In this document: positions 1-64,000 of the stretch, in pieces
How positions within the stretch are numbered: position 1 is the first letter of the stretch
Layout of the letters: every line of letters starts with the position of its first letter
From: Siphonodentalium dalli
Lineage: Eukaryota > Mollusca > Scaphopoda > Gadilida > Siphonodentaliidae
DNA: 64,000 nt
Assembly: GCA_032622095.1 (NCBI GenBank)
Contig: CP136067.1
Span: 122,423,030 to 122,487,029, forward strand
Reading direction: 5' to 3'
Position numbers and translations under genes: made by a program
The notes under the pieces: generated by a model
What the model saw: only the letters and a program-made list of their open reading frames with translations
The model's database searches: none
Told to the model about the DNA's origin: nothing

Positions 1-659
1 ATATTCTTATCAAATATATGGTTTCCCTGTTGATTCAATTGGTAGAAATGTCTGTGCATATGCAATCTTGATGTTGCTGGCATTTTGCCTGTTGGACTGA
101 TTTTGAATGGATTTTTCTTTAACACATTCTGATGAACATATTTGTACTTTGAATTATACTTCTTGGGATCAATTTTCATAGTACAATACTTCTTAGAATC
201 ACAGCCAATCATTGAGCTAACATGAGTATTTGCACTTTTATTGAAATATCCAAAAACAGATTTGGAGCAATTAAACAGTGACTGACGATCATGCCTTTTA
301 TCACCAACTACATGTAGACCCTTCCAGGTGGAAATTTCTTTTTCTGTCTTTCGTATTTCAGATTTTAAATGAATGATTTCCTTTTCTTCAGAATCAACAT
401 TACTTTCAGCTTTCCTGATTGGTGATTCTATTTGTTCTGCATTAGAGGTGGCAGCTAGTTTGTTTTCAGTTCTCCTGATTTCTGACTTAAATTGCTCCAT
501 TTCTCTCTGTTTATACTCTGTTCTCTGGAATTCTATCTTCCCTATTTCTTTCCGTTTTGACAAAGCAGCTATCTGTTCCTCTGTTCTCTGTATTTCCAAT
601 TTCAATCGGTACATGTCTCTTTCCTCTGATTCAGATCTCATGACAGCCATTCCTTTCAT
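1..659 (-). CDS. Unrecognised coiled-coil protein, partial at the left edge
   Basis: On the minus strand an uninterrupted frame runs from an ATG at 659 to the window edge, about 219 codons with no stop. A further in-frame ATG lies at 689, preceded by an in-frame TAA. A possible splice acceptor (AATCAG, near 676) means this may instead be an internal exon. The first ~110 residues are charged and helix-like: runs of E, K, R and Q with a loosely repeated pattern containing EI-R-TE, suggesting coiled coil. The rest is basic, rich in Lys, Asn, Ser and Tyr, with scattered Cys and His but no clear finger spacing. The family is not recognised. A plus-strand frame over the same bases is its antisense shadow. 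The long open frame with coding-like composition in AT-rich DNA supports a real exon. Confidence 0.55.
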   Translation of the reverse strand, partial: MKGMAVMRSESEERDMYRLKLEIQRTEEQIAALSKRKEIGKIEFQRTEYKQREMEQFKSEIRRTENKLAATSNAEQIESPIRKAESNVDSEEKEIIHLKSEIRKTEKEISTWKGLHVVGDKRHDRQSLFNCSKSVFGYFNKSANTHVSSMIGCDSKKYCTMKIDPKKYNSKYKYVHQNVLKKNPFKISPTGKMPATSRLHMHRHFYQLNQQGNHIFDKN

Positions 660-689
660 TACAAATAATTGATGTAGGCTGATTGTCAT

Positions 690-1955
690 GTATTAAAGGA
701 AGGCTCCGTAATGTTTTGTTATACTAACTTATACCGGTACTCTTAAAACCAAGAGTTGGCTTCAGTTTGCAGGCTCTGTTTGTAACTTTGTGTGTTCCAT
801 GTATTATTTTGATAGTCAGTGCTTTGTATTTGAGAAAACAAACCATTTACTTCATGATTCTTGTATTTTTGAGTGTCAAATTCTGAGTTTCATTTCAAAT
901 TCCACTCTGTCTTCTAACTTTTCGCCAAAATTTCGGCCTGTGTGAATGTATCGGTATCATTTTTCAGCTGAAAATTTTCATCCTCCTGCAGGCAGTTTGG
1001 TCCGTCTTCTCGGGAACTAGCTTTTTACAGTGTCAATAACAAATATTTGTATAAAATCTCGGCAGCTTTCAACAACAATCGCAAAACCGAGAATGACAAA
1101 ATTTTCGCTGTACCTAAAAATAGTAATAAACTGGTCATGGAGAACGGGGACAAAAATAGAGCGACACACGCGCCCATAGTCACTCGCCAATTAATTTATT
1201 TTTTTCAGTAAAAATCAATCCAATATATATAGACCTTTTCGCCAGTGTCCAATAATCGTATATGGCCATGCATGCACAATTTCGAAGGAAGGGCATAGTG
1301 CTGTTCCAATAGAATTATCTATGGAAGGGCTTCCTTTTAAGGATGTCCCAGTATGATCAGTATATATAGCCGATGTGGCTGTGCATTGTTCTGTTCCAAT
1401 ATAACGGCAGATCTGTTCTGTGTCAATTATATAAGAACGGTTCAACCCATGTTCAGATTGATACGCTTCCCAACTCTCGGTGAAAGGGCTTCCTTATATT
1501 TTAAGGATGTCCCCGTAGCCGAGGTGGATACGATCATCACAGCCTGTGTATACACGGTTACCACTGGTTGTAACCGCGACATGGCGAAAATCTGCAGGGA
1601 TCTGCGACCAGTGATCCATGAATGCACCACCCATATGGGACGCTAGTTTTTATCTTGTATGTCCGATCTCAGACACTCATGGATATCACCAATGCAATTT
1701 TTTTTCCAACCTCGGGCAAGGTTTGATTGAAAATTGTGAAAATAGCAGGGAAGACGCACAACTACAGTCTTGTCAAAAAAGGTTTAGCATGCACCTGATT
1801 TTTAAGGCCTTGGTTAATACACCTACATCACCATACATGCAGCACAAGGGTATCTGGAGAAGTCGGCCCCGCGCGAAGACGGCCCCATACGAAGTGCCCC
1901 ATAGGTTTATATGAGTATCAGGGCATCTTATGTAAAGTGATTTCCTGTGGTCATC
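690..1955. other. Upstream flank of the left-edge gene, no gene seen
   Basis: Unique-looking AT-rich sequence. Between about 1220 and 1520 two related segments repeat a phrase containing AAGGGCTTCCTT and AAGGATGTCCC, so a small duplicated element is present. Short frames on both strands overlap each other, contain no recognisable motif and are not called. Confidence 0.4.
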
Positions 1956-1959
1956 TTAA

Positions 1960-2465
1960 CCCTTTCATGAAGGGAGCTTCCTGAAATTTTGCGAAAAACC
2001 CTGTGTCAATTCAGTTATATATGCGAGTCGACTATAGGTCATAAAAGAGAATGCATTGGCCTAACAAATTTAATTTAATTTTTTATAATTGTTAAAAAAT
2101 GTAAAAAAAAATATCAAATAATTTGTTAAAGAATGTAAGAAATAATGATAACAAATTATAAAAATTGTTAAAGAATGTAAGAAAAAAATGATAAAAATAA
2201 ATAAATAATGTAAGAAAAAATGATAAAATTGTTAAAGAATGTAAGAAAATATTTTTTTTTTTATAAAATTGTTAAAGAATTTAAGAAAAAATTATAAAAA
2301 TTGTTATAGAATGTAAGAAAAAATAATAAAAATTGTTAAAGAATGTAAGAAAAAATAATAATTACTAAAGAATTTAAGAAAAATTGGTAAAAAATTATAA
2401 AGAATTGTTAGGCCAATGCATTCTCTAATATATGCAAGGCGACCTACAGGCCATACAGCATTTTA
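1960..2465. mobile_element. TTAA element, CCCTTTCATG-end family, right end lost
   Basis: A TTAA followed by CCCTTTCATGA opens the element at 1956. The shared hairpin module (TTATATATGCGAG type) appears near 2015-2070 and again near 2405-2450. Between them lies a ~300 bp AT-rich minisatellite of units close to AATTGTTAAAGAATGTAAG. The expected right terminus is absent. Confidence 0.6.
2090..2400. repeat. AT-rich minisatellite, ~30 bp units
   Basis: About ten imperfect units carry the phrase GTTAAAGAATGTAAGAAA. It forms the interior of the surrounding TTAA element. The same phrase, in either orientation, fills the interior of related elements near 22.2, 23.85 and 40.2 kb. Confidence 0.7.
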
Positions 2466-2699
2466 TTGGTGTATCACTCCATTCACTTGAATATGACAAA
2501 GCTACTCCTGCATGCAGAAATATATATATATATGTACCAATCCAGGAGTACAAACAAAATAATTGTGTGTCAGAGATACCGGCCAGCTAGTCAACTTATT
2601 TCATGTGATATTTGTTTTTTTTTGTGTTTTAATAATACAGACCTACCTTCAAAAAGGGTTTTATTGTAATTTTGTTGTTGTTGCCCATATAAAAATTAC

Positions 2700-3330
2700 C
2701 ATGCTAAAATAACATGGTAAAGTTTACCATGGTATTTGGGCTGCATGTTAAAATTTACTGTGCAACTTACCATGGTATTTTTTTTACCATGGTGAAATTT
2801 GGCCACATGGTAAAATTTACTGTGAAACTTACCATGGTATTTTTTACCATGGCGAAATATATCATGTTTTTACCATGGTATAATATATATATAGCATGGA
2901 AATTTACCATGGTAGTACTTTATCATGGTAGTACCATGATACGCTTTAAAATTAGAAACTTTGTGATTAACTAAGGTGTTAAACTCTTCTTCACTTAGCC
3001 TTCTTAGTTATTACAATATTCTTGTCCCATTCTGTTAATTTTGTTAGTATGACACCAGGTACAATTGTTTTGCACTGATTGACTAACAAAATATGATTTT
3101 CTTCTCAGAAAAAGTGACAAAAAACACCTGATCTGCATAATGTGCTATTGTGAAATAAGAGTTATCACTCATGTTAAAGTACCATGGTAAAGCACTATAG
3201 TAAAGTACCAAAGTTTCATTGTCGTATAGCACAATATAATTGTACCATGTTATTTGATAACTGTAGCATGGCAGAATACCATAGTAAATATACAATGCAG
3301 CCATGGTGCTACTATGAAAAAGACATTACA
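2700..3330. repeat. Array of TACCATGGTA palindromes
   Basis: CCATGG cores, mostly inside TACCATGGTA, occur at about 2729, 2769, 2786, 2830, 2846, 2871 and 2906, with weaker copies at 3181 and 3302. Spacing is irregular (about 16-40 bp). Small methionine-rich frames here are by-products of the ATG inside each palindrome. Confidence 0.7.
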
Positions 3331-3365
3331 TAATTGGTATTACCATAGTAGTATCAACTGCAACA

Positions 3366-4322
3366 TAATTAACAAGAGCTACGCTGGGCGTGCAATATAC
3401 GCCCTCTCTTGGGTCGGCGGAAACTGATAAAAAAGGGGCATAACTCTGGTAAAAATTGGCGGACGGAACTCAAATTTGAACTTGACCTGTGTTTTGGTGG
3501 GAGAAAGTAATATACCAAATTATCATTGAATCCGATAAGCTCTAGTAAAGTTATCATGCGGACAACAAATTTCAGGGATTTTCTAAGTCAAATTACGTCA
3601 AATAAGGGGCATAACTCCGGTGAAAATTGGCGGACGGAACCCAAATTCGAACTTGAGCTGTCTTTTCTCCTAATAAACCCACATACCAAATTTGATTGAA
3701 ATCGGTTCACTCTAACTAATGTTATCATCCGGACAACAAATTTCAGGGATTTTCTAAGTCAAATTACGTCAAAAAAGGGGCCATAACTCCCGCAAAAATT
3801 ATCGGATTAAAACGAAATTCGGACTTGAGCTGTATTTCGATATATGTAATCCACAAAAAAACGGGTTTTGCGTATAAACATTCCAAAATCGAGTTATCAT
3901 CCGGAAACCAAAAAACATAAGAAAAACTGAATTTTCTGAGTCGAAAAAGGGGCATAACTCTGCCAAAAATGGTCGGATAGAACCCAAGTTCGAACTTGAC
4001 CTGTGTTTTGGTGGGAGAAAGTAATATACCAAATTTGGATTCATTCCGATAAACTATACTAAAGTTATCATCCGGACAACAAATTTCAAGGATTTTAAGT
4101 CAAAAAACGTTAAATAAGGGGCATAACTCCGGTGAAAATTGGCGGGCGGAACCCAAATTCGAACTTGAACTTACTTTTCGGCTAATAAACCCACATACCA
4201 AATTTTACTAATTTTGGTTCACTCTAACTAAAGTTATCATCCGGACAACAGGTTAACGGACGGACGCCCGGACGGACAGACCAATACTATAATACGGCCT
4301 TTTTTTCAAAAGGGCGTATAAA
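3366..4322. repeat. Tandem ~185 bp repeat block with GGAC tail
   Basis: About five diverged units carry GGGGCATAACTC, then a segment near GGCGGACGGAACCC, then AAAGTTATCATCCGGACAAC. The block closes with a GGACGGACGCCCGGACGGAC-type run. Short inverted ends (TATACGCCCT near 3390, AGGGCGTATA near 4311) suggest a transposed unit. No coding frame survives. Confidence 0.65.
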
Positions 4323-4325
4323 AAG

Positions 4326-4600
4326 TAGACCAAATCTTCTCGGTCAACAACAGCTTGGGATATATAGGTGGGGTTGATGCTGTTTTGGACTGGTCCTGTC
4401 CTGTTACTCTTATATAATGGACATTATGCCCAGAATCGTGGGCGGGGTTATCTTGCTTGTAAGTCTTCAGATTAGATCAAATGGATGCCTCCCATCTGGA
4501 GGTCACCCCCAAGATCCTTAGAAAAGTTTGTTGATGATCGGATGAGAGATGTGACCTGTATGGTGTGCAAATGGAAATTGTTGACGACGTAACAACAAAA
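4326..4600. repeat. Fragments shared with 13.7 kb and 20.5 kb
   Basis: 4326-4500 (phrase CAACAGCTTGGG, GTTGATGCTGTTTT) matches 13739-13880. 4500-4590 carries the 'CGGATGAGAGATGTG' phrase of the 20.4-21.4 kb tandem block, so two old elements abut here. Confidence 0.5.
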
Positions 4601-4777
4601 TGGTAGAAATATGGCTATTAAGTTATCTGGCTAAAATAATTATGTGTCTACAAATTTATGTGACTATCAAGTAGTTCACAGTTATAAAAACATTTAGGAA
4701 TTATAGCAGACGTAGCTGACTGAAACTCAGAAACTTGCATACTGCAACTAGGACAGTGGAATAGGAGAAATTGAATA

Positions 4778-4990
4778 CAGTAATGCCCTAAATAATCGAC
4801 ACCTTAACCACAGCAGAATTAGGGGTAACTTTTCAGGATTTAGTTGGAAATATGGCTTATTGCCATTCATCGGAAAGCTCTCAGTGAGAGCTTTATGATG
4901 AATGGCAACAAGCCATATTTTCGACTAAATCCTGTAAAATTACCCATAATTCTGCTGTGGTTAAGTTGTCAATTACTTAGGGCATTACTG
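4778..4990. mobile_element. TA-flanked palindromic MITE (CAGTAATGCCC family)
   Basis: A near-complete ~213 bp palindrome with ends CAGTAATGCCCTAAATAATC and its complement, flanked by TA. The centre is the hairpin of GGAAAGCTCTCAGTGAGAGC. TA duplication and end sequence suggest a Tc1/mariner-type non-autonomous element; there is no coding capacity. Confidence 0.8.
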
Positions 4991-5007
4991 TATTAGATTT
5001 AGATTTT

Positions 5008-5140
5008 TGAATATAGCTTGTTGCCATTCATCAGAAAGCTCTCACTGAGAGCTTTACGATGAATAGCAACAAGCCATATTTCCGACTAAATTCTGAAAAG
5101 TTACCCATAATTATGCTGTGGTTAAGGAGTCGATTACTGT
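5008..5140. mobile_element. Truncated CAGTAATGCCC-family MITE
   Basis: Contains the central hairpin and right arm of the palindrome family, starting in the left arm at ATAGCTTGTTGCC. It lies ~18 bp after the full copy ending at 4990. Confidence 0.7.
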
Positions 5141-5482
5141 ATCTGTGTTTGGGTGCCTGGCCACATTACTGTCCGAACTCCTATTGACAGCTCTTTTAAT
5201 TTCCTACTTTTGAGTGGCTTCAAATGTAAATAGGCTGATTAGGTCAAATAAATAATTTTTGAGGGTTCATCTGAAAGCTGATATGTTGCCAGCCACACAT
5301 AAATATCCATTTTACTTATTAATAGGCACATAAGTATCCAAATGTAAGCACAGACGGATGGATGATGAATGCTAACCCATGGCACTAACTCAAACTTTAC
5401 AAAGTAAAGTTGAGCTAAAAATGAAGTTTCCCTTCAACAAGAAGAGTGATTGATAGGTGTTTGCCCATCTTTTCCAAGACTA

Positions 5483-5563
5483 CAGTAATGCCCTAAATAA
5501 TCGACTGAAAAGTTACCAATAATTCTGCAGTGGTTAAGGAGTCGATTATTTAGGGCATTCCTG
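5483..5563. mobile_element. 81 bp internally deleted CAGTAATGCCC MITE
   Basis: Both termini and TA flanks are intact, but the whole central hairpin and one inner arm are missing. The left end jumps from TAATCGACT directly to GAAAAGTTACC of the right arm. Confidence 0.7.
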
Positions 5564-5569
5564 TAATTG

Positions 5570-6300
5570 TTGATTGCAAGAAATGTATAAATTTATTGGA
5601 AATATAATGCTGAAAATTAATGGTTTTTTTTTAACCAATACGAGATTAAATTATAAGAAATAACTCTTTTTTTTAGTTTAGAATGAAGTTGTGAGTTATA
5701 ACAGAAAAGGTTGAAGACAAATTATGCATGTAAAATAATTTGTCTTCAAACTTTTCAGTTATATCTTAAATAAAGTTTGTTACCTTTTGCAAATATTAAG
5801 AGTATTTTATGTGATTTAAAAGATAGTCAAATACCTAAATTACATTTCTTTCCACTGCAAGTGTTTAAAATGATATAAAAGTGCCATTTTTTTAAACTTT
5901 ACTTATATAAGTTGTTGGCAACAACAGACTATTGGTAGCATGAAATTTCATACTGTCCAAATTATTTCTTTTCCATGTCCGCTTATCTCTATTTTATTTG
6001 GTCCCTCCTCAACAAACTAGATTAAACATGTGGACTCAAATAAGCACAGCACATGGTGGAAATTTCCGAGATAATTTATAAATATGCATGTCCATTTATT
6101 TGGAACACTAGAGTAGGAATTATTCTTGAATTGAAGTTGGATTTTTTCCCGTTAATGGCAGATTCATAAATTAATCTTAAATTTATGTTGAAAATTAGCT
6201 TTATTTTTCCAAAAAATATATATATAGCAATCTTTATGAACACTAATACATTGAGATCACATACAAATTTATTTTCCATAGGTGTTCGTTGTGAGCCAGC
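5570..6300. other. AT-rich unique sequence, no gene seen
   Basis: No repeat family of this window and no supported exon is seen. One local inverted repeat (AAATTATGCATGTAAAATAATTT, near 5718-5740, here described by its outer arms only) is present. Small frames lack motifs. Confidence 0.3.
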
Positions 6301-6306
6301 GAGTGG

Positions 6307-6639
6307 CAAGCCTGAGTTTAGTGTGCCTGTCATTTGCAGAATGAGGTCCCCAGAGGGTGAATTTAGTGATGCTATCCCGCATAGTGGGCCTTATCTGCGT
6401 GGGAGACATAGACTCAGATTGAGGTTCCCAAATGGTGACTATTGTGATGTACACCCATTGGGAACCTCGATTATGCAATGTGTTGTCTGCCAATTTGGGG
6501 ATATAGAGAAATTAAACTAAAAAAGAAATATAATCTAAATGAAGAAGTTTCTATAGAAATTTGATAAAGAAACTTTCTAGAGAAGATGAGGCCTAAGCAG
6601 AATGAGGTCTCCTGACAGGCACACTGAACTCAGGCTTGG
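6307..6639. mobile_element. Two-hairpin MITE, AAGCCTG-end family
   Basis: Ends are CAAGCCTGAGTTTAG and its complement near 6625. The element contains the AGAATGAGGTCCCCAGAGGG module. Flanks GCGAGTGG and GTGAGTGG match at 7 of 8 bases, consistent with an 8-9 bp target duplication. Confidence 0.7.
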
Positions 6640-6716
6640 TGAGTGGAGATAACGGACAGAACAATAACTGTGAAATTTCTCTACATAGCTTTACACCAGC
6701 ATATGTCAAGCTTTAA

Positions 6717-6938
6717 CCCTTTCATGACGGGAGCTGCGCTGGTGCAGTATTAAAGACCCTGTGCCAGTGAATTATAAGAGAAAGCACTGGCTTACAAAGT
6801 CAAGGTAATTATTGTTAGGCCAATGCATTCTCTTATTATATATAAATGTGAGGCACCCTATGGGCGACTTGCATATATAAGAGAATGTATTGGCACAGGG
6901 TTTTCCAAAAATTTCAGGAAGGTCCAGTCATGGAAGGG
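6717..6938. mobile_element. TTAA element, CCCTTTCATG-end family
   Basis: Starts TTAA-CCCTTTCATGACGGGAGC and ends CCAGTCATGGAAGGG followed by TTTA (a decayed TTAA). Inside are two copies of the shared TATATAAGAGAATG hairpin module. CCC/GGG ends at TTAA resemble piggyBac-type elements. Confidence 0.75.
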
Positions 6939-7017
6939 TTTATATTCTCGACCAATCTTGTCATTATACAACAATTAAGGGCTGAGTAGCTCAGTAAGAA
7001 GCTATATCGCTGAGTCA

Positions 7018-7240
7018 CTACCATATTGGATCATTCCAGCCCCCATTCCTTGGTTTAAGTGCTACAGGTCAAAGTTCTGGAGTAGAATTCCATATGTGTA
7101 GTTTTGAATATTCATGAAGTCCATATATGGAATTCATGAATATTCAAAAGCTCCATATATATATACTCCAGAACTTTGACCTGTAGCACTTAAACCAAGG
7201 AATGGGGGCTGGATGGATCCAATATGGCAGCGACTCAGTG
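7018..7240. mobile_element. ~220 bp long inverted repeat
   Basis: The left arm (from CTGAGTCACTACCATATTGG) and right arm (to CCAATATGGCAGCGACTCAG) pair over roughly 100 bp with a short centre near 7130. A small plus frame beginning at 7202 overlaps the right arm. Confidence 0.7.
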
Positions 7241-7396
7241 ATCTCTCTTATTCGTCGCACTAACGCATGCCAATGCAGCTCATGCCATGAATCTCTACTG
7301 TATAGCTACATGTACGCCCGTAAAGATCATACTCCACCAGTTCAAAACCTGGGAAGGTTCATATCTCTTCGAATTGACGATATCCATACATTATGT

Positions 7397-7591
7397 GATG
7401 CCCTAAATAATATATGGAAATATCACTTGTTGCCTGAATAATATAAGGAAATATGGCTTGTTGCCATTCATCGGAAAGCTCTCGCTGAGGGCTTTCCGAT
7501 GAATGGCAACAAGCCATATTTCCGACTAAATCCTGAAAAGTTACCCATAATTCTGCTGTGGTTAAGGAGTCGACTATTTAGGGCATTGCTG
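7397..7591. mobile_element. CAGTAATGCCC-family MITE, left end shortened
   Basis: Central hairpin and right arm are intact. The left arm has lost its outer bases (it begins GATGCCCTAAATAA). The right end GGGCATTGCTG is followed by TA. Confidence 0.75.
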
Positions 7592-7639
7592 TATGTATGT
7601 CTATAAATTGTGGCCAGATATGCAATAATAGAGGTAAAA

Positions 7640-8100
7640 TAAAATTATAATGGTAGAACAATTGAATTCCTATAATAATTCCCTTCATTTTGATATATGG
7701 ATCAACCACATTCGGTTAGCGACAGCAGAGATATCTTCCCTAAACCATCGAGACTGGCAAAACAAAATGGTTGAACAAGACTGTCTGGTTTCATGGCCAT
7801 TATACTAGATCGAGTTTTGTTCGACCACTTTTTTCGCCAGTCTCCGATGGTTTCATGGGAGATATCGCCACTAGCGCTGGCTATACATTGTTAATACATA
7901 TATCAAAATAAAGGGAAATATTCCAGGGATTCGATGGCTATATCGATATAACCTTCTACTATTATTGCCATTATGGTCTGTCATGTGACCGGACAGAGAC
8001 TTGTTCGACCACTTTTTGTGTCCGGTTTCCAGTGGCGTCCGATGCTTTCACGGCAGATTTCTCCTCTGTCGCTAGATTACATGGTTGACTTGTGTACCAA
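7640..8100. mobile_element. Degenerate inverted-repeat element
   Basis: A phrase containing TTGTTCGACCACTTTTT occurs near 7820 and 8005, with an inverted partner near 7765. Flanking segments CGATGGTTT / CGATGCTTT also recur. It is an old foldback-type insertion with unresolved ends. Confidence 0.4.
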
Positions 8101-8215
8101 AATGAAGGTCACCAGAGGGTGAATAAGGTGATTCTAGCCCATTGTGCGAGATAGCATCACTAAATTCACCATCTGGGGACCTCATTCTGCAAAAATCAAA
8201 CACACTGAATCCAGA
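8101..8215. mobile_element. AAGCCTG-family MITE fragment
   Basis: One hairpin of the family (GGTCACCAGAGGGTGAA ... TTCACCATCTGGGGACC) with a decayed right terminus (CCAGACTTG). Confidence 0.6.
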
Positions 8216-8536
8216 CTTGCTCGGAATTCATCAGTGCTAGGAACATAAACATGACATGGTGGGAAGAAATATGTATCTGTGTATGTACAAATAATTAAGG
8301 GGTGGGCCAGTTTGAATGGCAAAAATTTACAAAATCAATATCAAAGTTGAATATCTGTCACTATAATGTGCATTCTGATTGGTCAGGAACTACCAACTCA
8401 GTTTTCGATTCACCAGCACATGTCAAACTTCACCTATGGCGATTCACCTAAACAGGAGTCATGTAATTGAGCACATCCGTTTTCAAGTAGATGTTGCCAT
8501 CGTCGATTAACAGGAAATTGTTCAGGACTTAATTAA

Positions 8537-8777
8537 CCATTCCATGACTGGAGCTTCCTAAATTTTGCGAAAAGCATGTTCCAATGCATTCTCTTATATA
8601 TGCATGTCTCTATTATTAGGCCAATGCATTCTCTTATATATGCGAGTCCCGCACAGGGAGCCTCACGTATATAAGAGAAGACACTGGTCTAATAATATGA
8701 AAGACATGCATATATAAGAGAATGCACTGGCACAGGATCTTTAATACTGCACCAGCACAGCTCCTGCCATGAAAGGG
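8537..8777. mobile_element. TTAA element, CCCTTTCATG-end family, right flank re-duplicated
   Basis: TTAA-CCATTCCATGACTGGAGC opens it and GCCATGAAAGGG closes it. Both hairpin modules are present. Downstream, 8780-9090 repeats the right hairpin plus a unique flank (AAATGAACTCTTGTG) two to three times, a local tandem duplication that includes the element end. Confidence 0.65.
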
Positions 8778-9103
8778 TTCAAACATTCAAACTGAGTCCA
8801 CCATTTTAAATATGATATGAAATGAACTCTTGTGAACAATGAACTGTGACATAACTCACAATATATACAGGTGGACTTGCATATATAAGAGAATGCACTG
8901 GCACAGGATCTCAATGCTGCACCAGCACAGCTCCAACCATATAACATTCAAACTGACTCTACCATTTTAAATATAATGCGAAATGAACTCTTGTGTACAA
9001 TGAACTGTGACATAACTCCCGGTATATACAGGTGGACTTGCATATATAATGAACTTTTGTGAACAATGAACTGTGACATAACTATATACAGGTTACAGGG
9101 CCA

Positions 9104-9473
9104 GGAACCTATGCCCACATTTTAGTCTCTAAGCCATGGCTTCAGAATATTGAAGGACTGTTATATGTTACTCATGAAGATTTTAAGTTGGCTATTTGGT
9201 GTAGGGCATACGAACGAAGGAAAGTATCTGAATTTTACAAATATCAATTAACGGCTGAGAAGTGTTCGATGTTCAAAATCGGGGCACATTTCTTGCTTAT
9301 TTTTTGTCTAATGTTCTTTTATAAATACAAGTTTTTATCAACCACTGATTGGTTTATGTAGTCTGAATTTCTACAGCTCATTCACTTGTTTACAAACCTT
9401 TATACCTGTTTTAAATCAATTTGAAATCAAAACCGCTTCAGGTTAGAGACTAAAAAGTTGGCGTAGGTTCCTG
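9104..9473. mobile_element. ~370 bp TIR element, CAGGGGCCAGGAACC ends
   Basis: The left end CAGGGCCAGGAACCTA continues to TTTAGTCTCTAA; the right end is its inverse (TTAGAGACTAAAAAG to CCTGGCCCCTG). The interior is AT-rich and non-coding. The end sequence resembles hAT-type termini, but no clear target duplication could be matched. Confidence 0.55.
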
Positions 9474-9574
9474 GCCCCTGGGTTAAGACTAGAACACAAT
9501 AAAATCTGTTTTAGTTGCTATGGTAACACTATGGGAAAACTAATACTATTATTGGTGGGGACTGTCAAATTAAT

Positions 9575-10260
9575 GCTTTCTATACTAAATACTCATTGAT
9601 GGGCAGTTCCCTGCTTAGGAAATGTTCAGATAATAAGTTTGTTGAACTTATTATCTGAACACTTCCCACCAATGTATAAAAATTCTTCTGCATTTTATTA
9701 TCTTTTGGTCTGACTGTCTATCGGCTGCTGTTATTCCCTCCAAATGAATAATAGACCATTCCATTGTATACTTATATAACTGAGTGGGAGAATCCATTTA
9801 TTTACATCCAATGTTCAGATAAGTTCAACAAATGACCATAGGATGATTGTTGAACTTATTATCTGAACATTTACCACCAATGAATGATTGCTTCTGCACT
9901 TTCTATTTGTCGTCTGCTTTTATTTCCTGAACACCCCTCCAGAGAATAATAGACCGTTCCAAGGTATACCTTTATAATTGAATGGGAGAATCTGTTCAAT
10001 AATTTATGGACTAACGTTTATCAGATGCATGAAGTCTTAGAAGGGAGTCATTCCTTTCTAAAACTACCATATACTATACATGGGTATTGCTCTGGTAATA
10101 GAAGCAGGCAGCATTTGTACACCAAATTTAAGGTGATTGCCATGAATTTTCCCATGACTTTGTGCCAAAATTCAAGGAAGATAATGTTACTTACTGTAAG
10201 TGTTATTATCTGAACATTTCCTGAGTGATAACTACTCATCAATGAGTATTTAGTAAAGAA
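9575..10260. mobile_element. Rearranged CCCTTTCTATACTAAA-family elements
   Basis: Several pieces of the TTAA family whose ends read CTTTCTATACTAAAT. They carry the signature TTGTTGAACTTATTATCTG in both orientations at about 9640, 9848 and 10195. At least two nested or tandem copies have lost clean ends. Confidence 0.5.
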
Positions 10261-10411
10261 ATGGTTAAACTTATTAGCTGAACATCCCTGGAAATGAATG
10301 AATGGGAATCAAGTTACCACCCATCATCATGTATTGAGTTATCTGAAGGTTAATATCTCTTTGATCACTATGGGTTTATTCGAATCTGATTTCTTCGTTG
10401 TTCGCCATCAG

Positions 10412-10654
10412 CAAGCCTTGAAATAGGGTGTCTGTCATTTGCAGAATGAGGCCCCAGAGGGTGAATTTAGTGATGCTACCCCGCATAGCAAATTCACCCT
10501 CTGGGGACTTCATTCATTCTGCTTACAACTCAGCAGAATGAGGTTCCCAGAGGGTGAATTTGGTGATGATAGCCCGCTATGCAGGGTAGCATCACTAAAT
10601 TCACCCTCTGGGGACCTCATTCTGCAAATGACAGACACACTATTTCAAGGCTTG
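10412..10654. mobile_element. AAGCCTG-family MITE, compact form
   Basis: CAAGCCTTGAAATAG at the left and CTATTTCAAGGCTTG at the right enclose two head-to-head hairpins of the GAATGAGGTCCCCAGAGGG type. The usual ~250 bp spacer is absent. Confidence 0.7.
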
Positions 10655-10668
10655 GACAACAGTAGATT

Positions 10669-11079
10669 CAAGCCTGGGTTTAGTGTGCCTGTCATTTGCA
10701 GAATGAGGTCCCCAGAAGGTGAATTTAGTGATGCTATCCTGCCTAGCGGGCTCGCGTCACTAAATTCACCCTCTGGGGACCTCATTCTGCTTAGGCCTCA
10801 TCTTCTCAAGAAAGTTTCTTTATTATCAAATTTCAATAGAAACTTCTTCACATAGATTCTATTTCTTTTTTAGTATAATCGAGGTTCCCATTGGATGTAC
10901 ATCATAATATTCACCATTTGGGAACTTCAATCTGAGTCTATGTCTCCGATAGCAGATGAGGCCATGCAGAATGAGGTCCCCAGAGGGTGAATTTGGTGAT
11001 GCTAGCCTGCTATGCATCACTAAATTTAACCTCTGGGGACCTCATTCTGTAAATGAGAGGCACCACATACTCAGGCTTG
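10669..11079. mobile_element. AAGCCTG-family MITE with 8 bp target duplication
   Basis: The element runs from CAAGCCTGGGTTTAG to CTCAGGCTTG. AGTAGATT flanks it on both sides (10661-10668 and 11080-11087). Two hairpins enclose a spacer containing TTTCTTTATTATCAAATTTC. Confidence 0.8.
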
Positions 11080-11210
11080 AGTAGATTTGCACTCGACAAA
11101 AACAGAACAGGAACATGTTAAAATTCTCACATCCCGGTTTTTGGGGAGCAAGAATACAAACCAGCGAAATGCCAGTGTTTCTGGACCAGTTCTCGGTGTT
11201 AGAATCTTAA

Positions 11211-11655
11211 AGGTACTCAATCCGATCAGAGTGTCCCTATATCATCAAGATACAACGACAACAACATTTCTTCAAAATACGCTTCAGTTATCAGAATCGT
11301 TTAATTGCAACAAAATAATGCTAACCACTGTCAACTATGGATCAAATTTCCCAAAACGTATTATTTATCAACATTTTGTTCAACGAAAAATGGCCGTATT
11401 ATCACTTGAGTATTCAGAAATTTGGCTGTTTTACCACTTGTTTTTAGAGTTATCCATCTTCATCCGCAATTTTGACCGAGTCCATTCGTTTGACGGCGTG
11501 TTTCTGGGCCCGAAACAATTGAAATAACAAACTTCAAAAAGCGATATCTAATAACTCTTAGCTTTGATGTGTGTTCCTCGACTCAAATCAAATATTTTTT
11601 ACCTCCAAAGCCAAAGAAATATAAATTTATGGGTGTTTAATCAGATTGAGTACCT
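11211..11655. mobile_element. TTAA element, AGGTACTCAATC-end family
   Basis: TTAA-AGGTACTCAATCCGATC at the left and GATTGAGTACCT-TTAA at the right. The 445 bp interior contains ATCAAGATACAACGACAAC and a CCCAAAGCCAAAGAAAT segment. A 146-codon plus frame overlaps it and its flank, but matches nothing recognised and is broken in sister copies. Confidence 0.75.
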
Positions 11656-11659
11656 TTAA

Positions 11660-12540
11660 AGAACATGTTATTGGTGTATGATCGGGTAATTTGCCATTCG
11701 CAAACAACTGAAAATGCAGATTCGAAACTACCCTATTTGATTCAACTATAGTACTGGTATATACAATATCTAATCTGCATTCTGGCTATCACATGACAGC
11801 CACTCCAAATACGAAAGTTATAAGAAAATAAAAATTTTGTGATTGACAAAGGCAGAGATATGCGATATGACATATAAAAATAAATTACCAATACAAAGCG
11901 TGACTTTCTCAATAAATAATGCTTTATAATGCCATCACTGTTAAATCCTGAGCACTAGATACACATATATAAAAACTTAGCACAGAGGCTTGTAATACGT
12001 TTTATCCTCCGCTCAATGTTTACATTACCTTCATTAAGTTTATCAAGTCAACCAAGATTTATTAGGTCAATTTAACTGTCTTAGGTTAATTAAAGACATT
12101 TATTACACTCCTATGCACGATTTACATTGAAAACGCCATTAATTAAAAATGGTAATGTCACTTGTGAATTATGTCATTTCTCGTTACGTCATTGACATTA
12201 TGTTGCTTACTGATCTTGACTGAAATTTCGGTAGTTAATCTTTCTCTACATCGCGACTTTCATGCATTAATTATGTGTGTTTTAATCATATTTGGTGACC
12301 CAAATTGATGCAGAAGTGTAATAAATAGTGTAATCAATTAGTTTCGCGGTGAGAGACGTTTAGGTAAGAAACTTGTGCGCTAATACGCACTCGTTTCTTA
12401 TCGACGTCTCTCACCTCTCGTGAATTATTTAATGTAATTCTCGGAACCAATTGATTACTCTCTATATAATGCAGGGACCTGATAGAGGGTGACTTGAGAG
12501 ATAAATTCTCCCTAAAATGTTCCATTTTTTCCTAATTTTG
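11660..12540. other. Mostly unique sequence with one hairpin
   Basis: No exon supported. At 12350-12417 a hairpin pairs GGTGAGAGACG with CGTCTCTCACC and GTAAGAAAC with GTTTCTTAT; it may be a small foldback element. Confidence 0.35.
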
Positions 12541-12555
12541 TAATAGGGAGAAGTG

Positions 12556-12660
12556 ACTGAGGTCCCCAGAGGGTGAATTTGTTAATGCAAGCCCGCTATG
12601 CGGGATATCATCACTAAATTCACCCTATGGGCACCTCATTCTGTAAATGACAGGCTTGAT
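12556..12660. mobile_element. AAGCCTG-family hairpin fragment
   Basis: A single hairpin (GAGGTCCCCAGAGGGTGAA ... CACCCTATGGGCACCTC) without long terminal arms. Confidence 0.6.
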
Positions 12661-12817
12661 TAAGTTCAACAAATCATTCAACATATTAGCTGATCATCCC
12701 TACAAATGAATCAATGGGAATCAAATAATTGCAAGTAGTCAATCATCAAAGGTTTAGGAATGAAAAGTTTGTTTAGTTTTCCCTTAGGAAATGTTCAGAT
12801 AATAAGTTCAACAAAAT

Positions 12818-12972
12818 CAAGCCTTGAAATAGTGTGTCTGTCATTTGCAGAATGAGGTCCCCAGAGGATGAATTTAGTGATGCTATCCCGCATAGCGGGC
12901 TAGCATCACCAAATTCACCCTCTGGGAACCTCATTCTGCTGAGGAGTGACAGGCACACTATTTTAAGGCTTG
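12818..12972. mobile_element. AAGCCTG-family MITE with exact 8 bp duplication
   Basis: A 155 bp single-hairpin form with ends CAAGCCTTGAAATAG and TTTTAAGGCTTG. AACAAAAT is present immediately on both sides (12810-12817, 12973-12980). It sits inside a CTATACTAAA-family copy. Confidence 0.8.
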
Positions 12973-13051
12973 AACAAAATAGGTCGCTTTGTTGAACTTA
13001 TAACTTAACATTTCCCTGTAATAAATAGAATTCCCTCTGCACTTTTATTAA

Positions 13052-13438
13052 AGGTACTCAATCCGATTAAACACCCCTAAATTACTATTTCTTTGGCTTC
13101 GGGGGTAAAACAATTTGTTTGTTATATCAATTGTTTGTGGCCCAGAAACACGCCGTCAAAGGAATGGTCTCAGTGAAAATTGCAGATGAAGATGAATAAC
13201 TCTGAAAACAAGTCGTAATATGGCAAAATTTTGTGAATACTCAAGTGATAATACCGCGATATTTCGTTGAACAAAATGTTGATAAATAACACGTTTTTGG
13301 GAAATTTGATACCATAGTTGACAGTGGTTAGCATTATGTTGTTGCAATTAATCAATTCTGATCACTGAAGCGTATTTTGAAGAAATGTTGTTGTTGTATC
13401 TTGATGATATGGGGTACCTCTGATCGGATTGAGTACCT
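13052..13438. mobile_element. TTAA element, AGGTACTCAATC-end family
   Basis: TTAA flanks at 13048-13051 and 13439-13442. Ends AGGTACTCAATCCGATT and GGATTGAGTACCT. Orientation is reversed relative to the copy at 11211, judging by the order of the CTTCGGGGG and CAAGATACAAC phrases. Confidence 0.75.
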
Positions 13439-13738
13439 TTAACTGTCGTCTTCCTATTTTAACTGAACACCCCTCAAGACGAATAATAGACCATTCCAAT
13501 TTATACTTTTATAACGTGAGTAGGAGAGTCTATTTAGTATAGAAAGGGTTAAAGATATGAATGAATAGAAAAAGGGAGGGGGGGGTATAAAAATAATTCA
13601 TGCCACCGATTATATATTACAGGATCAGACAATGAGATTTTAATAGCTATCTATGAATGTGACCTCCTGCAATAAGCAGACTACACTCGTGACCATTTTG
13701 AAAAGCATTCTACGAATGAGATGCTGCCTTGTGATATA

Positions 13739-14325
13739 GACCAAGTCTTCTTGGTCCACAACAGCTTGGGTTGATGCTGTTTTCGACTGAGTCCCATCCC
13801 GTTACTCTCCTATCACGGTCTTTATGCCCAGAATCGTGGGGTGTTATCTTGCTTGTATGTCTTCGGATTAGGTCAAATGGACGCTTTGCGTATATGAACA
13901 TAAGAGGACAGCCTTTACCTAGCATGATGATATCAAACGTGCGTATATCAGAGGTCCATTAAATGTCAAAGCAATGAGATATATAAGTAAACAAAGCCTT
14001 GTTTTCCAGAGTATTAATTAGATTTGTCACGATATCAGAAAATGCATGTAAACATTAAACGATCGTATCAACACTATACCATTTTCTATCATGGTAAATG
14101 ATATATCATTTTGAAGATAGATTAATCGTGGACATGTCAGATGATTAATCACATTCAGAAGTTTACGTGAATGTCCAGGCTCCACGTGTACATGTAGTAC
14201 GTCTTTTGAATGAAAGTCTGTTATTGAAGAGCAATGGGGGTGGGACTCCGTCCAAAAGAGCATCAACCCAACTGATATCCAAAGCTGTTGTGGACAGAGA
14301 AGACTTGGTCAAGCTAGGTGCTAGT
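13739..14325. mobile_element. ~590 bp inverted-repeat element
   Basis: The left arm (GACCAAGTCTTCTTGG ... CAACAGCTTGGGTTGATGC) is repeated in inverse at 14225-14325. The outer bases also match fragments at 4326-4500. The interior is unique and non-coding. Confidence 0.6.
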
Positions 14326-14337
14326 CTTTTTGAAAAG

Positions 14338-14826
14338 CCGACGAAAATCCTATATCGGAATTACGTCTTTAGAACTCTCTTAAAATTAGGTTCTATGTTG
14401 AAGGGATTCCCTCCATTTCATTGGAGAGTGGCGCAGACTGCGTGCAATTTCATTGGTTTATGGCATAACAGATCACGTCAGAGATCAATGACCTGTTGAC
14501 AATTTTCCCACGCATTGTTAAACTCAACTATTTTTGGAAAACTGAATACAGTGATTACAGTCGATATATCCATAATTCATTTTACTCATCGCAATATAGG
14601 AGACATCATCATCTAGTTTTTTATGAGTCAACTATATTCATGACTGATTATTCTTTTGCATCTAGTTGTATTTATAACTATTTCTAAATACTACGATTCC
14701 CACAACATTTACTACGCCAGAAATGCACTCCATATTTGGAAACGGTTTATCACGTCATCTTGGGAATGCCGATTCGTCGTAAAAATGAATTATGGACATA
14801 ATTCCGATATAGGATTTTCGTCGGCT
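14338..14826. mobile_element. ~490 bp TIR element, CCGACGAAAATCC ends
   Basis: CCGACGAAAATCCTATATCG at the left is mirrored by CGATATAGGATTTTCGTCGG at the right. A reverse-orientation relative lies at 49287-49778 and shares a phrase including TAGTTGTATTTATAAC. Confidence 0.65.
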
Positions 14827-14933
14827 TATCAAAGAGACTGGCTTGCTGCCATGTGATAATGACCCCATCTACAACAGTAATGGCTGGTCAATGTAAAGAA
14901 CTGGTATATATGATCTTTTTGAATGAAACAGAC

Positions 14934-15378
14934 AGGTCTGCAAATAGCGTGTCTGTCATTTGCATAATGAGGTCCCCAGAGGGTGGATTTAGTAATGCTA
15001 TCCCGCATAGCGGGCTAGCATCACTAAATTCACCCTCTGTGGACCTCATTCTGCTTAGGTCTCATCTTCTGGGAAGTATCTATGGTATTAAATTAACATT
15101 GTTTTTAGTTACGTTTTCCCATCTTGGAAGTTTCTATATCCCCTAATTTGCAGAAGATAAAATCCATAATAGAGGCGCTCAATGGGTGAACATCACCAAC
15201 TTCAACTGGGGAACTTCAATTTGATCCTAGGTCTGCCATAGCAGTTGAGGGCCTAAGCAGAATGAGGTCCCCAGAGGGTAAATTTAGTGATGCTAGCCCG
15301 CTATGCGTGGTAGCGTCACTAAATTCACCCTCTGGGGACCTCATTCTGCAAATGACAGACACGCTATTTGCAGGCTTG
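14934..15378. mobile_element. AAGCCTG-family MITE, full length, 9 bp duplication
   Basis: A 445 bp copy with exact GAAACAGAC duplications (14925-14933 and 15379-15387). Order is terminal arm, hairpin 1, a spacer with CATCTTCTGGGAAGTATC and CTTCAACTGGGGAACTTC, hairpin 2, terminal arm. A 9 bp duplication with long inverted ends points to a Mutator-like origin. Confidence 0.85.
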
Positions 15379-15614
15379 GAAACAGACACATTAAAGCTAC
15401 GCATATTATTCAACGTCCTAATTATATAAATTTTATTTATATTCATTTTATACAACATGGAACGTAAGCCTTGATGACTTATATCTCGACTGGAAACCGA
15501 TGCACATGTGGTGAATAATCAAGGGAAATATAATAGGATTATCTTTTTCTAGCTGAATCAAGCATATTCGACACTTTTATGTCTTCAAAGTATTAATTGT
15601 TGGTACTATTTTAA

Positions 15615-16460
15615 AAATACCTGGTCGATTTAACCTTTTTCATGACGGGAGCTGTGGTGATGCAGCATTAAAGATCCTGTGCCAGTGCATTCTCCTTTAT
15701 ATGTGAGTCCCCCATAGGGAGCCACGCATATATAAGAGAATGCACTGGCTTACCAGGTGAAGGCAAATATTAATAGGCCAACATAATCTCTTATATATGC
15801 GAGCCTCCCTATGGGAGACTCGCATATATAAGAGAATACATAGGCATAGCGTTTTCGCTAAATTTCAGGAAGCTCCAGTTATGGAAGGATTAACACACCT
15901 AAATTACTACTTCTTCGGCTTCGAATGGTGAAAAATTTCTTATAGCAGTCTTGGTACCCACTCAGAGCTACATGTATTAGATTTTGATTTTTGAAATCTA
16001 TTTATTTTCTACACGTCGAATTGTTGTCAGCCTAGCAAAAATATGACCAGAAATATATGCGGACATGCACGGACGCCGTACCGAGCGTTTGTGGGGACAT
16101 ACATTGCCGCATTTCGAAGTGGTTTGGTGATAAAAGACGAAGAAAATTTTCACCAAAAACAAAACTGACAGTATGTTGTGATAGTTAGCATACATATGTA
16201 CCGGTATGCCTGTTCCCGATTCAGTAATCATGACAATAGACAAGTTATAGTACCATGCCAATCACAACTGAAAGATTACGTTTGTTTAAATTTGTGATGA
16301 TACCATAACTGGAATTCAATGTGTTAGAAAATAAATAGATTTCCAAAATTTAATAATTCCGAGCTTTGAAGGGTGGGTTCCTCAACTCAAATAAAATATT
16401 TTTCACCCCCCAAAGATGAAGGAATAGTAAATTAGGGGTGTCAGGTCTGTCAGGTCATCT
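15615..16460. mobile_element. AGGTACTCAATC-family remnant interrupted by another TTAA element
   Basis: A decayed left end (AATACCTGGTCGATT after TTAA at 15611) and a right end (CAGGTCATC before TTAA at 16461) bracket family-specific phrases such as CCTAAATTACTACTTCTTCGG and GTTCCTCAACTC. The copy is split by the 15634-15889 element. Confidence 0.5.
15634..15889. mobile_element. TTAA element, CCCTTTCATG-end family, nested
   Basis: TTAA-CCTTTTTCATGACGGGAGC to CCAGTTATGGAAGGA-TTAA, with both hairpin modules. The insertion site is an internal TTAA of the surrounding AGGTACTCAATC-family copy. Confidence 0.7.
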
Positions 16461-16464
16461 TTAA

Positions 16465-18014
16465 CCCTTTCAGTGCCAGGTCCGATTTTTGTATCAACCC
16501 ATATACCCTGTGCTAGTGCTGAAATGGTTGACCTATTTTTGTAGCCGGTTAACGGCGACGTGTAACCGGATCATAACCGGTTATCCGTTATTTTCAACCT
16601 ATGACTTTACACTGATTATTTACACCATAATATGTAACAATATATCAGCATAATTTGATTTATTAACTGTATGGCAAACTCGCATAATGTTTACACCGAC
16701 AGAGCTTGTATTAAACGAATGTAAATCACCAAACACGAACGTCACAAAGCCACGTGTTGATAACTTGGCAGATGACACAGTGAACTAAAACTCGAAGTGT
16801 TTATAAATAGACGTGTCATGCTTGACCTGTTTGTACTGCAGTTGCGACTGCTACCTGACTTGTTATCGTTCTTATTTTGGGAAGAATATTGTGTGACCTA
16901 TATACATGTTCGTACATGCAAATATCGGCAGTTTTTTTATTGCCATTATAGCAATCGCGGGACTGGTCGATTATTAAGTCATGTGACTCAGGTATTCTAA
17001 CTTCTGGGTGTTCTTTGGCGATTTGAGATAGATAGGATGACTGACGACCGATAAACACAATTATGAAGTTTGTGAACTATAATATAGACCGCGAGCGTAT
17101 GTAAATAGGGTTGGTTCTCAGAGTTTGCATTCTGCCAATTTCTCTTTGAAATATGCCCAGACATCTGATTTACTCATTCTTGGGTATCCATGATGCTGTC
17201 TACAAGTAGTCAGTTGGAGAGTAGATGTCAAATGACCACGCCCTACTGCAGTGAAAACAATTGTATTGATCTTTGCCGATGACCCAGTGGCATCAGTGCA
17301 CATGTTTTACCGGACATAGGAACATCAAAGATGACGTCATACATCTTTGATGTTTAGCCGCCGATGCCAGACTATGTAATCTGCCATTCATGGAAGACTT
17401 TCGATCTGGCACCAGATTTTGACGCGTAATTTCGAATGTATACCCTTCTGAGTGATAGCGTTTGTAGCAAAATTGATAAAGTACCGTGTTTAAAAGTTAT
17501 TGTTATGAGTCTATGCCGATTAAGGACATGAATACGTTAGTTTTTATCAGTGGCATTCCATGTGTGTATTACATAGCGGTTAACCGGTTGATCGTAGTTC
17601 AACCGGTTGCTGACGGTAGCCGGTTGTCAACCGGATATCGACTCGCATATATAAGAGAATACATTGGCCTAACAATTTTTCATCATTTGTTATTATTTTT
17701 TACAATTTTTTACAATTTTAATAATTGTTTCTTATATTCTTTAACAGACTTATTTTGTAGGTTTAGTGCCAGGGAATCTTACGTTTTTCATGGGCATCAA
17801 AATTATTACTATGAATACTTGGTGATAGTTTTGAGTTATAACATGCCCCCAAGGTTTTATCCAGTTTGTTTTTAAATTCGCTATAGCATGCTTAAGCATA
17901 CCCAAAAAAAAATTAAACACAAACAAATATTAAAAAATAAATTTCATTTTTTTAGAACCGATTTTACAGACCGTAAATTAGGGCCGATGAGATCGGCCCC
18001 TGGCACTGAAAGGG
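16465..18014. mobile_element. TTAA element, CAGTGCCAGG-end family, 1.55 kb
   Basis: CCCTTTCAGTGCCAGGTCCG at the left is mirrored by GGCCCCTGGCACTGAAAGGG at the right, with TTAA on both sides. The termini match the short copies at 42950 and 47040. Here the hairpin module is split: its left half ends near 16520 and its right half resumes near 17640, with ~1.1 kb of foreign sequence between. Confidence 0.7.
16522..17640. mobile_element. Insert rich in AACCGGTT palindromes
   Basis: Absent from sister copies of the surrounding element. Its ends carry clusters of AACCGGTT and related words (16545-16590 and 17578-17635) in inverted arrangement. The interior includes a foldback of ACATCTTTGATGT near 17340. 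No transposase motif is seen in any frame. Confidence 0.5.
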
Positions 18015-19008
18015 TTAAACAGATTTTAACAAAGTTAAAGGTTTTAGGAAATATATTTATCACATAATTAGCCCCTAAATCCTGCCTCACATATTTTAGT
18101 AAGACACACGTGTATTATTGGCACACACTGTTACAAAAGGGCTTAACACAATGATATCGATATCAATGCCGAACTTTATTATTATGTTAGTTAGAATATA
18201 ATTATGATATTTAATTTGTGTTGGGTTATTCATTGTTGACTGTGAGATAAACATGGGTGATAAAGGTGGTTGAACAATTTTGTCAACATGAAAAGACACA
18301 TTTAAATTGGAACTATATTTTTCTTGAAGGTGTCTTTACTTCCTCTTTGGTTGTGATAAGGAAATCAATATTAATTTTGTTTTTAACCCAAGACGTTTCG
18401 AGATCATTTTTCCGTGCTAAAAAGTGATTATGTGATAAAATGGATCTCAAATTTGTCGCAATTCCATACTAAAATTTATTAACCTCGTCTTGCTAATTCT
18501 GGGCTCAAATCGAGCCAATCGCACTCGGTTAATAATTTTTTTTATAGAATTGGGACTCATTAGAGATCCTTTATTACCAAATTAAAGTTTGAGCATGATG
18601 TGTAGCCTTAGTGAATATTCAGACAACCATGATTCAATAGTAAGTGGAAAGATTTCCATCGTAGGAAGTAACCGGTAGTTGGACTCTGCATGCTCACGTC
18701 AAGATCGCAAGTCAAAAAATAATGTCAAGCACTGTTTGAGTTTAGATTAAAAATCATGGAGTATTCTTGGATACTTCCACTTGCGATGTAATTGCAGTCA
18801 TAATAAATCATAGCTGGAAATATCATAGAGTAGTCATTCACATGCTTACTAATAACCCACAATATAATCGTCTAAGACGACATCATAATCATGTGAATAA
18901 ACTATCCACAATTTTGTCGAGCACAATTCCTCCACATACGATTTAATCGTGGTCGTCTGAACATCACTTAAATAATTACTATGAACCTCTGTGACAATCA
19001 TTCATCCA
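18014..19008. other. Downstream flank of the USP gene
   Basis: Contains a repeat copy at about 18140-18600 shared with 40440-41105 (GTTGGGTTATT...GTTGACTGTGAGATAAACATGG, given in parts; palindromic tail TGGATCTCAAAT ... AGAGATCC). No exon is supported between here and the USP stop codon. Confidence 0.45.
18942..18947 (-). terminator. Candidate poly(A) signal ATTAAA of the USP gene
   Basis: ATTAAA on the minus strand lies about 62 nt downstream of the TAA stop. No canonical AATAAA occurs nearer. The next AATAAA on that strand is ~430 nt away, inside a repeat. Weak call from motif alone. Confidence 0.25.
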
Positions 19009-20012
19009 TTACTTAGATTTCTCTCTTTCTACTTTCTTTGTATTAAATGAATATTTCACAATAAGTCTTGGCGCTGATGGCTTGGGTTTCTTTTTACTAT
19101 CAGATTTAGTTCCCCGGATACTCTTGTTGGACAATTTGGAACTTTTCCCTTTGTCAGTCTTTTTTCCAGCTGATTTATTGACCTTCATCTTTTGCTTCTT
19201 AACGGACGGACCTTTATCTGAGGATGAAGACCGCTTTCTTTTAACCGATTTATCTTTTTTCACAGAAGAGGGGACATTTTTTGATTTTTCGGACTTCTTT
19301 GCAGTTTTGATAGCCTTCTTCTTCGCAGACTCGATTAATTTACGTACTGTTTTGACCTTATTTTGATCACCCTTTGCCGTCTTATTTTGATCACCCTTTA
19401 CTGTCTTATTCTGAGCAGTCTTTGACTTCTTTCCCTGGTCAGTAGCCTTTTGAATGCCGTTAGTTTTCTCCTTCGCTGATGGCGATTTTGAACGCCCAGA
19501 CTTTGCAGACTTAGGCGATTTCTTTGATGATTTAGCACTTTGTGATTTAGCTTTGGAACTTTTCACGGTTTTTTTGACATTTGAAGTCTTTCCTTTTGCA
19601 GAGTTACTGTTCTTGGATTTCGAGGAAGAATTAGGTCCTGTCTTAGAAGACTTGCTAGATTTTGTAGCACTTGTTGCTGGCTTACTGCCAGACTTTTTGG
19701 GAGATGCTTTCCCAACTGAACTTTTTGAATTGACAGTTTTCTTCGGAGAATTCTTTACAGATTTCTTCGACTTTTTAGAATTACCCTGTGAATCGTCAAT
19801 AAGTTTCCGCTTTCTGTTCACAGTTTGCTTGGATGTGGAGGGACTTGTATCTATTTGTGATTTTCCATAGAATTGCTGAATGTTTAACATTGGACTGAAC
19901 GTATCTTGGGATGGTCCACATCGAACATAGACCAGAATGTAAGCTTGTGCCTTCAAAACATCCTTCAGCTTGACTAACTCGACCTTGGAATCATTGCAGT
20001 GGACCCATGAAT
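19009..20012 (-). CDS. USP44/USP49-like: USP exon 12: catalytic Asn/Asp box plus Lys/Ser-rich C-terminal tail
   Basis: The acceptor TATTTCAG precedes 20012 and the frame enters in phase 1. The first ~30 residues finish the protease fold: DSWVHCNDSK, where the polar Asn/Asp completes the triad, then KAQAYILVYV. The following ~300 residues are a low-complexity basic tail of repeated S-K, KSAK, SPKK and KTAK words like a histone H1 tail, ending at TAA 19009-19011. Human USP44 and USP49 end soon after the YILFY strand, so the tail is an extension. It may bind DNA or nucleosomes or carry nuclear localisation signals such as KRKR. Large frames on the opposite strand here are composition shadows. 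Confidence 0.88.
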
Positions 20013-23000
20013 CTGAAATATGAACATGTGTAATCAGTGAGAAATGCCAAACAGCTGGGGATGATTCGATTAATTACAATGGGCTGGAATAGGCAAATTA
20101 TGGAGGACAAAATTAATGGAATGATTTTTATCTGACCACAGTAATTTAAAAATAGAACAACAATGACCACAAAATCCTCGAAAATAAGCTGGATTTTTGC
20201 TTATGACAGCAGCCATCTTGGATTTAGAGATCACATGACATTAAAAAATTGGAATAGAGTCAAATTATTTAGCACAACCCATCCTGATGTTGAAAATGTA
20301 CATGCATTGCTTCTACTATATGAAAGTGTCAATGACACTGTAGCTCAACTTGGGAAGGAGTAAATATTTTGCTGAGCAATGAATAGAATGATAAAGTAGG
20401 TGGAAAGCCAAAAAGTTACACCAAAGGTCTTGCATTGTGCAGATGAAATTATATTCGTTTGAAACATTTCACCAATAATTGTGGGCTACAGGGTGTGCAG
20501 ATGGATTTAGTCAGGCAAAGAGTAAAATCAAAGATGGCCATTGGCAGCCATATTACTTGACAAATTTTGGGAATAGTTGATAGCTCCCATCTAGAGTTCA
20601 CCCCGAAGATCCATGTTAAGTTTGGTGACGATCGGATGAGGGATGTGGCCTGTAGGGTGTGACAAAGGATTTAGTCATGCAAAGAGTAAAATCCAAAATG
20701 GCCGTTTCCAGCCATGTTATTCTACGAATTTCGGGAATAATCAATGGATCCCATCTAGAGTTAACCCTAAAGATCCATATTAAGTTTGATGATGATCGGA
20801 TGAGGGATATGGTTTGTAGGGTGTGCCAAAGAGTAAAATCCAAGACGTGATCCTAAACATGCCTGCAAATTTTCAAAACAATTCTCCAATAAATGCGGGC
20901 TGCGGGCTGAGCCGATGGATTCAAATTTGAAATCCAAGATGGCTGCTGCTTGCAGCCATGTTTTTTAACGCATTTCTAAAAAAATCAATGGCTCCAAATT
21001 AGAGGTCACCCAAACCCGAAGACCCATGCAAAGTTTGGTGATGATCAGATGAGGGAGGTGGTCTGTAGGGTGAGCCAAAGGATTTAGTCATGCAAAGAGT
21101 AAAATCCAAGATGGCTGCCAGTGGCCATGTTTTTCAATGAAAATCGCTAAAGTTTGATATTTCCCATCTATAAGTGATCCTAAACGAGGCTGTAAATTTT
21201 CAAAACATTTCCAAATATAAATGAGGGCTGCAGGGTGAGCTTATGGATTCAAATTTGAAAATCAAAATGGCTGCCAGCAGCCATGTTTTTTAACGAATTT
21301 CAGAAGATTTGATGGCTCCCATCTAGAGGTCACCCCGAAGATCCATATGAAGTTTGGTGATGATCGGATGAGGGATGCGGCCTGTAGGGTGAGCCAAAGG
21401 AAATATTTGATGGACGGATGCAAGATGGACACCAACCGACAGCAATAGCTTAAACTTTACAAAGTAAAGTTGGGCTAAAAAGTATACAAGGCATCAGTTT
21501 TTGTACATTTGCCCCCACACTATATGTTCCAGCATCTTGTTTAGTGGAATCCACTGTGTCATAGTCAATAAAGTTTGATAAAATACCTGCTGCCTTATTA
21601 AAGCAATATGCTGTGTAGTGACCAGATGTGAAGCTCCGCCCATGATGTCTCACGACAGAAACCAGCTTATATCGTAAGTTATTGTCCTTCTCCATACAGA
21701 ATGGATCGAGATCAATCTCATTCGCAAATGCCACATGGGTACCAATCTTCTCCCGCCGAGCTCGCCCAGACCATCTGTGAGAAAATAGAACAAATTACTT
21801 CAAGAAAGTAGGGTTCATACATTTTGATCATGATCAAAATCAAGGAATTTTTCACGATTTTTAAAGGACATCACAAGCATTGAATATTACTTGATAAAGA
21901 ATGCATTCTGCTTGGTCAAGAACTGTTAGCACTTCATGACTGGAGCTTCCTGAAATTTTGCAAAAACCCTGTGCCAATTCATTAACCCTTTACCCAACAA
22001 ACCGGCCAAATAAAGCTGCAACAGCCTAAATTATCTTGGGTCTGTCTCAATAGAACCATACAAATATGGATATCATTGAAACTGGCTGATTGACCACATT
22101 GTGATGGTTACAGTTATGCCCTGTGCCAATGCATTCTCTTATATATGCGAGTCGACCATAGGTCGCCTCGCATATATAAGAGAATGCATTGGCCTAAAAA
22201 AAATCTTTTTTTAACACTTTTTACCATTTTTTCTTACATTCTTTAACAATTTTATAATTTTTAATGTGTTAAGCCAATGCATTCTCTTATATATGCGAGG
22301 CGACCTATGGTCGACTCGCATATATAAGAGAATGCATTGGCACAGGGCCGTTCTGTTGGGTAAAGGGTTAACTTATATATGTGTCTCCCATGAGAGCCTA
22401 GCATATATCAGAAAATAAATTGGCCTAACAATATTTATCTTCACCTTTTAAGCCAGTGCTTTCTCTTATATATGACAGGTTACCAATGGGAGATTCGCAT
22501 ATATAAGAGAATGCACTGGCACATGATCTGGGAACGTGACAAATCTAAGTGTCGGCACTTGTGTCCCAATCCCAATTGTTGTATGTATATATACATGTAT
22601 ATATGGCAATAACATATGTTTAAATACATGATCTTTAATGCTAAACTGACGCAGCTGCAATCATGAAATGGTTAACTTTAGTTTATAATACACCAGAATT
22701 TCCCAGCTGATGGGTAAACAAATTTTAAATGGGTCACATTGCTATTGATGTGCGTTAAATACGTTATTGCACATCTAGTGCAACTGAATTAGAAAAGCTG
22801 GAAATTTTTCAGTACTCAGGCTCCCTATGGAAGACTCGCATATATAAGAGAATGCACAGGCACATGATCTTTAATGCTGCACCAGCGCAGCTCCAGTCAT
22901 GAATTCCCCGAGATTTGAGCCTCCAGGAAAGGAGATCTCAATTCATGGTGGCATGTAATGCTGATAAAAGTGCATTTAGTGCAGTTTCATTAAATTTTTT

Positions 23001-26000
23001 TGGCAAATTAAATTACATATTAATAATTTGGTTTGAGAACTCAATATAGTGCTCTTGCATGTTAACCTTGCCAGTCAGGGATGGAATTATATAATTACAT
23101 CCCGGGTCATCAGAAATAAAAACTAAAAATAAAATTCTCCCTCCCTTGTTGATTCCGAAAACAAATTGTCTGAGAATCAAATAATTTTTAATTTTGGCCT
23201 CATTAACCTATTTTTATTTCTGGATCATGAAAAAAAACAAGATATTGCTAGTTTTAATTTGAGGCTTGAAGATTATGTATCACTTTAAGAATAATCGAAA
23301 CAGAATTGTAGAATCATGAACTAGCACAAACCTGTTACACTATATTTTAATACAAAAACTATCGGTACACCAAATACCTAATTACCTAAGTTATCATACT
23401 TAACAAGCAATTTACTTAAGACAATTCATACCGACTTACGCTTTACTAAGTCATTTAGGCTTCCCTTGCCAAACTATAATCTTGTAATTAATCACCCCAA
23501 CTACTTTTATACAAAGCCACCATAAATGAAGGAGAACACAACATCTGTGACCCCTCATGCTGTGTCATACAAGTCGCACATACTGACCCATATATCGAGA
23601 CCAACACACCGGCGAAACACAGAATATAACTGGATGTTCCAACTAAGGACATTGTATCCAGAGGGCACAAACAGGGCAGACACCTTTTGGTGAATAATAA
23701 TAATATTAACCCTTTACCCAACAGAAGGGCCCTGTGCCAATGCATTCTCTTATATAATGCGAGTCGACCATAGGTCGCCTCGCATATATAAGAGAATGCA
23801 TTGGCTTAACACATTAAAAATTATAAAATTGTTAAAGAATGTAAGAAAAAATGGTAAAAAGTGTTAAAAAAGAATCTTTTTTAGGCCAATGCATTCTCTT
23901 ATATATGCGAGGCGACCTATGGTCGACTCGCATATATAAGAGAATGCATTGGCACAGGGCATAACTGTAACTATCACAATGTGGTCAATGAGCCGGTTCC
24001 AATGATATCCATATTTGTATGGTTCTATTGAGACAGACCGAAGATATTTTAGGCTGTTGAAGCTTTATTTGGCCGGTTTTGGCCGGTTTGTTGGGTAAAG
24101 GGTTAATAAATATATGAGCACAAACCTGAATCGTTTGAGGTGTAATCGGAGTATGTGAGGTAGATGTTTGATATGGAACTGTTTAGTAGCTGCAGTGTAT
24201 GTTCTTTCTGATGGACTCTGCTCTTTGCCTGGAAAAAAACACACACACAATTGTCCATGCGTCGTTGAAAAAGACACTTTCCTCATCAATACCTGGAGAG
24301 GCCCCTCAAAGGTTACACTGGTGTAAATAGGGTTCGGAGTGACATCTGGCGGATGCGGGAGGAATATATAGGAGAGAATAAAATAGACACTGGGCCCTGA
24401 TTGGTCAATAGCCTTGTGTGCTTTTCGCATAAAAAAAATCATCACACCTCTTCCCTATGATTTCCAGGTAAAATAACCATTGGCACAGGAATTAACCCTT
24501 TGTAGTGAAGTTTGAATTTTTTGGTGTGGTCTAAAATATGACAGTATTTTTTTATGCGGTTCTGACACTAGTTACGAAAACACAAGATTTAAAGGCGAAT
24601 TCCCTGCTAGACAGACATGATTTTTATTGTGTAAAAAGTTTCCCAAAATGTCAATTTTTCAGATTTAATGAAAATTTTGGACCCAACATTTATATTGCCA
24701 ACAGTATACGCTAAAACGTTAGCACTGAGGCCTATGGAAAACATTTACACCAGTGTAACCTAAACAAGACAGTCAAAGACTGTGGGGTCGCTCACCAGAC
24801 TGCAAAGACTGATAAGACTGGGACTCTGGAGACCATAACAGTCAGAACTTTTCATAATCACTTTAAAAGAAGTAGATCTAAACAGGATATGTGGATAGAG
24901 AGGCTTCATGTATGTAGATCGGTGAATATCTACTTTTAAATTACCAACTGTACACTACTGATCACCCCCCCCCCCCCCCTCCTCCAGCTCATGTCCCCTC
25001 TCCAGACTCCCAAGTCTTAGGTTGGAATCTCACAACCGACATCTCAAACTTTCTCAATTGTTGGAAATGTCCAATCTCACAAGCGCCTTTTTATAAAACT
25101 ATTTAGATATGTTTGAAGCCCAATTATCCATGGACCCAAAAACACCATATATGTATGTCAGATTAATCAGTCAGGTAGTTCCAAGGTAGATGTTTTAATG
25201 ATTTTATTAGACACAAAAGTGTTAAGTCCCCATAGCCCCGTCATTTCTTAACAGGTTTGCCTCATGTTAACAAATCTGAATCTCAGTCACTAAAGGATCC
25301 TCCATACTATATGTAAGCTAAATAGTCCAACGTCTCTTGAGAAGACATTTTAAGTATTACTATAGAGACATACAGTTATGTCCCTGGTCCCACCCTATTT
25401 AATCTGGTGACCCCATCTGAATAAATTTGAAACCCTATTTAAAACAAGTGACCCCATTTGAACAATTCTGAACTCCAGTCACCCAAGGACCCTTCATACC
25501 AAATATGAACCCATTCAACCTAATGGTACATGAGAAGAAGTCGTTTTTAAGAATTACTATGGAGGGCAAGAGTTATGGCCCTGGCTTCACAACCAATTGA
25601 CAGAGTGACCTCATTTGAACAAATCTGAATGTGAGTCACCTAGGGAACATCCACACCAAATATGAACCCATTCAGTCTTATGATCTAGAGAAGATGTTCA
25701 AAGAATTGTTGACAGATCGATGGACGGACAGACAGATGAACAGGTGACAGATGAGAAGTGATGACTATAGCTTCGTCTCAGGTGAGCTTAAAAATTACAT
25801 TTCATTGAACAAATCTGTAAATCCCCCAACACTGTGGGGACATCCCTGCAAGAACATGACATTATCTTATTATACCAGTAGCGTACAGCATAGATACAGG
25901 TAGTGTGGGTGGGGCAGAGCTAAATCTCTTACCTCTGCCCCTATTTGAACAAACATGAATCCCCATCTCTGATATCTATTCATCTAATAATTTTAAACAT

Positions 26001-29000
26001 TCGCTTTTAAGAGTTGCAGTTAATTGATTTTCCAAAAAGGACCCCATTGGAACAGATCTAAACATGCCACACAAGGACCCTGCATACATAAATATAAGCT
26101 AAATAGACTTGATGGTTCTTGATAAGTAATAGTTGTTAAAATTACTATGAAGGGAAAACGTTATGTCCCTGGCATCCCTTCTATTTGACCTGATGAACTT
26201 ATTTGAACAAATCTGAATGTGAGTCACATACATGTACAGGTACCGTAGGGAATTCATATAGATCTTGAGAAGAAAACAATTGTTGATGGATGGATGGACA
26301 GAACAATGGATGAAAGGACACTCTGACAGACCAACAGTTTTAATCCAATATATAATTAGTTCACATAGATAAGTGGTTAAGAAAATAATATTGGAACAGC
26401 CAAGTAGGGCTTCACGGTATCCGGATTTTAATACCGACTACGGTATTGAAAATGATACCGCGATATGACTAAATATCGTCACCAATAAATTTGAGTAGAA
26501 CTGCTTGAGAATGATAATTATGAACACATGTTGCTTTGACAGGTATATAAAATAAATAATTAATATAAATGGTCCTGAGTTTCGTTCTGTATACGACGGA
26601 TAGATATATTTCTAAGTGCCTGACGTAACCGGGAATTCCTTACCAACTGAGGGTCGCTTATGACATTAAAAATGACGCCAACAGTCGCTCGTGTAAATAA
26701 TAACAGCAAACATGTATTGATTTCATATTTTATATTGTACAAACAAAACAAGATAACTAATGTGGCAAGCATAGAATAGAAGTCCGTATCTGATTTTAAT
26801 TTATCCATTTCGATGTATAGGACTGATTTCTGGTCGTGTAGTTATATACCTTTCAAAAATGATCTAATGAGTTAGCGCATTATACGTCTAATGCATAATA
26901 TTTTGTGGCGTTGAACGCGCGTCGTTGTGTCTCCAGATTATATAAACACCACACATTTTTTATTGTATTTGACCAGGAAACCTTCCAGCAATATTGAGCT
27001 GAGAACAGCCTGTATACACATCAATTACCGCCCATGCAATAAGGCATGCCGACTTGATTGTCCGCAGTGTGTTGACAAACGCTTATGGAGTGTTGAGAAA
27101 TAATTAATTTTTACACCACGCTAAACTGAAGCCGTTAACAATGGCCTTTGTCTCAGCATTAGAGGTGTCGATGGTTGCTAAATACTTGACACTGATAGAG
27201 ATATCGTCGGTATTAAAATCCACACCGGCGGCTACGATGTACCGACTATTTGCATAAAGTGAAACCGACTACACGGTGTCAAAAACAGTATCGCGATATG
27301 ACTAAATACCGAAATACCGTGAAGCCCTACAGCCAAGCGTGAATTTAGTGTGTCTGAGGTCGCAAAAGGGTGAATGTAGTGATGCTATTCTGTAAGGTGG
27401 GCTACCATCACCAAATTCACCATCTGGGAACCCAATTTTACTTAGTCCTCAACTGCTATGGGAGACCTAGGGACAGACAGAAGTTCTCCAGCTGAAGTTG
27501 GTGGCGTATGACAGTATGCGCACCCATTTGACACCTCAATTATGCATTTTAGAATCTGAACAGAAGAGAAAAAAGCTGCTAAAAATGTCAATTTGAGACT
27601 CTAGATACTTCCCAGAAGATGATGCCTAAGCAGAATGAGGTCCTCAGAGAGTGTATTTGGCGATGCTAGCCTACCGTGCAGGGTAGCATAATTAAATTCA
27701 CCCTCTGGGAACCTCATTCTACAAATGCCAGACACACTTAATTTAAGCTTGGAGAAAAGGAATTTAATCTGATATTAATGACTAGTGTATTGTAAACAAT
27801 GATGGTGCTACATTGACAACTTTAGAAAACAAATGTTCAACACTATTAATCTCATTTAAAATTTTAAATTATGAATGACATGAATACACTCCCTGGAGAC
27901 TCTGCCTATAGCCACACAAGTTATGTTATCTATCTATCTGGCACTGTTTTATAAACAACATGTGTCATGTCTATCATGCCTGGTAGTTCAGAGCAGAGAT
28001 GGCTTGTATTAAGTGGATATTAAAATGATCTTACTGAAACTTTTTGTACATCTGTCTGTTCATGTTTTCTCCCAAACCGCTGATTTCAACCAAATTTAGT
28101 GGGGTGACTAGAGGTACCTACCCCCTAAGATGTAATGTTATAAGTTCTTCAAAATTTTAATTGAATGTTTTTTTATTTTATTTAAATAAAAAATATCTTA
28201 TTTAATAAAAAAATATTATTTATTAAAAATAAAATATATATGTATATTTTTTTGGTTAAAGGTACTCAATCCGATAAAACTCCTCTCAATTACTATTTCA
28301 ATGGCTTCGGGGGTCAAAAATATTTGATTCGAGTCGAGGAAGTCACCCATCAAAGCTCAGATTTGTTAGATATTGATTTTAGAAATCTATGATTTTTCAT
28401 TATCGGGAATTCTTTCTGGCCCAGAAGACAGTCAAAATTTCGTTATTATTACCACTTGATTATAGAGTTATCCATCCTTGTCTGTTTGAATAGAGTTTTG
28501 GCGTAAAATCTCGAGCAGGTTACCAAATTGACGGCAGTTATTAGTACTCATCTCGAGCAATTAACAAATTTCTAAAATCAATATCTAATAACTCTGAGCT
28601 TTGTTTGATGGGTTCCTCGACTCGAATCAAATATTTTTTACCCCCAAAGCCAAAGAAATAGTAATATAGGACCCTCTGATCGGATTGTTGTTGTTGGAAT
28701 CTGTTGAGATGGGGACCCTCTTTACGGATTGAGTACCTTTAAATTGAGCAATAAGTTAAATCTAAAAAAAAAAAAATTCTTCAGATTTCTGTCCATAGCC
28801 CCACCCACATTTGACCCAGTGACCCCATTTGAACAAATCTGAACCACAGTCACCCAAGGTACCCTCATACCAAATATGAACCCAATCAGCCCGACGACTT
28901 CAGAAAAGAAGTCGTCTAAAGAATTACTATGTGGAAAAATAGTTATGGTCCTGACATCAAAACTATTTGACTAGGTGACCTCATTTGAACAAATCTGAAT

Positions 29001-32000
29001 ATGAGTCACCTAGGGAACATCCACACCAAATATGAACCAATTCGGCATTACGGTTCCAGAGGAGAAGATGTTCAAAGAATTGTTGACGGACGGACGGATG
29101 GACGGACGGACAGACGAACGAGGAGTGATGACTATAGCTCCACCGGAGACTTCGTCTCAGGTGAGCTAAAAACCATTCGTTTGGAATTTACTGTATTAAC
29201 AATATTCAATGCAATTCAAAACCCTATATCTCATTAAAGATGCATTATCCAAATTAACGCTCCTAAATTACTATTTCTTTGGCTCCGGGGGTAACAAATA
29301 TTTGATTCAAGTCGAGGAACCCACCCTCAAAGCTCAGAGTGATCAGATATCGAGTTTTGAATTCGTTATTTCTCGAGATGTGCAATTATTTGTGGCCCAG
29401 AAACACGTCGTCAAATGGACGGTCTTGGAAAAAATTGTGGATGAAGATGGATAACTCTAAAATCAAGAGGTATACGGCCAAATTTCGTGATACTCAAGTG
29501 ATAATACGGTGATATTTATTTAAACAAAATGTTGATAAATAACCCGTTTTGGGAAATTTGATATCATATTTGACAGTGGTTAGCATCATTTTGTTGCAAT
29601 TAATCGATTCTGATAACTAAAGCGTATTTTGAAATTTTGTTGTTGTATCTTGATGATATGTGGACCGTCTGATCGGACTGAGTACCTTTAACCATTATCT
29701 CTGATCTGAATTTGAAATCTGACAGATTATATATTTTTCCTCATCTGTAGGCTCACCATTACATTTCTCACAGTAGTGTGTGTTACCATCTAATTCCTCC
29801 ACTACTCTTAGTCTCATCAATCAGCACACGTGGCTTTATAATTTTAAACATGGACATAATATCCTGCAGACAGGGCCGATGACCATGTACACATATTTTA
29901 ATGCCAATAAGATATAATATATTATAAAATACAATATTAAAATAATAAAATGACTTGCTATTTGAAGTAAATGAGTGCGTTGTGTCAGCATGGAGGACAT
30001 TACGTGTCGGTACATGATTCTATGTTCATATCATGAGTGTAAACCATATACAGATAAATTCCCAGACTGCATGGCCGCCATTCTAATCTGGCTACGTTTG
30101 CGCCATTCCAGATGTCAGCTATTGCAGTCTATGTACCCAGTCTGTACGCAACTACAGTAATGCCCTAAATAATCGACTCCTTAACCACAGCAGAATTATG
30201 GGAAATTTTTCAGGATTTAGTCGGAAATATGGCTAAATATGACTAAATCCTGAAAAATTACCCATAATTCTACTGTGGTTAAGGAGTCGATTATTTAGGG
30301 CATTACTGTATTACGTAGCCACTCCCTGCTAAACCATTGTAAATACATAAACAACCGTAAACTCACCATTACATTTCTCACAGTAGTATATGTTACCATC
30401 CAATTTCTCCACTGCTGTGAATTTCTTCAACATGTCTGCGGGGAAATCAAAACAATAAACATGAACATGTATCGACCTATATATGAAGGCATTGATTGAC
30501 ATTGAATCAAAGATAATTTTAAGAAATATCTTTTGCTTATAGATGCCGCATGACAATATCATAATGTCAGTTTCAAACCAACGAACCTAGATCATGCCAT
30601 GAATCTCTACTCTGGCTAAAACACGTAGAGATCATATTCAACCAGTACAAAACCTTGGAACTTTTTGAAATTTTGACCGGGAACCTTATAAAGTTGAAAA
30701 AATAATATATTTTTCTTAATTATTATCTGTTCCTTGATAATGTACTACTTCACTGTAGGTGAAGGTGCCAACTTGAAATTTCACGATTTAAGTGACTTTG
30801 TGAGCGATTTTGCTTTGCATCACTTACAATTATGGAATTTCTCCTGGGTAATTAATTCAATGTTTATTGCCATATCAGCTCACAAAAGTCACAGAAAAGC
30901 ATGCAATTTCGAGTTGGGACCTTCATCTACAGCGAAGTACATTATCAAGGAACAGATAATAACTGAGAAATATATTCCACCGTGTTATTTTTCGACTTTA
31001 TAAGGTTCCCTGTCAAAACTTCAAAAAGTTCCCAGGTTTTGTACTGGTGGAATATGATCTCTACGGGAGTTAGCCACAATAAAGATTCATGGCATGATCT
31101 ACAATGAACCTTGATAAGCAACTGCAACAGTATGTGGATGGTGTATTAATGTGTTTTGATAACTTCAGGTTGTGCATTGTGTTTCAAGGATTTAGTATAC
31201 AGTAATGCCCTAAATAATCGACTCCTTAACTACAGCAGAATTATGGGTAATTTTAGTAGGAAATAAGGCTTGTTGCCATTCATAGGAAAGCTCTCACTGA
31301 GAGCTTTCCGATGATGGCAACAAGCCATATTTCCGACTAAATCCTGAAAAATTACCCATAATTCTGCTGTGGTTAAGGCGTCGATTATTTAGGGCATGCA
31401 TTACTGTAACTAGACCGTCTTCGTGATGATGGTTTTATTCTTTGGGTTCACTTTAGATCAAGCTTTACTGGTTCAAAGCTGATGATGTTTTCCTACGGCT
31501 GGCACTCTTCATACAACAATTTGTTTAATACACTGGTATATAAAGGAAATGATCAATATTGTTTGCAATACCATTGACATATATTAACCATTAACATAGG
31601 TCATTTGTTGAACTTATTATCTGAACATTTCCACAATGATTATCAATCATTCTGGTCTTGTATTATCTTTTCATCTGTCTGTCATCTGATTTTATTACCT
31701 GAACACCCCTCCAAATGAATAATAGACCATTCCAAGGTATACCTGTATAACTGAATGGGAGATTCCATTCAGTATAGAAAGGTTAAACATGGCACTGTCA
31801 AAATATCAAAATACATATGTCAGTTTTTACCATGGGTCACAAAGTTCATCATGTGGAACGGTGCAATCCTGAAATACTTGGCAGTATTATTATGACATCA
31901 CCATGCAGGCACCACACGCCTTAATTTATCTATTGCTAGGCACATTCCTCGCATGTCCATGTCAATGTCAACATTCCATGAGAGCACTTAGGTCATGTTT

Positions 32001-35000
32001 ATGTGTCCCTACTCCCACTCAGTTATAAAAAGTATTCATTGGAACAGTCTATTATTCATTTGGAGGGGTTCATGTAACAAAAGCAGATGACAGAGAGATG
32101 ACCTGGTCGTTTGTTGAACTTATTATCTGAACATTTGCTAAGGGAACTACACATAGTATTTAGTAAACAAAGGGTTAATTCAGTGCATAACAGTTCTAGA
32201 TTCACCTTGACCTAGACACGGGTTATAGGGATTCACCTTAACCTGGACACGGGTTACATGTTTTTTTTGGTTAACCCGTCTTACACAGTAATAATGATAT
32301 AAAGTTATAAGTTATTGGTTAGTTACATATAGCTGGACTATAACATTAACATTCCGTCAACAAGTATTGTAAGAGACTATAAACGTCAAGTGACCGATTC
32401 AACGTTATCAGTATTGAAACTATTGTTTTTGGCTGTATTCCATGTACTTTACTTCATGTATAATATCAATACATTTTTCACACAATTAGAGAATCTAGTA
32501 AATTCTAATACATAGATTCAATGGTACCTCGGGCAGCTGCCTCAATCAGTAGTTTAGGTTAAACAATGTCGCAAAACACGTGACATGTACAGAGTAAAAT
32601 TTTATTGCCTTGAAATATTTGCAATAATGTATTCAGTAAATGAAACTTGTATTTCATAAGAAGCAGAGAAAGACGACATTGACTGTGAAATCATCCCTGT
32701 ATTAGTATGCACTCTGTGGTCAATGATTTCAACGAATTTGGGCAAACTTTTGTGATCAGCGATGTCTCCTAGCAACTTATTCAAAGTGTACATCACAATA
32801 CAATGATTAGCTAGATTAGCAATCAATATTTAACTAAAACAAATAATTGATGATGTCTGAGCATCAAAAGTAGTGAGGGTGAACATTTTTGGCCAGATTA
32901 GTCATCTTCTTAACTCATCCATAGTTCATGTGAATTTTATTTTGCCATCACAAACTGGAACAGGCTCAACAGAATCATCTGGATATCCCGTTGACCCTTC
33001 ATTGATTGGAGCTTCCTGAAATTTTTTGAAAACCCTGTGCCAATGCATTCTTTTACATATGCAAGTCTCCCTTGCAAATATTAGAGAATACATTGGCCTA
33101 ACAATATTTACTTTGGCCTTGTAAGCCAGTGCATTCTCTTATGTCGTTTTCTCGCTGCTAAAATGTTCTATATCCATTTTGGCGAGAAAATGAGATAACG
33201 GTATTGTTTGATATGGCGCTGTATTTTCTGTCCGAAAAACAAAATACATTAAGTATAGCATGTACCAGATATGAATGAGAGGCAATGCAAATATGTTCCA
33301 TCTCCGAATTAGTTCTTATGTCAGTGCTGTATTGTTCTATCTCCACTGTGGAACAATGAGTTGATTTATTTTGTAGCACGTGGTCGCATAAATTTCAGGG
33401 TTATAATGTTCTATCTTGAACCGACAATGGAAAGCAATGGGAAATAATGGTCGTCAACATGCCTGGCTGGAAAGAGTTCTTTCTTTCTTTTATATGTGAA
33501 AATCTTAATTCTAGTGGAATTATTTGGTATAAAATAGCACAGAAAATTACATAATGTGCGAGTTTTATGCTGTCTAACGATTGAAACTGAAAAACCACTT
33601 TAGCACTCATGAAAAAAGAAAATTGTTTAGCGAAGTGTTATATCTCCAAACACATGTAAACGAATTACAAGAATAATACTGACAACACAAGGTGAAAATA
33701 AAGCAGACATATACAAAAACCAGGTGGTCAACTTTTCAAATCAAGCTACTTTAAAAAAACAAATGGATATGCGAGACTTGCATATATAAGAGAATGCACA
33801 GCCACATGATTTATAATGCTGCACCAGTGCAGCTCCCGCCATGAAATGGTAATATCGTACCTGTAATCAGACATGAGCATTTTGTTGAGTTTGCAGACTT
33901 TGACTGGAATTGCTCTGGAAATTCTAGACTTAGGTCAGTGAATGGCTCGAAGCATGTTGACTTGGAACCGCACGAAAGACACGTCACCTGAAGAAAAAAA
34001 AACCATACATAACATACAGACCAGAGTTGTAGAACTTATCTGAACATTTCCCGCCAATAAATAGGACTTCTTCTGTACTTTTATTATCTGTCATCTGCTA
34101 ATTTTCCTGAAAACCCCTCCATTCTGCAAATGAGACACAATATTTGCAGACTTGACCAAAGCACACCTATGAGACGCTGTAGAGCTTCACACAATGACCA
34201 ATAAAATATCGCTAGAGCGTGGAAAAATACACCCATGTAATTCTAACAAAGAGCCATAACCCTGGTGAAAATTGACAAATGGAACCAAAATTCAAACTTG
34301 ACCTGTATTTTGGGCTTGTAAACTAACATACCAAATATCATTCCATTCAGTTCAGACTTATTAAAGTTATTATCTGGAAACGAAAATTGAGTGCAAATTC
34401 CAACAAAAAGGACCATAACTCTGGTGAAAATTTGCTGGCAGAACCCAATTTCAAACATCACCTGTATTTTGCGCCAGTAAACCCACGTACCAAATATCTT
34501 TCCAATCAGTTGAGACTATCTAAAGTTATCATCCAGAAACCAAAAGTGAACAGACGGACGCCCCAATGGAGGGAAAGATGGATGGACCGACCAATAACTT
34601 TAAAGGTACTCAATCTGATCAGAGGGTCCCCATATCATCAAGATACAACATTTCTTCAAAATACGCTTTAGTTATCAGAATTGATTAATTGCAACAAAAT
34701 AATGATAACCACTGTCAACTATGGTACCAAATTCCCAAAACGTGTTATTTAGCAACATTTTGTTCAACAAAATATGGCCGTATTATCACTTGAGTATATA
34801 TGACGTCGTGTTTCTGGACCACAAATAAATGAACATCTCGAGAAATTACAACATCAAAAATTGATATCTGATCACTCTGAGCTTTGAAGGGTTGGCTCGA
34901 CTCGAATCAAATACTTTTTACTCCCGAAGCCAAAGAAATAGTAATTTAGGAGCGTTAATTCGCATTATGCATCTTTAAAAGGGCATTTAAAAATGCAGAC

Positions 35001-38000
35001 TGACCTCACTGAGAAACTCTCCTTGGAAAAGTTTCTCTAATAAGCACTTCATTCCAGCTTTCTTCTTAGGTGTTACGATCGAGATTTCCCTCTCAGCTTT
35101 GTCAAGCAGGTCACTGAAAAAGAAGCAACGTATTCTGTAGGTACACAGTACCGCACTCGTATGTAATTGACTCACTTTGTCGCACAATTGGAACGACGTG
35201 TAAGGAAATTATGATGATACTAAGATGGAGGCGATATATATGTTAGCTAACAGCACACATGAGTGGTTCTGTCTCAATTCTGATGTACTGGGAGATATAT
35301 ACTAGCTATATTATTAAAAATTGCATTATGTTTAACCCTTCCATGACTGGAGCTTCCTGAAATTTTGTGAAAACCCTGTGCCAATGCATTCTCTTATATA
35401 TGCGTGTCTCCCATATGGAGCCTCACATATATAAAATATATAAGAGAATGCGTCAGCCTAACACTATTTACCTTGACCATGTTAGCCAGTGCATTCTCTT
35501 ATATATGCGAGGCTCCTTGTGGGAGACTTGCATATATAAGAGAATACATTGGCCTAACAATATTTACCTTGACCATGTTAGCCAGTGCATTCTCTTATAT
35601 ATGCGAGGCTCCCAATGCACTGGCTAACACCAACGCCAGTTGCACTGGCTGCACCAACGCATTATCCATCATGAAAGGCTTAAAATCTGTTCTCGAAGAA
35701 TACATTTCAATGTTTTAACAATGAAGCGACATACCAGAGAAATTCATGTGCGTCATGCTGTGTGTGACTTTTACACATTGGAATGCGTTTTCCGGCTGCC
35801 TTCACCAGAGCTCGTGGGCTGTAGTGTAACTTGCTCCCTGACCATAGTACACCAAACAGACGCTGCAGAGCTTCACATAATGACCTATAAAATACATGTA
35901 GTTCACAGTCAGTTTATGAGAAGATAAGTGACTGAGAACGTCAAGAAATATGCTTTATCTAGCTTTTTATGACAGTAAAATTTAGTTAAGATGAATGGAT
36001 TTATGAGTTGGACGTGTGCTTTCATCGATTCATCGGGAGGTGGTATGACCAACTGGTCGTCTTCCTACAACTCCAAAGAAGAAAAAAAATCATATTCCGA
36101 CTCTGAGCTATTCTCATGCAGACAATCTAGTATTTGGTTTTTCCAGATTAAGATTGTTTGAGGCTGATATGTATTTATTCAGATGGTTCTTAAACATATA
36201 GATGACTAAAATAACGATGACTGGAATAAAATATAAAATGACTGTGACTGATGAGATAGATATTATTACTGTTTTCAAATTCATACTTGCAATTCATTCT
36301 TTCAATTGGACTAAAAGTGACAAAAAGATTTATTTTTAGAAGAATTTCATAGAGTATGGGGTATCAACATTATTCCTCCATAAATGGATAAGAATCAAAA
36401 CAGCGAAGGTTTTTACATTTAACAGTATCTAGGTAAATATCAATCAATTCATCGATCACTTCACTTACTTTTCTTCAGCGCTGCCTTTAGTGGGTGAATC
36501 CTTCCACTGGACGAGAGATTTTGAGGGACTGCCGCCTCCGTTTAACCCACCAGTTTTATTCATCAGGGTGCTCCCTTGTTTAATGAGGTTCTGCAAGAGA
36601 AGTAAAACATTTGGTCTACCATCACAAACTCCAAACTCCATGCAACATTTTACCCACATTTGGTGGACTTCCGCGATATTAAGATATAAACTAAACAAGC
36701 AGAGCATCATGCCGCTCTTGTTAAGCACACAAAACAAATTTGAATAATTTCGTACCTTAAGTTTGGAAAGTCCCACCAGAACACAGAACTATATTGAAAA
36801 ACGGTGCGATTTGGTCAACACAAAAGTATAAATGCTCATGGGACACAATGTCGCGACAACACGTGTTGCAAGTCAAACACAAAAGTTCTAATTTGCTGCA
36901 ATTTTGACGAGTAGCTTGCAAAAATCGTCAACAAAACTATCGTTCTTATCCTCCATTCTGTCATTAAGTTTTTACTGCGGAAATTGTTCTCAAAGCACAT
37001 AGGAAATTTGACTTTCGGTTTTCACCATTTTGGCTGGAAAACTCGGCGCTAAATATAGAAACTACAGACTAGCATCCAGGCGGTGATAGAGTCAGAACAT
37101 CCAAACCAAATTTCATTGAGATTCGTCAACTGGAGGTGGAGATATTTGCTGAGACAGACAAAAAAACATTTCCAGATAAACAAAAATGAATAACTCGAGA
37201 ACGGAAAATCTGGAAAAAACGATTGAACACTCCGTTGAATGCCCTCATAGTACTGAACATCCAGACCAAATTTCATCAGATCCGACAACTGGTGTTAGAG
37301 ATATTTGCCCAGACGGATGGACGAATGAAAAAAAACGGAGGGCCAGATGTCCGGACTGACAGAGTCAATCCAGTATACCCCCATTCTCTTTGTGGTATAA
37401 AAACCAGGTTACTAAATAGTCCAAGGTTACTTACGTACTTAACCCTTTCATGACGGGAGCTGCGCTGGTACAGCATTAAAGATCCTGTTCCAGTGCATTC
37501 TCTTATATAAGCGAGTCTCCCATAGGGAGCCTTGCATATATAATAAAATGCACTGGCTTACAAGGTAAAGGTAAATATTGTTAGGCCAATGCATTCTCAT
37601 ATATATGCGAGTCTTCCATAGGGACGCTTGCATATAATATATGAGAAATGATATATAAGAGAATGCATTGGCACAGGTTTTTCGCAAAATTTCAGGAAGC
37701 TCCAGTCATGGAAGGGTTAAATAGGCCAAGGTTACTTACGAATTTAAACTGTACTCACCTCAAACACTTGCAAAGACCTCTCCTCATTAAAGCAGGAACT
37801 GATATTATGTTCACCACCATCAAGGTCAGGGAAACTCAAACACAAGAAAAAATCCCGGAACTCTTCCACGTGACTAAAAATAGAAAAATATTTGAAGTCT
37901 GTTCTGATGTATCATTATATGCGAGACAAATACTTTAACCCTTTCTATACTAAATGGATTCTCCATAAAAGTATACACTGGAATGGTCTATTATTGATTG

Positions 38001-41000
38001 GGGGGGGGGGGGGGGTATTCAGATAATAAAATTAGAAAAAAGACAAAAAAACAGAATGATTCATATTCATTGTCGTTTGTTGGACTTATTATCTGAACAT
38101 TTCCTAATGGAACTATGAGTATTTAGTATAGAAAGATAATGACAGAACATCAAAATAGGATAGCCATTACATACTGTGTTTCAAGTTGAATATTTTTTGC
38201 TAATTTGTGATAGAATAGGATAATTTATTTCCAAACAAGCCTGCAAATAGTGTGTCTGTAATTTGCAGAATGAGGTCCCCAGAGGGTGAATTTAGTGATT
38301 AGTGATGCTACCCTGCACCGCAGGCTAGCATCACCAAATTCACCCTCTGGGGGCCTCATTACGCTAGTCCTCATCTTCTGGGAAGTATCTATTGTCTCAA
38401 ATTAACATTGGTTTAGTTACTTTTTCCCTTCTGGGAAGTTTCTATATCCCCAAATTTGCAGAAGATAAAATGCATAACTGAGGTGCCCAATGGGTGAACA
38501 TCACCAACTTCAACTGGGGAACTTCAATCTGATCCTAGGTCTCCCATAACAGTTGAGGCCTAAACAGAATGTTTCCCCAAGGGTGAATTTGGTGATGCTA
38601 GCCTGCCTTGTGGGATAGCATCACTTAATTCACCCTCTGGGGACCTCATTCTGCAAATGACAGACACGCTATTTGCAGGCTTATTTCCAAATACACAGTG
38701 CTGTGGCTGTCAGAAACAGTAGAAATCAAAGCTGCATGGGTTTTGAGACAGTACAATTTTGTATTTTTTGGGGATTGGGTGGGATTCGAACGACGGCCCA
38801 TAATGATGAGCGCACCTTGCGACTCAAAAGTCCGACATCTATACCGCACGACCACTGAAGCGACCCCAAGAAAGGAAGCATAATTGGCTCCTGTATTTCG
38901 ACGTCACACTTAGGACACTATATGCTCATTTTAACGTCTCTGTGTTAGATATAAGGGAGATATTTGGCACAGCTGCAGGTTATATGCCAAATATATACCA
39001 TACATTAGAAATAGATGTTGTTCAATGCTCTGGTTGAGTCTTCAATTATAGGTTAGGTTACATCATAGAAGGTAGTCTATAGTTCATAAACATATTTATC
39101 AAGCACATGCCAGCGAAATGTCATATGGGCCATCCGGGTAAGTAATCATTTAGTAACCAAATGGTGTTATACTAATATATAGTCATATTACCTGAGTATT
39201 TGCAGTATTGAATTAATGTAGCAAGTGTTTCCAAGATTCCTCAGTCCAGTAACCCCTGGATATCGCTTTCTTTTCTTTCTTGAAACTTTCGGTGTCTCTT
39301 TTATACTCTCATTTTTCACCTTGCCTTTACTCTTTACCACCGTATTCTCTTTCTTGCTCTTGCTACCAGATTTTACAGTAGTTTTCACACTTTTGTCCTG
39401 TCTGCTAGATTTTACAGGAGTTTTCGCACTCTTGCTCTTTCTAGAAGGTTTTACAGGAGTTTTCCCACTCTTGTTTTTGCTTCCAGGTTTTACAATAGTT
39501 TTGTTCTTTCCGGGTTTTACAACAATTTTCTTGTTTTTGCTTGCAGGTTTCACTTTAGTTTTTTTGTTGTTGCTTCCAGATTTTACAGTCTTTTTCTTGT
39601 CTGTCTCTGCATTCGTAGCTGCTGTAGTTTTTTTGTCGTTACTTCCAGATTTGACAGTTTTTACAGTCTTTTTCTTGTCTGTCTCTGCGTTTGTAGCTGC
39701 TGTAGTTTTTTTGTCGTTACTTCCAGATTTTACAGTCTTTTTCGTGTCTGTCTCTGGGTTCGCAGCTGTTGTAGCTTTTATGTTGTTCTCAATTATTTTC
39801 TTTCCGTCGTCTTCATCTTTCATCTGAAAATATATTCAATTAATTTTAATTTATTTTCATATTAAGTCTTCACCCTAATATTCCAGCACAGATTCAATGT
39901 AGAACAAGTTCTATTGAGTTCCTGGACACAGGGATCAGCCTAGAGTATTAAATTAGCCCTTTACCCAACAAACCGGCCAAAAACGGCCAAATAAAGCTGC
40001 AACAGCCTAAATTATCATGGGTCTGTCTCAATAAAACCATACAAATATGGATATCATTGGAACCGGCTCATTGACCACATTGTGATGGTTACAGTTATGC
40101 CCTGTGCCAATGCATTCTCTTATATATGCGATTCGACCATAGGTCGCCTCGCATATATAAGAGAATGCATTGGCCTAAAAAAAAATTCTTACATTTTTTA
40201 ACAATTTTTATAATATTTTTATACATTCTTTGACAATTTTATCATTTTTAATATGTGTTAAGCCAATGCATTCTCTTATATATGCGAGGCGACCTATGGT
40301 CGACTCGCATATATAAGAGGATGCATTGGCACAGGGCCGCTCTGTTGGGTAAAGGGTTAACTGGGAGAAGTCATAAATGCTAAGTTTGATTTACTCTCTA
40401 ACATCACCATTTTGGGATCCAAGTTAATTACCGGTAGAATATATTTATGATATTCAATTTGTGTTGGGTTATTTAGTGTTGACTCTGAGATAAACATGGG
40501 TAATAATGGTTGTTGAACAGTTATGTCAACATGAAAAGATTTTTTGAAATGCCGCTTCAGTTATCAGAATCGATTAATTGCCCAAAAATAATGCTAACCA
40601 CAGTCCACTATAGTATAAATTTGCCCAAAACAATTTTATTAATCAACATTTTGTTCAACGAAATCTCAGCGGATTGTCAATAATCTGACAACACAATGCC
40701 ACATGATTTTAGAGTTATCCATCTTCATCCACAAGTTGGTCCGAGACCGTCAATTTGATGACTTTTTACCAGGCAATAAAAAAGTACACATCTCGAGAAA
40801 TAACAAATTTCAAAAATCGATATCTGATCACTCTGAGCTTTGATGGGTGGGTTCCTTGTATCGAATCAAATATTTTTTACCCCCGAAGCCAAAGAAATAG
40901 TAATTTGGGAGCATTAGTTTGAATTATGCATTGCTAAAATGTGATTATGTGATAAAAAGGATCTCAAATGAGTCCCAATTCTATAAAAAATTGATTAACC

Positions 41001-44000
41001 TCATCCACTAAATTTGATTCAAGCCTCGCTAAATCTCGGCTCGAATCAAATTTAGTACAATTGGTTAATACATTTCGCATAGAATTGCGACTCATTAGAG
41101 ATCCTCTATTTTTGCACTCAAGAAAGCATCTGGACGAAAGCTATACACCATGCGTTATTATTCCCCTTATCAAAATATAAAGCATGTTCAAGAATATAAA
41201 GGGAAATTGAGGTGCCAGAATATTGCTCAAAATCAATTTGTCCTGCAGGGTAAAAAGTCTTCAGTCCATGAAAGTCAAACATTTGAGATGTTGCTTTTAG
41301 ACAAACAGCTTGAGTTGCAGTCAAAAGAGGAAAGGGTAATTAAACTACACAGATGGCCCTGTCACTGGGCATATTTGGACAAGCTTGCTGAGTGAGTGGG
41401 AGTAACACTATGATTGTTAATTATAAAATAACAATTCTTCTTAGCAGACTTTCGATTTTTAATATGTGCCACACTTAGCCCAATCAATTTTAAATCTGCA
41501 GCAAGGCCAAACAAAAAAAGATATTTGATTCTCAGGCATTTTTTTAAAAATCAATGAGGGAGCGAGGGTTTTATTAAAAAACAAATTCTGCCCATAGACT
41601 TGCATAGTAAGCATGGGTTATTATACATTCCCAGGTCCAGAAAATGTAGGGAGAACTTTGTAATGGATATAAACTAATTTAATCTACCCGTACATCATAT
41701 AGGGATTACTTATAGCTGTAGAATGATATATATATATTGATATGATTTTAATATCGGCATAAAATGCCGCACAATCATTTTTAACAACATGCAGAACTAC
41801 ATACCGGTATCCAATTCATATAAAAATATGGAATGTAAATACAGTCGAAAGGAAAAGATCCTCCAATCTATCGTAGAAAGTCATGATTAACTTATTCTGC
41901 TGACTAATTACAGACTGTATATGTACCGCAATGGATAATAGACAATAAAAATAAAATAACCATTATAAATTTTTTCGATGCAGCGATGCCGGAGAATCAA
42001 AACCCTTTTTTGATGCCTGAGAATCAAAACCCTTTTTTCCAAGCATTCTAAAATGGTTCCAGCTTGTGGAATAACTGATGTTCCTGTCTAGAATTTAAAC
42101 TGATTTAATAAAAGTTATTTTCGGACATTTATAACCAAAACTTAATGATAGGGGAGCAAGAATGGAGTGTGGAAAACTCCAAGGGTGTACTCCATTTCTG
42201 GTTATTTGGTTAACTTAATGAGTGGAATTGCTAGCTCATGGAAATGGATCGATACTCATTATCTGAATAGTTCCCTCAACAAATAGGGCTCTTTCTGCAC
42301 TTTTATTATCTGTTGTCTGCTATCATCACCTTAACATCCCTCGAAATTAATAATAGATATTCTGTTGTACACTTTTCAACTGACTGGGATAATCCATTTA
42401 ATATAGAAAGGGTTAATATTATATAAGAAATGAACAGTAGATTAAATGTCATCATGGGATTTTGACCACCAAAAAATTCAGCAATTTACATAATACAGTT
42501 TGTTGAATTTTATTGCAGTCCCAACCAAGCCTGTATTTAGTGTCAGTCCCAACCAAGCCTGTATTTAGTGTCAGTCCCAACCAAGCCTGTATTTAGTGTC
42601 AGTCCCAACCAAGCCTGTATTTAGTGTCAGTACCAACCAAGCCTGTATTTAGTGTCAGTCCCAACCAAGCCTGTATTTAGTGTGCCTGTACTTTGTAGAA
42701 TGAGGTCCCCAGAGGGTCAATTTAGTGATGCTATCCCACACAGCAGGCTAGCATCAACAAATGCACCCTCTGGGAACCTCATTCTGCTTAGTCAGTCCTT
42801 CCCATGAGGAAGATTCTGCGAGAGCATTTAGTTGCTCCAGCAATTCAGAAGACGAGTGTAATATTGCACTCATAATATAATCGTAAGTCAAGTTTTTCTC
42901 AAACAAAATGTCATTATGGGATAGTACATTATGTCCAGATACACTTTAACCCTTTCAGTGCCAGGGGCCTATCTCATCGGCCCTAATTTATGGTCTGTAA
43001 AATCGGCCCTAAAAAAATAAAAAAATAAAAAACCTTTTTTTTTCTTCAGATTTAAAAAAATTTATTAAAAATTGTAAAAAATAATAACAAATGATGAAAA
43101 ATTGTTAGGCCAATGCATTCTCTTATATATGCGAGTCGACCTATGGTCAACTCGCATATATAAGAGAATGCATTGGCACAGGGTATATGGGTTGATACAA
43201 AAATCGGACCTGGCACTCAAAGGGTTAAAATGCCCATAATTTAAATGAGATGGGAAGGGATCTAAATAAACCATAAAATAGTTCAATGTTGAATCAACAA
43301 TTACAGACACCAATTTTAGCAAGAGGGTGAATTTTAGCACCCGTGAATTGAAATTTACGAATGTGTACGGGTGCGAGAGTAAATGCTCCGGCCTCCTGTG
43401 AAGGGCTGTTCTTAGGGCTCATCTTCTGGGAAGCAACTATAGTCTAAAATTAACATTGTTTTCAGTTATTTTTTCACTTCTGTTCAGTTTCTATATCACC
43501 TAATGTTTGCAAAAGTTAAATGCATAATTGAGGTGACTAATGGGCGAATATCACCAAATTCAACTGGGGAACTTCAATCTGATCATTGGTCTCCAATAGC
43601 AGTTTAGGCCGAAGCAGAATGAGGTTCCCAGAGGGTGAATTTGGTTAGCATCACAAAATTCACCCGCTGGGGACCTCATTCTGAAAATGTCAAACACACC
43701 AAATCAAGGCTTGGTCACAACCCATGACAACCATTTGTTAATTATACCATATTTACTTAACACCTTAGGATTGTTTTATATCATCCACTCATTAACCCTT
43801 TCAGGGTTAAAACACAAATTAGTTTTTTCAGTTTGTTTTAAAGGCCCACATAATTTTCGAGTCACCAAATATTTTTTTTATAGTGCCTTGATATATGGTT
43901 TTAATAAACAATCAAACATAAAATATGATTAAAATGCTATAATTCATCACCATTGAAAAGTCTGTGTCTCAGAAGATGCCCATAGAGAAATAGAAAACAG

Positions 44001-47000
44001 ATGAAATCCCATAAAAAGATTCCCCCGTTATGACTCCAAGAATGCAACAGAATTCAAACTAAAAATAACATTTTCAAATAGAAGGGGAATAACTCTATCT
44101 TTAAAATATAGTTATTCCCACTCCATTGAAAATATTACACTTTGCACAACAAAACCAGATGAAAATTAACCACAAAAACACATAGGTAACTAAAGAATAA
44201 CAACTTCACAGTTTATTACACTGAATTAGATGATAATACAATGTTTTGGAGTTTAGGGTTGAAACGATTAATCGACTAGTCATAGACGACGCTGAAATGT
44301 CAGAACGTCGACTCTGAATTTTGCCGTCGACTAGTCGGAACATAGTGTATTAGTTCCATGTATAATGTTTTCAAGATCGATTCCGACATAAACGGTGTTA
44401 ACTGCGCGTAAGATACGGTAAGTATAACGTTTGGTGGCACCCGGAATTGACAGTGTTACTAGTATAGACACACACGGTGACCCGACTATTAATCGAAAGA
44501 ATGAAGTTGACAACACAATGTCTCACTCGTCGTTTGAGGTCAAAGACATCACTGCGACATGATGGCAATGATTGACGCGGCTTTATCGTTTGTCGGAGAC
44601 CGCTTTGATCTAGACACTGTATATTTCAATTGATCAATTGAAGGTCGCTTAAGGTGATGTCATTGTTGCTACCGTATATAAATGATACTGACATTAAGAA
44701 CTGGCTATCGTATTCTACAACATAGCCTATTCTATAGGGCGTATTTAGTCGGAACATTAACATTTTATAGTGACACCGCTCGGCACCGGTTTATTGGTGA
44801 TCACGTGACTAAACAAAATCTCGAATACGCAGATATTAAATTTAAAACCTGTATAAATGATCGAGTTTCTAATCATTATCCACCACATGTCTAATTATAT
44901 AATTACATTCAGTGTGTTGGATAAATATCAAGATGTTTACAGTATTATTTCCCAAATAAATTGGTGTCTATGCAGGGAAATGCGCTACGCAATAGACCGC
45001 CATTGCATCAGTCATCAGTGTACGCCATGTACGATGAATTTTCCGTACCATGTTATGTTTGAAAGTTTTGATATCGGGTACCGACTAGTCGACGTAACGC
45101 GACTTTTGGGTCTCGACTAGTCGACTCTGAAATTCACTAATCGTTTCAACACTATTGGAGTTTCCTCTTTCAAATGGTATATATTAATATGGCATATATT
45201 TTATATAACTAATCTGGGGGTTCGAAAATTAAGTGGAGCTTTAATGTGTTTTATTCAGATTATATATGCATGGGTTGTAGTACCGGTATGATATGTATAC
45301 AGAAAACTATGATGGTATACTGGATATATATACAGCATGTAGGGAGCCTCGCATATATAAGAGAATAAATTGGCCTAACAATATATACCTTGACCTTGTA
45401 AGCCAGTGCATTCTCTTATATATGAGGCTATCTATGGGAGACTAGACTCGCATATACAGTAATGCCCTAAATAATTAACTCCTTAACCACAGCAGAATGA
45501 TGGGTAATTTTTCAGGATTTAGTTGGAAATATGGCTTGTTGCCATTCATTGGAAAACTCTCAGTGAGAGCTTTCCAATGAATGGCAACAAGCCATATTTC
45601 CAACTAAATGAAAAATTACCCATAATTCTGTTGTGGTTAAGGAGTCGATTACTTAGGGCTTTACTTATAAGAGAATGCACTGGCACAGTATCTTTAATGC
45701 TGCACCAGCAGTGCTTCCATCATGAAAGAGTTTAATAATTACCTCAGGAGACGCTATCGGCTCGGAACTGTTAACCTCCTGAGGACTCGAGACTGTTTCC
45801 TTGATAATTACCTCAGGCGACGCTATCAGCTCGGAACTGTTAACCTCCTGAGGACTCGATACCTCAGGCGACACTATCAGCTCGGAACTGTTAACCTCCT
45901 GAGGACTCGATACCTCAGGCGACGCTATCAGATCGGAACTGTTAACCTCCTGAGGACTCGAGACTGATTCCTTTTGCTTCCTTTTGACTTCCTTTTGTGC
46001 AAGGCTCTTCTTCCATGTCTTTTTTCGTGGCATCTGGAACAAAAAAAGTGTTCAATATCATTTCTTTAATATAAAGTTATTATAAAATATTGTGTACAGT
46101 ATGTGTTTTCTTGAACTCATCCAGGTTATGGCTACGCGTCTCCTCCAATACGACTTTTCACCACAACCTGGACAGGTACAAGAAAACACATACTGTACAC
46201 AACATTGTACATGTATAATGACATTTTTATTATCCATCTGTATGTTTGTCCAAATTAGGAAATAAAATTTTTGTCTAATTACAGGATGTATAAATGTACT
46301 CTTCCCTGTGAAGTGGTAAGCGAGTTGGGTGTCTCACCCCCTCATCTCACCCCCTCATCTCACCCCCCTCAATTTTGTCCAAAGATTCAATAGTGAGAAT
46401 CTTGGAGCATCCAGCTGGAAATTCAGTAGAATTTGACATTTCCGACTTTCAGATTCCTTGACGTCACCGAGTCCCGATAACTTTTATAAAAGTCATATTG
46501 GACTCGATCAAGTCCAATATGACTTTCGGGGGTCCAATATGACTTTTTCCCTAATTATCATGTGTCGGCTTTTGCCCAATCAGAAATAGTGTTAGTTAAG
46601 GGGTGGATAATAATATTTAATATACAGTTGAATTTTTTTTTAGAAGAGCCATTTGTCATTTAGGACTGTACTGGTATTAAACCAATTCTTTACTAAATGG
46701 ACTCTCCTATTCAATGATAAATATATACAATGGAATGGTCTAAATATAATTTATCTGGAGGGATGAACAGTCTGTTAACCCTTTCATGATGGGAGCTGTG
46801 CTGGTGCAGCATTAAAAACCCTGTGCTAGTGAATTCTCTTATATACACGAGTCTGCCATGGAGAGCCTCACATATGTAAAAGAATGCACTGGCTTACAAG
46901 GTCGATGGTAAATATTGTTAGGCCAATGATTCCCTTATAAATGCGAAGCTCGCTGTGTGAGAGATTTGCATATAGAAGAAAATGCATTGGCACAGGGTTT

Positions 47001-48228
47001 TCGCGAAATTTCAGGAAACTCCAGTCATGGAAGGGTTAACCCTTTGAGTGCCAGGTCCGATTTTTGTATCAACCCATATACCCTGTGCCAATGCATTCTC
47101 TTATATATGCGAGTCGACCATAGGTCGCCTCGCATATATAAGAGAATGCATTGGCCTAACATTTTTTTTTTTTTTTTTTTTTTTTTTACAATTTTTTACA
47201 ATTTTAATAATTTATTCTTATATTCTTTAACAGACTTATTTTGTAGGTTTAGGGCCGATGAGATCGGCCCCTGGCACTCAAAGGGTTAAATATGTATCAG
47301 GAAACTCCAGTCATGGAAGGGTTAAATATGTATTTGTTTCAATGAAAACTCACTCAAGCACATCCTTGGTTATCAGAAATTATCAATATTATACAGTAAT
47401 GCCCTAAATAATCGACTCCATAACACATCAGAATTATGGGTAATTTTTCAGGATTTAGTCGGAAATATGACTTGTAGCCATTCATCAAAAAGCTCTCAGT
47501 GAGAGCTTTCCAATGAATGGCAAGAAGCCATATTTCTGACTATATCCTCAAAAATAACCCATAATTCTGCTGTGGTTAAGGAGTTGATTATTTAGGGTAT
47601 TACGGTATTTGATGTATAGTGTTTTCTCATATGATGGTTTGGGTATTTTCGTTGGTTTCTAGGAGTCGTATAACTAATGGCCTAAATACTGTGCTCTGTA
47701 ATATGCTATCTAACCATCAGCAGGCAAATGGCAGAGTTTAGTGTGCCTGTCATTTGCAGAATGAGGTCCCCAGAGGGTGAATTTAGTGACTTGCTATCCC
47801 ACACAGTGGTCTAGCATCACCAAATTAACCCTCTTGGGACCTCATTCTGCATGGCCTCATCTGCGATAGGATTCCCAAACGGTGAATATTGTGATTATGG
47901 CTTGTTGCCATTCATCGGAAACTCTCCGATTAATGGCAACATGCCATATTTCCAACTAAATCCTGAAAAGTTACCCATAATTCTGCTGTGGTTAAAGAGT
48001 CGATTATTTAGGGCATTACTGTATCTATTATGTGTAAATTCTCAATTAATTTAATATATATATTTGAATATAGGACTTGATATTGGGGGGATTCACTTTC
48101 CTGAGGAGTCTATAATAGGCCTTACAAAGTTAGAGTATTTTATGAATAGAAATTACGGATGCTGATACCTGTTTGCTTCGACGTCTCAGCGTTTGCTTCC
48201 ACAGTATAGATTTTTTTCTTCTTGGCAT
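19009..48228 (-). CDS. USP44/USP49-like: Ubiquitin-specific protease, USP44/USP49 type (whole gene, 12 exons)
   Basis: A cysteine protease of the C19 (USP) family that would remove ubiquitin from substrates, with nuclear chromatin as the inferred site. The spliced reading frame joins exons at 48228-48169, 46033-45743, 39823-39192, 37873-37759, 36590-36469, 35884-35735, 35113-35005, 33987-33861, 30435-30367, 24228-24126, 21774-21587 and 20012-19009. All introns are GT-AG, phases match at every junction, and the total of 2970 nt encodes 989 aa. Family evidence: GNTCYINS, HDAHEFL, VTCLSC, YCEKC, LRLHLKRFR, SGHYTAYCFN, WVHCNDSKV and KAQAYILVYV, the last three closest to USP44/49. Lys/Ser/Thr-rich tails flank the catalytic core. 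The family's N-terminal zf-UBP finger was not found. The first two exons are less certain than the other ten. Confidence 0.85.
20420..21480. repeat. Tandem ~170 bp repeat block filling USP intron 11
   Basis: About five units with the order 'AAAATCCAAGATGGC', a CAGCCATGTT segment, 'CTCCCATCTAGAGGTCACC', 'GATCGGATGAGGGATG', 'CCTGTAGGGTG'. It closes with GACGGATGCAAGATGGAC and AACTTTACAAAGTAAAGTTG. Related pieces occur near 4500, 5390 and 50550. Confidence 0.7.
21587..21774 (-). CDS. USP44/USP49-like: USP exon 11: catalytic histidine box
   Basis: Entered through TCTCACAG in phase 2 and left at GCAG|GTATTT in phase 1. It begins RWSGRARREKIGTHVAF, the strand that follows the LRLHLKRF motif in USP44/49. 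It then encodes VVRHHGRSFTSGHYTAYCFN, in which the His of SGHYTAY is the catalytic base. An in-frame run past the donor is intronic. Confidence 0.92.
21986..22367. mobile_element. TTAA element, CCCTTTACCCAAC-end family
   Basis: TTAA at both sides; ends CCCTTTACCCAACAAACCGG and GTTGGGTAAAGGG. Two shared hairpin modules (TTATATATGCGAGTCGACC type) flank an AT-rich spacer with TTCTTACATTCTTTAACA. It lies in USP intron 10. Confidence 0.85.
22374..22905. mobile_element. CCCTTTCATG-family fragments
   Basis: 22374-22675 carries a hairpin pair and a right end (CAATCATGAAATGG-TTAA). 22820-22905 repeats a right-end fragment (CGCATATATAAGAGAATGC to CCAGTCATGAA). The first begins exactly at the right TTAA of the preceding element. 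Confidence 0.5.
22906..23705. other. USP intron 10, unique AT-rich sequence
   Basis: No exon, repeat family or RNA gene could be supported. A short phrase of diverging ACTTA-type words near 23380-23460 is simple sequence. Confidence 0.3.
23710..24102. mobile_element. TTAA element, CCCTTTACCCAAC-end family, inverted
   Basis: The same family as 21986-22367, in opposite orientation, with TTAA at 23706-23709 and 24103-24106. It ends only 24 bp from the donor side of USP exon 10 (24126). The two copies form a ~1.3 kb-spaced inverted pair inside one intron. Confidence 0.85.
24126..24228 (-). CDS. USP44/USP49-like: USP exon 10: LRLHLKRF motif
   Basis: A strong pyrimidine tract and TTCCAG precede 24228. 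Enters in phase 1 and leaves in phase 2 at TTCAG|GTTTGT. It encodes GKEQSPSERTYTAATKQ then HILRLHLKRFR, the conserved USP strand preceding the His-box exon. The segment after the zinc site is shorter and unlike vertebrate USP44 until the ATKQF motif. Confidence 0.92.
24308..24765. repeat. Weak inverted-repeat unit in USP intron 9
   Basis: GGTTACACTGGTGTAAAT near 24308 recurs inverted near 24746 as ATTTACACCAGTGTAACC. The piece between includes a TTAACCCTTTGTAGTGAAG motif at 24494 resembling other TTAA-family ends, but no partner end was found. Confidence 0.35.
25060..26340. repeat. Tandem repeat blocks with GGAC-type tails
   Basis: Diverged ~150-190 bp units carry ATTTGAACAAATCTGAAT, a 'GAGTCACC(T/A)AGG' segment and 'ACCAAATATGAACCCATTCAG'. 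One block ends near 25790 (GATGGACGGACAGACAG then CTTCGTCTCAGGTGAGCT) and a second near 26330. A related block lies at 28770-29170. Confidence 0.6.
26405..27329. mobile_element. hAT-type element, 925 bp, exact 8 bp duplication
   Basis: Ends TAGGGCTTCACGGTAT and its inverse (ATACCGTGAAGCCCTA). CAGCCAAG lies immediately outside both ends (26397-26404 and 27330-27337). Subterminal CGCGATATGACTAAATA occurs at both ends; it is in the same orientation in each, so that inner part is not inverted. No transposase motif is visible, so it is non-autonomous. Confidence 0.85.
27338..27753. mobile_element. AAGCCTG-family MITE, diverged
   Basis: Both hairpins and the central spacer are recognisable (GGTGGCGTATGACAGTATG replaces the usual phrase). 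The left end is eroded to GTGAATTTAGTGTGTCTG. It directly abuts the hAT element's right target duplication. Confidence 0.65.
27754..28259. other. USP intron 9, AT-rich, no feature
   Basis: Unique sequence followed by a strongly A/T-only stretch (about 28155-28250). No exon or RNA gene is seen. Confidence 0.3.
28260..28738. mobile_element. TTAA element, AGGTACTCAATC-end family
   Basis: TTAA at 28256-28259 and 28739-28742; ends AGGTACTCAATCCGAT and GGATTGAGTACCT. The inner arms extend the inverted repeat (TGGCTTCGGGGGTC / CCCCCAAAGCCAAAG), giving a partly palindromic 479 bp element. Confidence 0.75.
28770..29170. repeat. Tandem repeat block with GGAC tail
   Basis: Two or three ATTTGAACAAATCTGAA units like those at 25.1-25.8 kb, closing with GGACGGACGGATGGACGGAC and CTTCGTCTCAGGTGAGCT. 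Confidence 0.65.
29238..29687. mobile_element. AGGTACTCAATC-family element, left end eroded
   Basis: The right end GGACTGAGTACCT-TTAA is good. The left end reads TTAA-AGATGCATTATCC instead of the consensus, a variant also seen at the right end of the copy at 34604 and near 40930, so it may be an alternative terminus. Confidence 0.65.
29757..29825 (-). pseudogene. Fossil duplicate of the USP zinc-binding exon 9
   Basis: Strongly similar to exon 9 (30435-30367) through its 3' half: the minus strand encodes VVEELDGN then HYCEKCNG, and keeps a good donor (AATG|GTGAGC). The 5' half has decayed. The codon aligned with exon 9's Met is TGA, and the acceptor CCCCGCAG is replaced by sequence with no usable AG and no pyrimidine tract. 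It lies ~540 bp downstream of the functional exon in the same intron, so it is best read as a dead tandem exon duplication. Confidence 0.75.
30155..30308. mobile_element. CAGTAATGCCC-family MITE, shortened centre
   Basis: Both TA-flanked ends are intact, but the central GGAAAGCTCTC hairpin is deleted; the arms meet at GGCTAAATATGACTAAATCC. It lies 59 bp beyond the donor of USP exon 9. Confidence 0.8.
30367..30435 (-). CDS. USP44/USP49-like: USP exon 9: second zinc-binding Cys pair
   Basis: The acceptor CCCCGCAG and donor AATG|GTGAGT enclose 69 nt, phase 1 to phase 1. It encodes DMLKKFTAVEKLDGNIYYCEKCN, equivalent to the [23 protein letters not shown] segment of USP44. The CEKC pair, with VTCLSC of exon 8, would hold the structural zinc of the USP fingers. 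Confidence 0.9.
30593..31106. mobile_element. ~510 bp TIR element in USP intron 8
   Basis: The left arm GATCATGCCATGAATCTCTA and its inverse near 31085-31104 continue inward through CCAGTACAAAACC and AACCTTATAAAG. The arm also resembles 7285-7360. An 89-codon frame inside has no recognisable motif. Confidence 0.65.
31200..31406. mobile_element. CAGTAATGCCC-family MITE
   Basis: A ~207 bp palindrome with both ends and TA flanks; the right end carries a small insertion (GGGCATGCATTACTG). Confidence 0.8.
31607..32173. mobile_element. Two CTATACTAAA-family fragments
   Basis: 31607-31786 and 32005-32173 are in opposite orientation and share TTTGTTGAACTTATTATCTG and CTCCCACTCAGTTATA phrases. They end AGAAAGG-TTAA and AACAAAGGG-TTAA respectively. 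They may be the two halves of one element split by 31787-32004. Confidence 0.55.
32180..32990. other. USP intron 8, unique sequence
   Basis: A short direct repeat of CACCTTGACCTAGACACGGG occurs near 32203 and 32233. The minus frame at 32826-32602 has no splice support or recognised motif and is not called. Confidence 0.35.
32990..33852. mobile_element. CCCTTTCATG-family element split by a ~630 bp insert
   Basis: The left part (CATTGATTGGAGCTTCC, hairpin 1, half of hairpin 2) stops near 33139. The right part resumes near 33768 with GCGAGACTTGCATATATAAG and ends CCGCCATGAAATGG. The insert contains no recognisable family; its terminal bases were not resolved. Confidence 0.5.
33861..33987 (-). 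CDS. USP44/USP49-like: USP exon 8: first zinc-binding Cys pair
   Basis: A T-rich tract and CTTCAG precede 33987. Phase 0 in, phase 1 out at ACAG|GTACGA. Encodes VTCLSCGSKSTCFEPFTDLS then LEFPEQFQ, a close counterpart of [20 protein letters not shown] in USP44/49. The donor is only 9 bp from the end of a TTAA-family MITE (33852). Confidence 0.92.
34230..34600. repeat. Tandem repeat block with GGAC-type tail
   Basis: Two or three units with GGCCATAACTCTGGTGAAAAT and CCTGTATTTTG phrases, ending GTGAACAGACGGACGCCCC. A TTAA element is inserted immediately after the tail. Confidence 0.6.
34604..34974. mobile_element. AGGTACTCAATC-family element
   Basis: TTAA-AGGTACTCAATCTGATC at the left; the right side ends with the variant CGCATTATGCATCT-TTAA. 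Contains CCAAAGAAATAGTAATTTAG and the Leu/Asn-rich shadow frames typical of the family. Confidence 0.7.
35005..35113 (-). CDS. USP44/USP49-like: USP exon 7: helix after the QDAHEF box
   Basis: The acceptor TTTTTCAG and donor GTGAG|GTCAGT enclose 109 nt, phase 2 to phase 0. Encodes CDLLDKAEREIS then LLEKLFQGEFLSE, equivalent to ELLDKIQRELE and IFHGQLLSQ of USP44. Confidence 0.9.
35336..35679. mobile_element. TTAA element with triplicated hairpin, in USP intron 6
   Basis: TTAA-CCCTTCCATGACTGGAGC to CATCATGAAAGGC-TTAA. Between are three hairpin-module segments separated by two copies of CTAACA(C/A)TATTTACCTTGACC, one more than usual, so an internal unit was duplicated. It occupies over half of the 621 bp intron. 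Confidence 0.75.
35735..35884 (-). CDS. USP44/USP49-like: USP exon 6: HDAHEF box
   Basis: TTTTATAG|GTCATT to CTCTG|GTATGT, 150 nt, phase 2 to phase 2. Encodes KSLCEALQRLFGVLWSGSK, then SPRALVKAAGKRIP and HTQHDAHEFL. It corresponds to the KSLCHELHTLFQVMWSGKW ... QQDAQEFL region of USP44/49; the substrate-binding QQDA Gln is His here (QHDAHEF). Confidence 0.9.
35885..36468. other. USP intron 5
   Basis: 584 bp of AT-rich sequence without a recognisable repeat or exon; one of the few introns free of the window's transposon families. Confidence 0.4.
36469..36590 (-). CDS. USP44/USP49-like: USP exon 5: Gly/Ser-rich linker
   Basis: CTCTTGCAG precedes 36590; donor GAAAA|GTAAGT. 122 nt, phase 0 to phase 2. 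Encodes NLIKQGSTLMNKTGG, LNGGGSPSKS and WKDSPTKGSAEE: a hydrophilic insertion between the Cys-box and QDAHEF segments, where USP44 also carries a variable linker. Identity rests on splice sites and phase rather than motif. Confidence 0.8.
37070..37400. repeat. Tandem repeat block with GGAC-type tail, in USP intron 4
   Basis: Two units share 'GAACATCCA(A/G)ACCAAATTTCAT' and 'GATATTTGC(T/C)(G/C)AGAC'. It ends GACGGATGGACGAATG and CCAGATGTCCGGACTGACAG. Confidence 0.55.
37443..37716. mobile_element. TTAA element, CCCTTTCATG-end family, full length
   Basis: TTAA-CCCTTTCATGACGGGAGC to CTCCAGTCATGGAAGGG-TTAA, 274 bp, with both hairpin modules. It is the cleanest copy of this family in the window, 42 bp from the donor of USP exon 4. 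Confidence 0.85.
37759..37873 (-). CDS. USP44/USP49-like: USP exon 4: after the catalytic Cys helix
   Basis: CTATTTTTAG precedes 37873; donor TTTGAG|GTGAGT. 115 nt, phase 2 to phase 0. Encodes SHVEEFRDFFLCLSFPDLDG and NEERSLQVFE; the start continues the catalytic helix LQILSHVEEFRDFFL, matching LQVLSHLLIFRECFL in USP44. Confidence 0.9.
37939..38135. mobile_element. TTAA element, CTATACTAAA-end family
   Basis: TTAA-CCCTTTCTATACTAAATGG at 37935 and TATTTAGTATAGAAAG at 38120-38135 (right TTAA decayed). A poly-G run lies at 37999-38015. Confidence 0.7.
38236..38682. mobile_element. AAGCCTG-family MITE, full length, exact 9 bp duplication
   Basis: ATTTCCAAA occurs immediately on both sides (38227-38235, 38683-38691). 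Ends CAAGCCTGCAAATAG and CTATTTGCAGGCTT. Two hairpins and the full spacer are present. Confidence 0.85.
38771..38867 (-). ncRNA. tRNA-like sequence, degenerate
   Basis: On the minus strand an A-box-like CAGTGGTCGTGCGG and a B-box GTTCGAATCC are correctly ordered ~60 nt apart, with GGGG and CCCC at the outer ends. The TpsiC stem does not pair, and the anticodon arm (GACT/AGTC with a 4-base loop) is irregular. It is more likely a tRNA pseudogene or the head of a tRNA-derived SINE than a working tRNA. Confidence 0.35.
39192..39823 (-). CDS. USP44/USP49-like: USP exon 3: Lys/Thr-rich arm and catalytic cysteine box
   Basis: ATTTTCAG precedes an ATG at 39823; donor CTCAG|GTAATA in phase 2. The first ~180 residues are basic low complexity: imperfect ~22-residue repeats of SGSNDKKTTAATNAETD type, then K/S/P/V-rich repeats. 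An NLS-like SRKKRKRYP follows, then GLRNLGNTCYINSILQIL, whose Cys is the predicted nucleophile. The opposite-strand 200-codon frame is a shadow. The initial ATG could also serve as an alternative start. Confidence 0.9.
39957..40356. mobile_element. TTAA element, CCCTTTACCCAAC-end family
   Basis: CCCTTTACCCAACAAACCGG to CTGTTGGGTAAAGGG-TTAA; the left flank is TTAG. Both hairpin modules and the TTCTTACATTTTTTAACA spacer are present. Third copy inside the USP gene, ~134 bp upstream of exon 3. Confidence 0.85.
40440..41110. mobile_element. 18.1 kb-type repeat with nested AGGTACTCAATC element
   Basis: 40440-40536 and 40938-41110 together match 18140-18600 (TTGTGTTGGGTTATT, GAGATAAACATGGGT, then a palindrome of GATCTCAAATGAG and CTCATTAGAGATCC). 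The middle, 40537-40937, is an AGGTACTCAATC-family copy with worn ends. Confidence 0.55.
41111..42240. other. USP intron 2, no feature seen
   Basis: AT-rich unique sequence. One short direct repeat (GAGAATCAAAACCCTTTTTT near 41992 and 42020) is present. Frames near 41150-41390 overlap on both strands and lack motifs or splice context. Confidence 0.35.
42250..42411. mobile_element. CTATACTAAA-family element, right part
   Basis: ACTCATTATCTGAATAGTTCC to TATAGAAAGGG-TTAA; the left terminus is missing. Confidence 0.55.
42516..42683. repeat. 28 bp tandem repeat, six copies, made of a transposon end
   Basis: The unit is CAGTCCCAAC followed by CAAGCCTGTATTTAGTGT (two adjacent parts, 28 bp). Copies start at 42516, 42544, 42572, 42600, 42628 (one substitution) and 42656. 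The last runs straight into an AAGCCTG-family MITE whose terminus it duplicates. Confidence 0.9.
42666..43713. mobile_element. AAGCCTG-family MITE interrupted by other DNA
   Basis: The left hairpin (to about 42790) and the spacer plus right hairpin (about 43405-43713) belong to one element. The left flank reads GTCCCAACC and the right flank GTCACAACC, an 8-of-9 match for a target duplication. The interruption holds the TTAA element 42950-43224 and unique sequence. Confidence 0.65.
42950..43224. mobile_element. TTAA element, CAGTGCCAGG-end family, short form
   Basis: TTAA-CCCTTTCAGTGCCAGGGG to CGGACCTGGCACTCAAAGGG-TTAA. It contains one shared hairpin module (TTATATATGCGAGTCGACC). Confidence 0.8.
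43842..45240. mobile_element. TTAA element, AGGCCCACATAATTTTCGA ends, carrying a hAT insert
   Basis: TTAA-AGGCCCACATAATTTTCG at the left and TTCGAAAATTAAGTGGAGCT-TTAA at the right. The inner left portion (ATGATTAAAATGCTATAATT, AAGAATGCAACAGAATTC) is matched by the related copy at 63028-63489. The hAT element 44254-45154 sits inside it. Confidence 0.65.
44254..45154. mobile_element. hAT-type element, 901 bp, exact 8 bp duplication
   Basis: Ends TAGGGTTGAAACGATTAATC and GATTAGTGAATTT...-type inverse closing CGTTTCAACACTA. TTGGAGTT lies on both sides (44246-44253 and 45155-45162). Subterminal CGACTAGTCGA palindromes occur near both ends. No transposase frame is seen. Confidence 0.85.
45341..45731. 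mobile_element. CCCTTTCATG-family element carrying a nested MITE, abutting a splice donor
   Basis: Left truncated (begins GGGAGCCTCGCATATATAAG). It contains two hairpin modules and ends CTTCCATCATGAAAGAG with TTAA at 45732-45735. That TTAA lies at +8 to +11 of the intron following USP exon 2. Confidence 0.7.
45457..45665. mobile_element. CAGTAATGCCC-family MITE nested in a hairpin module
   Basis: CAGTAATGCCCTAAATAATT to ATTACTTAGGGCTTTACT. It interrupts the TATATAAGAGAATGC arm of the host element at a TA, so removing it restores the host palindrome. Confidence 0.8.
45743..46033 (-). CDS. USP44/USP49-like: USP exon 2: 17-residue repeats
   Basis: TTTTTTGTTCCAG precedes the ATG at 46033; donor CCTGAG|GTAATT; 97 codons in phase 0 at both ends. 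It starts MPRKKTWKKSLAQKEVKRKQ, very basic, then four copies of SSPQEVNSS(E/D)LIASPEV-type repeats (51 bp units), with six extra residues (IIKETV) before the last. The function of the repeats is unknown. Membership of the USP gene is inferred from strand, matching phase and splice sites, not homology. Confidence 0.6.
46092..46205. repeat. Inverted repeat just upstream of USP exon 2
   Basis: GTGTACAGTATGTGTTTTCT near 46093 is mirrored by AGAAAACACATACTGTACAC near 46180; the inner arms pair ATCCAGGTTATGG loosely with ACAACCTGGAC. A small foldback element. Confidence 0.65.
46779..47035. mobile_element. TTAA element, CCCTTTCATG-end family
   Basis: TTAA-CCCTTTCATGATGGGAGC to CTCCAGTCATGGAAGGG-TTAA, both hairpin modules. 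Its right TTAA (47036-47039) is also the left TTAA of the next element. Confidence 0.8.
47040..47285. mobile_element. TTAA element, CAGTGCCAGG-end family, short form
   Basis: CCCTTTGAGTGCCAGGTCCG to CCCCTGGCACTCAAAGGG-TTAA; one hairpin module then a ~28 bp poly-T run. After its right TTAA a 30 bp copy of the neighbour's right end (CAGGAAACTCCAGTCATGG) appears again, ending in another TTAA near 47318. Confidence 0.8.
47394..47605. mobile_element. CAGTAATGCCC-family MITE
   Basis: Full palindrome with several mismatches between arms; TA flanks. Confidence 0.8.
47730..48021. mobile_element. AAGCCTG-family fragment joined to a CAGTAATGCCC half-MITE
   Basis: Left hairpin GAATGAGGTCCCCAGAGGG ... 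GGGACCTCATTCTGC, then family spacer to about 47894. The sequence then switches to the palindrome family from GATTATGGCTTGTTGCC to GGGCATTACTG-TA. Confidence 0.65.
48169..48228 (-). CDS. USP44/USP49-like: USP exon 1 candidate: start codon exon
   Basis: ATG at 48228 follows an in-frame TAG 18 nt upstream. It encodes MPRRKKSILWKQTLRRRSKQ and stops at AACAG|GTATCA in phase 0, which joins in frame to exon 2 (also opening MPRKK). The 20 residues are strongly basic. Support is limited to frame, donor and the MPR(R/K)K resemblance. A possible acceptor (GACATAG) just before it would allow an upstream non-coding exon. Confidence 0.5.
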
Positions 48229-48229
48229 G

Positions 48230-48900
48230 TCACAGGAAACAATCTATGTCAATATAACTGTCAAAGGAGAGAAGTTCAAATTTATGTACAAATATGATGG
48301 TCTGGTATACCTTCCATTTTTAAGTTTTTAACATCAGGACAGATTATAGGGCTGTACTTGTAACGCTAAGTTTTCTCATGATATGATATGTATCACGATT
48401 CAGTGCCCACGATACGAAATGTGACACAGTGAGTGTTATGGAAATGTATTAATTATTCATGTATTATTGTGGGATTTCTCAATTAAAGTTGAACTCAATG
48501 AATTCTATCCATATTTAGATTAGACTTAGGAAAAATGATGTGTTTCTGCTAATGGGACCTTGTCAGGTTAGAGTAGATAGGTAGGGAAATAACTTTCTTA
48601 TTTTCAATTTATTTTTCCGAATTTCTGAATATGAGACAGTTGTCACTTGAATAGTCATCATTTATTTTACGTGTTTTTTTTTTGTTCGTCTGGGTTATCA
48701 TTCTACCGTACTAATCAGTAGCCATGTGAATTAAATACAGTGCATCTGATTAGTTTATAATACATATGGTAAATCCAGTGCATCCAATCAGGTAAATTTA
48801 AATAAGCAGATACATATGAACATATACATGTAGATTTGACAATTTTGTGAAACCCAACTTTGGGCCAGATCAAATAATCCAAACTTGAGTTATCAGTCGG
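48230..48900. other. Upstream of USP exon 1, no feature
   Basis: AT-rich unique sequence; no promoter motif stands out and no repeat family is recognised. Confidence 0.3.
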
Positions 48901-49110
48901 AAACCAAATTGTTATGAAATATGGCAAATTCTAAGTCGTATAAGGGCCATAACTCATGTAAAAATAATAGGATGGAAGCCTTATTTGAACTTGGATTGTT
49001 ACTAGTAGCTGGGAAGCAAATATACCAATTTTCGTTCAGATTTATCGGTCAGAAGCCAAAAATGTCAACAGGCGGACGGACGGAAGGACAGACATCCAGA
49101 CATACCCCAG
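48900..49110. repeat. Single tandem-block unit with GGAC tail
   Basis: GGGCCATAACTCATGTAAAAA, CGTTCAGATTTATCGGTCAG, then GGCGGACGGACGGAAGGAC: the same order as at 3.4-4.3 and 34.2-34.6 kb. Confidence 0.6.
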
Positions 49111-49286
49111 CAGTTACATTTGTGCTGAGATCTACTTGCTGGAGACAATCCCTTGTAGGTTGAAGCATCCCTGTCCAGGAAGTAGTGGGATGCAGGCCAA
49201 ATTTATTGGGGGATACGAGATATTAAAAGTCAATAAATATAGAGATCTTTGTTGAAATATGGTTATCAGTTTAATATGCAGTCTCT

Positions 49287-49778
49287 TTGAAAATCCGACG
49301 AAAATTCTGTATCGGATGTATGTCTCTATATGTGTCCATAATAATTCAATTCTATGATGATGCAGCATTCCCAACATGACATAATAAACTGTTTTAAATA
49401 TGGAGTGCATTCCTGGCATAGTAAATGTTTGCGAAAATCGTAGTATTTAGAAATAGTTATAAATACAACTAGATGCGAAAGAATAATCAGTCCTGAATAT
49501 CGTTGACTCATAAAAAACTTGAAGATGATGTCTCCTATATTGTGATGAGTAAAATGAATTATGGATATATTGCCTGTATTCAGTTTTCTAACAATAGTCG
49601 AGTTTGACAATGCATGGGAAACTTGTCAACATGTCATTGACCTCTGATCTCTGACGTGATCGGCTATGCCATAAATCAATGAAATTGCGCAAAGTCTGCA
49701 CAACTCTCCAATGAAATGGAGGGAATCCCTTCAATACAGAACCTAATTTTAATAGAGAGTTCTAGGATTTTCGTCAGC
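49287..49778. mobile_element. ~490 bp TIR element, CCGACGAAAATCC-type ends, inverted copy
   Basis: TCCGACGAAAATTCTGTATC at the left and GGATTTTCGTCAGC at the right. The interior is the reverse of 14338-14826 (GTTATAAATACAACTAG, CCTCCATTTCATTGGAGAG-type phrases inverted). Confidence 0.65.
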
Positions 49779-49823
49779 TTTTCAAAAATACTGCTTAATA
49801 TGCATCAATTTTAATTTCAGTTT

Positions 49824-50255
49824 GCGGGCCTGAAAATATGGTGCCAGTCATTTGCAGAATGAGGTCTCCAGAGGGTGAATTTAGTGAAGGACTGAAGGTT
49901 CCCCGCACAGCAGGATAGCGTCACTAAATTTATCCTCTGTGGACCTCATTCTGCATGGCCACATCTGCTACGGGAGACCTAGACACAGATTTAAATTCCC
50001 ATGCAGATGGTAATGGGCACCTCAATTATGGATTATGTCATCTGCCAAATGGGAGATACATGTATAGAGAAACTGAACTCAAAAAGAAACTTTCTAAAGA
50101 ACAAATTCCGAAGAAAACTAAATTACTTGTCAATTTGATAATAAAGATACTTTCCAGAGAAGATGAAGCCTAAGCAGAATGAGGTCCCCAGACAGTAAAT
50201 TTAGTGATTCTAGCCCGCTCGAGACCTCATTCTGCAATTTTCCGGCACCATATCT
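49824..50255. mobile_element. AAGCCTG-family MITE, divergent
   Basis: Two hairpins and spacer present, with ends altered to CGGGCCTGAAAATATGGTGC and its loose inverse GGCACCATATCTTGATACC. Confidence 0.6.
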
Positions 50256-50509
50256 TGATACCTGTCAGTTTGGGCATCTGAGTGAAAACTGTTCACGCAA
50301 ACTTCTTATGTGGTATTGCCATATATACATTAGTGCACCCCACGTGTCGACGTCTGATAATTGATCCAAATATTGTCACATGGTATTTAGTAAAGCACCT
50401 TAGGTCGAAAATTGTGACTTCACCACCCGCTGGAGTAGAACAAGTTGGGACTGATTTATTTCTAATCAACGTCACATTGGGCATCTGAAAATGGCACTAA
50501 ACAACAAAT

Positions 50510-50690
50510 CTATTTTTAGGGGAATTTTTGGTCGAAAATGTGGTTGAAAATACCCCAAGGATACATATGAAGTTTGGTGACAATTGGATGAGAGAACAAG
50601 ATGTGGCCTGTAGGGTGTGCCAATGGAAATTGTTGACGGACACACACACAAACACACAGAAACTTCGTCAAGTTGAGCTAATAAATGATA
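50510..50690. repeat. Tandem-block fragment (20.4 kb type)
   Basis: AAGTTTGGTGACAATTGGATG, GTGGCCTGTAGGGTGTGCC, then CACACACAAACACACAG and CTTCGTCAAGTTGAGCTAA. Confidence 0.55.
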
Positions 50691-50940
50691 ATAGTTAAAC
50701 AATGCAAAGTACATGTTGAAATCTTACCGTATGCTAAGAATGTTTTACATACTCGTATGTGTGTAATCTTCAGCCGGGGCTATCACTGTATGTAAACATG
50801 ATGTCATCTGAAAATATACAGAATAGTACAAATTATATTTCCAAAACATGCGTAGTTGATTTGCATGTATAGATGAACTGGTATGGTATATAAAATTAAA
50901 ATCACCAAACAATCATCTCATGGTTATTGTCAAATGATAC

Positions 50941-51003
50941 CAGCACTAGCTTAACAGAAACAGTACTAGCTTAACAGAAACAGTACTAGCTTAACAGAAA
51001 CTG
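50941..51003. repeat. 20 bp tandem repeat, three copies
   Basis: The unit GTACTAGCTTAACAGAAACA is repeated three times with one early substitution (GCACTAGC). Confidence 0.85.
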
Positions 51004-51091
51004 AAATTTACATGTACATGACATTTATATACCGGTATGTTTATGTAGAGCCAGGGTTTCTGCTAGGGGTTTGGGGAATGGTATCCCTATA

Positions 51092-51538
51092 CAAGCCTGA
51101 GTTTAATGTGCCTGTCATTTGCAGAATGAGGCCCCCATAGGGTGAATTTAGTGACGCTATCCACTATCCAGCATAGTGGGCTAGCATCACTAAATTAACC
51201 CACTGCTTAGGCCGCATCTTCTCTGGAAAGTTTCTTTATTATCACTATAGAATGTTCTTCACATAGATTCTATATATTTTTTAGTTTAGTTTCTCTATAT
51301 CTCCAAATTGGCAGATGACATATTGCATAATCAAGGTTCCCAATGGGTGTACATCACAATATTCACCATTTGGGAACTTTAATCTGAGTCTATGTCTCCC
51401 ATAGCAGATGAGGCCATGCAGAATGAGGTCCCCAATGGTGAATTTAGTGATGCTAGCCAGCTATGCGTGATAGTATCACTAAATTCACCCTCTGGGGACC
51501 TCATTCTGCACATGATAGGTGCTCTAAAATCAGGCTTA
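51092..51538. mobile_element. AAGCCTG-family MITE, full length
   Basis: CAAGCCTGAGTTTAATG to AAAATCAGGCTTA with two hairpins; the flanks share CCTATA on both sides. Confidence 0.75.
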
Positions 51539-51539
51539 C

Positions 51540-52378
51540 CTATAGCCACTGTGGGAAAATATCAATCCATCAACAAACTCTGTATATCTAATATACATGT
51601 AATAATAGTATTTAGTAAATCAGTTGATTATTTAACTGGGAACGTCTAAAGTATCTGTATATTTTTCAGTGCAGGAACCAATTCTGGTTATAGACGCACT
51701 GGTCCATTTGCTGCCAGTCTGCCATGGCCGAGTAACTTTATAACCCTGTGGTGACTCTAGTAGCGTTCTTTAACGTGCACACACCGAGATGTGTACACGG
51801 GCCAGCCATTAATGTCCACGCCCGATCGGACAGCATACTGCACCCACAACAACATACCTGGACAAATGTTGTAATGGGGGGGAAGTCGGCATTTTGCATT
51901 TGGAATTTTATTCAGTGATCTCGAATGAGACTTTTCAGCCTGACAAACTTGGTATCTGACCCGAGTTCTGATTTTTGTCAGAATACCCTGACCAGGTTGC
52001 GATCCCCGGTCCTCTAGCACGAGAGACCAGTACGCTACCTTTCGGCTACTGATTTCCTTAGTAATATACATACATTCATACAATGTGGATAAAGTTAAGG
52101 AATCATAATTGTGTTTTATTTTTTAACAATTTGATGGGTTAAGTACTAGTAATGTAAGACTGTTGGTATTTGGAACTACATATAAACATTTACATGTATA
52201 TATTTTATAGGTACCGTAAATTTTGCGACAAAACATCAAGTTAAATCTGCTGGTAAAATAGGTGTACCAACAATTTTTAGTAACGCCGCCGCTATCTAGC
52301 TCGACAGAGCTATCATAGGGCTACACATATTCTCAAAATAAGTGTCTCCCTCGACTGTGATAGAACCGTTTTGGAAAT
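51540..52378. other. Region with degenerate repeat sequence, no gene
   Basis: 51700-52060 has a higher GC content and words such as TTCTTTAACGTGCAC and GGTTGCGATCCCCGG, the look of an old dispersed repeat. The minus frame across it has no splice sites or recognisable domain. Confidence 0.35.
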
Positions 52379-52381
52379 AAC

Positions 52382-52851
52382 GCTGATGGAGTCATTGTCA
52401 CAAAGCTTCAGTCACATTCGTTGCCAGCTTTTTAAATCGATCACAAATGTAGCCAGCTTTTCAGCGGTGATCACATTCGTAGCCAGCTTTTCTAATTCCA
52501 TGCTTTATATGACGCGAAATATGACGTCATCACGTTCGTGACTAAAATGTTGACGTCATGCTCCAAAACTTACTTCGTTTATCAACTTAAATTGGAATAT
52601 AATTCGAGCATTCTAACGACATTAATCGGAAACCTCAGGTTATAAGATGTACTGTACTAATATCAAATTAAAAGTCAAGTTGTTTTTCATCCACCAACTC
52701 AGAAAAATGAGATTAACCTAATCTTGTTCTTTGAGCTTCGCATGAATATGAAAAGCTGGTAATCACCATAGAAAAGCTGGCTACATTTGTGATCGATTTA
52801 AAAAGCTGGCTACGAATGAGATCGATGCCTTGTGACAATGACCCCATCAGC
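52382..52851. mobile_element. GCTGA-end element with mirrored subterminal repeats
   Basis: GCTGATGGAGTCATTGTCAC to GACAATGACCCCATCAGC, flanked by GGAAATAAC and GAAAATAAC (8 of 9). A 23 bp-scale word near GATCACATTCGTAGCCAGC is present three times inside the left end and inverted three times inside the right end. The centre carries two ATGACGTCAT-like words. Confidence 0.75.
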
Positions 52852-52859
52852 GAAAATAA

Positions 52860-53630
52860 CCTGTCAATGCAACTTAATGCAGTGGAGGTGACCGTTAACG
52901 AAATGGAACAATGTCTTATGTTCCACCAGCATTATTCAAGTCGTGCCATTTTTGTGCCGGTGTGACTGTCAACAATATGATGATCAGATATATTATCATA
53001 TAACGGCGATTTTCGATCTGTCTTGTTGTTTTATAAAATAAATTAAATAAGAAATCGGCTATCGTTAGTGTAAAAATTTAGTTTTTCAGTACGAACATTC
53101 TCATTGGTTGAGGTCCTTGACTCCTCGCGTAATCGGTCAAGTCACTTACCTTCCTTGGAAAAGCCGGTCACATGCTCGAATCTACTTCCGAGATTTTTGA
53201 GCTACGATTTCACAAATACGTCAATATTTAACACATTTACCTTGATGAATATAAAACCATTAAACAGTGATTTATTTACAACATCATTTTGAATGGAAAA
53301 CTACATAACGTCTGAATAGATGCTAGGAGTGGGAAAACAACACAAAATTATTCAGACGTGAACATAAATGAACCATCATCAAAAGATAATAGACTAACGT
53401 GATTTAACGTTGATATAATTTTTCAGCGCAGTAATTGGAAACGCGATCCTCAGTCATGTACAATGTAATCACAACCCAGCGTCGACGCATTGTAAACCCA
53501 ACAACCATGTTTTGTTGATGTTGTGACACCTTGTAAATGGCTGAGTAACGCGTTTAAAGGACACATTTTTTGAGAATATGTATTGGCAGTAATGCTCGTT
53601 TGGAATTGCATCATCAATGACATCATCATG
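52860..53630. other. Unique sequence, no gene supported
   Basis: No family repeats, recognised frames or splice-supported exons are seen. Confidence 0.3.
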
Positions 53631-53636
53631 TGCACT

Positions 53637-53793
53637 AGTCCAACAAATTAGACGATTCGGATTAAGACATATTTTAATATTTGGACATTTATGTTGTCTT
53701 AATTCCTCATACATGTATAAGGATTAAGATAATCGTAAACGTCCAAATATTAAAATATATCTTAATCCGAATAGTATAATTTGTTGGACTACA
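53637..53793. repeat. ~155 bp palindrome
   Basis: The left arm AGTCCAACAAATTAGACG...ATTTTAATATTTGGAC and right arm GTCCAAATATTAAAATAT...AATTTGTTGGACT pair over ~55 bp; the centre holds a second hairpin of TCTTAATTCC and GGATTAAGA. Confidence 0.75.
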
Positions 53794-53799
53794 TGTGCA

Positions 53800-54240
53800 T
53801 GACCTGCCACTGCCGCTAATGGGGTCGTTGTCGTAACGTTTTATACATAAATGCACACCAGTCTCAGTCAGCGCGAGATTGAAATTTTACCGTAAATAAT
53901 TGCCGTCTGCTTCAATTCATAACTATTTTTCTTCCGAAGTTCTGATAAAGGCATTCTTTTATCCCAAAGACGAAACTGCCATAAAATTGGTCATCGGTCG
54001 CATATTGTTCTTAGTATTAAACAGGGATGGAAAGAACCGCATGGTTGTTTGATCCATAAACGGAACAAAATGAACTTACAAAACTTATCAACACGTGTGC
54101 ATTTATGTAGAAAACACTACGACAATGACCCCTGTCACATGACACTATGCGAGACTGGTGTGCACGCATCTATGTATAAAACATTACGACAACGACCCCA
54201 TTACGGCATTGCCGCATTAGCGCCACTGCCAGTCCATGTT
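53800..54240. mobile_element. ~430 bp TIR element, TGGGGTCGTTGTCGTAA arms
   Basis: CTGCCACTGCCGCTAATGG at the left and inverse GCATTAGCGCCACTGCCAG at the right, continuing through TTTTATACATAAATGCACACC and its inverse. An additional internal copy of the ACGACAATGACCCC word lies near 54118. Confidence 0.65.
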
Positions 54241-54510
54241 CGCTAATGTTACGCACCTACATGTACTCGGGAGAAAAATCTATTAATGAACTAGAGAACT
54301 GTCAATAAAGTGATAATAATCACACTTCACTGCTATGAGTGCTAACTATATATTTCATTTTAACTGTCGTGACTCACGTGGATGACACATGTATGCTCAT
54401 TTTTTACTTGATTTGTAAACAATGAATTTCCGAGTTTCAAAAGAAAAGTTCGTGTTTAAATAGCCAATATCTCGTCATAAACAATCATCAATGACACTCA
54501 CCAGCGGAAC

Positions 54511-54875
54511 TTCATATAGATATTCAATTTCGCCAAAGATAAATATAAATTTCTTACAGATTCAAACGACAAATCGAATAAAATCTCAAGAAAAACTTTC
54601 ATTACTTCACAAAAGCGCCATTTTGGCAATAAAGCCTGTCACCCCTTCATGAAAAATGTACCGTTCCCGTTTTTTAATAATCGATATGGAATCGTCCCAC
54701 TATCTACAGTGCTTCGGTCGTACTGGGATTAGTGCTACGAAGTAGCTCGATCTGACAGGTGTATGGATTAGAAGGCATTCGTTTTATAAACACTTATAGA
54801 AACGGACAAGGAAATTGTTCCAATTGACATTTCTACTGGTCACCCCTTGAAATGGAATGATTAGAACACTCCAAA
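54511..54875. promoter_or_regulatory. Possible bidirectional promoter region
   Basis: On the minus strand a clean donor (CCGCTG|GTGAGTG) at 54511/54510 could end a non-coding first exon; on the plus strand the PLCL-like start codon follows at 54876. If both are real, the divergent starts lie within ~365 bp. No TATA box is obvious. Linking the minus donor to the USP gene is speculative. Confidence 0.3.
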
Positions 54876-55122
54876 ATGGCTGAAGATTCTAGCGGAGTTG
54901 TTGTTTCTTCTGAGAAAATAAAGGATAATGATGATGTTTTTGCAAATGGCACGACGACACATGATTCCTCATCGGAAAAGATCAAGGAAGAAAACATGGA
55001 TGATAATTCCTTAGATGCATCAATTCCACAGCATCGTAGTAGCATGTTGAAACGAACCCCGACACAACAGAAGAAAACTGTGTCGTTCAGTAGTATGCCA
55101 AAGGAGAGGAAAATAGCAACAG
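54876..55122 (+). CDS. PLCL1/2-like: First coding exon of a PLCL/PRIP-like protein
   Basis: ATG in a good context (CCAAAATGG) opens 82 codons ending at GCAACAG|GTATGT, phase 1. The first ~55 residues are acidic and Ser-rich. The last part, SMLKRTPTQQKKTVSFSSMP followed by KERKIAT, resembles the conserved KKTVSFSSMPSEKKIS motif just before the PH domain in inactive phospholipase-C-like proteins. These bind inositol phosphates, GABARAP and PP1 but lack PLC activity. The PH, EF-hand, X/Y and C2 domains would lie in later exons; none was found before 64000, so intron 1 is at least 8.9 kb. The call rests on one short motif. Confidence 0.6.
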
Positions 55123-55189
55123 GTATGTGTGAATTGATTTGTCATTTTTTTTTTTTTATTATCTCCCCTTAGAATAGCACCCTTTATGT

Positions 55190-55650
55190 AATTTTAGCAT
55201 TATTGTGGTAGTTGTAAGCCTGAGCAACCTACACATATGTCACATGTACCTGACATAAGCACACTTATAAAGGTACATGTGATGTATCGTACCTGACATA
55301 CCCGGTACTAGTATACGTACCGTGCGGTATAATGGTACTGGTATGCAAGTGCATTGTAATAAGTTAGAATGTACGGTAACTACCAGTACAGGTACATGTA
55401 CATGTTGGGACTACAGAACTGAAGGTATGACATTCTTCTTGTCCCCTTACATACTAGTATGTACCTGTACGGTATGTTGAGTGGTGCAAGTGCAGTAATT
55501 TGTTTGTACAGGTACATGTATGTGAAGCATATAGGCCTACCGTTACATGTATGTACATTGTACATGTACCTATTGTACCGTACAATACCTGCATGTATAG
55601 ATTGATTTTTAATCCATTACAGTTACATGTACTAGTATCACATGTGATCA
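55190..55650. repeat. Block rich in TACATGTA and ACCGGTA palindromes
   Basis: GTACATGT-, ACATGTAC- and GTACCGG-type words recur about every 20-40 bp at the start of the presumed PLCL intron 1. The same words occur singly throughout 55-63 kb and are rarer to the left. Confidence 0.6.
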
Positions 55651-55678
55651 GCATGATCGGAAACTTTCACCTGATTAA

Positions 55679-56059
55679 AGGGAACTGTACACTAAATCCG
55701 GCCATTTATGGGACAATCTACTTTTAAATATACTCAACAGAATATATGCAACAAATGAATAGATTTGAGCCATGGATTTGTGCAAAATACACTTGTATGC
55801 TCTATGAATGCCAACAACATGGTAACATGGTAAATCATAATAAAAATGAATTTATGACTGGAGTCATAAATTCATTTTCATTATACCAGTAATTACCATG
55901 TTGTTGGCATCATTCAAGTTCATATAGCACACAAGTGTATTTTGCATTAATCCATGGCTCAAATTAATTCATTTGTTGCATACCGGTATATTCTGTTGAG
56001 TATAAAAGGCTAAAATGAGATGGTCCCATAAATGGCCGGATTTAGTGTACAGTACCCCT
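55679..56059. mobile_element. 381 bp near-complete palindrome at TTAA
   Basis: TTAA-AGGGAACTGTACACTAAATC to GATTTAGTGTACAGTACCCC-T-TTAA. The arms pair almost to the centre, where ATGAATTTATGACTGGAGTC forms the tip. A foldback MITE with TTAA duplications at 55675-55678 and 56060-56063. Confidence 0.85.
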
Positions 56060-56130
56060 TTAAGTACAGTACATATTACCATTGAATACTTTAATAGCCA
56101 AGATCTGAAGAAAAAAAATTGGGTTCCAAG

Positions 56131-56383
56131 CAAGCCTTGAAATAGTGAGCCTGTCATTTGCAGAATGAGTTTCCCAGAGGGTGAATTTAGTGATGCTATC
56201 CCGCACAGCGGGCTAGCATCACCAAATTCATCCTCTGGGAACCTCATTCTGCTAAGGCCTAAGCAGAATGAGGTCCCCAGAGGGCGAATTTGGTGATGCT
56301 AGCCCACTGTGCGGGATAGCATCACTAAATTCACCCTCTGGGGACCTCATTCTGCAATGACAGGCTCACTATTTCAAGGCTTG
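56131..56383. mobile_element. AAGCCTG-family MITE, compact two-hairpin form
   Basis: CAAGCCTTGAAATAGTG to CACTATTTCAAGGCTTG. The two hairpins meet at CTGCTAAGGCCTAAGCAG with no long spacer; flanks GGTTCCAAG and GTTCCATGG are similar. Confidence 0.8.
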
Positions 56384-56395
56384 GTTCCATGGATA

Positions 56396-56467
56396 GTGTT
56401 GAAATGACTCTGGGATTCTGGAGTCGACTAGTCAAACCCCAAAAGTCGAAGTCGACTAGTCAGTAAC
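56396..56467. mobile_element. hAT-type end fragment
   Basis: TAGTGTTGAAATGACTCTGG and GTCGACTAGTC words match the right terminus of the 44254-45154 element. It is split by the insertion that follows. Confidence 0.55.
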
Positions 56468-56850
56468 GCTGAATAGGTCACTCTCACCGGTTTTCTGTGA
56501 TAAAGTTACCCAGGTTCCTAATTTTGTGATAAAGTTACCCAGGTTGGTGAGAATTGTGATAAAGTTACCCAGGTTAAGCAAATCTCACAATATCAACTCG
56601 ATTTAAAAGTGACAGAGGGAAATATTGTTCAGTTTTGGCAAGTAATAGCCCTTATCAAGCATAAATTAAGACATATTAGTACTGTTGTTCTTCATTTTGA
56701 TCACAAAAATAAATAATTTGTTGCTAAACATGAACTATTATTAACCTGGGTAACTTTATCACATTCTTCTCCAACCTGGGTAACTTTATCACAATTTCAG
56801 GAACCTGGGTAACTTTATCACAGAAAACCGGTGAGAGTGACCTATTCAGC
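56468..56850. mobile_element. GCTGA-end element with three mirrored 20 bp repeats, exact 9 bp duplication
   Basis: GCTGAATAGGTCACTCTCAC to GTGAGAGTGACCTATTCAGC; GTCAGTAAC on both sides (56459-56467, 56851-56859). GTGATAAAGTTACCCAGGTT occurs three times in the left arm and its inverse three times in the right, with different spacers. 9 bp duplications suggest a Mutator-like mechanism. Confidence 0.88.
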
Positions 56851-57400
56851 GTCAGTAACTTGTACCGGTACATCTAGTACCGGTACATGCTGTATAGTTT
56901 TGCACAATGTGCATATTTCACTTACACGTACCGTTACATGTACACATACATGTACCAGGTATTTAAAGTGTTTTTTAAATCAATTTCTAATAAAAATGCT
57001 GTAATGTTTCAAATTTATATCCAATAATGCAGCTTGCAGTTACAAGTAGGCTAAATGTTATCCTGATGGGAGTTGATATCAATATCAAATATATTTCTGG
57101 CATGACTACTATTACATATCAGAATTCTGCGCAAAAGTCTTGAACCCTACATGTAAATACATTTTAATATGGGACCTGTCTCCATGAATCAGAGTCCTAG
57201 CAATGCCGGAACTTCTACCAGTAATCCCTTTTTGCATTACAGGCATTGTACAGGGCTGTTGAATATTGATTGGGCTGGGGAATATTCACATTAACCTATT
57301 TGCCGCTATAATATTGGGTATATACTGTTATACAATATACTACCATGATTTTTCTACCCTTTTTATACGCCCATTTTAAAAAGTGGTATGTATTATGGTA

Positions 57401-57585
57401 CAGAAATGCCCTAAGTAATCGACTCCTTAACCACAGCAGAATTATGGGTAACTTTTCAGGATTTAGTCGGAGTATACATGTAGCTTGTTGCCATGAATGG
57501 CAACAAGCCATATTTCCGACTAAATCCTGAAAAGTTACCCATACTTCTGCTGTGGTTAATGAGTCGATTATTTAGAGCATTACTG
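57401..57585. mobile_element. CAGTAATGCCC-family MITE, short centre
   Basis: Ends CAGAAATGCCCTAAGTAATC and GATTATTTAGAGCATTACTG; the centre is reduced to TTGCCATGAATGGCAA. Confidence 0.8.
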
Positions 57586-57589
57586 TCCA

Positions 57590-57870
57590 TCTAGCCATCC
57601 ATCAGTCTGTTCATTTTTCATTTCTGGATGACAACTTTAGTTCGATTGAATTCAATGGAATGAAATTTGGTGTGGAGGTTTACTACCCCAATTTACCGGT
57701 ACAGGGTACAGTTCAAGTTCGATTTCGGGTTCTGACCACACATTTTACCAGAGTTATGGCCCTTTGTTGGAATTGGTCTCAATTTTAGTTTCCGGATGAT
57801 ACTACATGTACCGGTAGTCATTTCAGAAAATGTTACTGTAACTGAATGCAATGAAATTTGGTACCGGGTA
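57590..57870. repeat. Tandem-block units without GGAC tail
   Basis: TTTCATTTCTGGATGACAAC and GTTATGGCCCTTTGTTGGAA phrases in inverse order relative to the blocks at 34.2 kb, with two TGAAATTTGGT copies. Confidence 0.5.
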
Positions 57871-57940
57871 TGCAGGTTATATTATTCATTTGGAGAAATG
57901 TTCAGGTGATAACAATAAACCAAGAGTGCCTGTGCACACT

Positions 57941-58229
57941 TTCTATACTGAAATGAATTCTCTCAATCATTTATAAAAGTATACAGTGGAATGGTTTACT
58001 GTTCATTTGGAAGGATTTTCAGGAAAAATAAGATTTTAGAAAAACAAGCGGACGACAATACAAGTACATAAAGAGTCCTATTTATCGAAGGAAATGTTCA
58101 GATAATACCATAAGTTCAACAAATGACCTATTGTTGAACTTATTATCTGAACATAATCTGAGGGAAATGTTCAGAAAATACCGTAAGTTCAACGAATGAC
58201 ACATCAATGAGTATTTAGTATAGAAAGGG
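57941..58229. mobile_element. CTATACTAAA-family element with internal duplication
   Basis: CTTTCTATACTGAAATG to TATAGAAAGGG-TTAA. The AAATGTTCAGATAATAC(C)ATAAGTTCAAC segment appears twice near 58090 and 58150. Confidence 0.65.
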
Positions 58230-58434
58230 TTAATTAGGAATTTTAGTGTCAGAAATTGAGATAAACCTGTCTCTCACTAATTGGGGCTGGGGGCCATATT
58301 CAGGACCATGTCTGCTAAAAAATCTGTGTCAAATGTTCATGCTTGGAGCATATTCAGTCTGAAGATGGAAGCAAATGGCACGGGGAGGTATCGTGGTACA
58401 CCGGTACATCTGTACTGAGTGCGGACCTAAAGTA

Positions 58435-58646
58435 CAGTAATGCCTTAAATAATTGACTCCTTAACCACAGCAGAATTATGGGTAATTTTCAGGATTTAGT
58501 CGGAAATATGGCTTGTTGCCATTCATTGGAAAGTTCTCAGTGAGAGCTTTCCAATGAATGGCAACAAGCCATATATCCGACTAAATCCTGAAAAGTTACC
58601 CATAATTCTGCTGTGGTTAAGGAGTTGATTATTTAGGGCATTACTG
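58435..58646. mobile_element. CAGTAATGCCC-family MITE, near-perfect palindrome
   Basis: Both TA-flanked ends, arms and GGAAAGTTCTCAGTGAGAGC centre are intact. Confidence 0.85.
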
Positions 58647-58862
58647 TACTAGCACAATATTCCAATACAATCGAAGCTAGTAAGCCAAGATTCATATCAG
58701 GATCAGTCAACTGAGAAATTAGTGCCTGGAATCAGTTACCGGTAATCTCAGCATCTAAAACAATGGCAAATGGTCCAGGATTGTCTATGATAATATCTGT
58801 AGCCTTCATACATGTACCGGTACATGTATGTCTCAGCACATGGCATTATTGGCAGGGACCAA

Positions 58863-59306
58863 CCTAAGTCTGAGTTTAGTTTAGTGGGCTAGCATCACCA
58901 AATTTACCCTCTGGGGACCTCATTCTGCATGTCCTCATCTGCTATGGTAGACATACACATGTAGACTCAGAATGAAGTTCCTAAATTGTGAATATTGTGA
59001 TGTACTAGTACTGTACACCCATTGGGAACCTAGATTATGCAATGTGTCGTCTGCCAATTTGGGGATGTACATGTACTGGTACATGTACATGTAGAGAAAC
59101 TAATCTAAAAAAGAAATAGAATCTATGCAAAGAAGTTTCTATTGAAATTTGATAATAAAGAATCTTTCCAGAGAAAGCCCAAGCAGAATGAGGTCCCTAG
59201 AGGGTGAATTGAGTGATTCTAGCCCAATATGCAGGATAGCGTCACTAAAATGCACCTCTGGTGACCTCATTCTGCAAATTACAGGAACACTAAACTCAGA
59301 CTTGGC
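58863..59306. mobile_element. AAGCCTG-family MITE, left hairpin half deleted
   Basis: AAGTCTGAGTTTAG jumps straight to the right side of hairpin 1 (GTGGGCTAGCATCACC). The spacer and second hairpin are intact, ending ACTAAACTCAGACTTGG. Confidence 0.7.
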
Positions 59307-59386
59307 AGGGGCCAACAGGGGCGATAGCTACATGTACTTCTGAGTCACTTCTCCCTTGATATCTCCCCATCCAGCAGCTACTAGTA

Positions 59387-59603
59387 CAGTAATGCTCTAA
59401 GTAATCGACTTCTTAACCACAGCAGAATTAAGGGTAACTTTTCAGGATATAGTCGGAAATATGGCTTGTTGCCATTCATTGGAAAGCTCTCCCCGAGAGC
59501 TTTCCGATGAATGGCAACAAGCCATATTTCCGACTAAATCCTGAAAAGTTACCCATAATTCTGCTGTGGTTAAGAAGTCGATTACTTAGAGCATTAATTA
59601 CTG
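59387..59603. mobile_element. CAGTAATGCCC-family MITE
   Basis: Full palindrome with CAGTAATGCTCTAAGTAATC ends; the central hairpin is GGAAAGCTCTCCCCGAGAGC; TA flanks. Confidence 0.85.
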
Positions 59604-59736
59604 TACAACCATCTGCAACAAGTGTGTATTTCAAGGCCCACTTATTGTTCGAATGCCCAGATTACATTATTCCATATTATATACCATTTGCCATTTTGGA
59701 AGAGGAACCAACAAAATATATATTCCACCAGAATAA

Positions 59737-60005
59737 CCCCGCTGGACAAAACAAGTGTCCATTGGCACCACGGTGTATTTGCCGTTCGGCCGTGGTGTCA
59801 GAGTTTGTAACTGAAGTTGAGCACCGCGGCCGAACGGCATGTACACTCGGCCGAACGGCAAGTACACCATGGCTGAAAGGCAACTACCCTCGCTGCCGTA
59901 GTTAACTGTAGTTAGCCGGTGGAGCTGCGGTGTAGTTGCATTTCGGCCGCGGTGGCAATGCTAATCGCACCGCAGTTAAGTGGACACTTGTTTTGTCCAG
60001 CAGGG
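59737..60005. mobile_element. GC-rich TTAA element, CCCTGCTGGACAAAAC ends
   Basis: ATAA-CCCCGCTGGACAAAACAAG to TTGTTTTGTCCAGCAGGG-TTAA, 269 bp. The interior has repeated GCCGTTCGGCC and GCCGAACGGC words, far more GC and CpG than its surroundings. Frames on both strands here are by-products. Confidence 0.75.
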
Positions 60006-60009
60006 TTAA

Positions 60010-60640
60010 ATTCCCCCAAATTCAAGGTGTGCTTAACAAAATGAAATTGTATCGAAATTATACACATGTACTGGTCAGCTTAAGACTTGTTTTTCATAAG
60101 AAAATAAACACAAACTGAGGTCTAGTATGGGTATGAAACTCGACATTTTCTCATTTGAACAGAATTTAAACATTTTTTTGAGGTTTCTTGAAGCAAGAAG
60201 TTCCAAGAACTGGGCTCCCAGAAGCGAAGAAACTGCTTGTTTCGATGTCAGATATCATAATTTGTTCACAATGAGCCTAAAACGTGGTGCACCAGATTGG
60301 TCCATGGTTCGCCTCGGTGTACCCAAATTAAGGAGATCTGAAGTCCTGGCTTGTGTGTCAGAACAACCTCTCCTGTTATATGAAAGTAGACAAGCAGATA
60401 TCCTCTTCTGGTAGCTCCAGGCACGAGGGGATTACCGCTTATTGCTATTGATTCTCTATGGTTCCATTATTGTAGAAATTTGTTGGGCGGACGATTGGAA
60501 GGGGAGTTTTGCACCATTAAATTGGTAATTGCACTCTGACCGTGCAGTCCATATTTAGAAAGATATTAAAAGTAATGATACTTGTAACTGATATACGCTG
60601 TGCCTTCTCTGATAGCTGTAAACAATCAATGTCACTTAAT
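60010..60640. other. PLCL-like intron, unique sequence with one open frame
   Basis: A 95-codon plus frame at 60127-60414 (with SLKRGAPDWSMVRLGVPKLR) has no acceptor/donor pair or known motif that would make it a PLCL exon. Not called. Confidence 0.3.
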
Positions 60641-60641
60641 A

Positions 60642-60806
60642 CAGTAATGCTCTAAATAACCGACTCCTTAACCACAGCAGAATTATGGGTAACTTTTCAG
60701 GATTTAGTCGGAAATATGGCTTCTTGCCATTCATCGGAAAGCTCTCACTGAAAAGTTACCCATAATTCTGCTATGGTTAAGGAGTCGATTATTTAGAGCA
60801 TTACTG
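60642..60806. mobile_element. CAGTAATGCCC-family MITE, one inner arm deleted
   Basis: The left arm is complete to GGAAAGCTCTCACTG, then joins GAAAAGTTACCC of the right arm; both ends and TA flanks are present. Confidence 0.8.
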
Positions 60807-61207
60807 TACTTATACCGGCACTGAGTGGCAGAATTCATTTAGTATAGAAAGTGTTAACTCCGGTACATGTACAGACTACCCTATTTATTTTTCCGGCCTA
60901 CACCTATATTCAACATTGAATGTTGTTGTATCAGATGGTTCACTACCCTCAGAAGTGTAGTTTTCCTCCAATTGTTCTGCATTATCAGTACCGGCAGTCA
61001 ATACACTTTCCATTAGCCATTGATAGTCTCTGTAGCTTAAGTGGACACTCTGTCCTCCCCTACTTCTCGAGGATGCTGGATAAGTGGATACATCTTCTTC
61101 TCGTTAAAATGGTACAGCTGCCGTGTTTTTTTTATACTGACTATTATACAACTACGGTATATGTACAATACTGTTACGTTGGATTTTTTAAATGCATGTA
61201 GTCTAAC

Positions 61208-61395
61208 CGAGTCTGGAAATATTGTGTCTGACATTTGCAGAATGAGGTCCCCAGAGAGTGAATTTAGTGATGGTATCCCGCACTGTATCGCACGGCATGC
61301 TAGCATCACCACATTCACCCTCTGGGAACCTCATTCGGCTTAGGACTCAATTGCTATGGGAGACCTAGGATCAGATTGAAGTTTCCCAGTTCCCA
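61208..61395. mobile_element. AAGCCTG-family MITE, left half
   Basis: GTCTGGAAATATTGTGTCTG, hairpin 1 and the start of the spacer (CTATGGGAGACCTAGG), then lost. Confidence 0.6.
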
Positions 61396-61573
61396 AGATA
61401 ATATACCCGTGGTAAGGTCTTGTGAAAAGAAATACCCGTACAAAATTTTTAATGTGTATGGTCCCTATCTACATTCAATGTTTGTACATACTGGTATACT
61501 TCTACGTTTTATCAACCTGAATGATGCATTGTGTGTGGAAATTGGCCAAAACAAAGATTTGACTAATACTATC

Positions 61574-62211
61574 GCTGATGGGGTCATTGTCACAAGGCAT
61601 CGATCACATTCGTAGCCAGCTTTTCTATGGCAATCACATTTGTAGCCAGCTTTTCATATTCATGCGAGCCGTAATGAACAAAGTTAATCTCATTTTTCTG
61701 AGTTGATGGATAAAAAACAACTAGAATTTTTATTTTATATCAGTTCATTTAATAACCAGAGGTTTGTGATCAATGTCGTTAGAATGCTCGAATTATATTC
61801 CAATACAATTTTGATAAACGAAGTCATTTCTGGAGCATGACGTAAGATATAAGATAAGTTTATTGACAATCAAGTTGCCTTCACAGGTAGAGCAATTTAG
61901 ATAAATAGACAAACAAACAAGCAAACAAATATATACTAGTAGACAGAACATATGAGAAAGTATTGATTGATGTTGATTGGTGAAATAAAAGTGATACAAC
62001 TTGCTTAATATTCATGCCCAACAGTCATCGGATACATGTACCGGTATATGATAAGGCATAGTCACGAACGCGATGATGTCATATTTCACGCCATATACGG
62101 TACATGTAAAGCATGGAATTAGAAAACCTGGCTACGAATATGATCACCAGTGAAAAGCTGGCTACTGGCTACGATTGTGACTGGAGCCTTATGACAATGA
62201 CCCCCCATCCG
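61574..62211. mobile_element. GCTGA-end element with mirrored subterminal repeats, longer copy
   Basis: GCTGATGGGGTCATTGTCAC to ATGACAATGACCCCCCATC. GATCACATTCGTAGCCAGC words lie near the left end and inverted near the right, as in 52382-52851. The interior contains an extra ~170 bp AT-rich segment. Confidence 0.7.
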
Positions 62212-62830
62212 CATCCTTATCCTTATCACAATCAAATTGATGGTGAACACAGCCATGGAGAAAATGTCTTAACTTTATATGACAAGGTGAATAAATCACA
62301 TTCTAGTTATTTATTAAATAACGGGTTATTGATCAGGTCTGTCATCCCCAGGGATATGTTTTGGTGCTATAAATTGTCTGATTAGTGGACCTATAACACA
62401 GTGCCAATTGCAGAAATCATTTGTTTATGATTGGTTTATGACCGATGACCATCGGTTCCCTGGTGACTCGGGCCATAAGGTAGTTCAAACATCAAGCCAT
62501 GGTTATCAACATATGCCATCTCTAGGCCAGCACAACAGTCATTTACAGTTATTTATGTACAGTACAGATACCCTATGTAATTTGCTAGTATTGAAGATTG
62601 TGTGCATGAATATCGAACCTGTATTTTACACTAAATGCAGTTAGAAGATTTGTAAATTCCCAATTGGGTCATGCATTTCATCCCCCAATAAAACACAAAC
62701 ATGAAATGAACAAATCAGAAATTGATCGATAGTTCACTGCTACAAATTATGTCAATATTGGGCTAATTTATGGTGCTAATCTCCAAGCTGGGGTCCGATT
62801 TCAGGAATTGTTTTTTACTTCAACTGATAT
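62212..62830. other. PLCL-like intron, unique sequence
   Basis: Frames of 78-90 codons overlap the flank of the preceding element and have no splice support or recognised motif. Confidence 0.3.
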
Positions 62831-62833
62831 TAA

Positions 62834-63023
62834 AGGTACTCAATCCGAATTAACGCTCGCAAATTACTATTTCCTTGGCTTTGGGGGTTTTGAGCAATTT
62901 TATACTAAAGTTGACTGTGGTTAGCATTATTTTTGGGTAATTATGATAACTGAAGCATCATTTTAAAAAATGTTGTTGTTGGAATCTGATGATATGGGGA
63001 CCATCAAATCGGATTGAGTACCT
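62834..63023. mobile_element. AGGTACTCAATC-family element, short form
   Basis: TTAA-AGGTACTCAATCCGAATT to AATCGGATTGAGTACCT-TTAA, 190 bp. Most of the family interior is deleted. Confidence 0.8.
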
Positions 63024-63027
63024 TTAA

Positions 63028-63489
63028 AGGACCACTTAATTTTTGAAACTCCATATTACAGTAATGCTCTAAATAATCGACTCCTTATCCACAGCAGAAT
63101 TATGGGTAACTTTTCAGGATTTAGTCGGAAAGACTGGTATGGTTGCCATTCATCGGAAAGCTCTCAGTGACATCTGCTCTGTGCTCAAGTTTATGCCCAA
63201 AGTCTATTGTTTTCAATGGAAAGGGAATAACTCTATATATTTAGATATAGAGTTATTCCCCTTCCAACTATAGTTTGAATTCTGTTGCATTCTGGGAGCC
63301 ATAATGGGGGAAATAATTTTATTATTTAAGCTATTTTCTATTACTCTATGGGCACTTCTGAGACACAGATGTTCCAAATGGTGATGAATTATAGTATTTT
63401 AATCATATTTTGTGGCATAGATTGTTATTAAAACTGCATATCAAGGCATTATAAAAAAAATAATCGGTGACTCGAATATTAAGTGGGCC
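63028..63489. mobile_element. TTAA element, AGG(A/C)CCAC-end family, with half MITE inside
   Basis: AGGACCACTTAATTTTTGAA to CGAATATTAAGTGGGCC-TTAA; related to 43842-45240. A half copy of the CAGTAATGCCC palindrome (63059-63170) is inside. A hairpin of GGGAATAACTCTATAT and its inverse lies at 63222-63263. Confidence 0.65.
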
Positions 63490-64000
63490 TTAAAAGTAAA
63501 AAGCTATATGAATATATTAAATGAATGTGGGGTAGATGTGGTTTATTGAGTAATGTGATACCTCCATTAATTTTGATCCATGAATGGTCCCAACAACCAT
63601 TGCAACAGCTTAAATACATGTACATGTAGTGATAGTTTACCAATGGTTTACCAGTGGCACAATAGTGTGGTTGAATGTCAAGTACCCAAGAAACACTGCA
63701 TACATTTCTACAGCATTTCTCCAATCTCGCAATTAACTGTGATTGATTTTATCTTCCATAACATGCAAAGAAATTCTACTGCAGCATATTGATATATTGC
63801 ACAACCAATAATTCATGAAATGTAGACAGAGTTCCCATGAATACCAAGAGATATGGACCGGTTACCATGAATACTGACACTGTACATGCCAACAAGTCAT
63901 TAGTTCCTCTGTAAGATTGACAGAGTCAGTTCTGATAAGCACCTTGTGCTCTTTGATACCATGGAGATAATTTGTTTTGAGTCTGGGCTATTGGTATTTC
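63490..64000. other. Right edge, no feature supported
   Basis: Unique AT-rich sequence, presumably still intron 1 of the PLCL-like gene; two overlapping antisense frames near 63480-63790 show no motif. Confidence 0.3.

Follow-up and report, generated by a model that had tools for sequence, protein, structure and literature searches.

Three families of short TTAA elements, here called A, B and C, carry different ends around a common palindromic core in the window, the 64,000-nucleotide stretch of Siphonodentalium dalli DNA that we analysed. Judged by the sequences of cores and tips, ends are exchanged around the core. The modules of B and C intermix at 98% mean identity, and the ends of different families resemble each other like shuffled sequence in 12/12 comparisons. 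A, B and C are likely to be non-autonomous piggyBac-type MITEs, each family with its own terminal repeats and all with a common core that consists of a single palindromic module or of two; the sample behind this assignment is 12 complete elements from one 64-kb window.

The elements and their palindromic module

The first-pass annotation described an element at 39957–40356 and three named end types around a common core. The element was found as described, and all three end types are real: A, B and C carry the module, and the tips of module-bearing elements read CCCTTTCATGAC, CCCTTTACCCAACA (B) or CCCTTTCAGTGCCAGG. The 39957–40356 element (plus strand) belongs to family B and consists of a long end, a module, an AT-rich spacer, an inverted module and a short end. 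Exact 14-bp terminal repeats, CCCTTTACCCAACA, are present at either tip, flanked by TTAG and TTAA. The module adjoining the long end (40107–40173, plus strand) is a 67-bp palindrome with CCCTGTG facing outward; it is separated by the spacer (40174–40262, plus strand) from the inverted module adjoining the short end (40263–40329, minus strand).

In the module, CCAATGCATTCTCTTATATATGCGAG and its reverse complement enclose a 15-base centre, and the whole forms a near-perfect palindrome of ~67 bp with CCCTGTG facing the element end. Each module is itself palindromic, and paired modules are inverted relative to each other. Both modules of the 39957–40356 element fold as near-perfect hairpins (-34.4 and -36.1 kcal/mol, z -12.8 and -13.2, DNA parameters). 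Among the seven modules folded with these parameters, z ranges from -12.8 to -15.7 in four B/C modules and from -6.2 to -8.8 in three A modules.

Twelve elements in the 64-kb window have both ends (6 A, 3 B and 3 C). Family A bears two different ends on one element, CCCTTTCATGACGGGAGCTGCGCTGG... and CCCTTCCATGACTGGAGCTTCCTGAAATTTTGCGAAAA (the latter designated A'), with ~20 bp in common. Family B has a long end (134–144 bp from tip to core) and a short end (~21 bp). Family C carries CCCTTT(C/G)AGTGCCAGG at either tip and a single module. The two other B elements, at 21986–22367 (plus strand) and 23710–24102 (minus strand), have TTAA on either side, and the former is nested in the arm of a family A module. 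C elements with one module each are located at 42950–43224 (minus strand, module 43110–43176) and at 47040–47285 (plus strand, module 47088–47154), the second of these lying in the right-hand TTAA of the A copy at 46779–47035. Downstream of it (47286–47325), 36 bp of the adjoining A end and TTAA flank are tandemly duplicated. In a long C element (16465–18014, plus strand), the 5' arm and centre of the module are replaced by an unrelated sequence of ~1.1 kb. The replacing stretch (16514–17640) has AACCGG motifs repeated near both ends and looks like another insertion.

A clean inverted module pair is present in 3/3 complete B and 3/6 complete A elements. The A elements at 37443–37716 (with two different ends), 46779–47035 and 15634–15889, all on the plus strand, have two modules each. 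The modules of the remaining three complete A copies are deleted, rearranged or extended: one module is largely deleted at 6717–6938 (plus strand), the modules are rearranged at 8537–8777 (minus strand), and an extra tandem module is present at 35336–35679 (minus strand), where the right end was set by eye. Two further A-related copies fall outside the set of complete elements, one hit by the B insertion (21930–22525, plus strand) and one a truncated element at 1960–2450 (plus strand), which combines an A-type end with a B/C-type module centre and an expanded AT-rich spacer. Core sequence, defined as one or more module arms with ≤7 mismatches, is kept in 12/12 complete elements, two of which (A 6717 and C 16465) retain a single arm only.

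TTAA flanks 9 of the 12 complete elements on both sides; in the remaining three, one of the two flanks deviates by one base. CCCTT is found at 20 of their 24 tips, with the right end of the 35336 element taken at 35679. The TIRs are 14 bp and exact in B, ~16 bp in C and ~20 bp and imperfect in A; the piggyBac criteria given in PMC2872659 are a CC[C/T]T motif at the tips and a TIR length of ~12–19 bp. With the same choice of end at 35679, 11 of the 12 complete elements measure 222–400 bp; the remaining one is 1550 bp long and contains an insert. The elements are short, non-coding, bounded by TIRs and present in several copies, as is expected for MITEs, and the TTAA duplication together with the CCCTTT tips points to the piggyBac type.

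No transposase domain was detected in the 23 ORFs scanned, and the window contains no closed ORF above 354 aa. A Pfam search for transposase remnants in the seven ORFs of the long C element returned just two chance-level matches (E 0.033 and 0.067). The tips of each family would be cut and joined in trans by its own piggyBac-like transposase. A short palindrome was sought near every tip and is clear at the C right end only, where a perfect 19-bp palindrome is matched by 1 of 300 shuffles. At the other ends, 39 (B long), 42 (A), 163 (A'), 293 (C left) and 300 (B short) of 300 shuffles are as good.

The first-pass annotation put the number of module copies at over twenty. A 19-nt core occurs 23 times at ≤3 mismatches (0.01 in shuffles), in agreement with that count. 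TTATATATGCGAG occurs 48 times at ≤2 mismatches (2.17 in shuffles), and the 26-nt half-module has 58 matches at ≤8 mismatches (0.55 in mononucleotide shuffles). A covariance-model search finds 23 module loci (E≤0.01, strands merged), 21 of which had served to build the model. The module alignment comprises 21 modules and excludes incomplete ones: a remnant at 6755–6806, a partial module at 45403, single arms at 2413, 8581, 8705, 8876, 17642, 22398, 22835, 33777, 35582, 45348 and 45658, and weak 8-mismatch half-module matches at 20874, 46836 and 57964. A recognisable A, B or C end lies outward of 22/23 outer cores. The one exception (22507), perhaps a truncated copy of A, is bordered by unrelated sequence. 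The outer core boundary, CCCTGTG or CCTGTG, is constant beside five different end sequences. Exact pattern scans of viral contigs with 22 bases of the half-module and with a free-loop hairpin, and of a prokaryote genome collection with 21 bases of the half-module, returned nothing, and absence says little in either collection.

A fourth TTAA-type family, D, has CCCTTTCTATACTAAAT-like tips (9574–10264, 37939–38137 and 57937–58229) and a subterminal motif, TTCAGATAATAA, in several copies. No module arm was found in these three elements, whose ends were paired by eye with looser tip matches; TTAA is present on both sides of one of the three.

The window also contains minus-strand pieces resembling one ubiquitin carboxyl-terminal hydrolase gene (Pfam UCH) at 39188–39835, 35707–35913 and 21450–21794, the first scoring slightly below the curated cut-off. 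Between pieces of this gene lie several A and B elements (21986–24102 and 35336–37716), which are therefore probably in its introns. A fold-back repeat is found within an A module at 45460–45655, with similar sequence near 4850, 57400 and 59400–60760. Inverted repeats at 10529–10794, 14933–15378 and 56158–56357 probably belong to a single family (CAGAATGAGGTCCCCAGAGGGCGAATTT...) that recurs in the window. Nearly perfect tandem arrays occupy 42509–42683 (6.3 copies of a 28-bp unit) and 45809–45961 (three copies of a 51-bp unit).

Histories of core and ends

Modules have a mean identity of 0.990 within B and of 0.970 for the two C copies; within A the means span 0.76–0.82. Between B and C the mean is 0.980 (range 0.955–1.000), and the C module C47036 equals the B module B21982_L in 67/67 columns when indels outside the reference columns are ignored. 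The similarity of B and C extends into the AT-rich spacer (83–86% over 136–147 columns, module included). B and C are mingled in the 21-module tree, which splits them from A with an ultrafast bootstrap of 92. Beyond CCCTTT, none of the 12 comparisons between ends of different families rises above the level of shuffled sequence (25–199 of 200 shuffles as good). The left and right ends within one family match in 3/3 cases (0/200 shuffles as good).

If A, B and C were one family whose ends simply evolve faster than the core, they would be expected to have CCCTTT, TTAA and the core in common, as they do. Such divergence is rejected, since the B and C modules are 95.5–100% identical yet their ends are no more alike than shuffles. 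Copies of the B long end also differ by just 1.4–3.5% from their own consensus, and we consider this explanation extremely improbable. The first-pass annotation had proposed that ends were swapped around a conserved core, or that the core moved between families. This proposal stands: core and ends have different histories in this window, and the core, far from missing in most members, is present in all complete A, B and C elements.

The truncated 1960 element appears to be a linking form between A and B/C. Its partial module (2002–2059) follows an A-type end, yet falls on the B/C side of the module tree, and its B/C-type centre borders an AT-rich repeat spacer resembling that of B and C; this placement uses a 58-bp partial module and the spacer. 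The B element at 21986–22367 is inserted at a TTAA within an A module arm, and the A module reads on when the B element is taken out. In the simplest history, an old A lineage would have produced a variant in which the centre was new and the spacer longer, and the core of this variant would then have been captured by B and C ends. The core would have passed to B and C via a form like the 1960 element, possibly by recombination or template switching during the repair of element excisions. The direction from A to B/C is suggested by the greater divergence of A, on the basis of few copies.

Between the A-end consensus, taken from 4 modules, and the B consensus, taken from 6, there are six differences, which form exactly three compensatory pairs, an outcome seen in 0/200,000 random placements of a control that places changes singly and leaves room for a single multi-base event. 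Two of the three changed pairs are adjacent, beside the loop, and one template-switch event could leave both. C47036 is identical to the B consensus; in C42946, two positions of the centre are different from B. The strict-majority A' consensus (6 modules) has one additional unpaired CpG transition, and shows two compensatory pairs against B (69/200,000) and one against A (2,757/200,000). Support from individual copies is weaker. Across the whole alignment, paired cells and double-change cells beat all 500 shuffles, and the covariation score is 0.122 compared with 0.085 ± 0.008 in shuffles (0/500), a score that is inflated by kinship among the copies. The number of pairs with double changes (160/500 shuffles as good) and of pair types (181/500) is not unusual across the whole alignment.

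Compared with the mean difference between arms of different modules, the two arms of one module differ less in 9 of 12 A modules. They differ more in the other three (A35332_Ap, A46775_Ap and A8540_int). Family A copies differ from their consensus by 6–22% in modules and 2–24% in ends, and CpG sites are changed in 14/48 cells as against 77/746 elsewhere; these decay figures leave out the 1960 element and take the A' consensus with GCGAG instead of the strict-majority GCAAG. The palindrome thus appears to be kept in active lineages and not in resident copies. Either selection for a dyad binding site or template switching would result in a kept palindrome. The latter was proposed in PMC8794818 as a source of multibase compensatory changes in RNA genes.

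Possible roles of the core

That the core is the selected part, which the first-pass annotation suggested as a possibility, is hypothetical. Modules within A are no better conserved than ends. At lower confidence, the outward-facing CCCTGTG palindrome may serve as a putative subterminal protein-binding or architectural site that helps to pair the ends. On the present evidence, we give this accessory role about the same probability as that of a mere passenger. The distance between tip and core is variable (~21 as against 134–144 bp) and the C core is found at one end only, which would be odd for a required pairing site. As a passenger, the core would have been captured by chance in a chimera and spread by active ends, its palindrome maintained by template-switch correction at replication and not by selection. 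This account, to which we assign a substantial probability somewhat short of even, is compatible with exchanged ends. It agrees with A modules decaying as much as A ends, with CpG decay that is faster, as under neutral decay, and with the two adjacent compensatory pairs near the loop, which could stem from one template switch (PMC8794818). It sits less well with the retention of core sequence in every complete element and with the same outer boundary beside five different end sequences. A stronger role, in which the core is a portable selfish cis-acting cassette that boosts several piggyBac transposases, moves between TIR families and has its symmetry selected by a dimeric DNA-binding protein, seems unlikely to us.

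The constant boundary would also be expected if the core were a mobile element in its own right and had inserted into TTAA elements. By eye, target duplications are not seen at the core borders, and all outer cores except the one at 22507, perhaps a truncated A copy, adjoin an A, B or C end; we regard an independent element as improbable. Retention of the core as a transcribed hairpin RNA, a source of small RNAs, would fit the stable folds of the seven modules. Any palindrome folds, though, the A copies carry mismatches, and Rfam has no match to the module at gathering scores, leaving a hairpin RNA with similarly poor odds. A passenger and an accessory subterminal site are the readings between which we make no firm choice.

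Relation to known elements

The layout, for which the first-pass annotation knew of no described element, is already known from the coral CMITEs; the core sequence and its palindromic nature differ. According to Wang et al. 2010 (PMC2872659), the CMITE families of Acropora are TTAA/CCCTTT MITEs with different TIRs and one conserved internal region, which the authors suggest acts in transposition. Like A, B and C, they have a TTAA duplication, mostly CCCTTT tips, several TIR families and a single highly conserved internal region. Against the module, the 60-bp consensus of the CMITE core reaches a local score of 7 on either strand, and 337 and 369 of 500 shuffles do as well, so a similarity between the two cores was rejected. 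While the core of A, B and C is a 67-bp near-perfect palindrome, the CMITE core folds no better than shuffles (-11.0 compared with -10.0 ± 2.4). CMITEs are ~100 bp long. The core described here frequently comes as two inverted copies on either side of an AT-rich spacer. No other TTAA family of this layout was found among the matches listed in a search of open-access text, and a repeat-library entry for the core is possible.

According to PMC7351741 and PMC11707139, short near-tip palindromes of piggyBac and piggyBat are bound by the C-terminal domain of the transposase; piggyBat carries three of them, with the innermost at bp 107–120 of the left end. The piggyBac superfamily members described there have TTAA and asymmetric ends in common with A, B and C. 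Their subterminal palindromic sites are ~14–19 bp long, the first at bp 17–19 of the left end, whereas the module measures 67 bp and lies ~21–144 bp from the tip. As the module is longer than these sites and one C end has its own 19-bp palindrome near the tip, we do not claim the module as a site for the C-terminal domain. The MER6/V-domain composite MITE (PMC6887750) likewise carries a conserved domain along with other parts of different origin. It combines a SINE domain with mariner ends, unlike TTAA families with a common core.

The origin of MITE families and the reasons for the spread of some of them are an open question, and the elements described here allow core and ends to be distinguished. 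The recent chimeras, the apparent linking form and the compensatory changes in the palindrome make it testable whether the internal module or the TIR drives the success of a MITE. The three families also add a second case, whose core is different, to the pattern that was left unexplained in corals in 2010 (PMC2872659).
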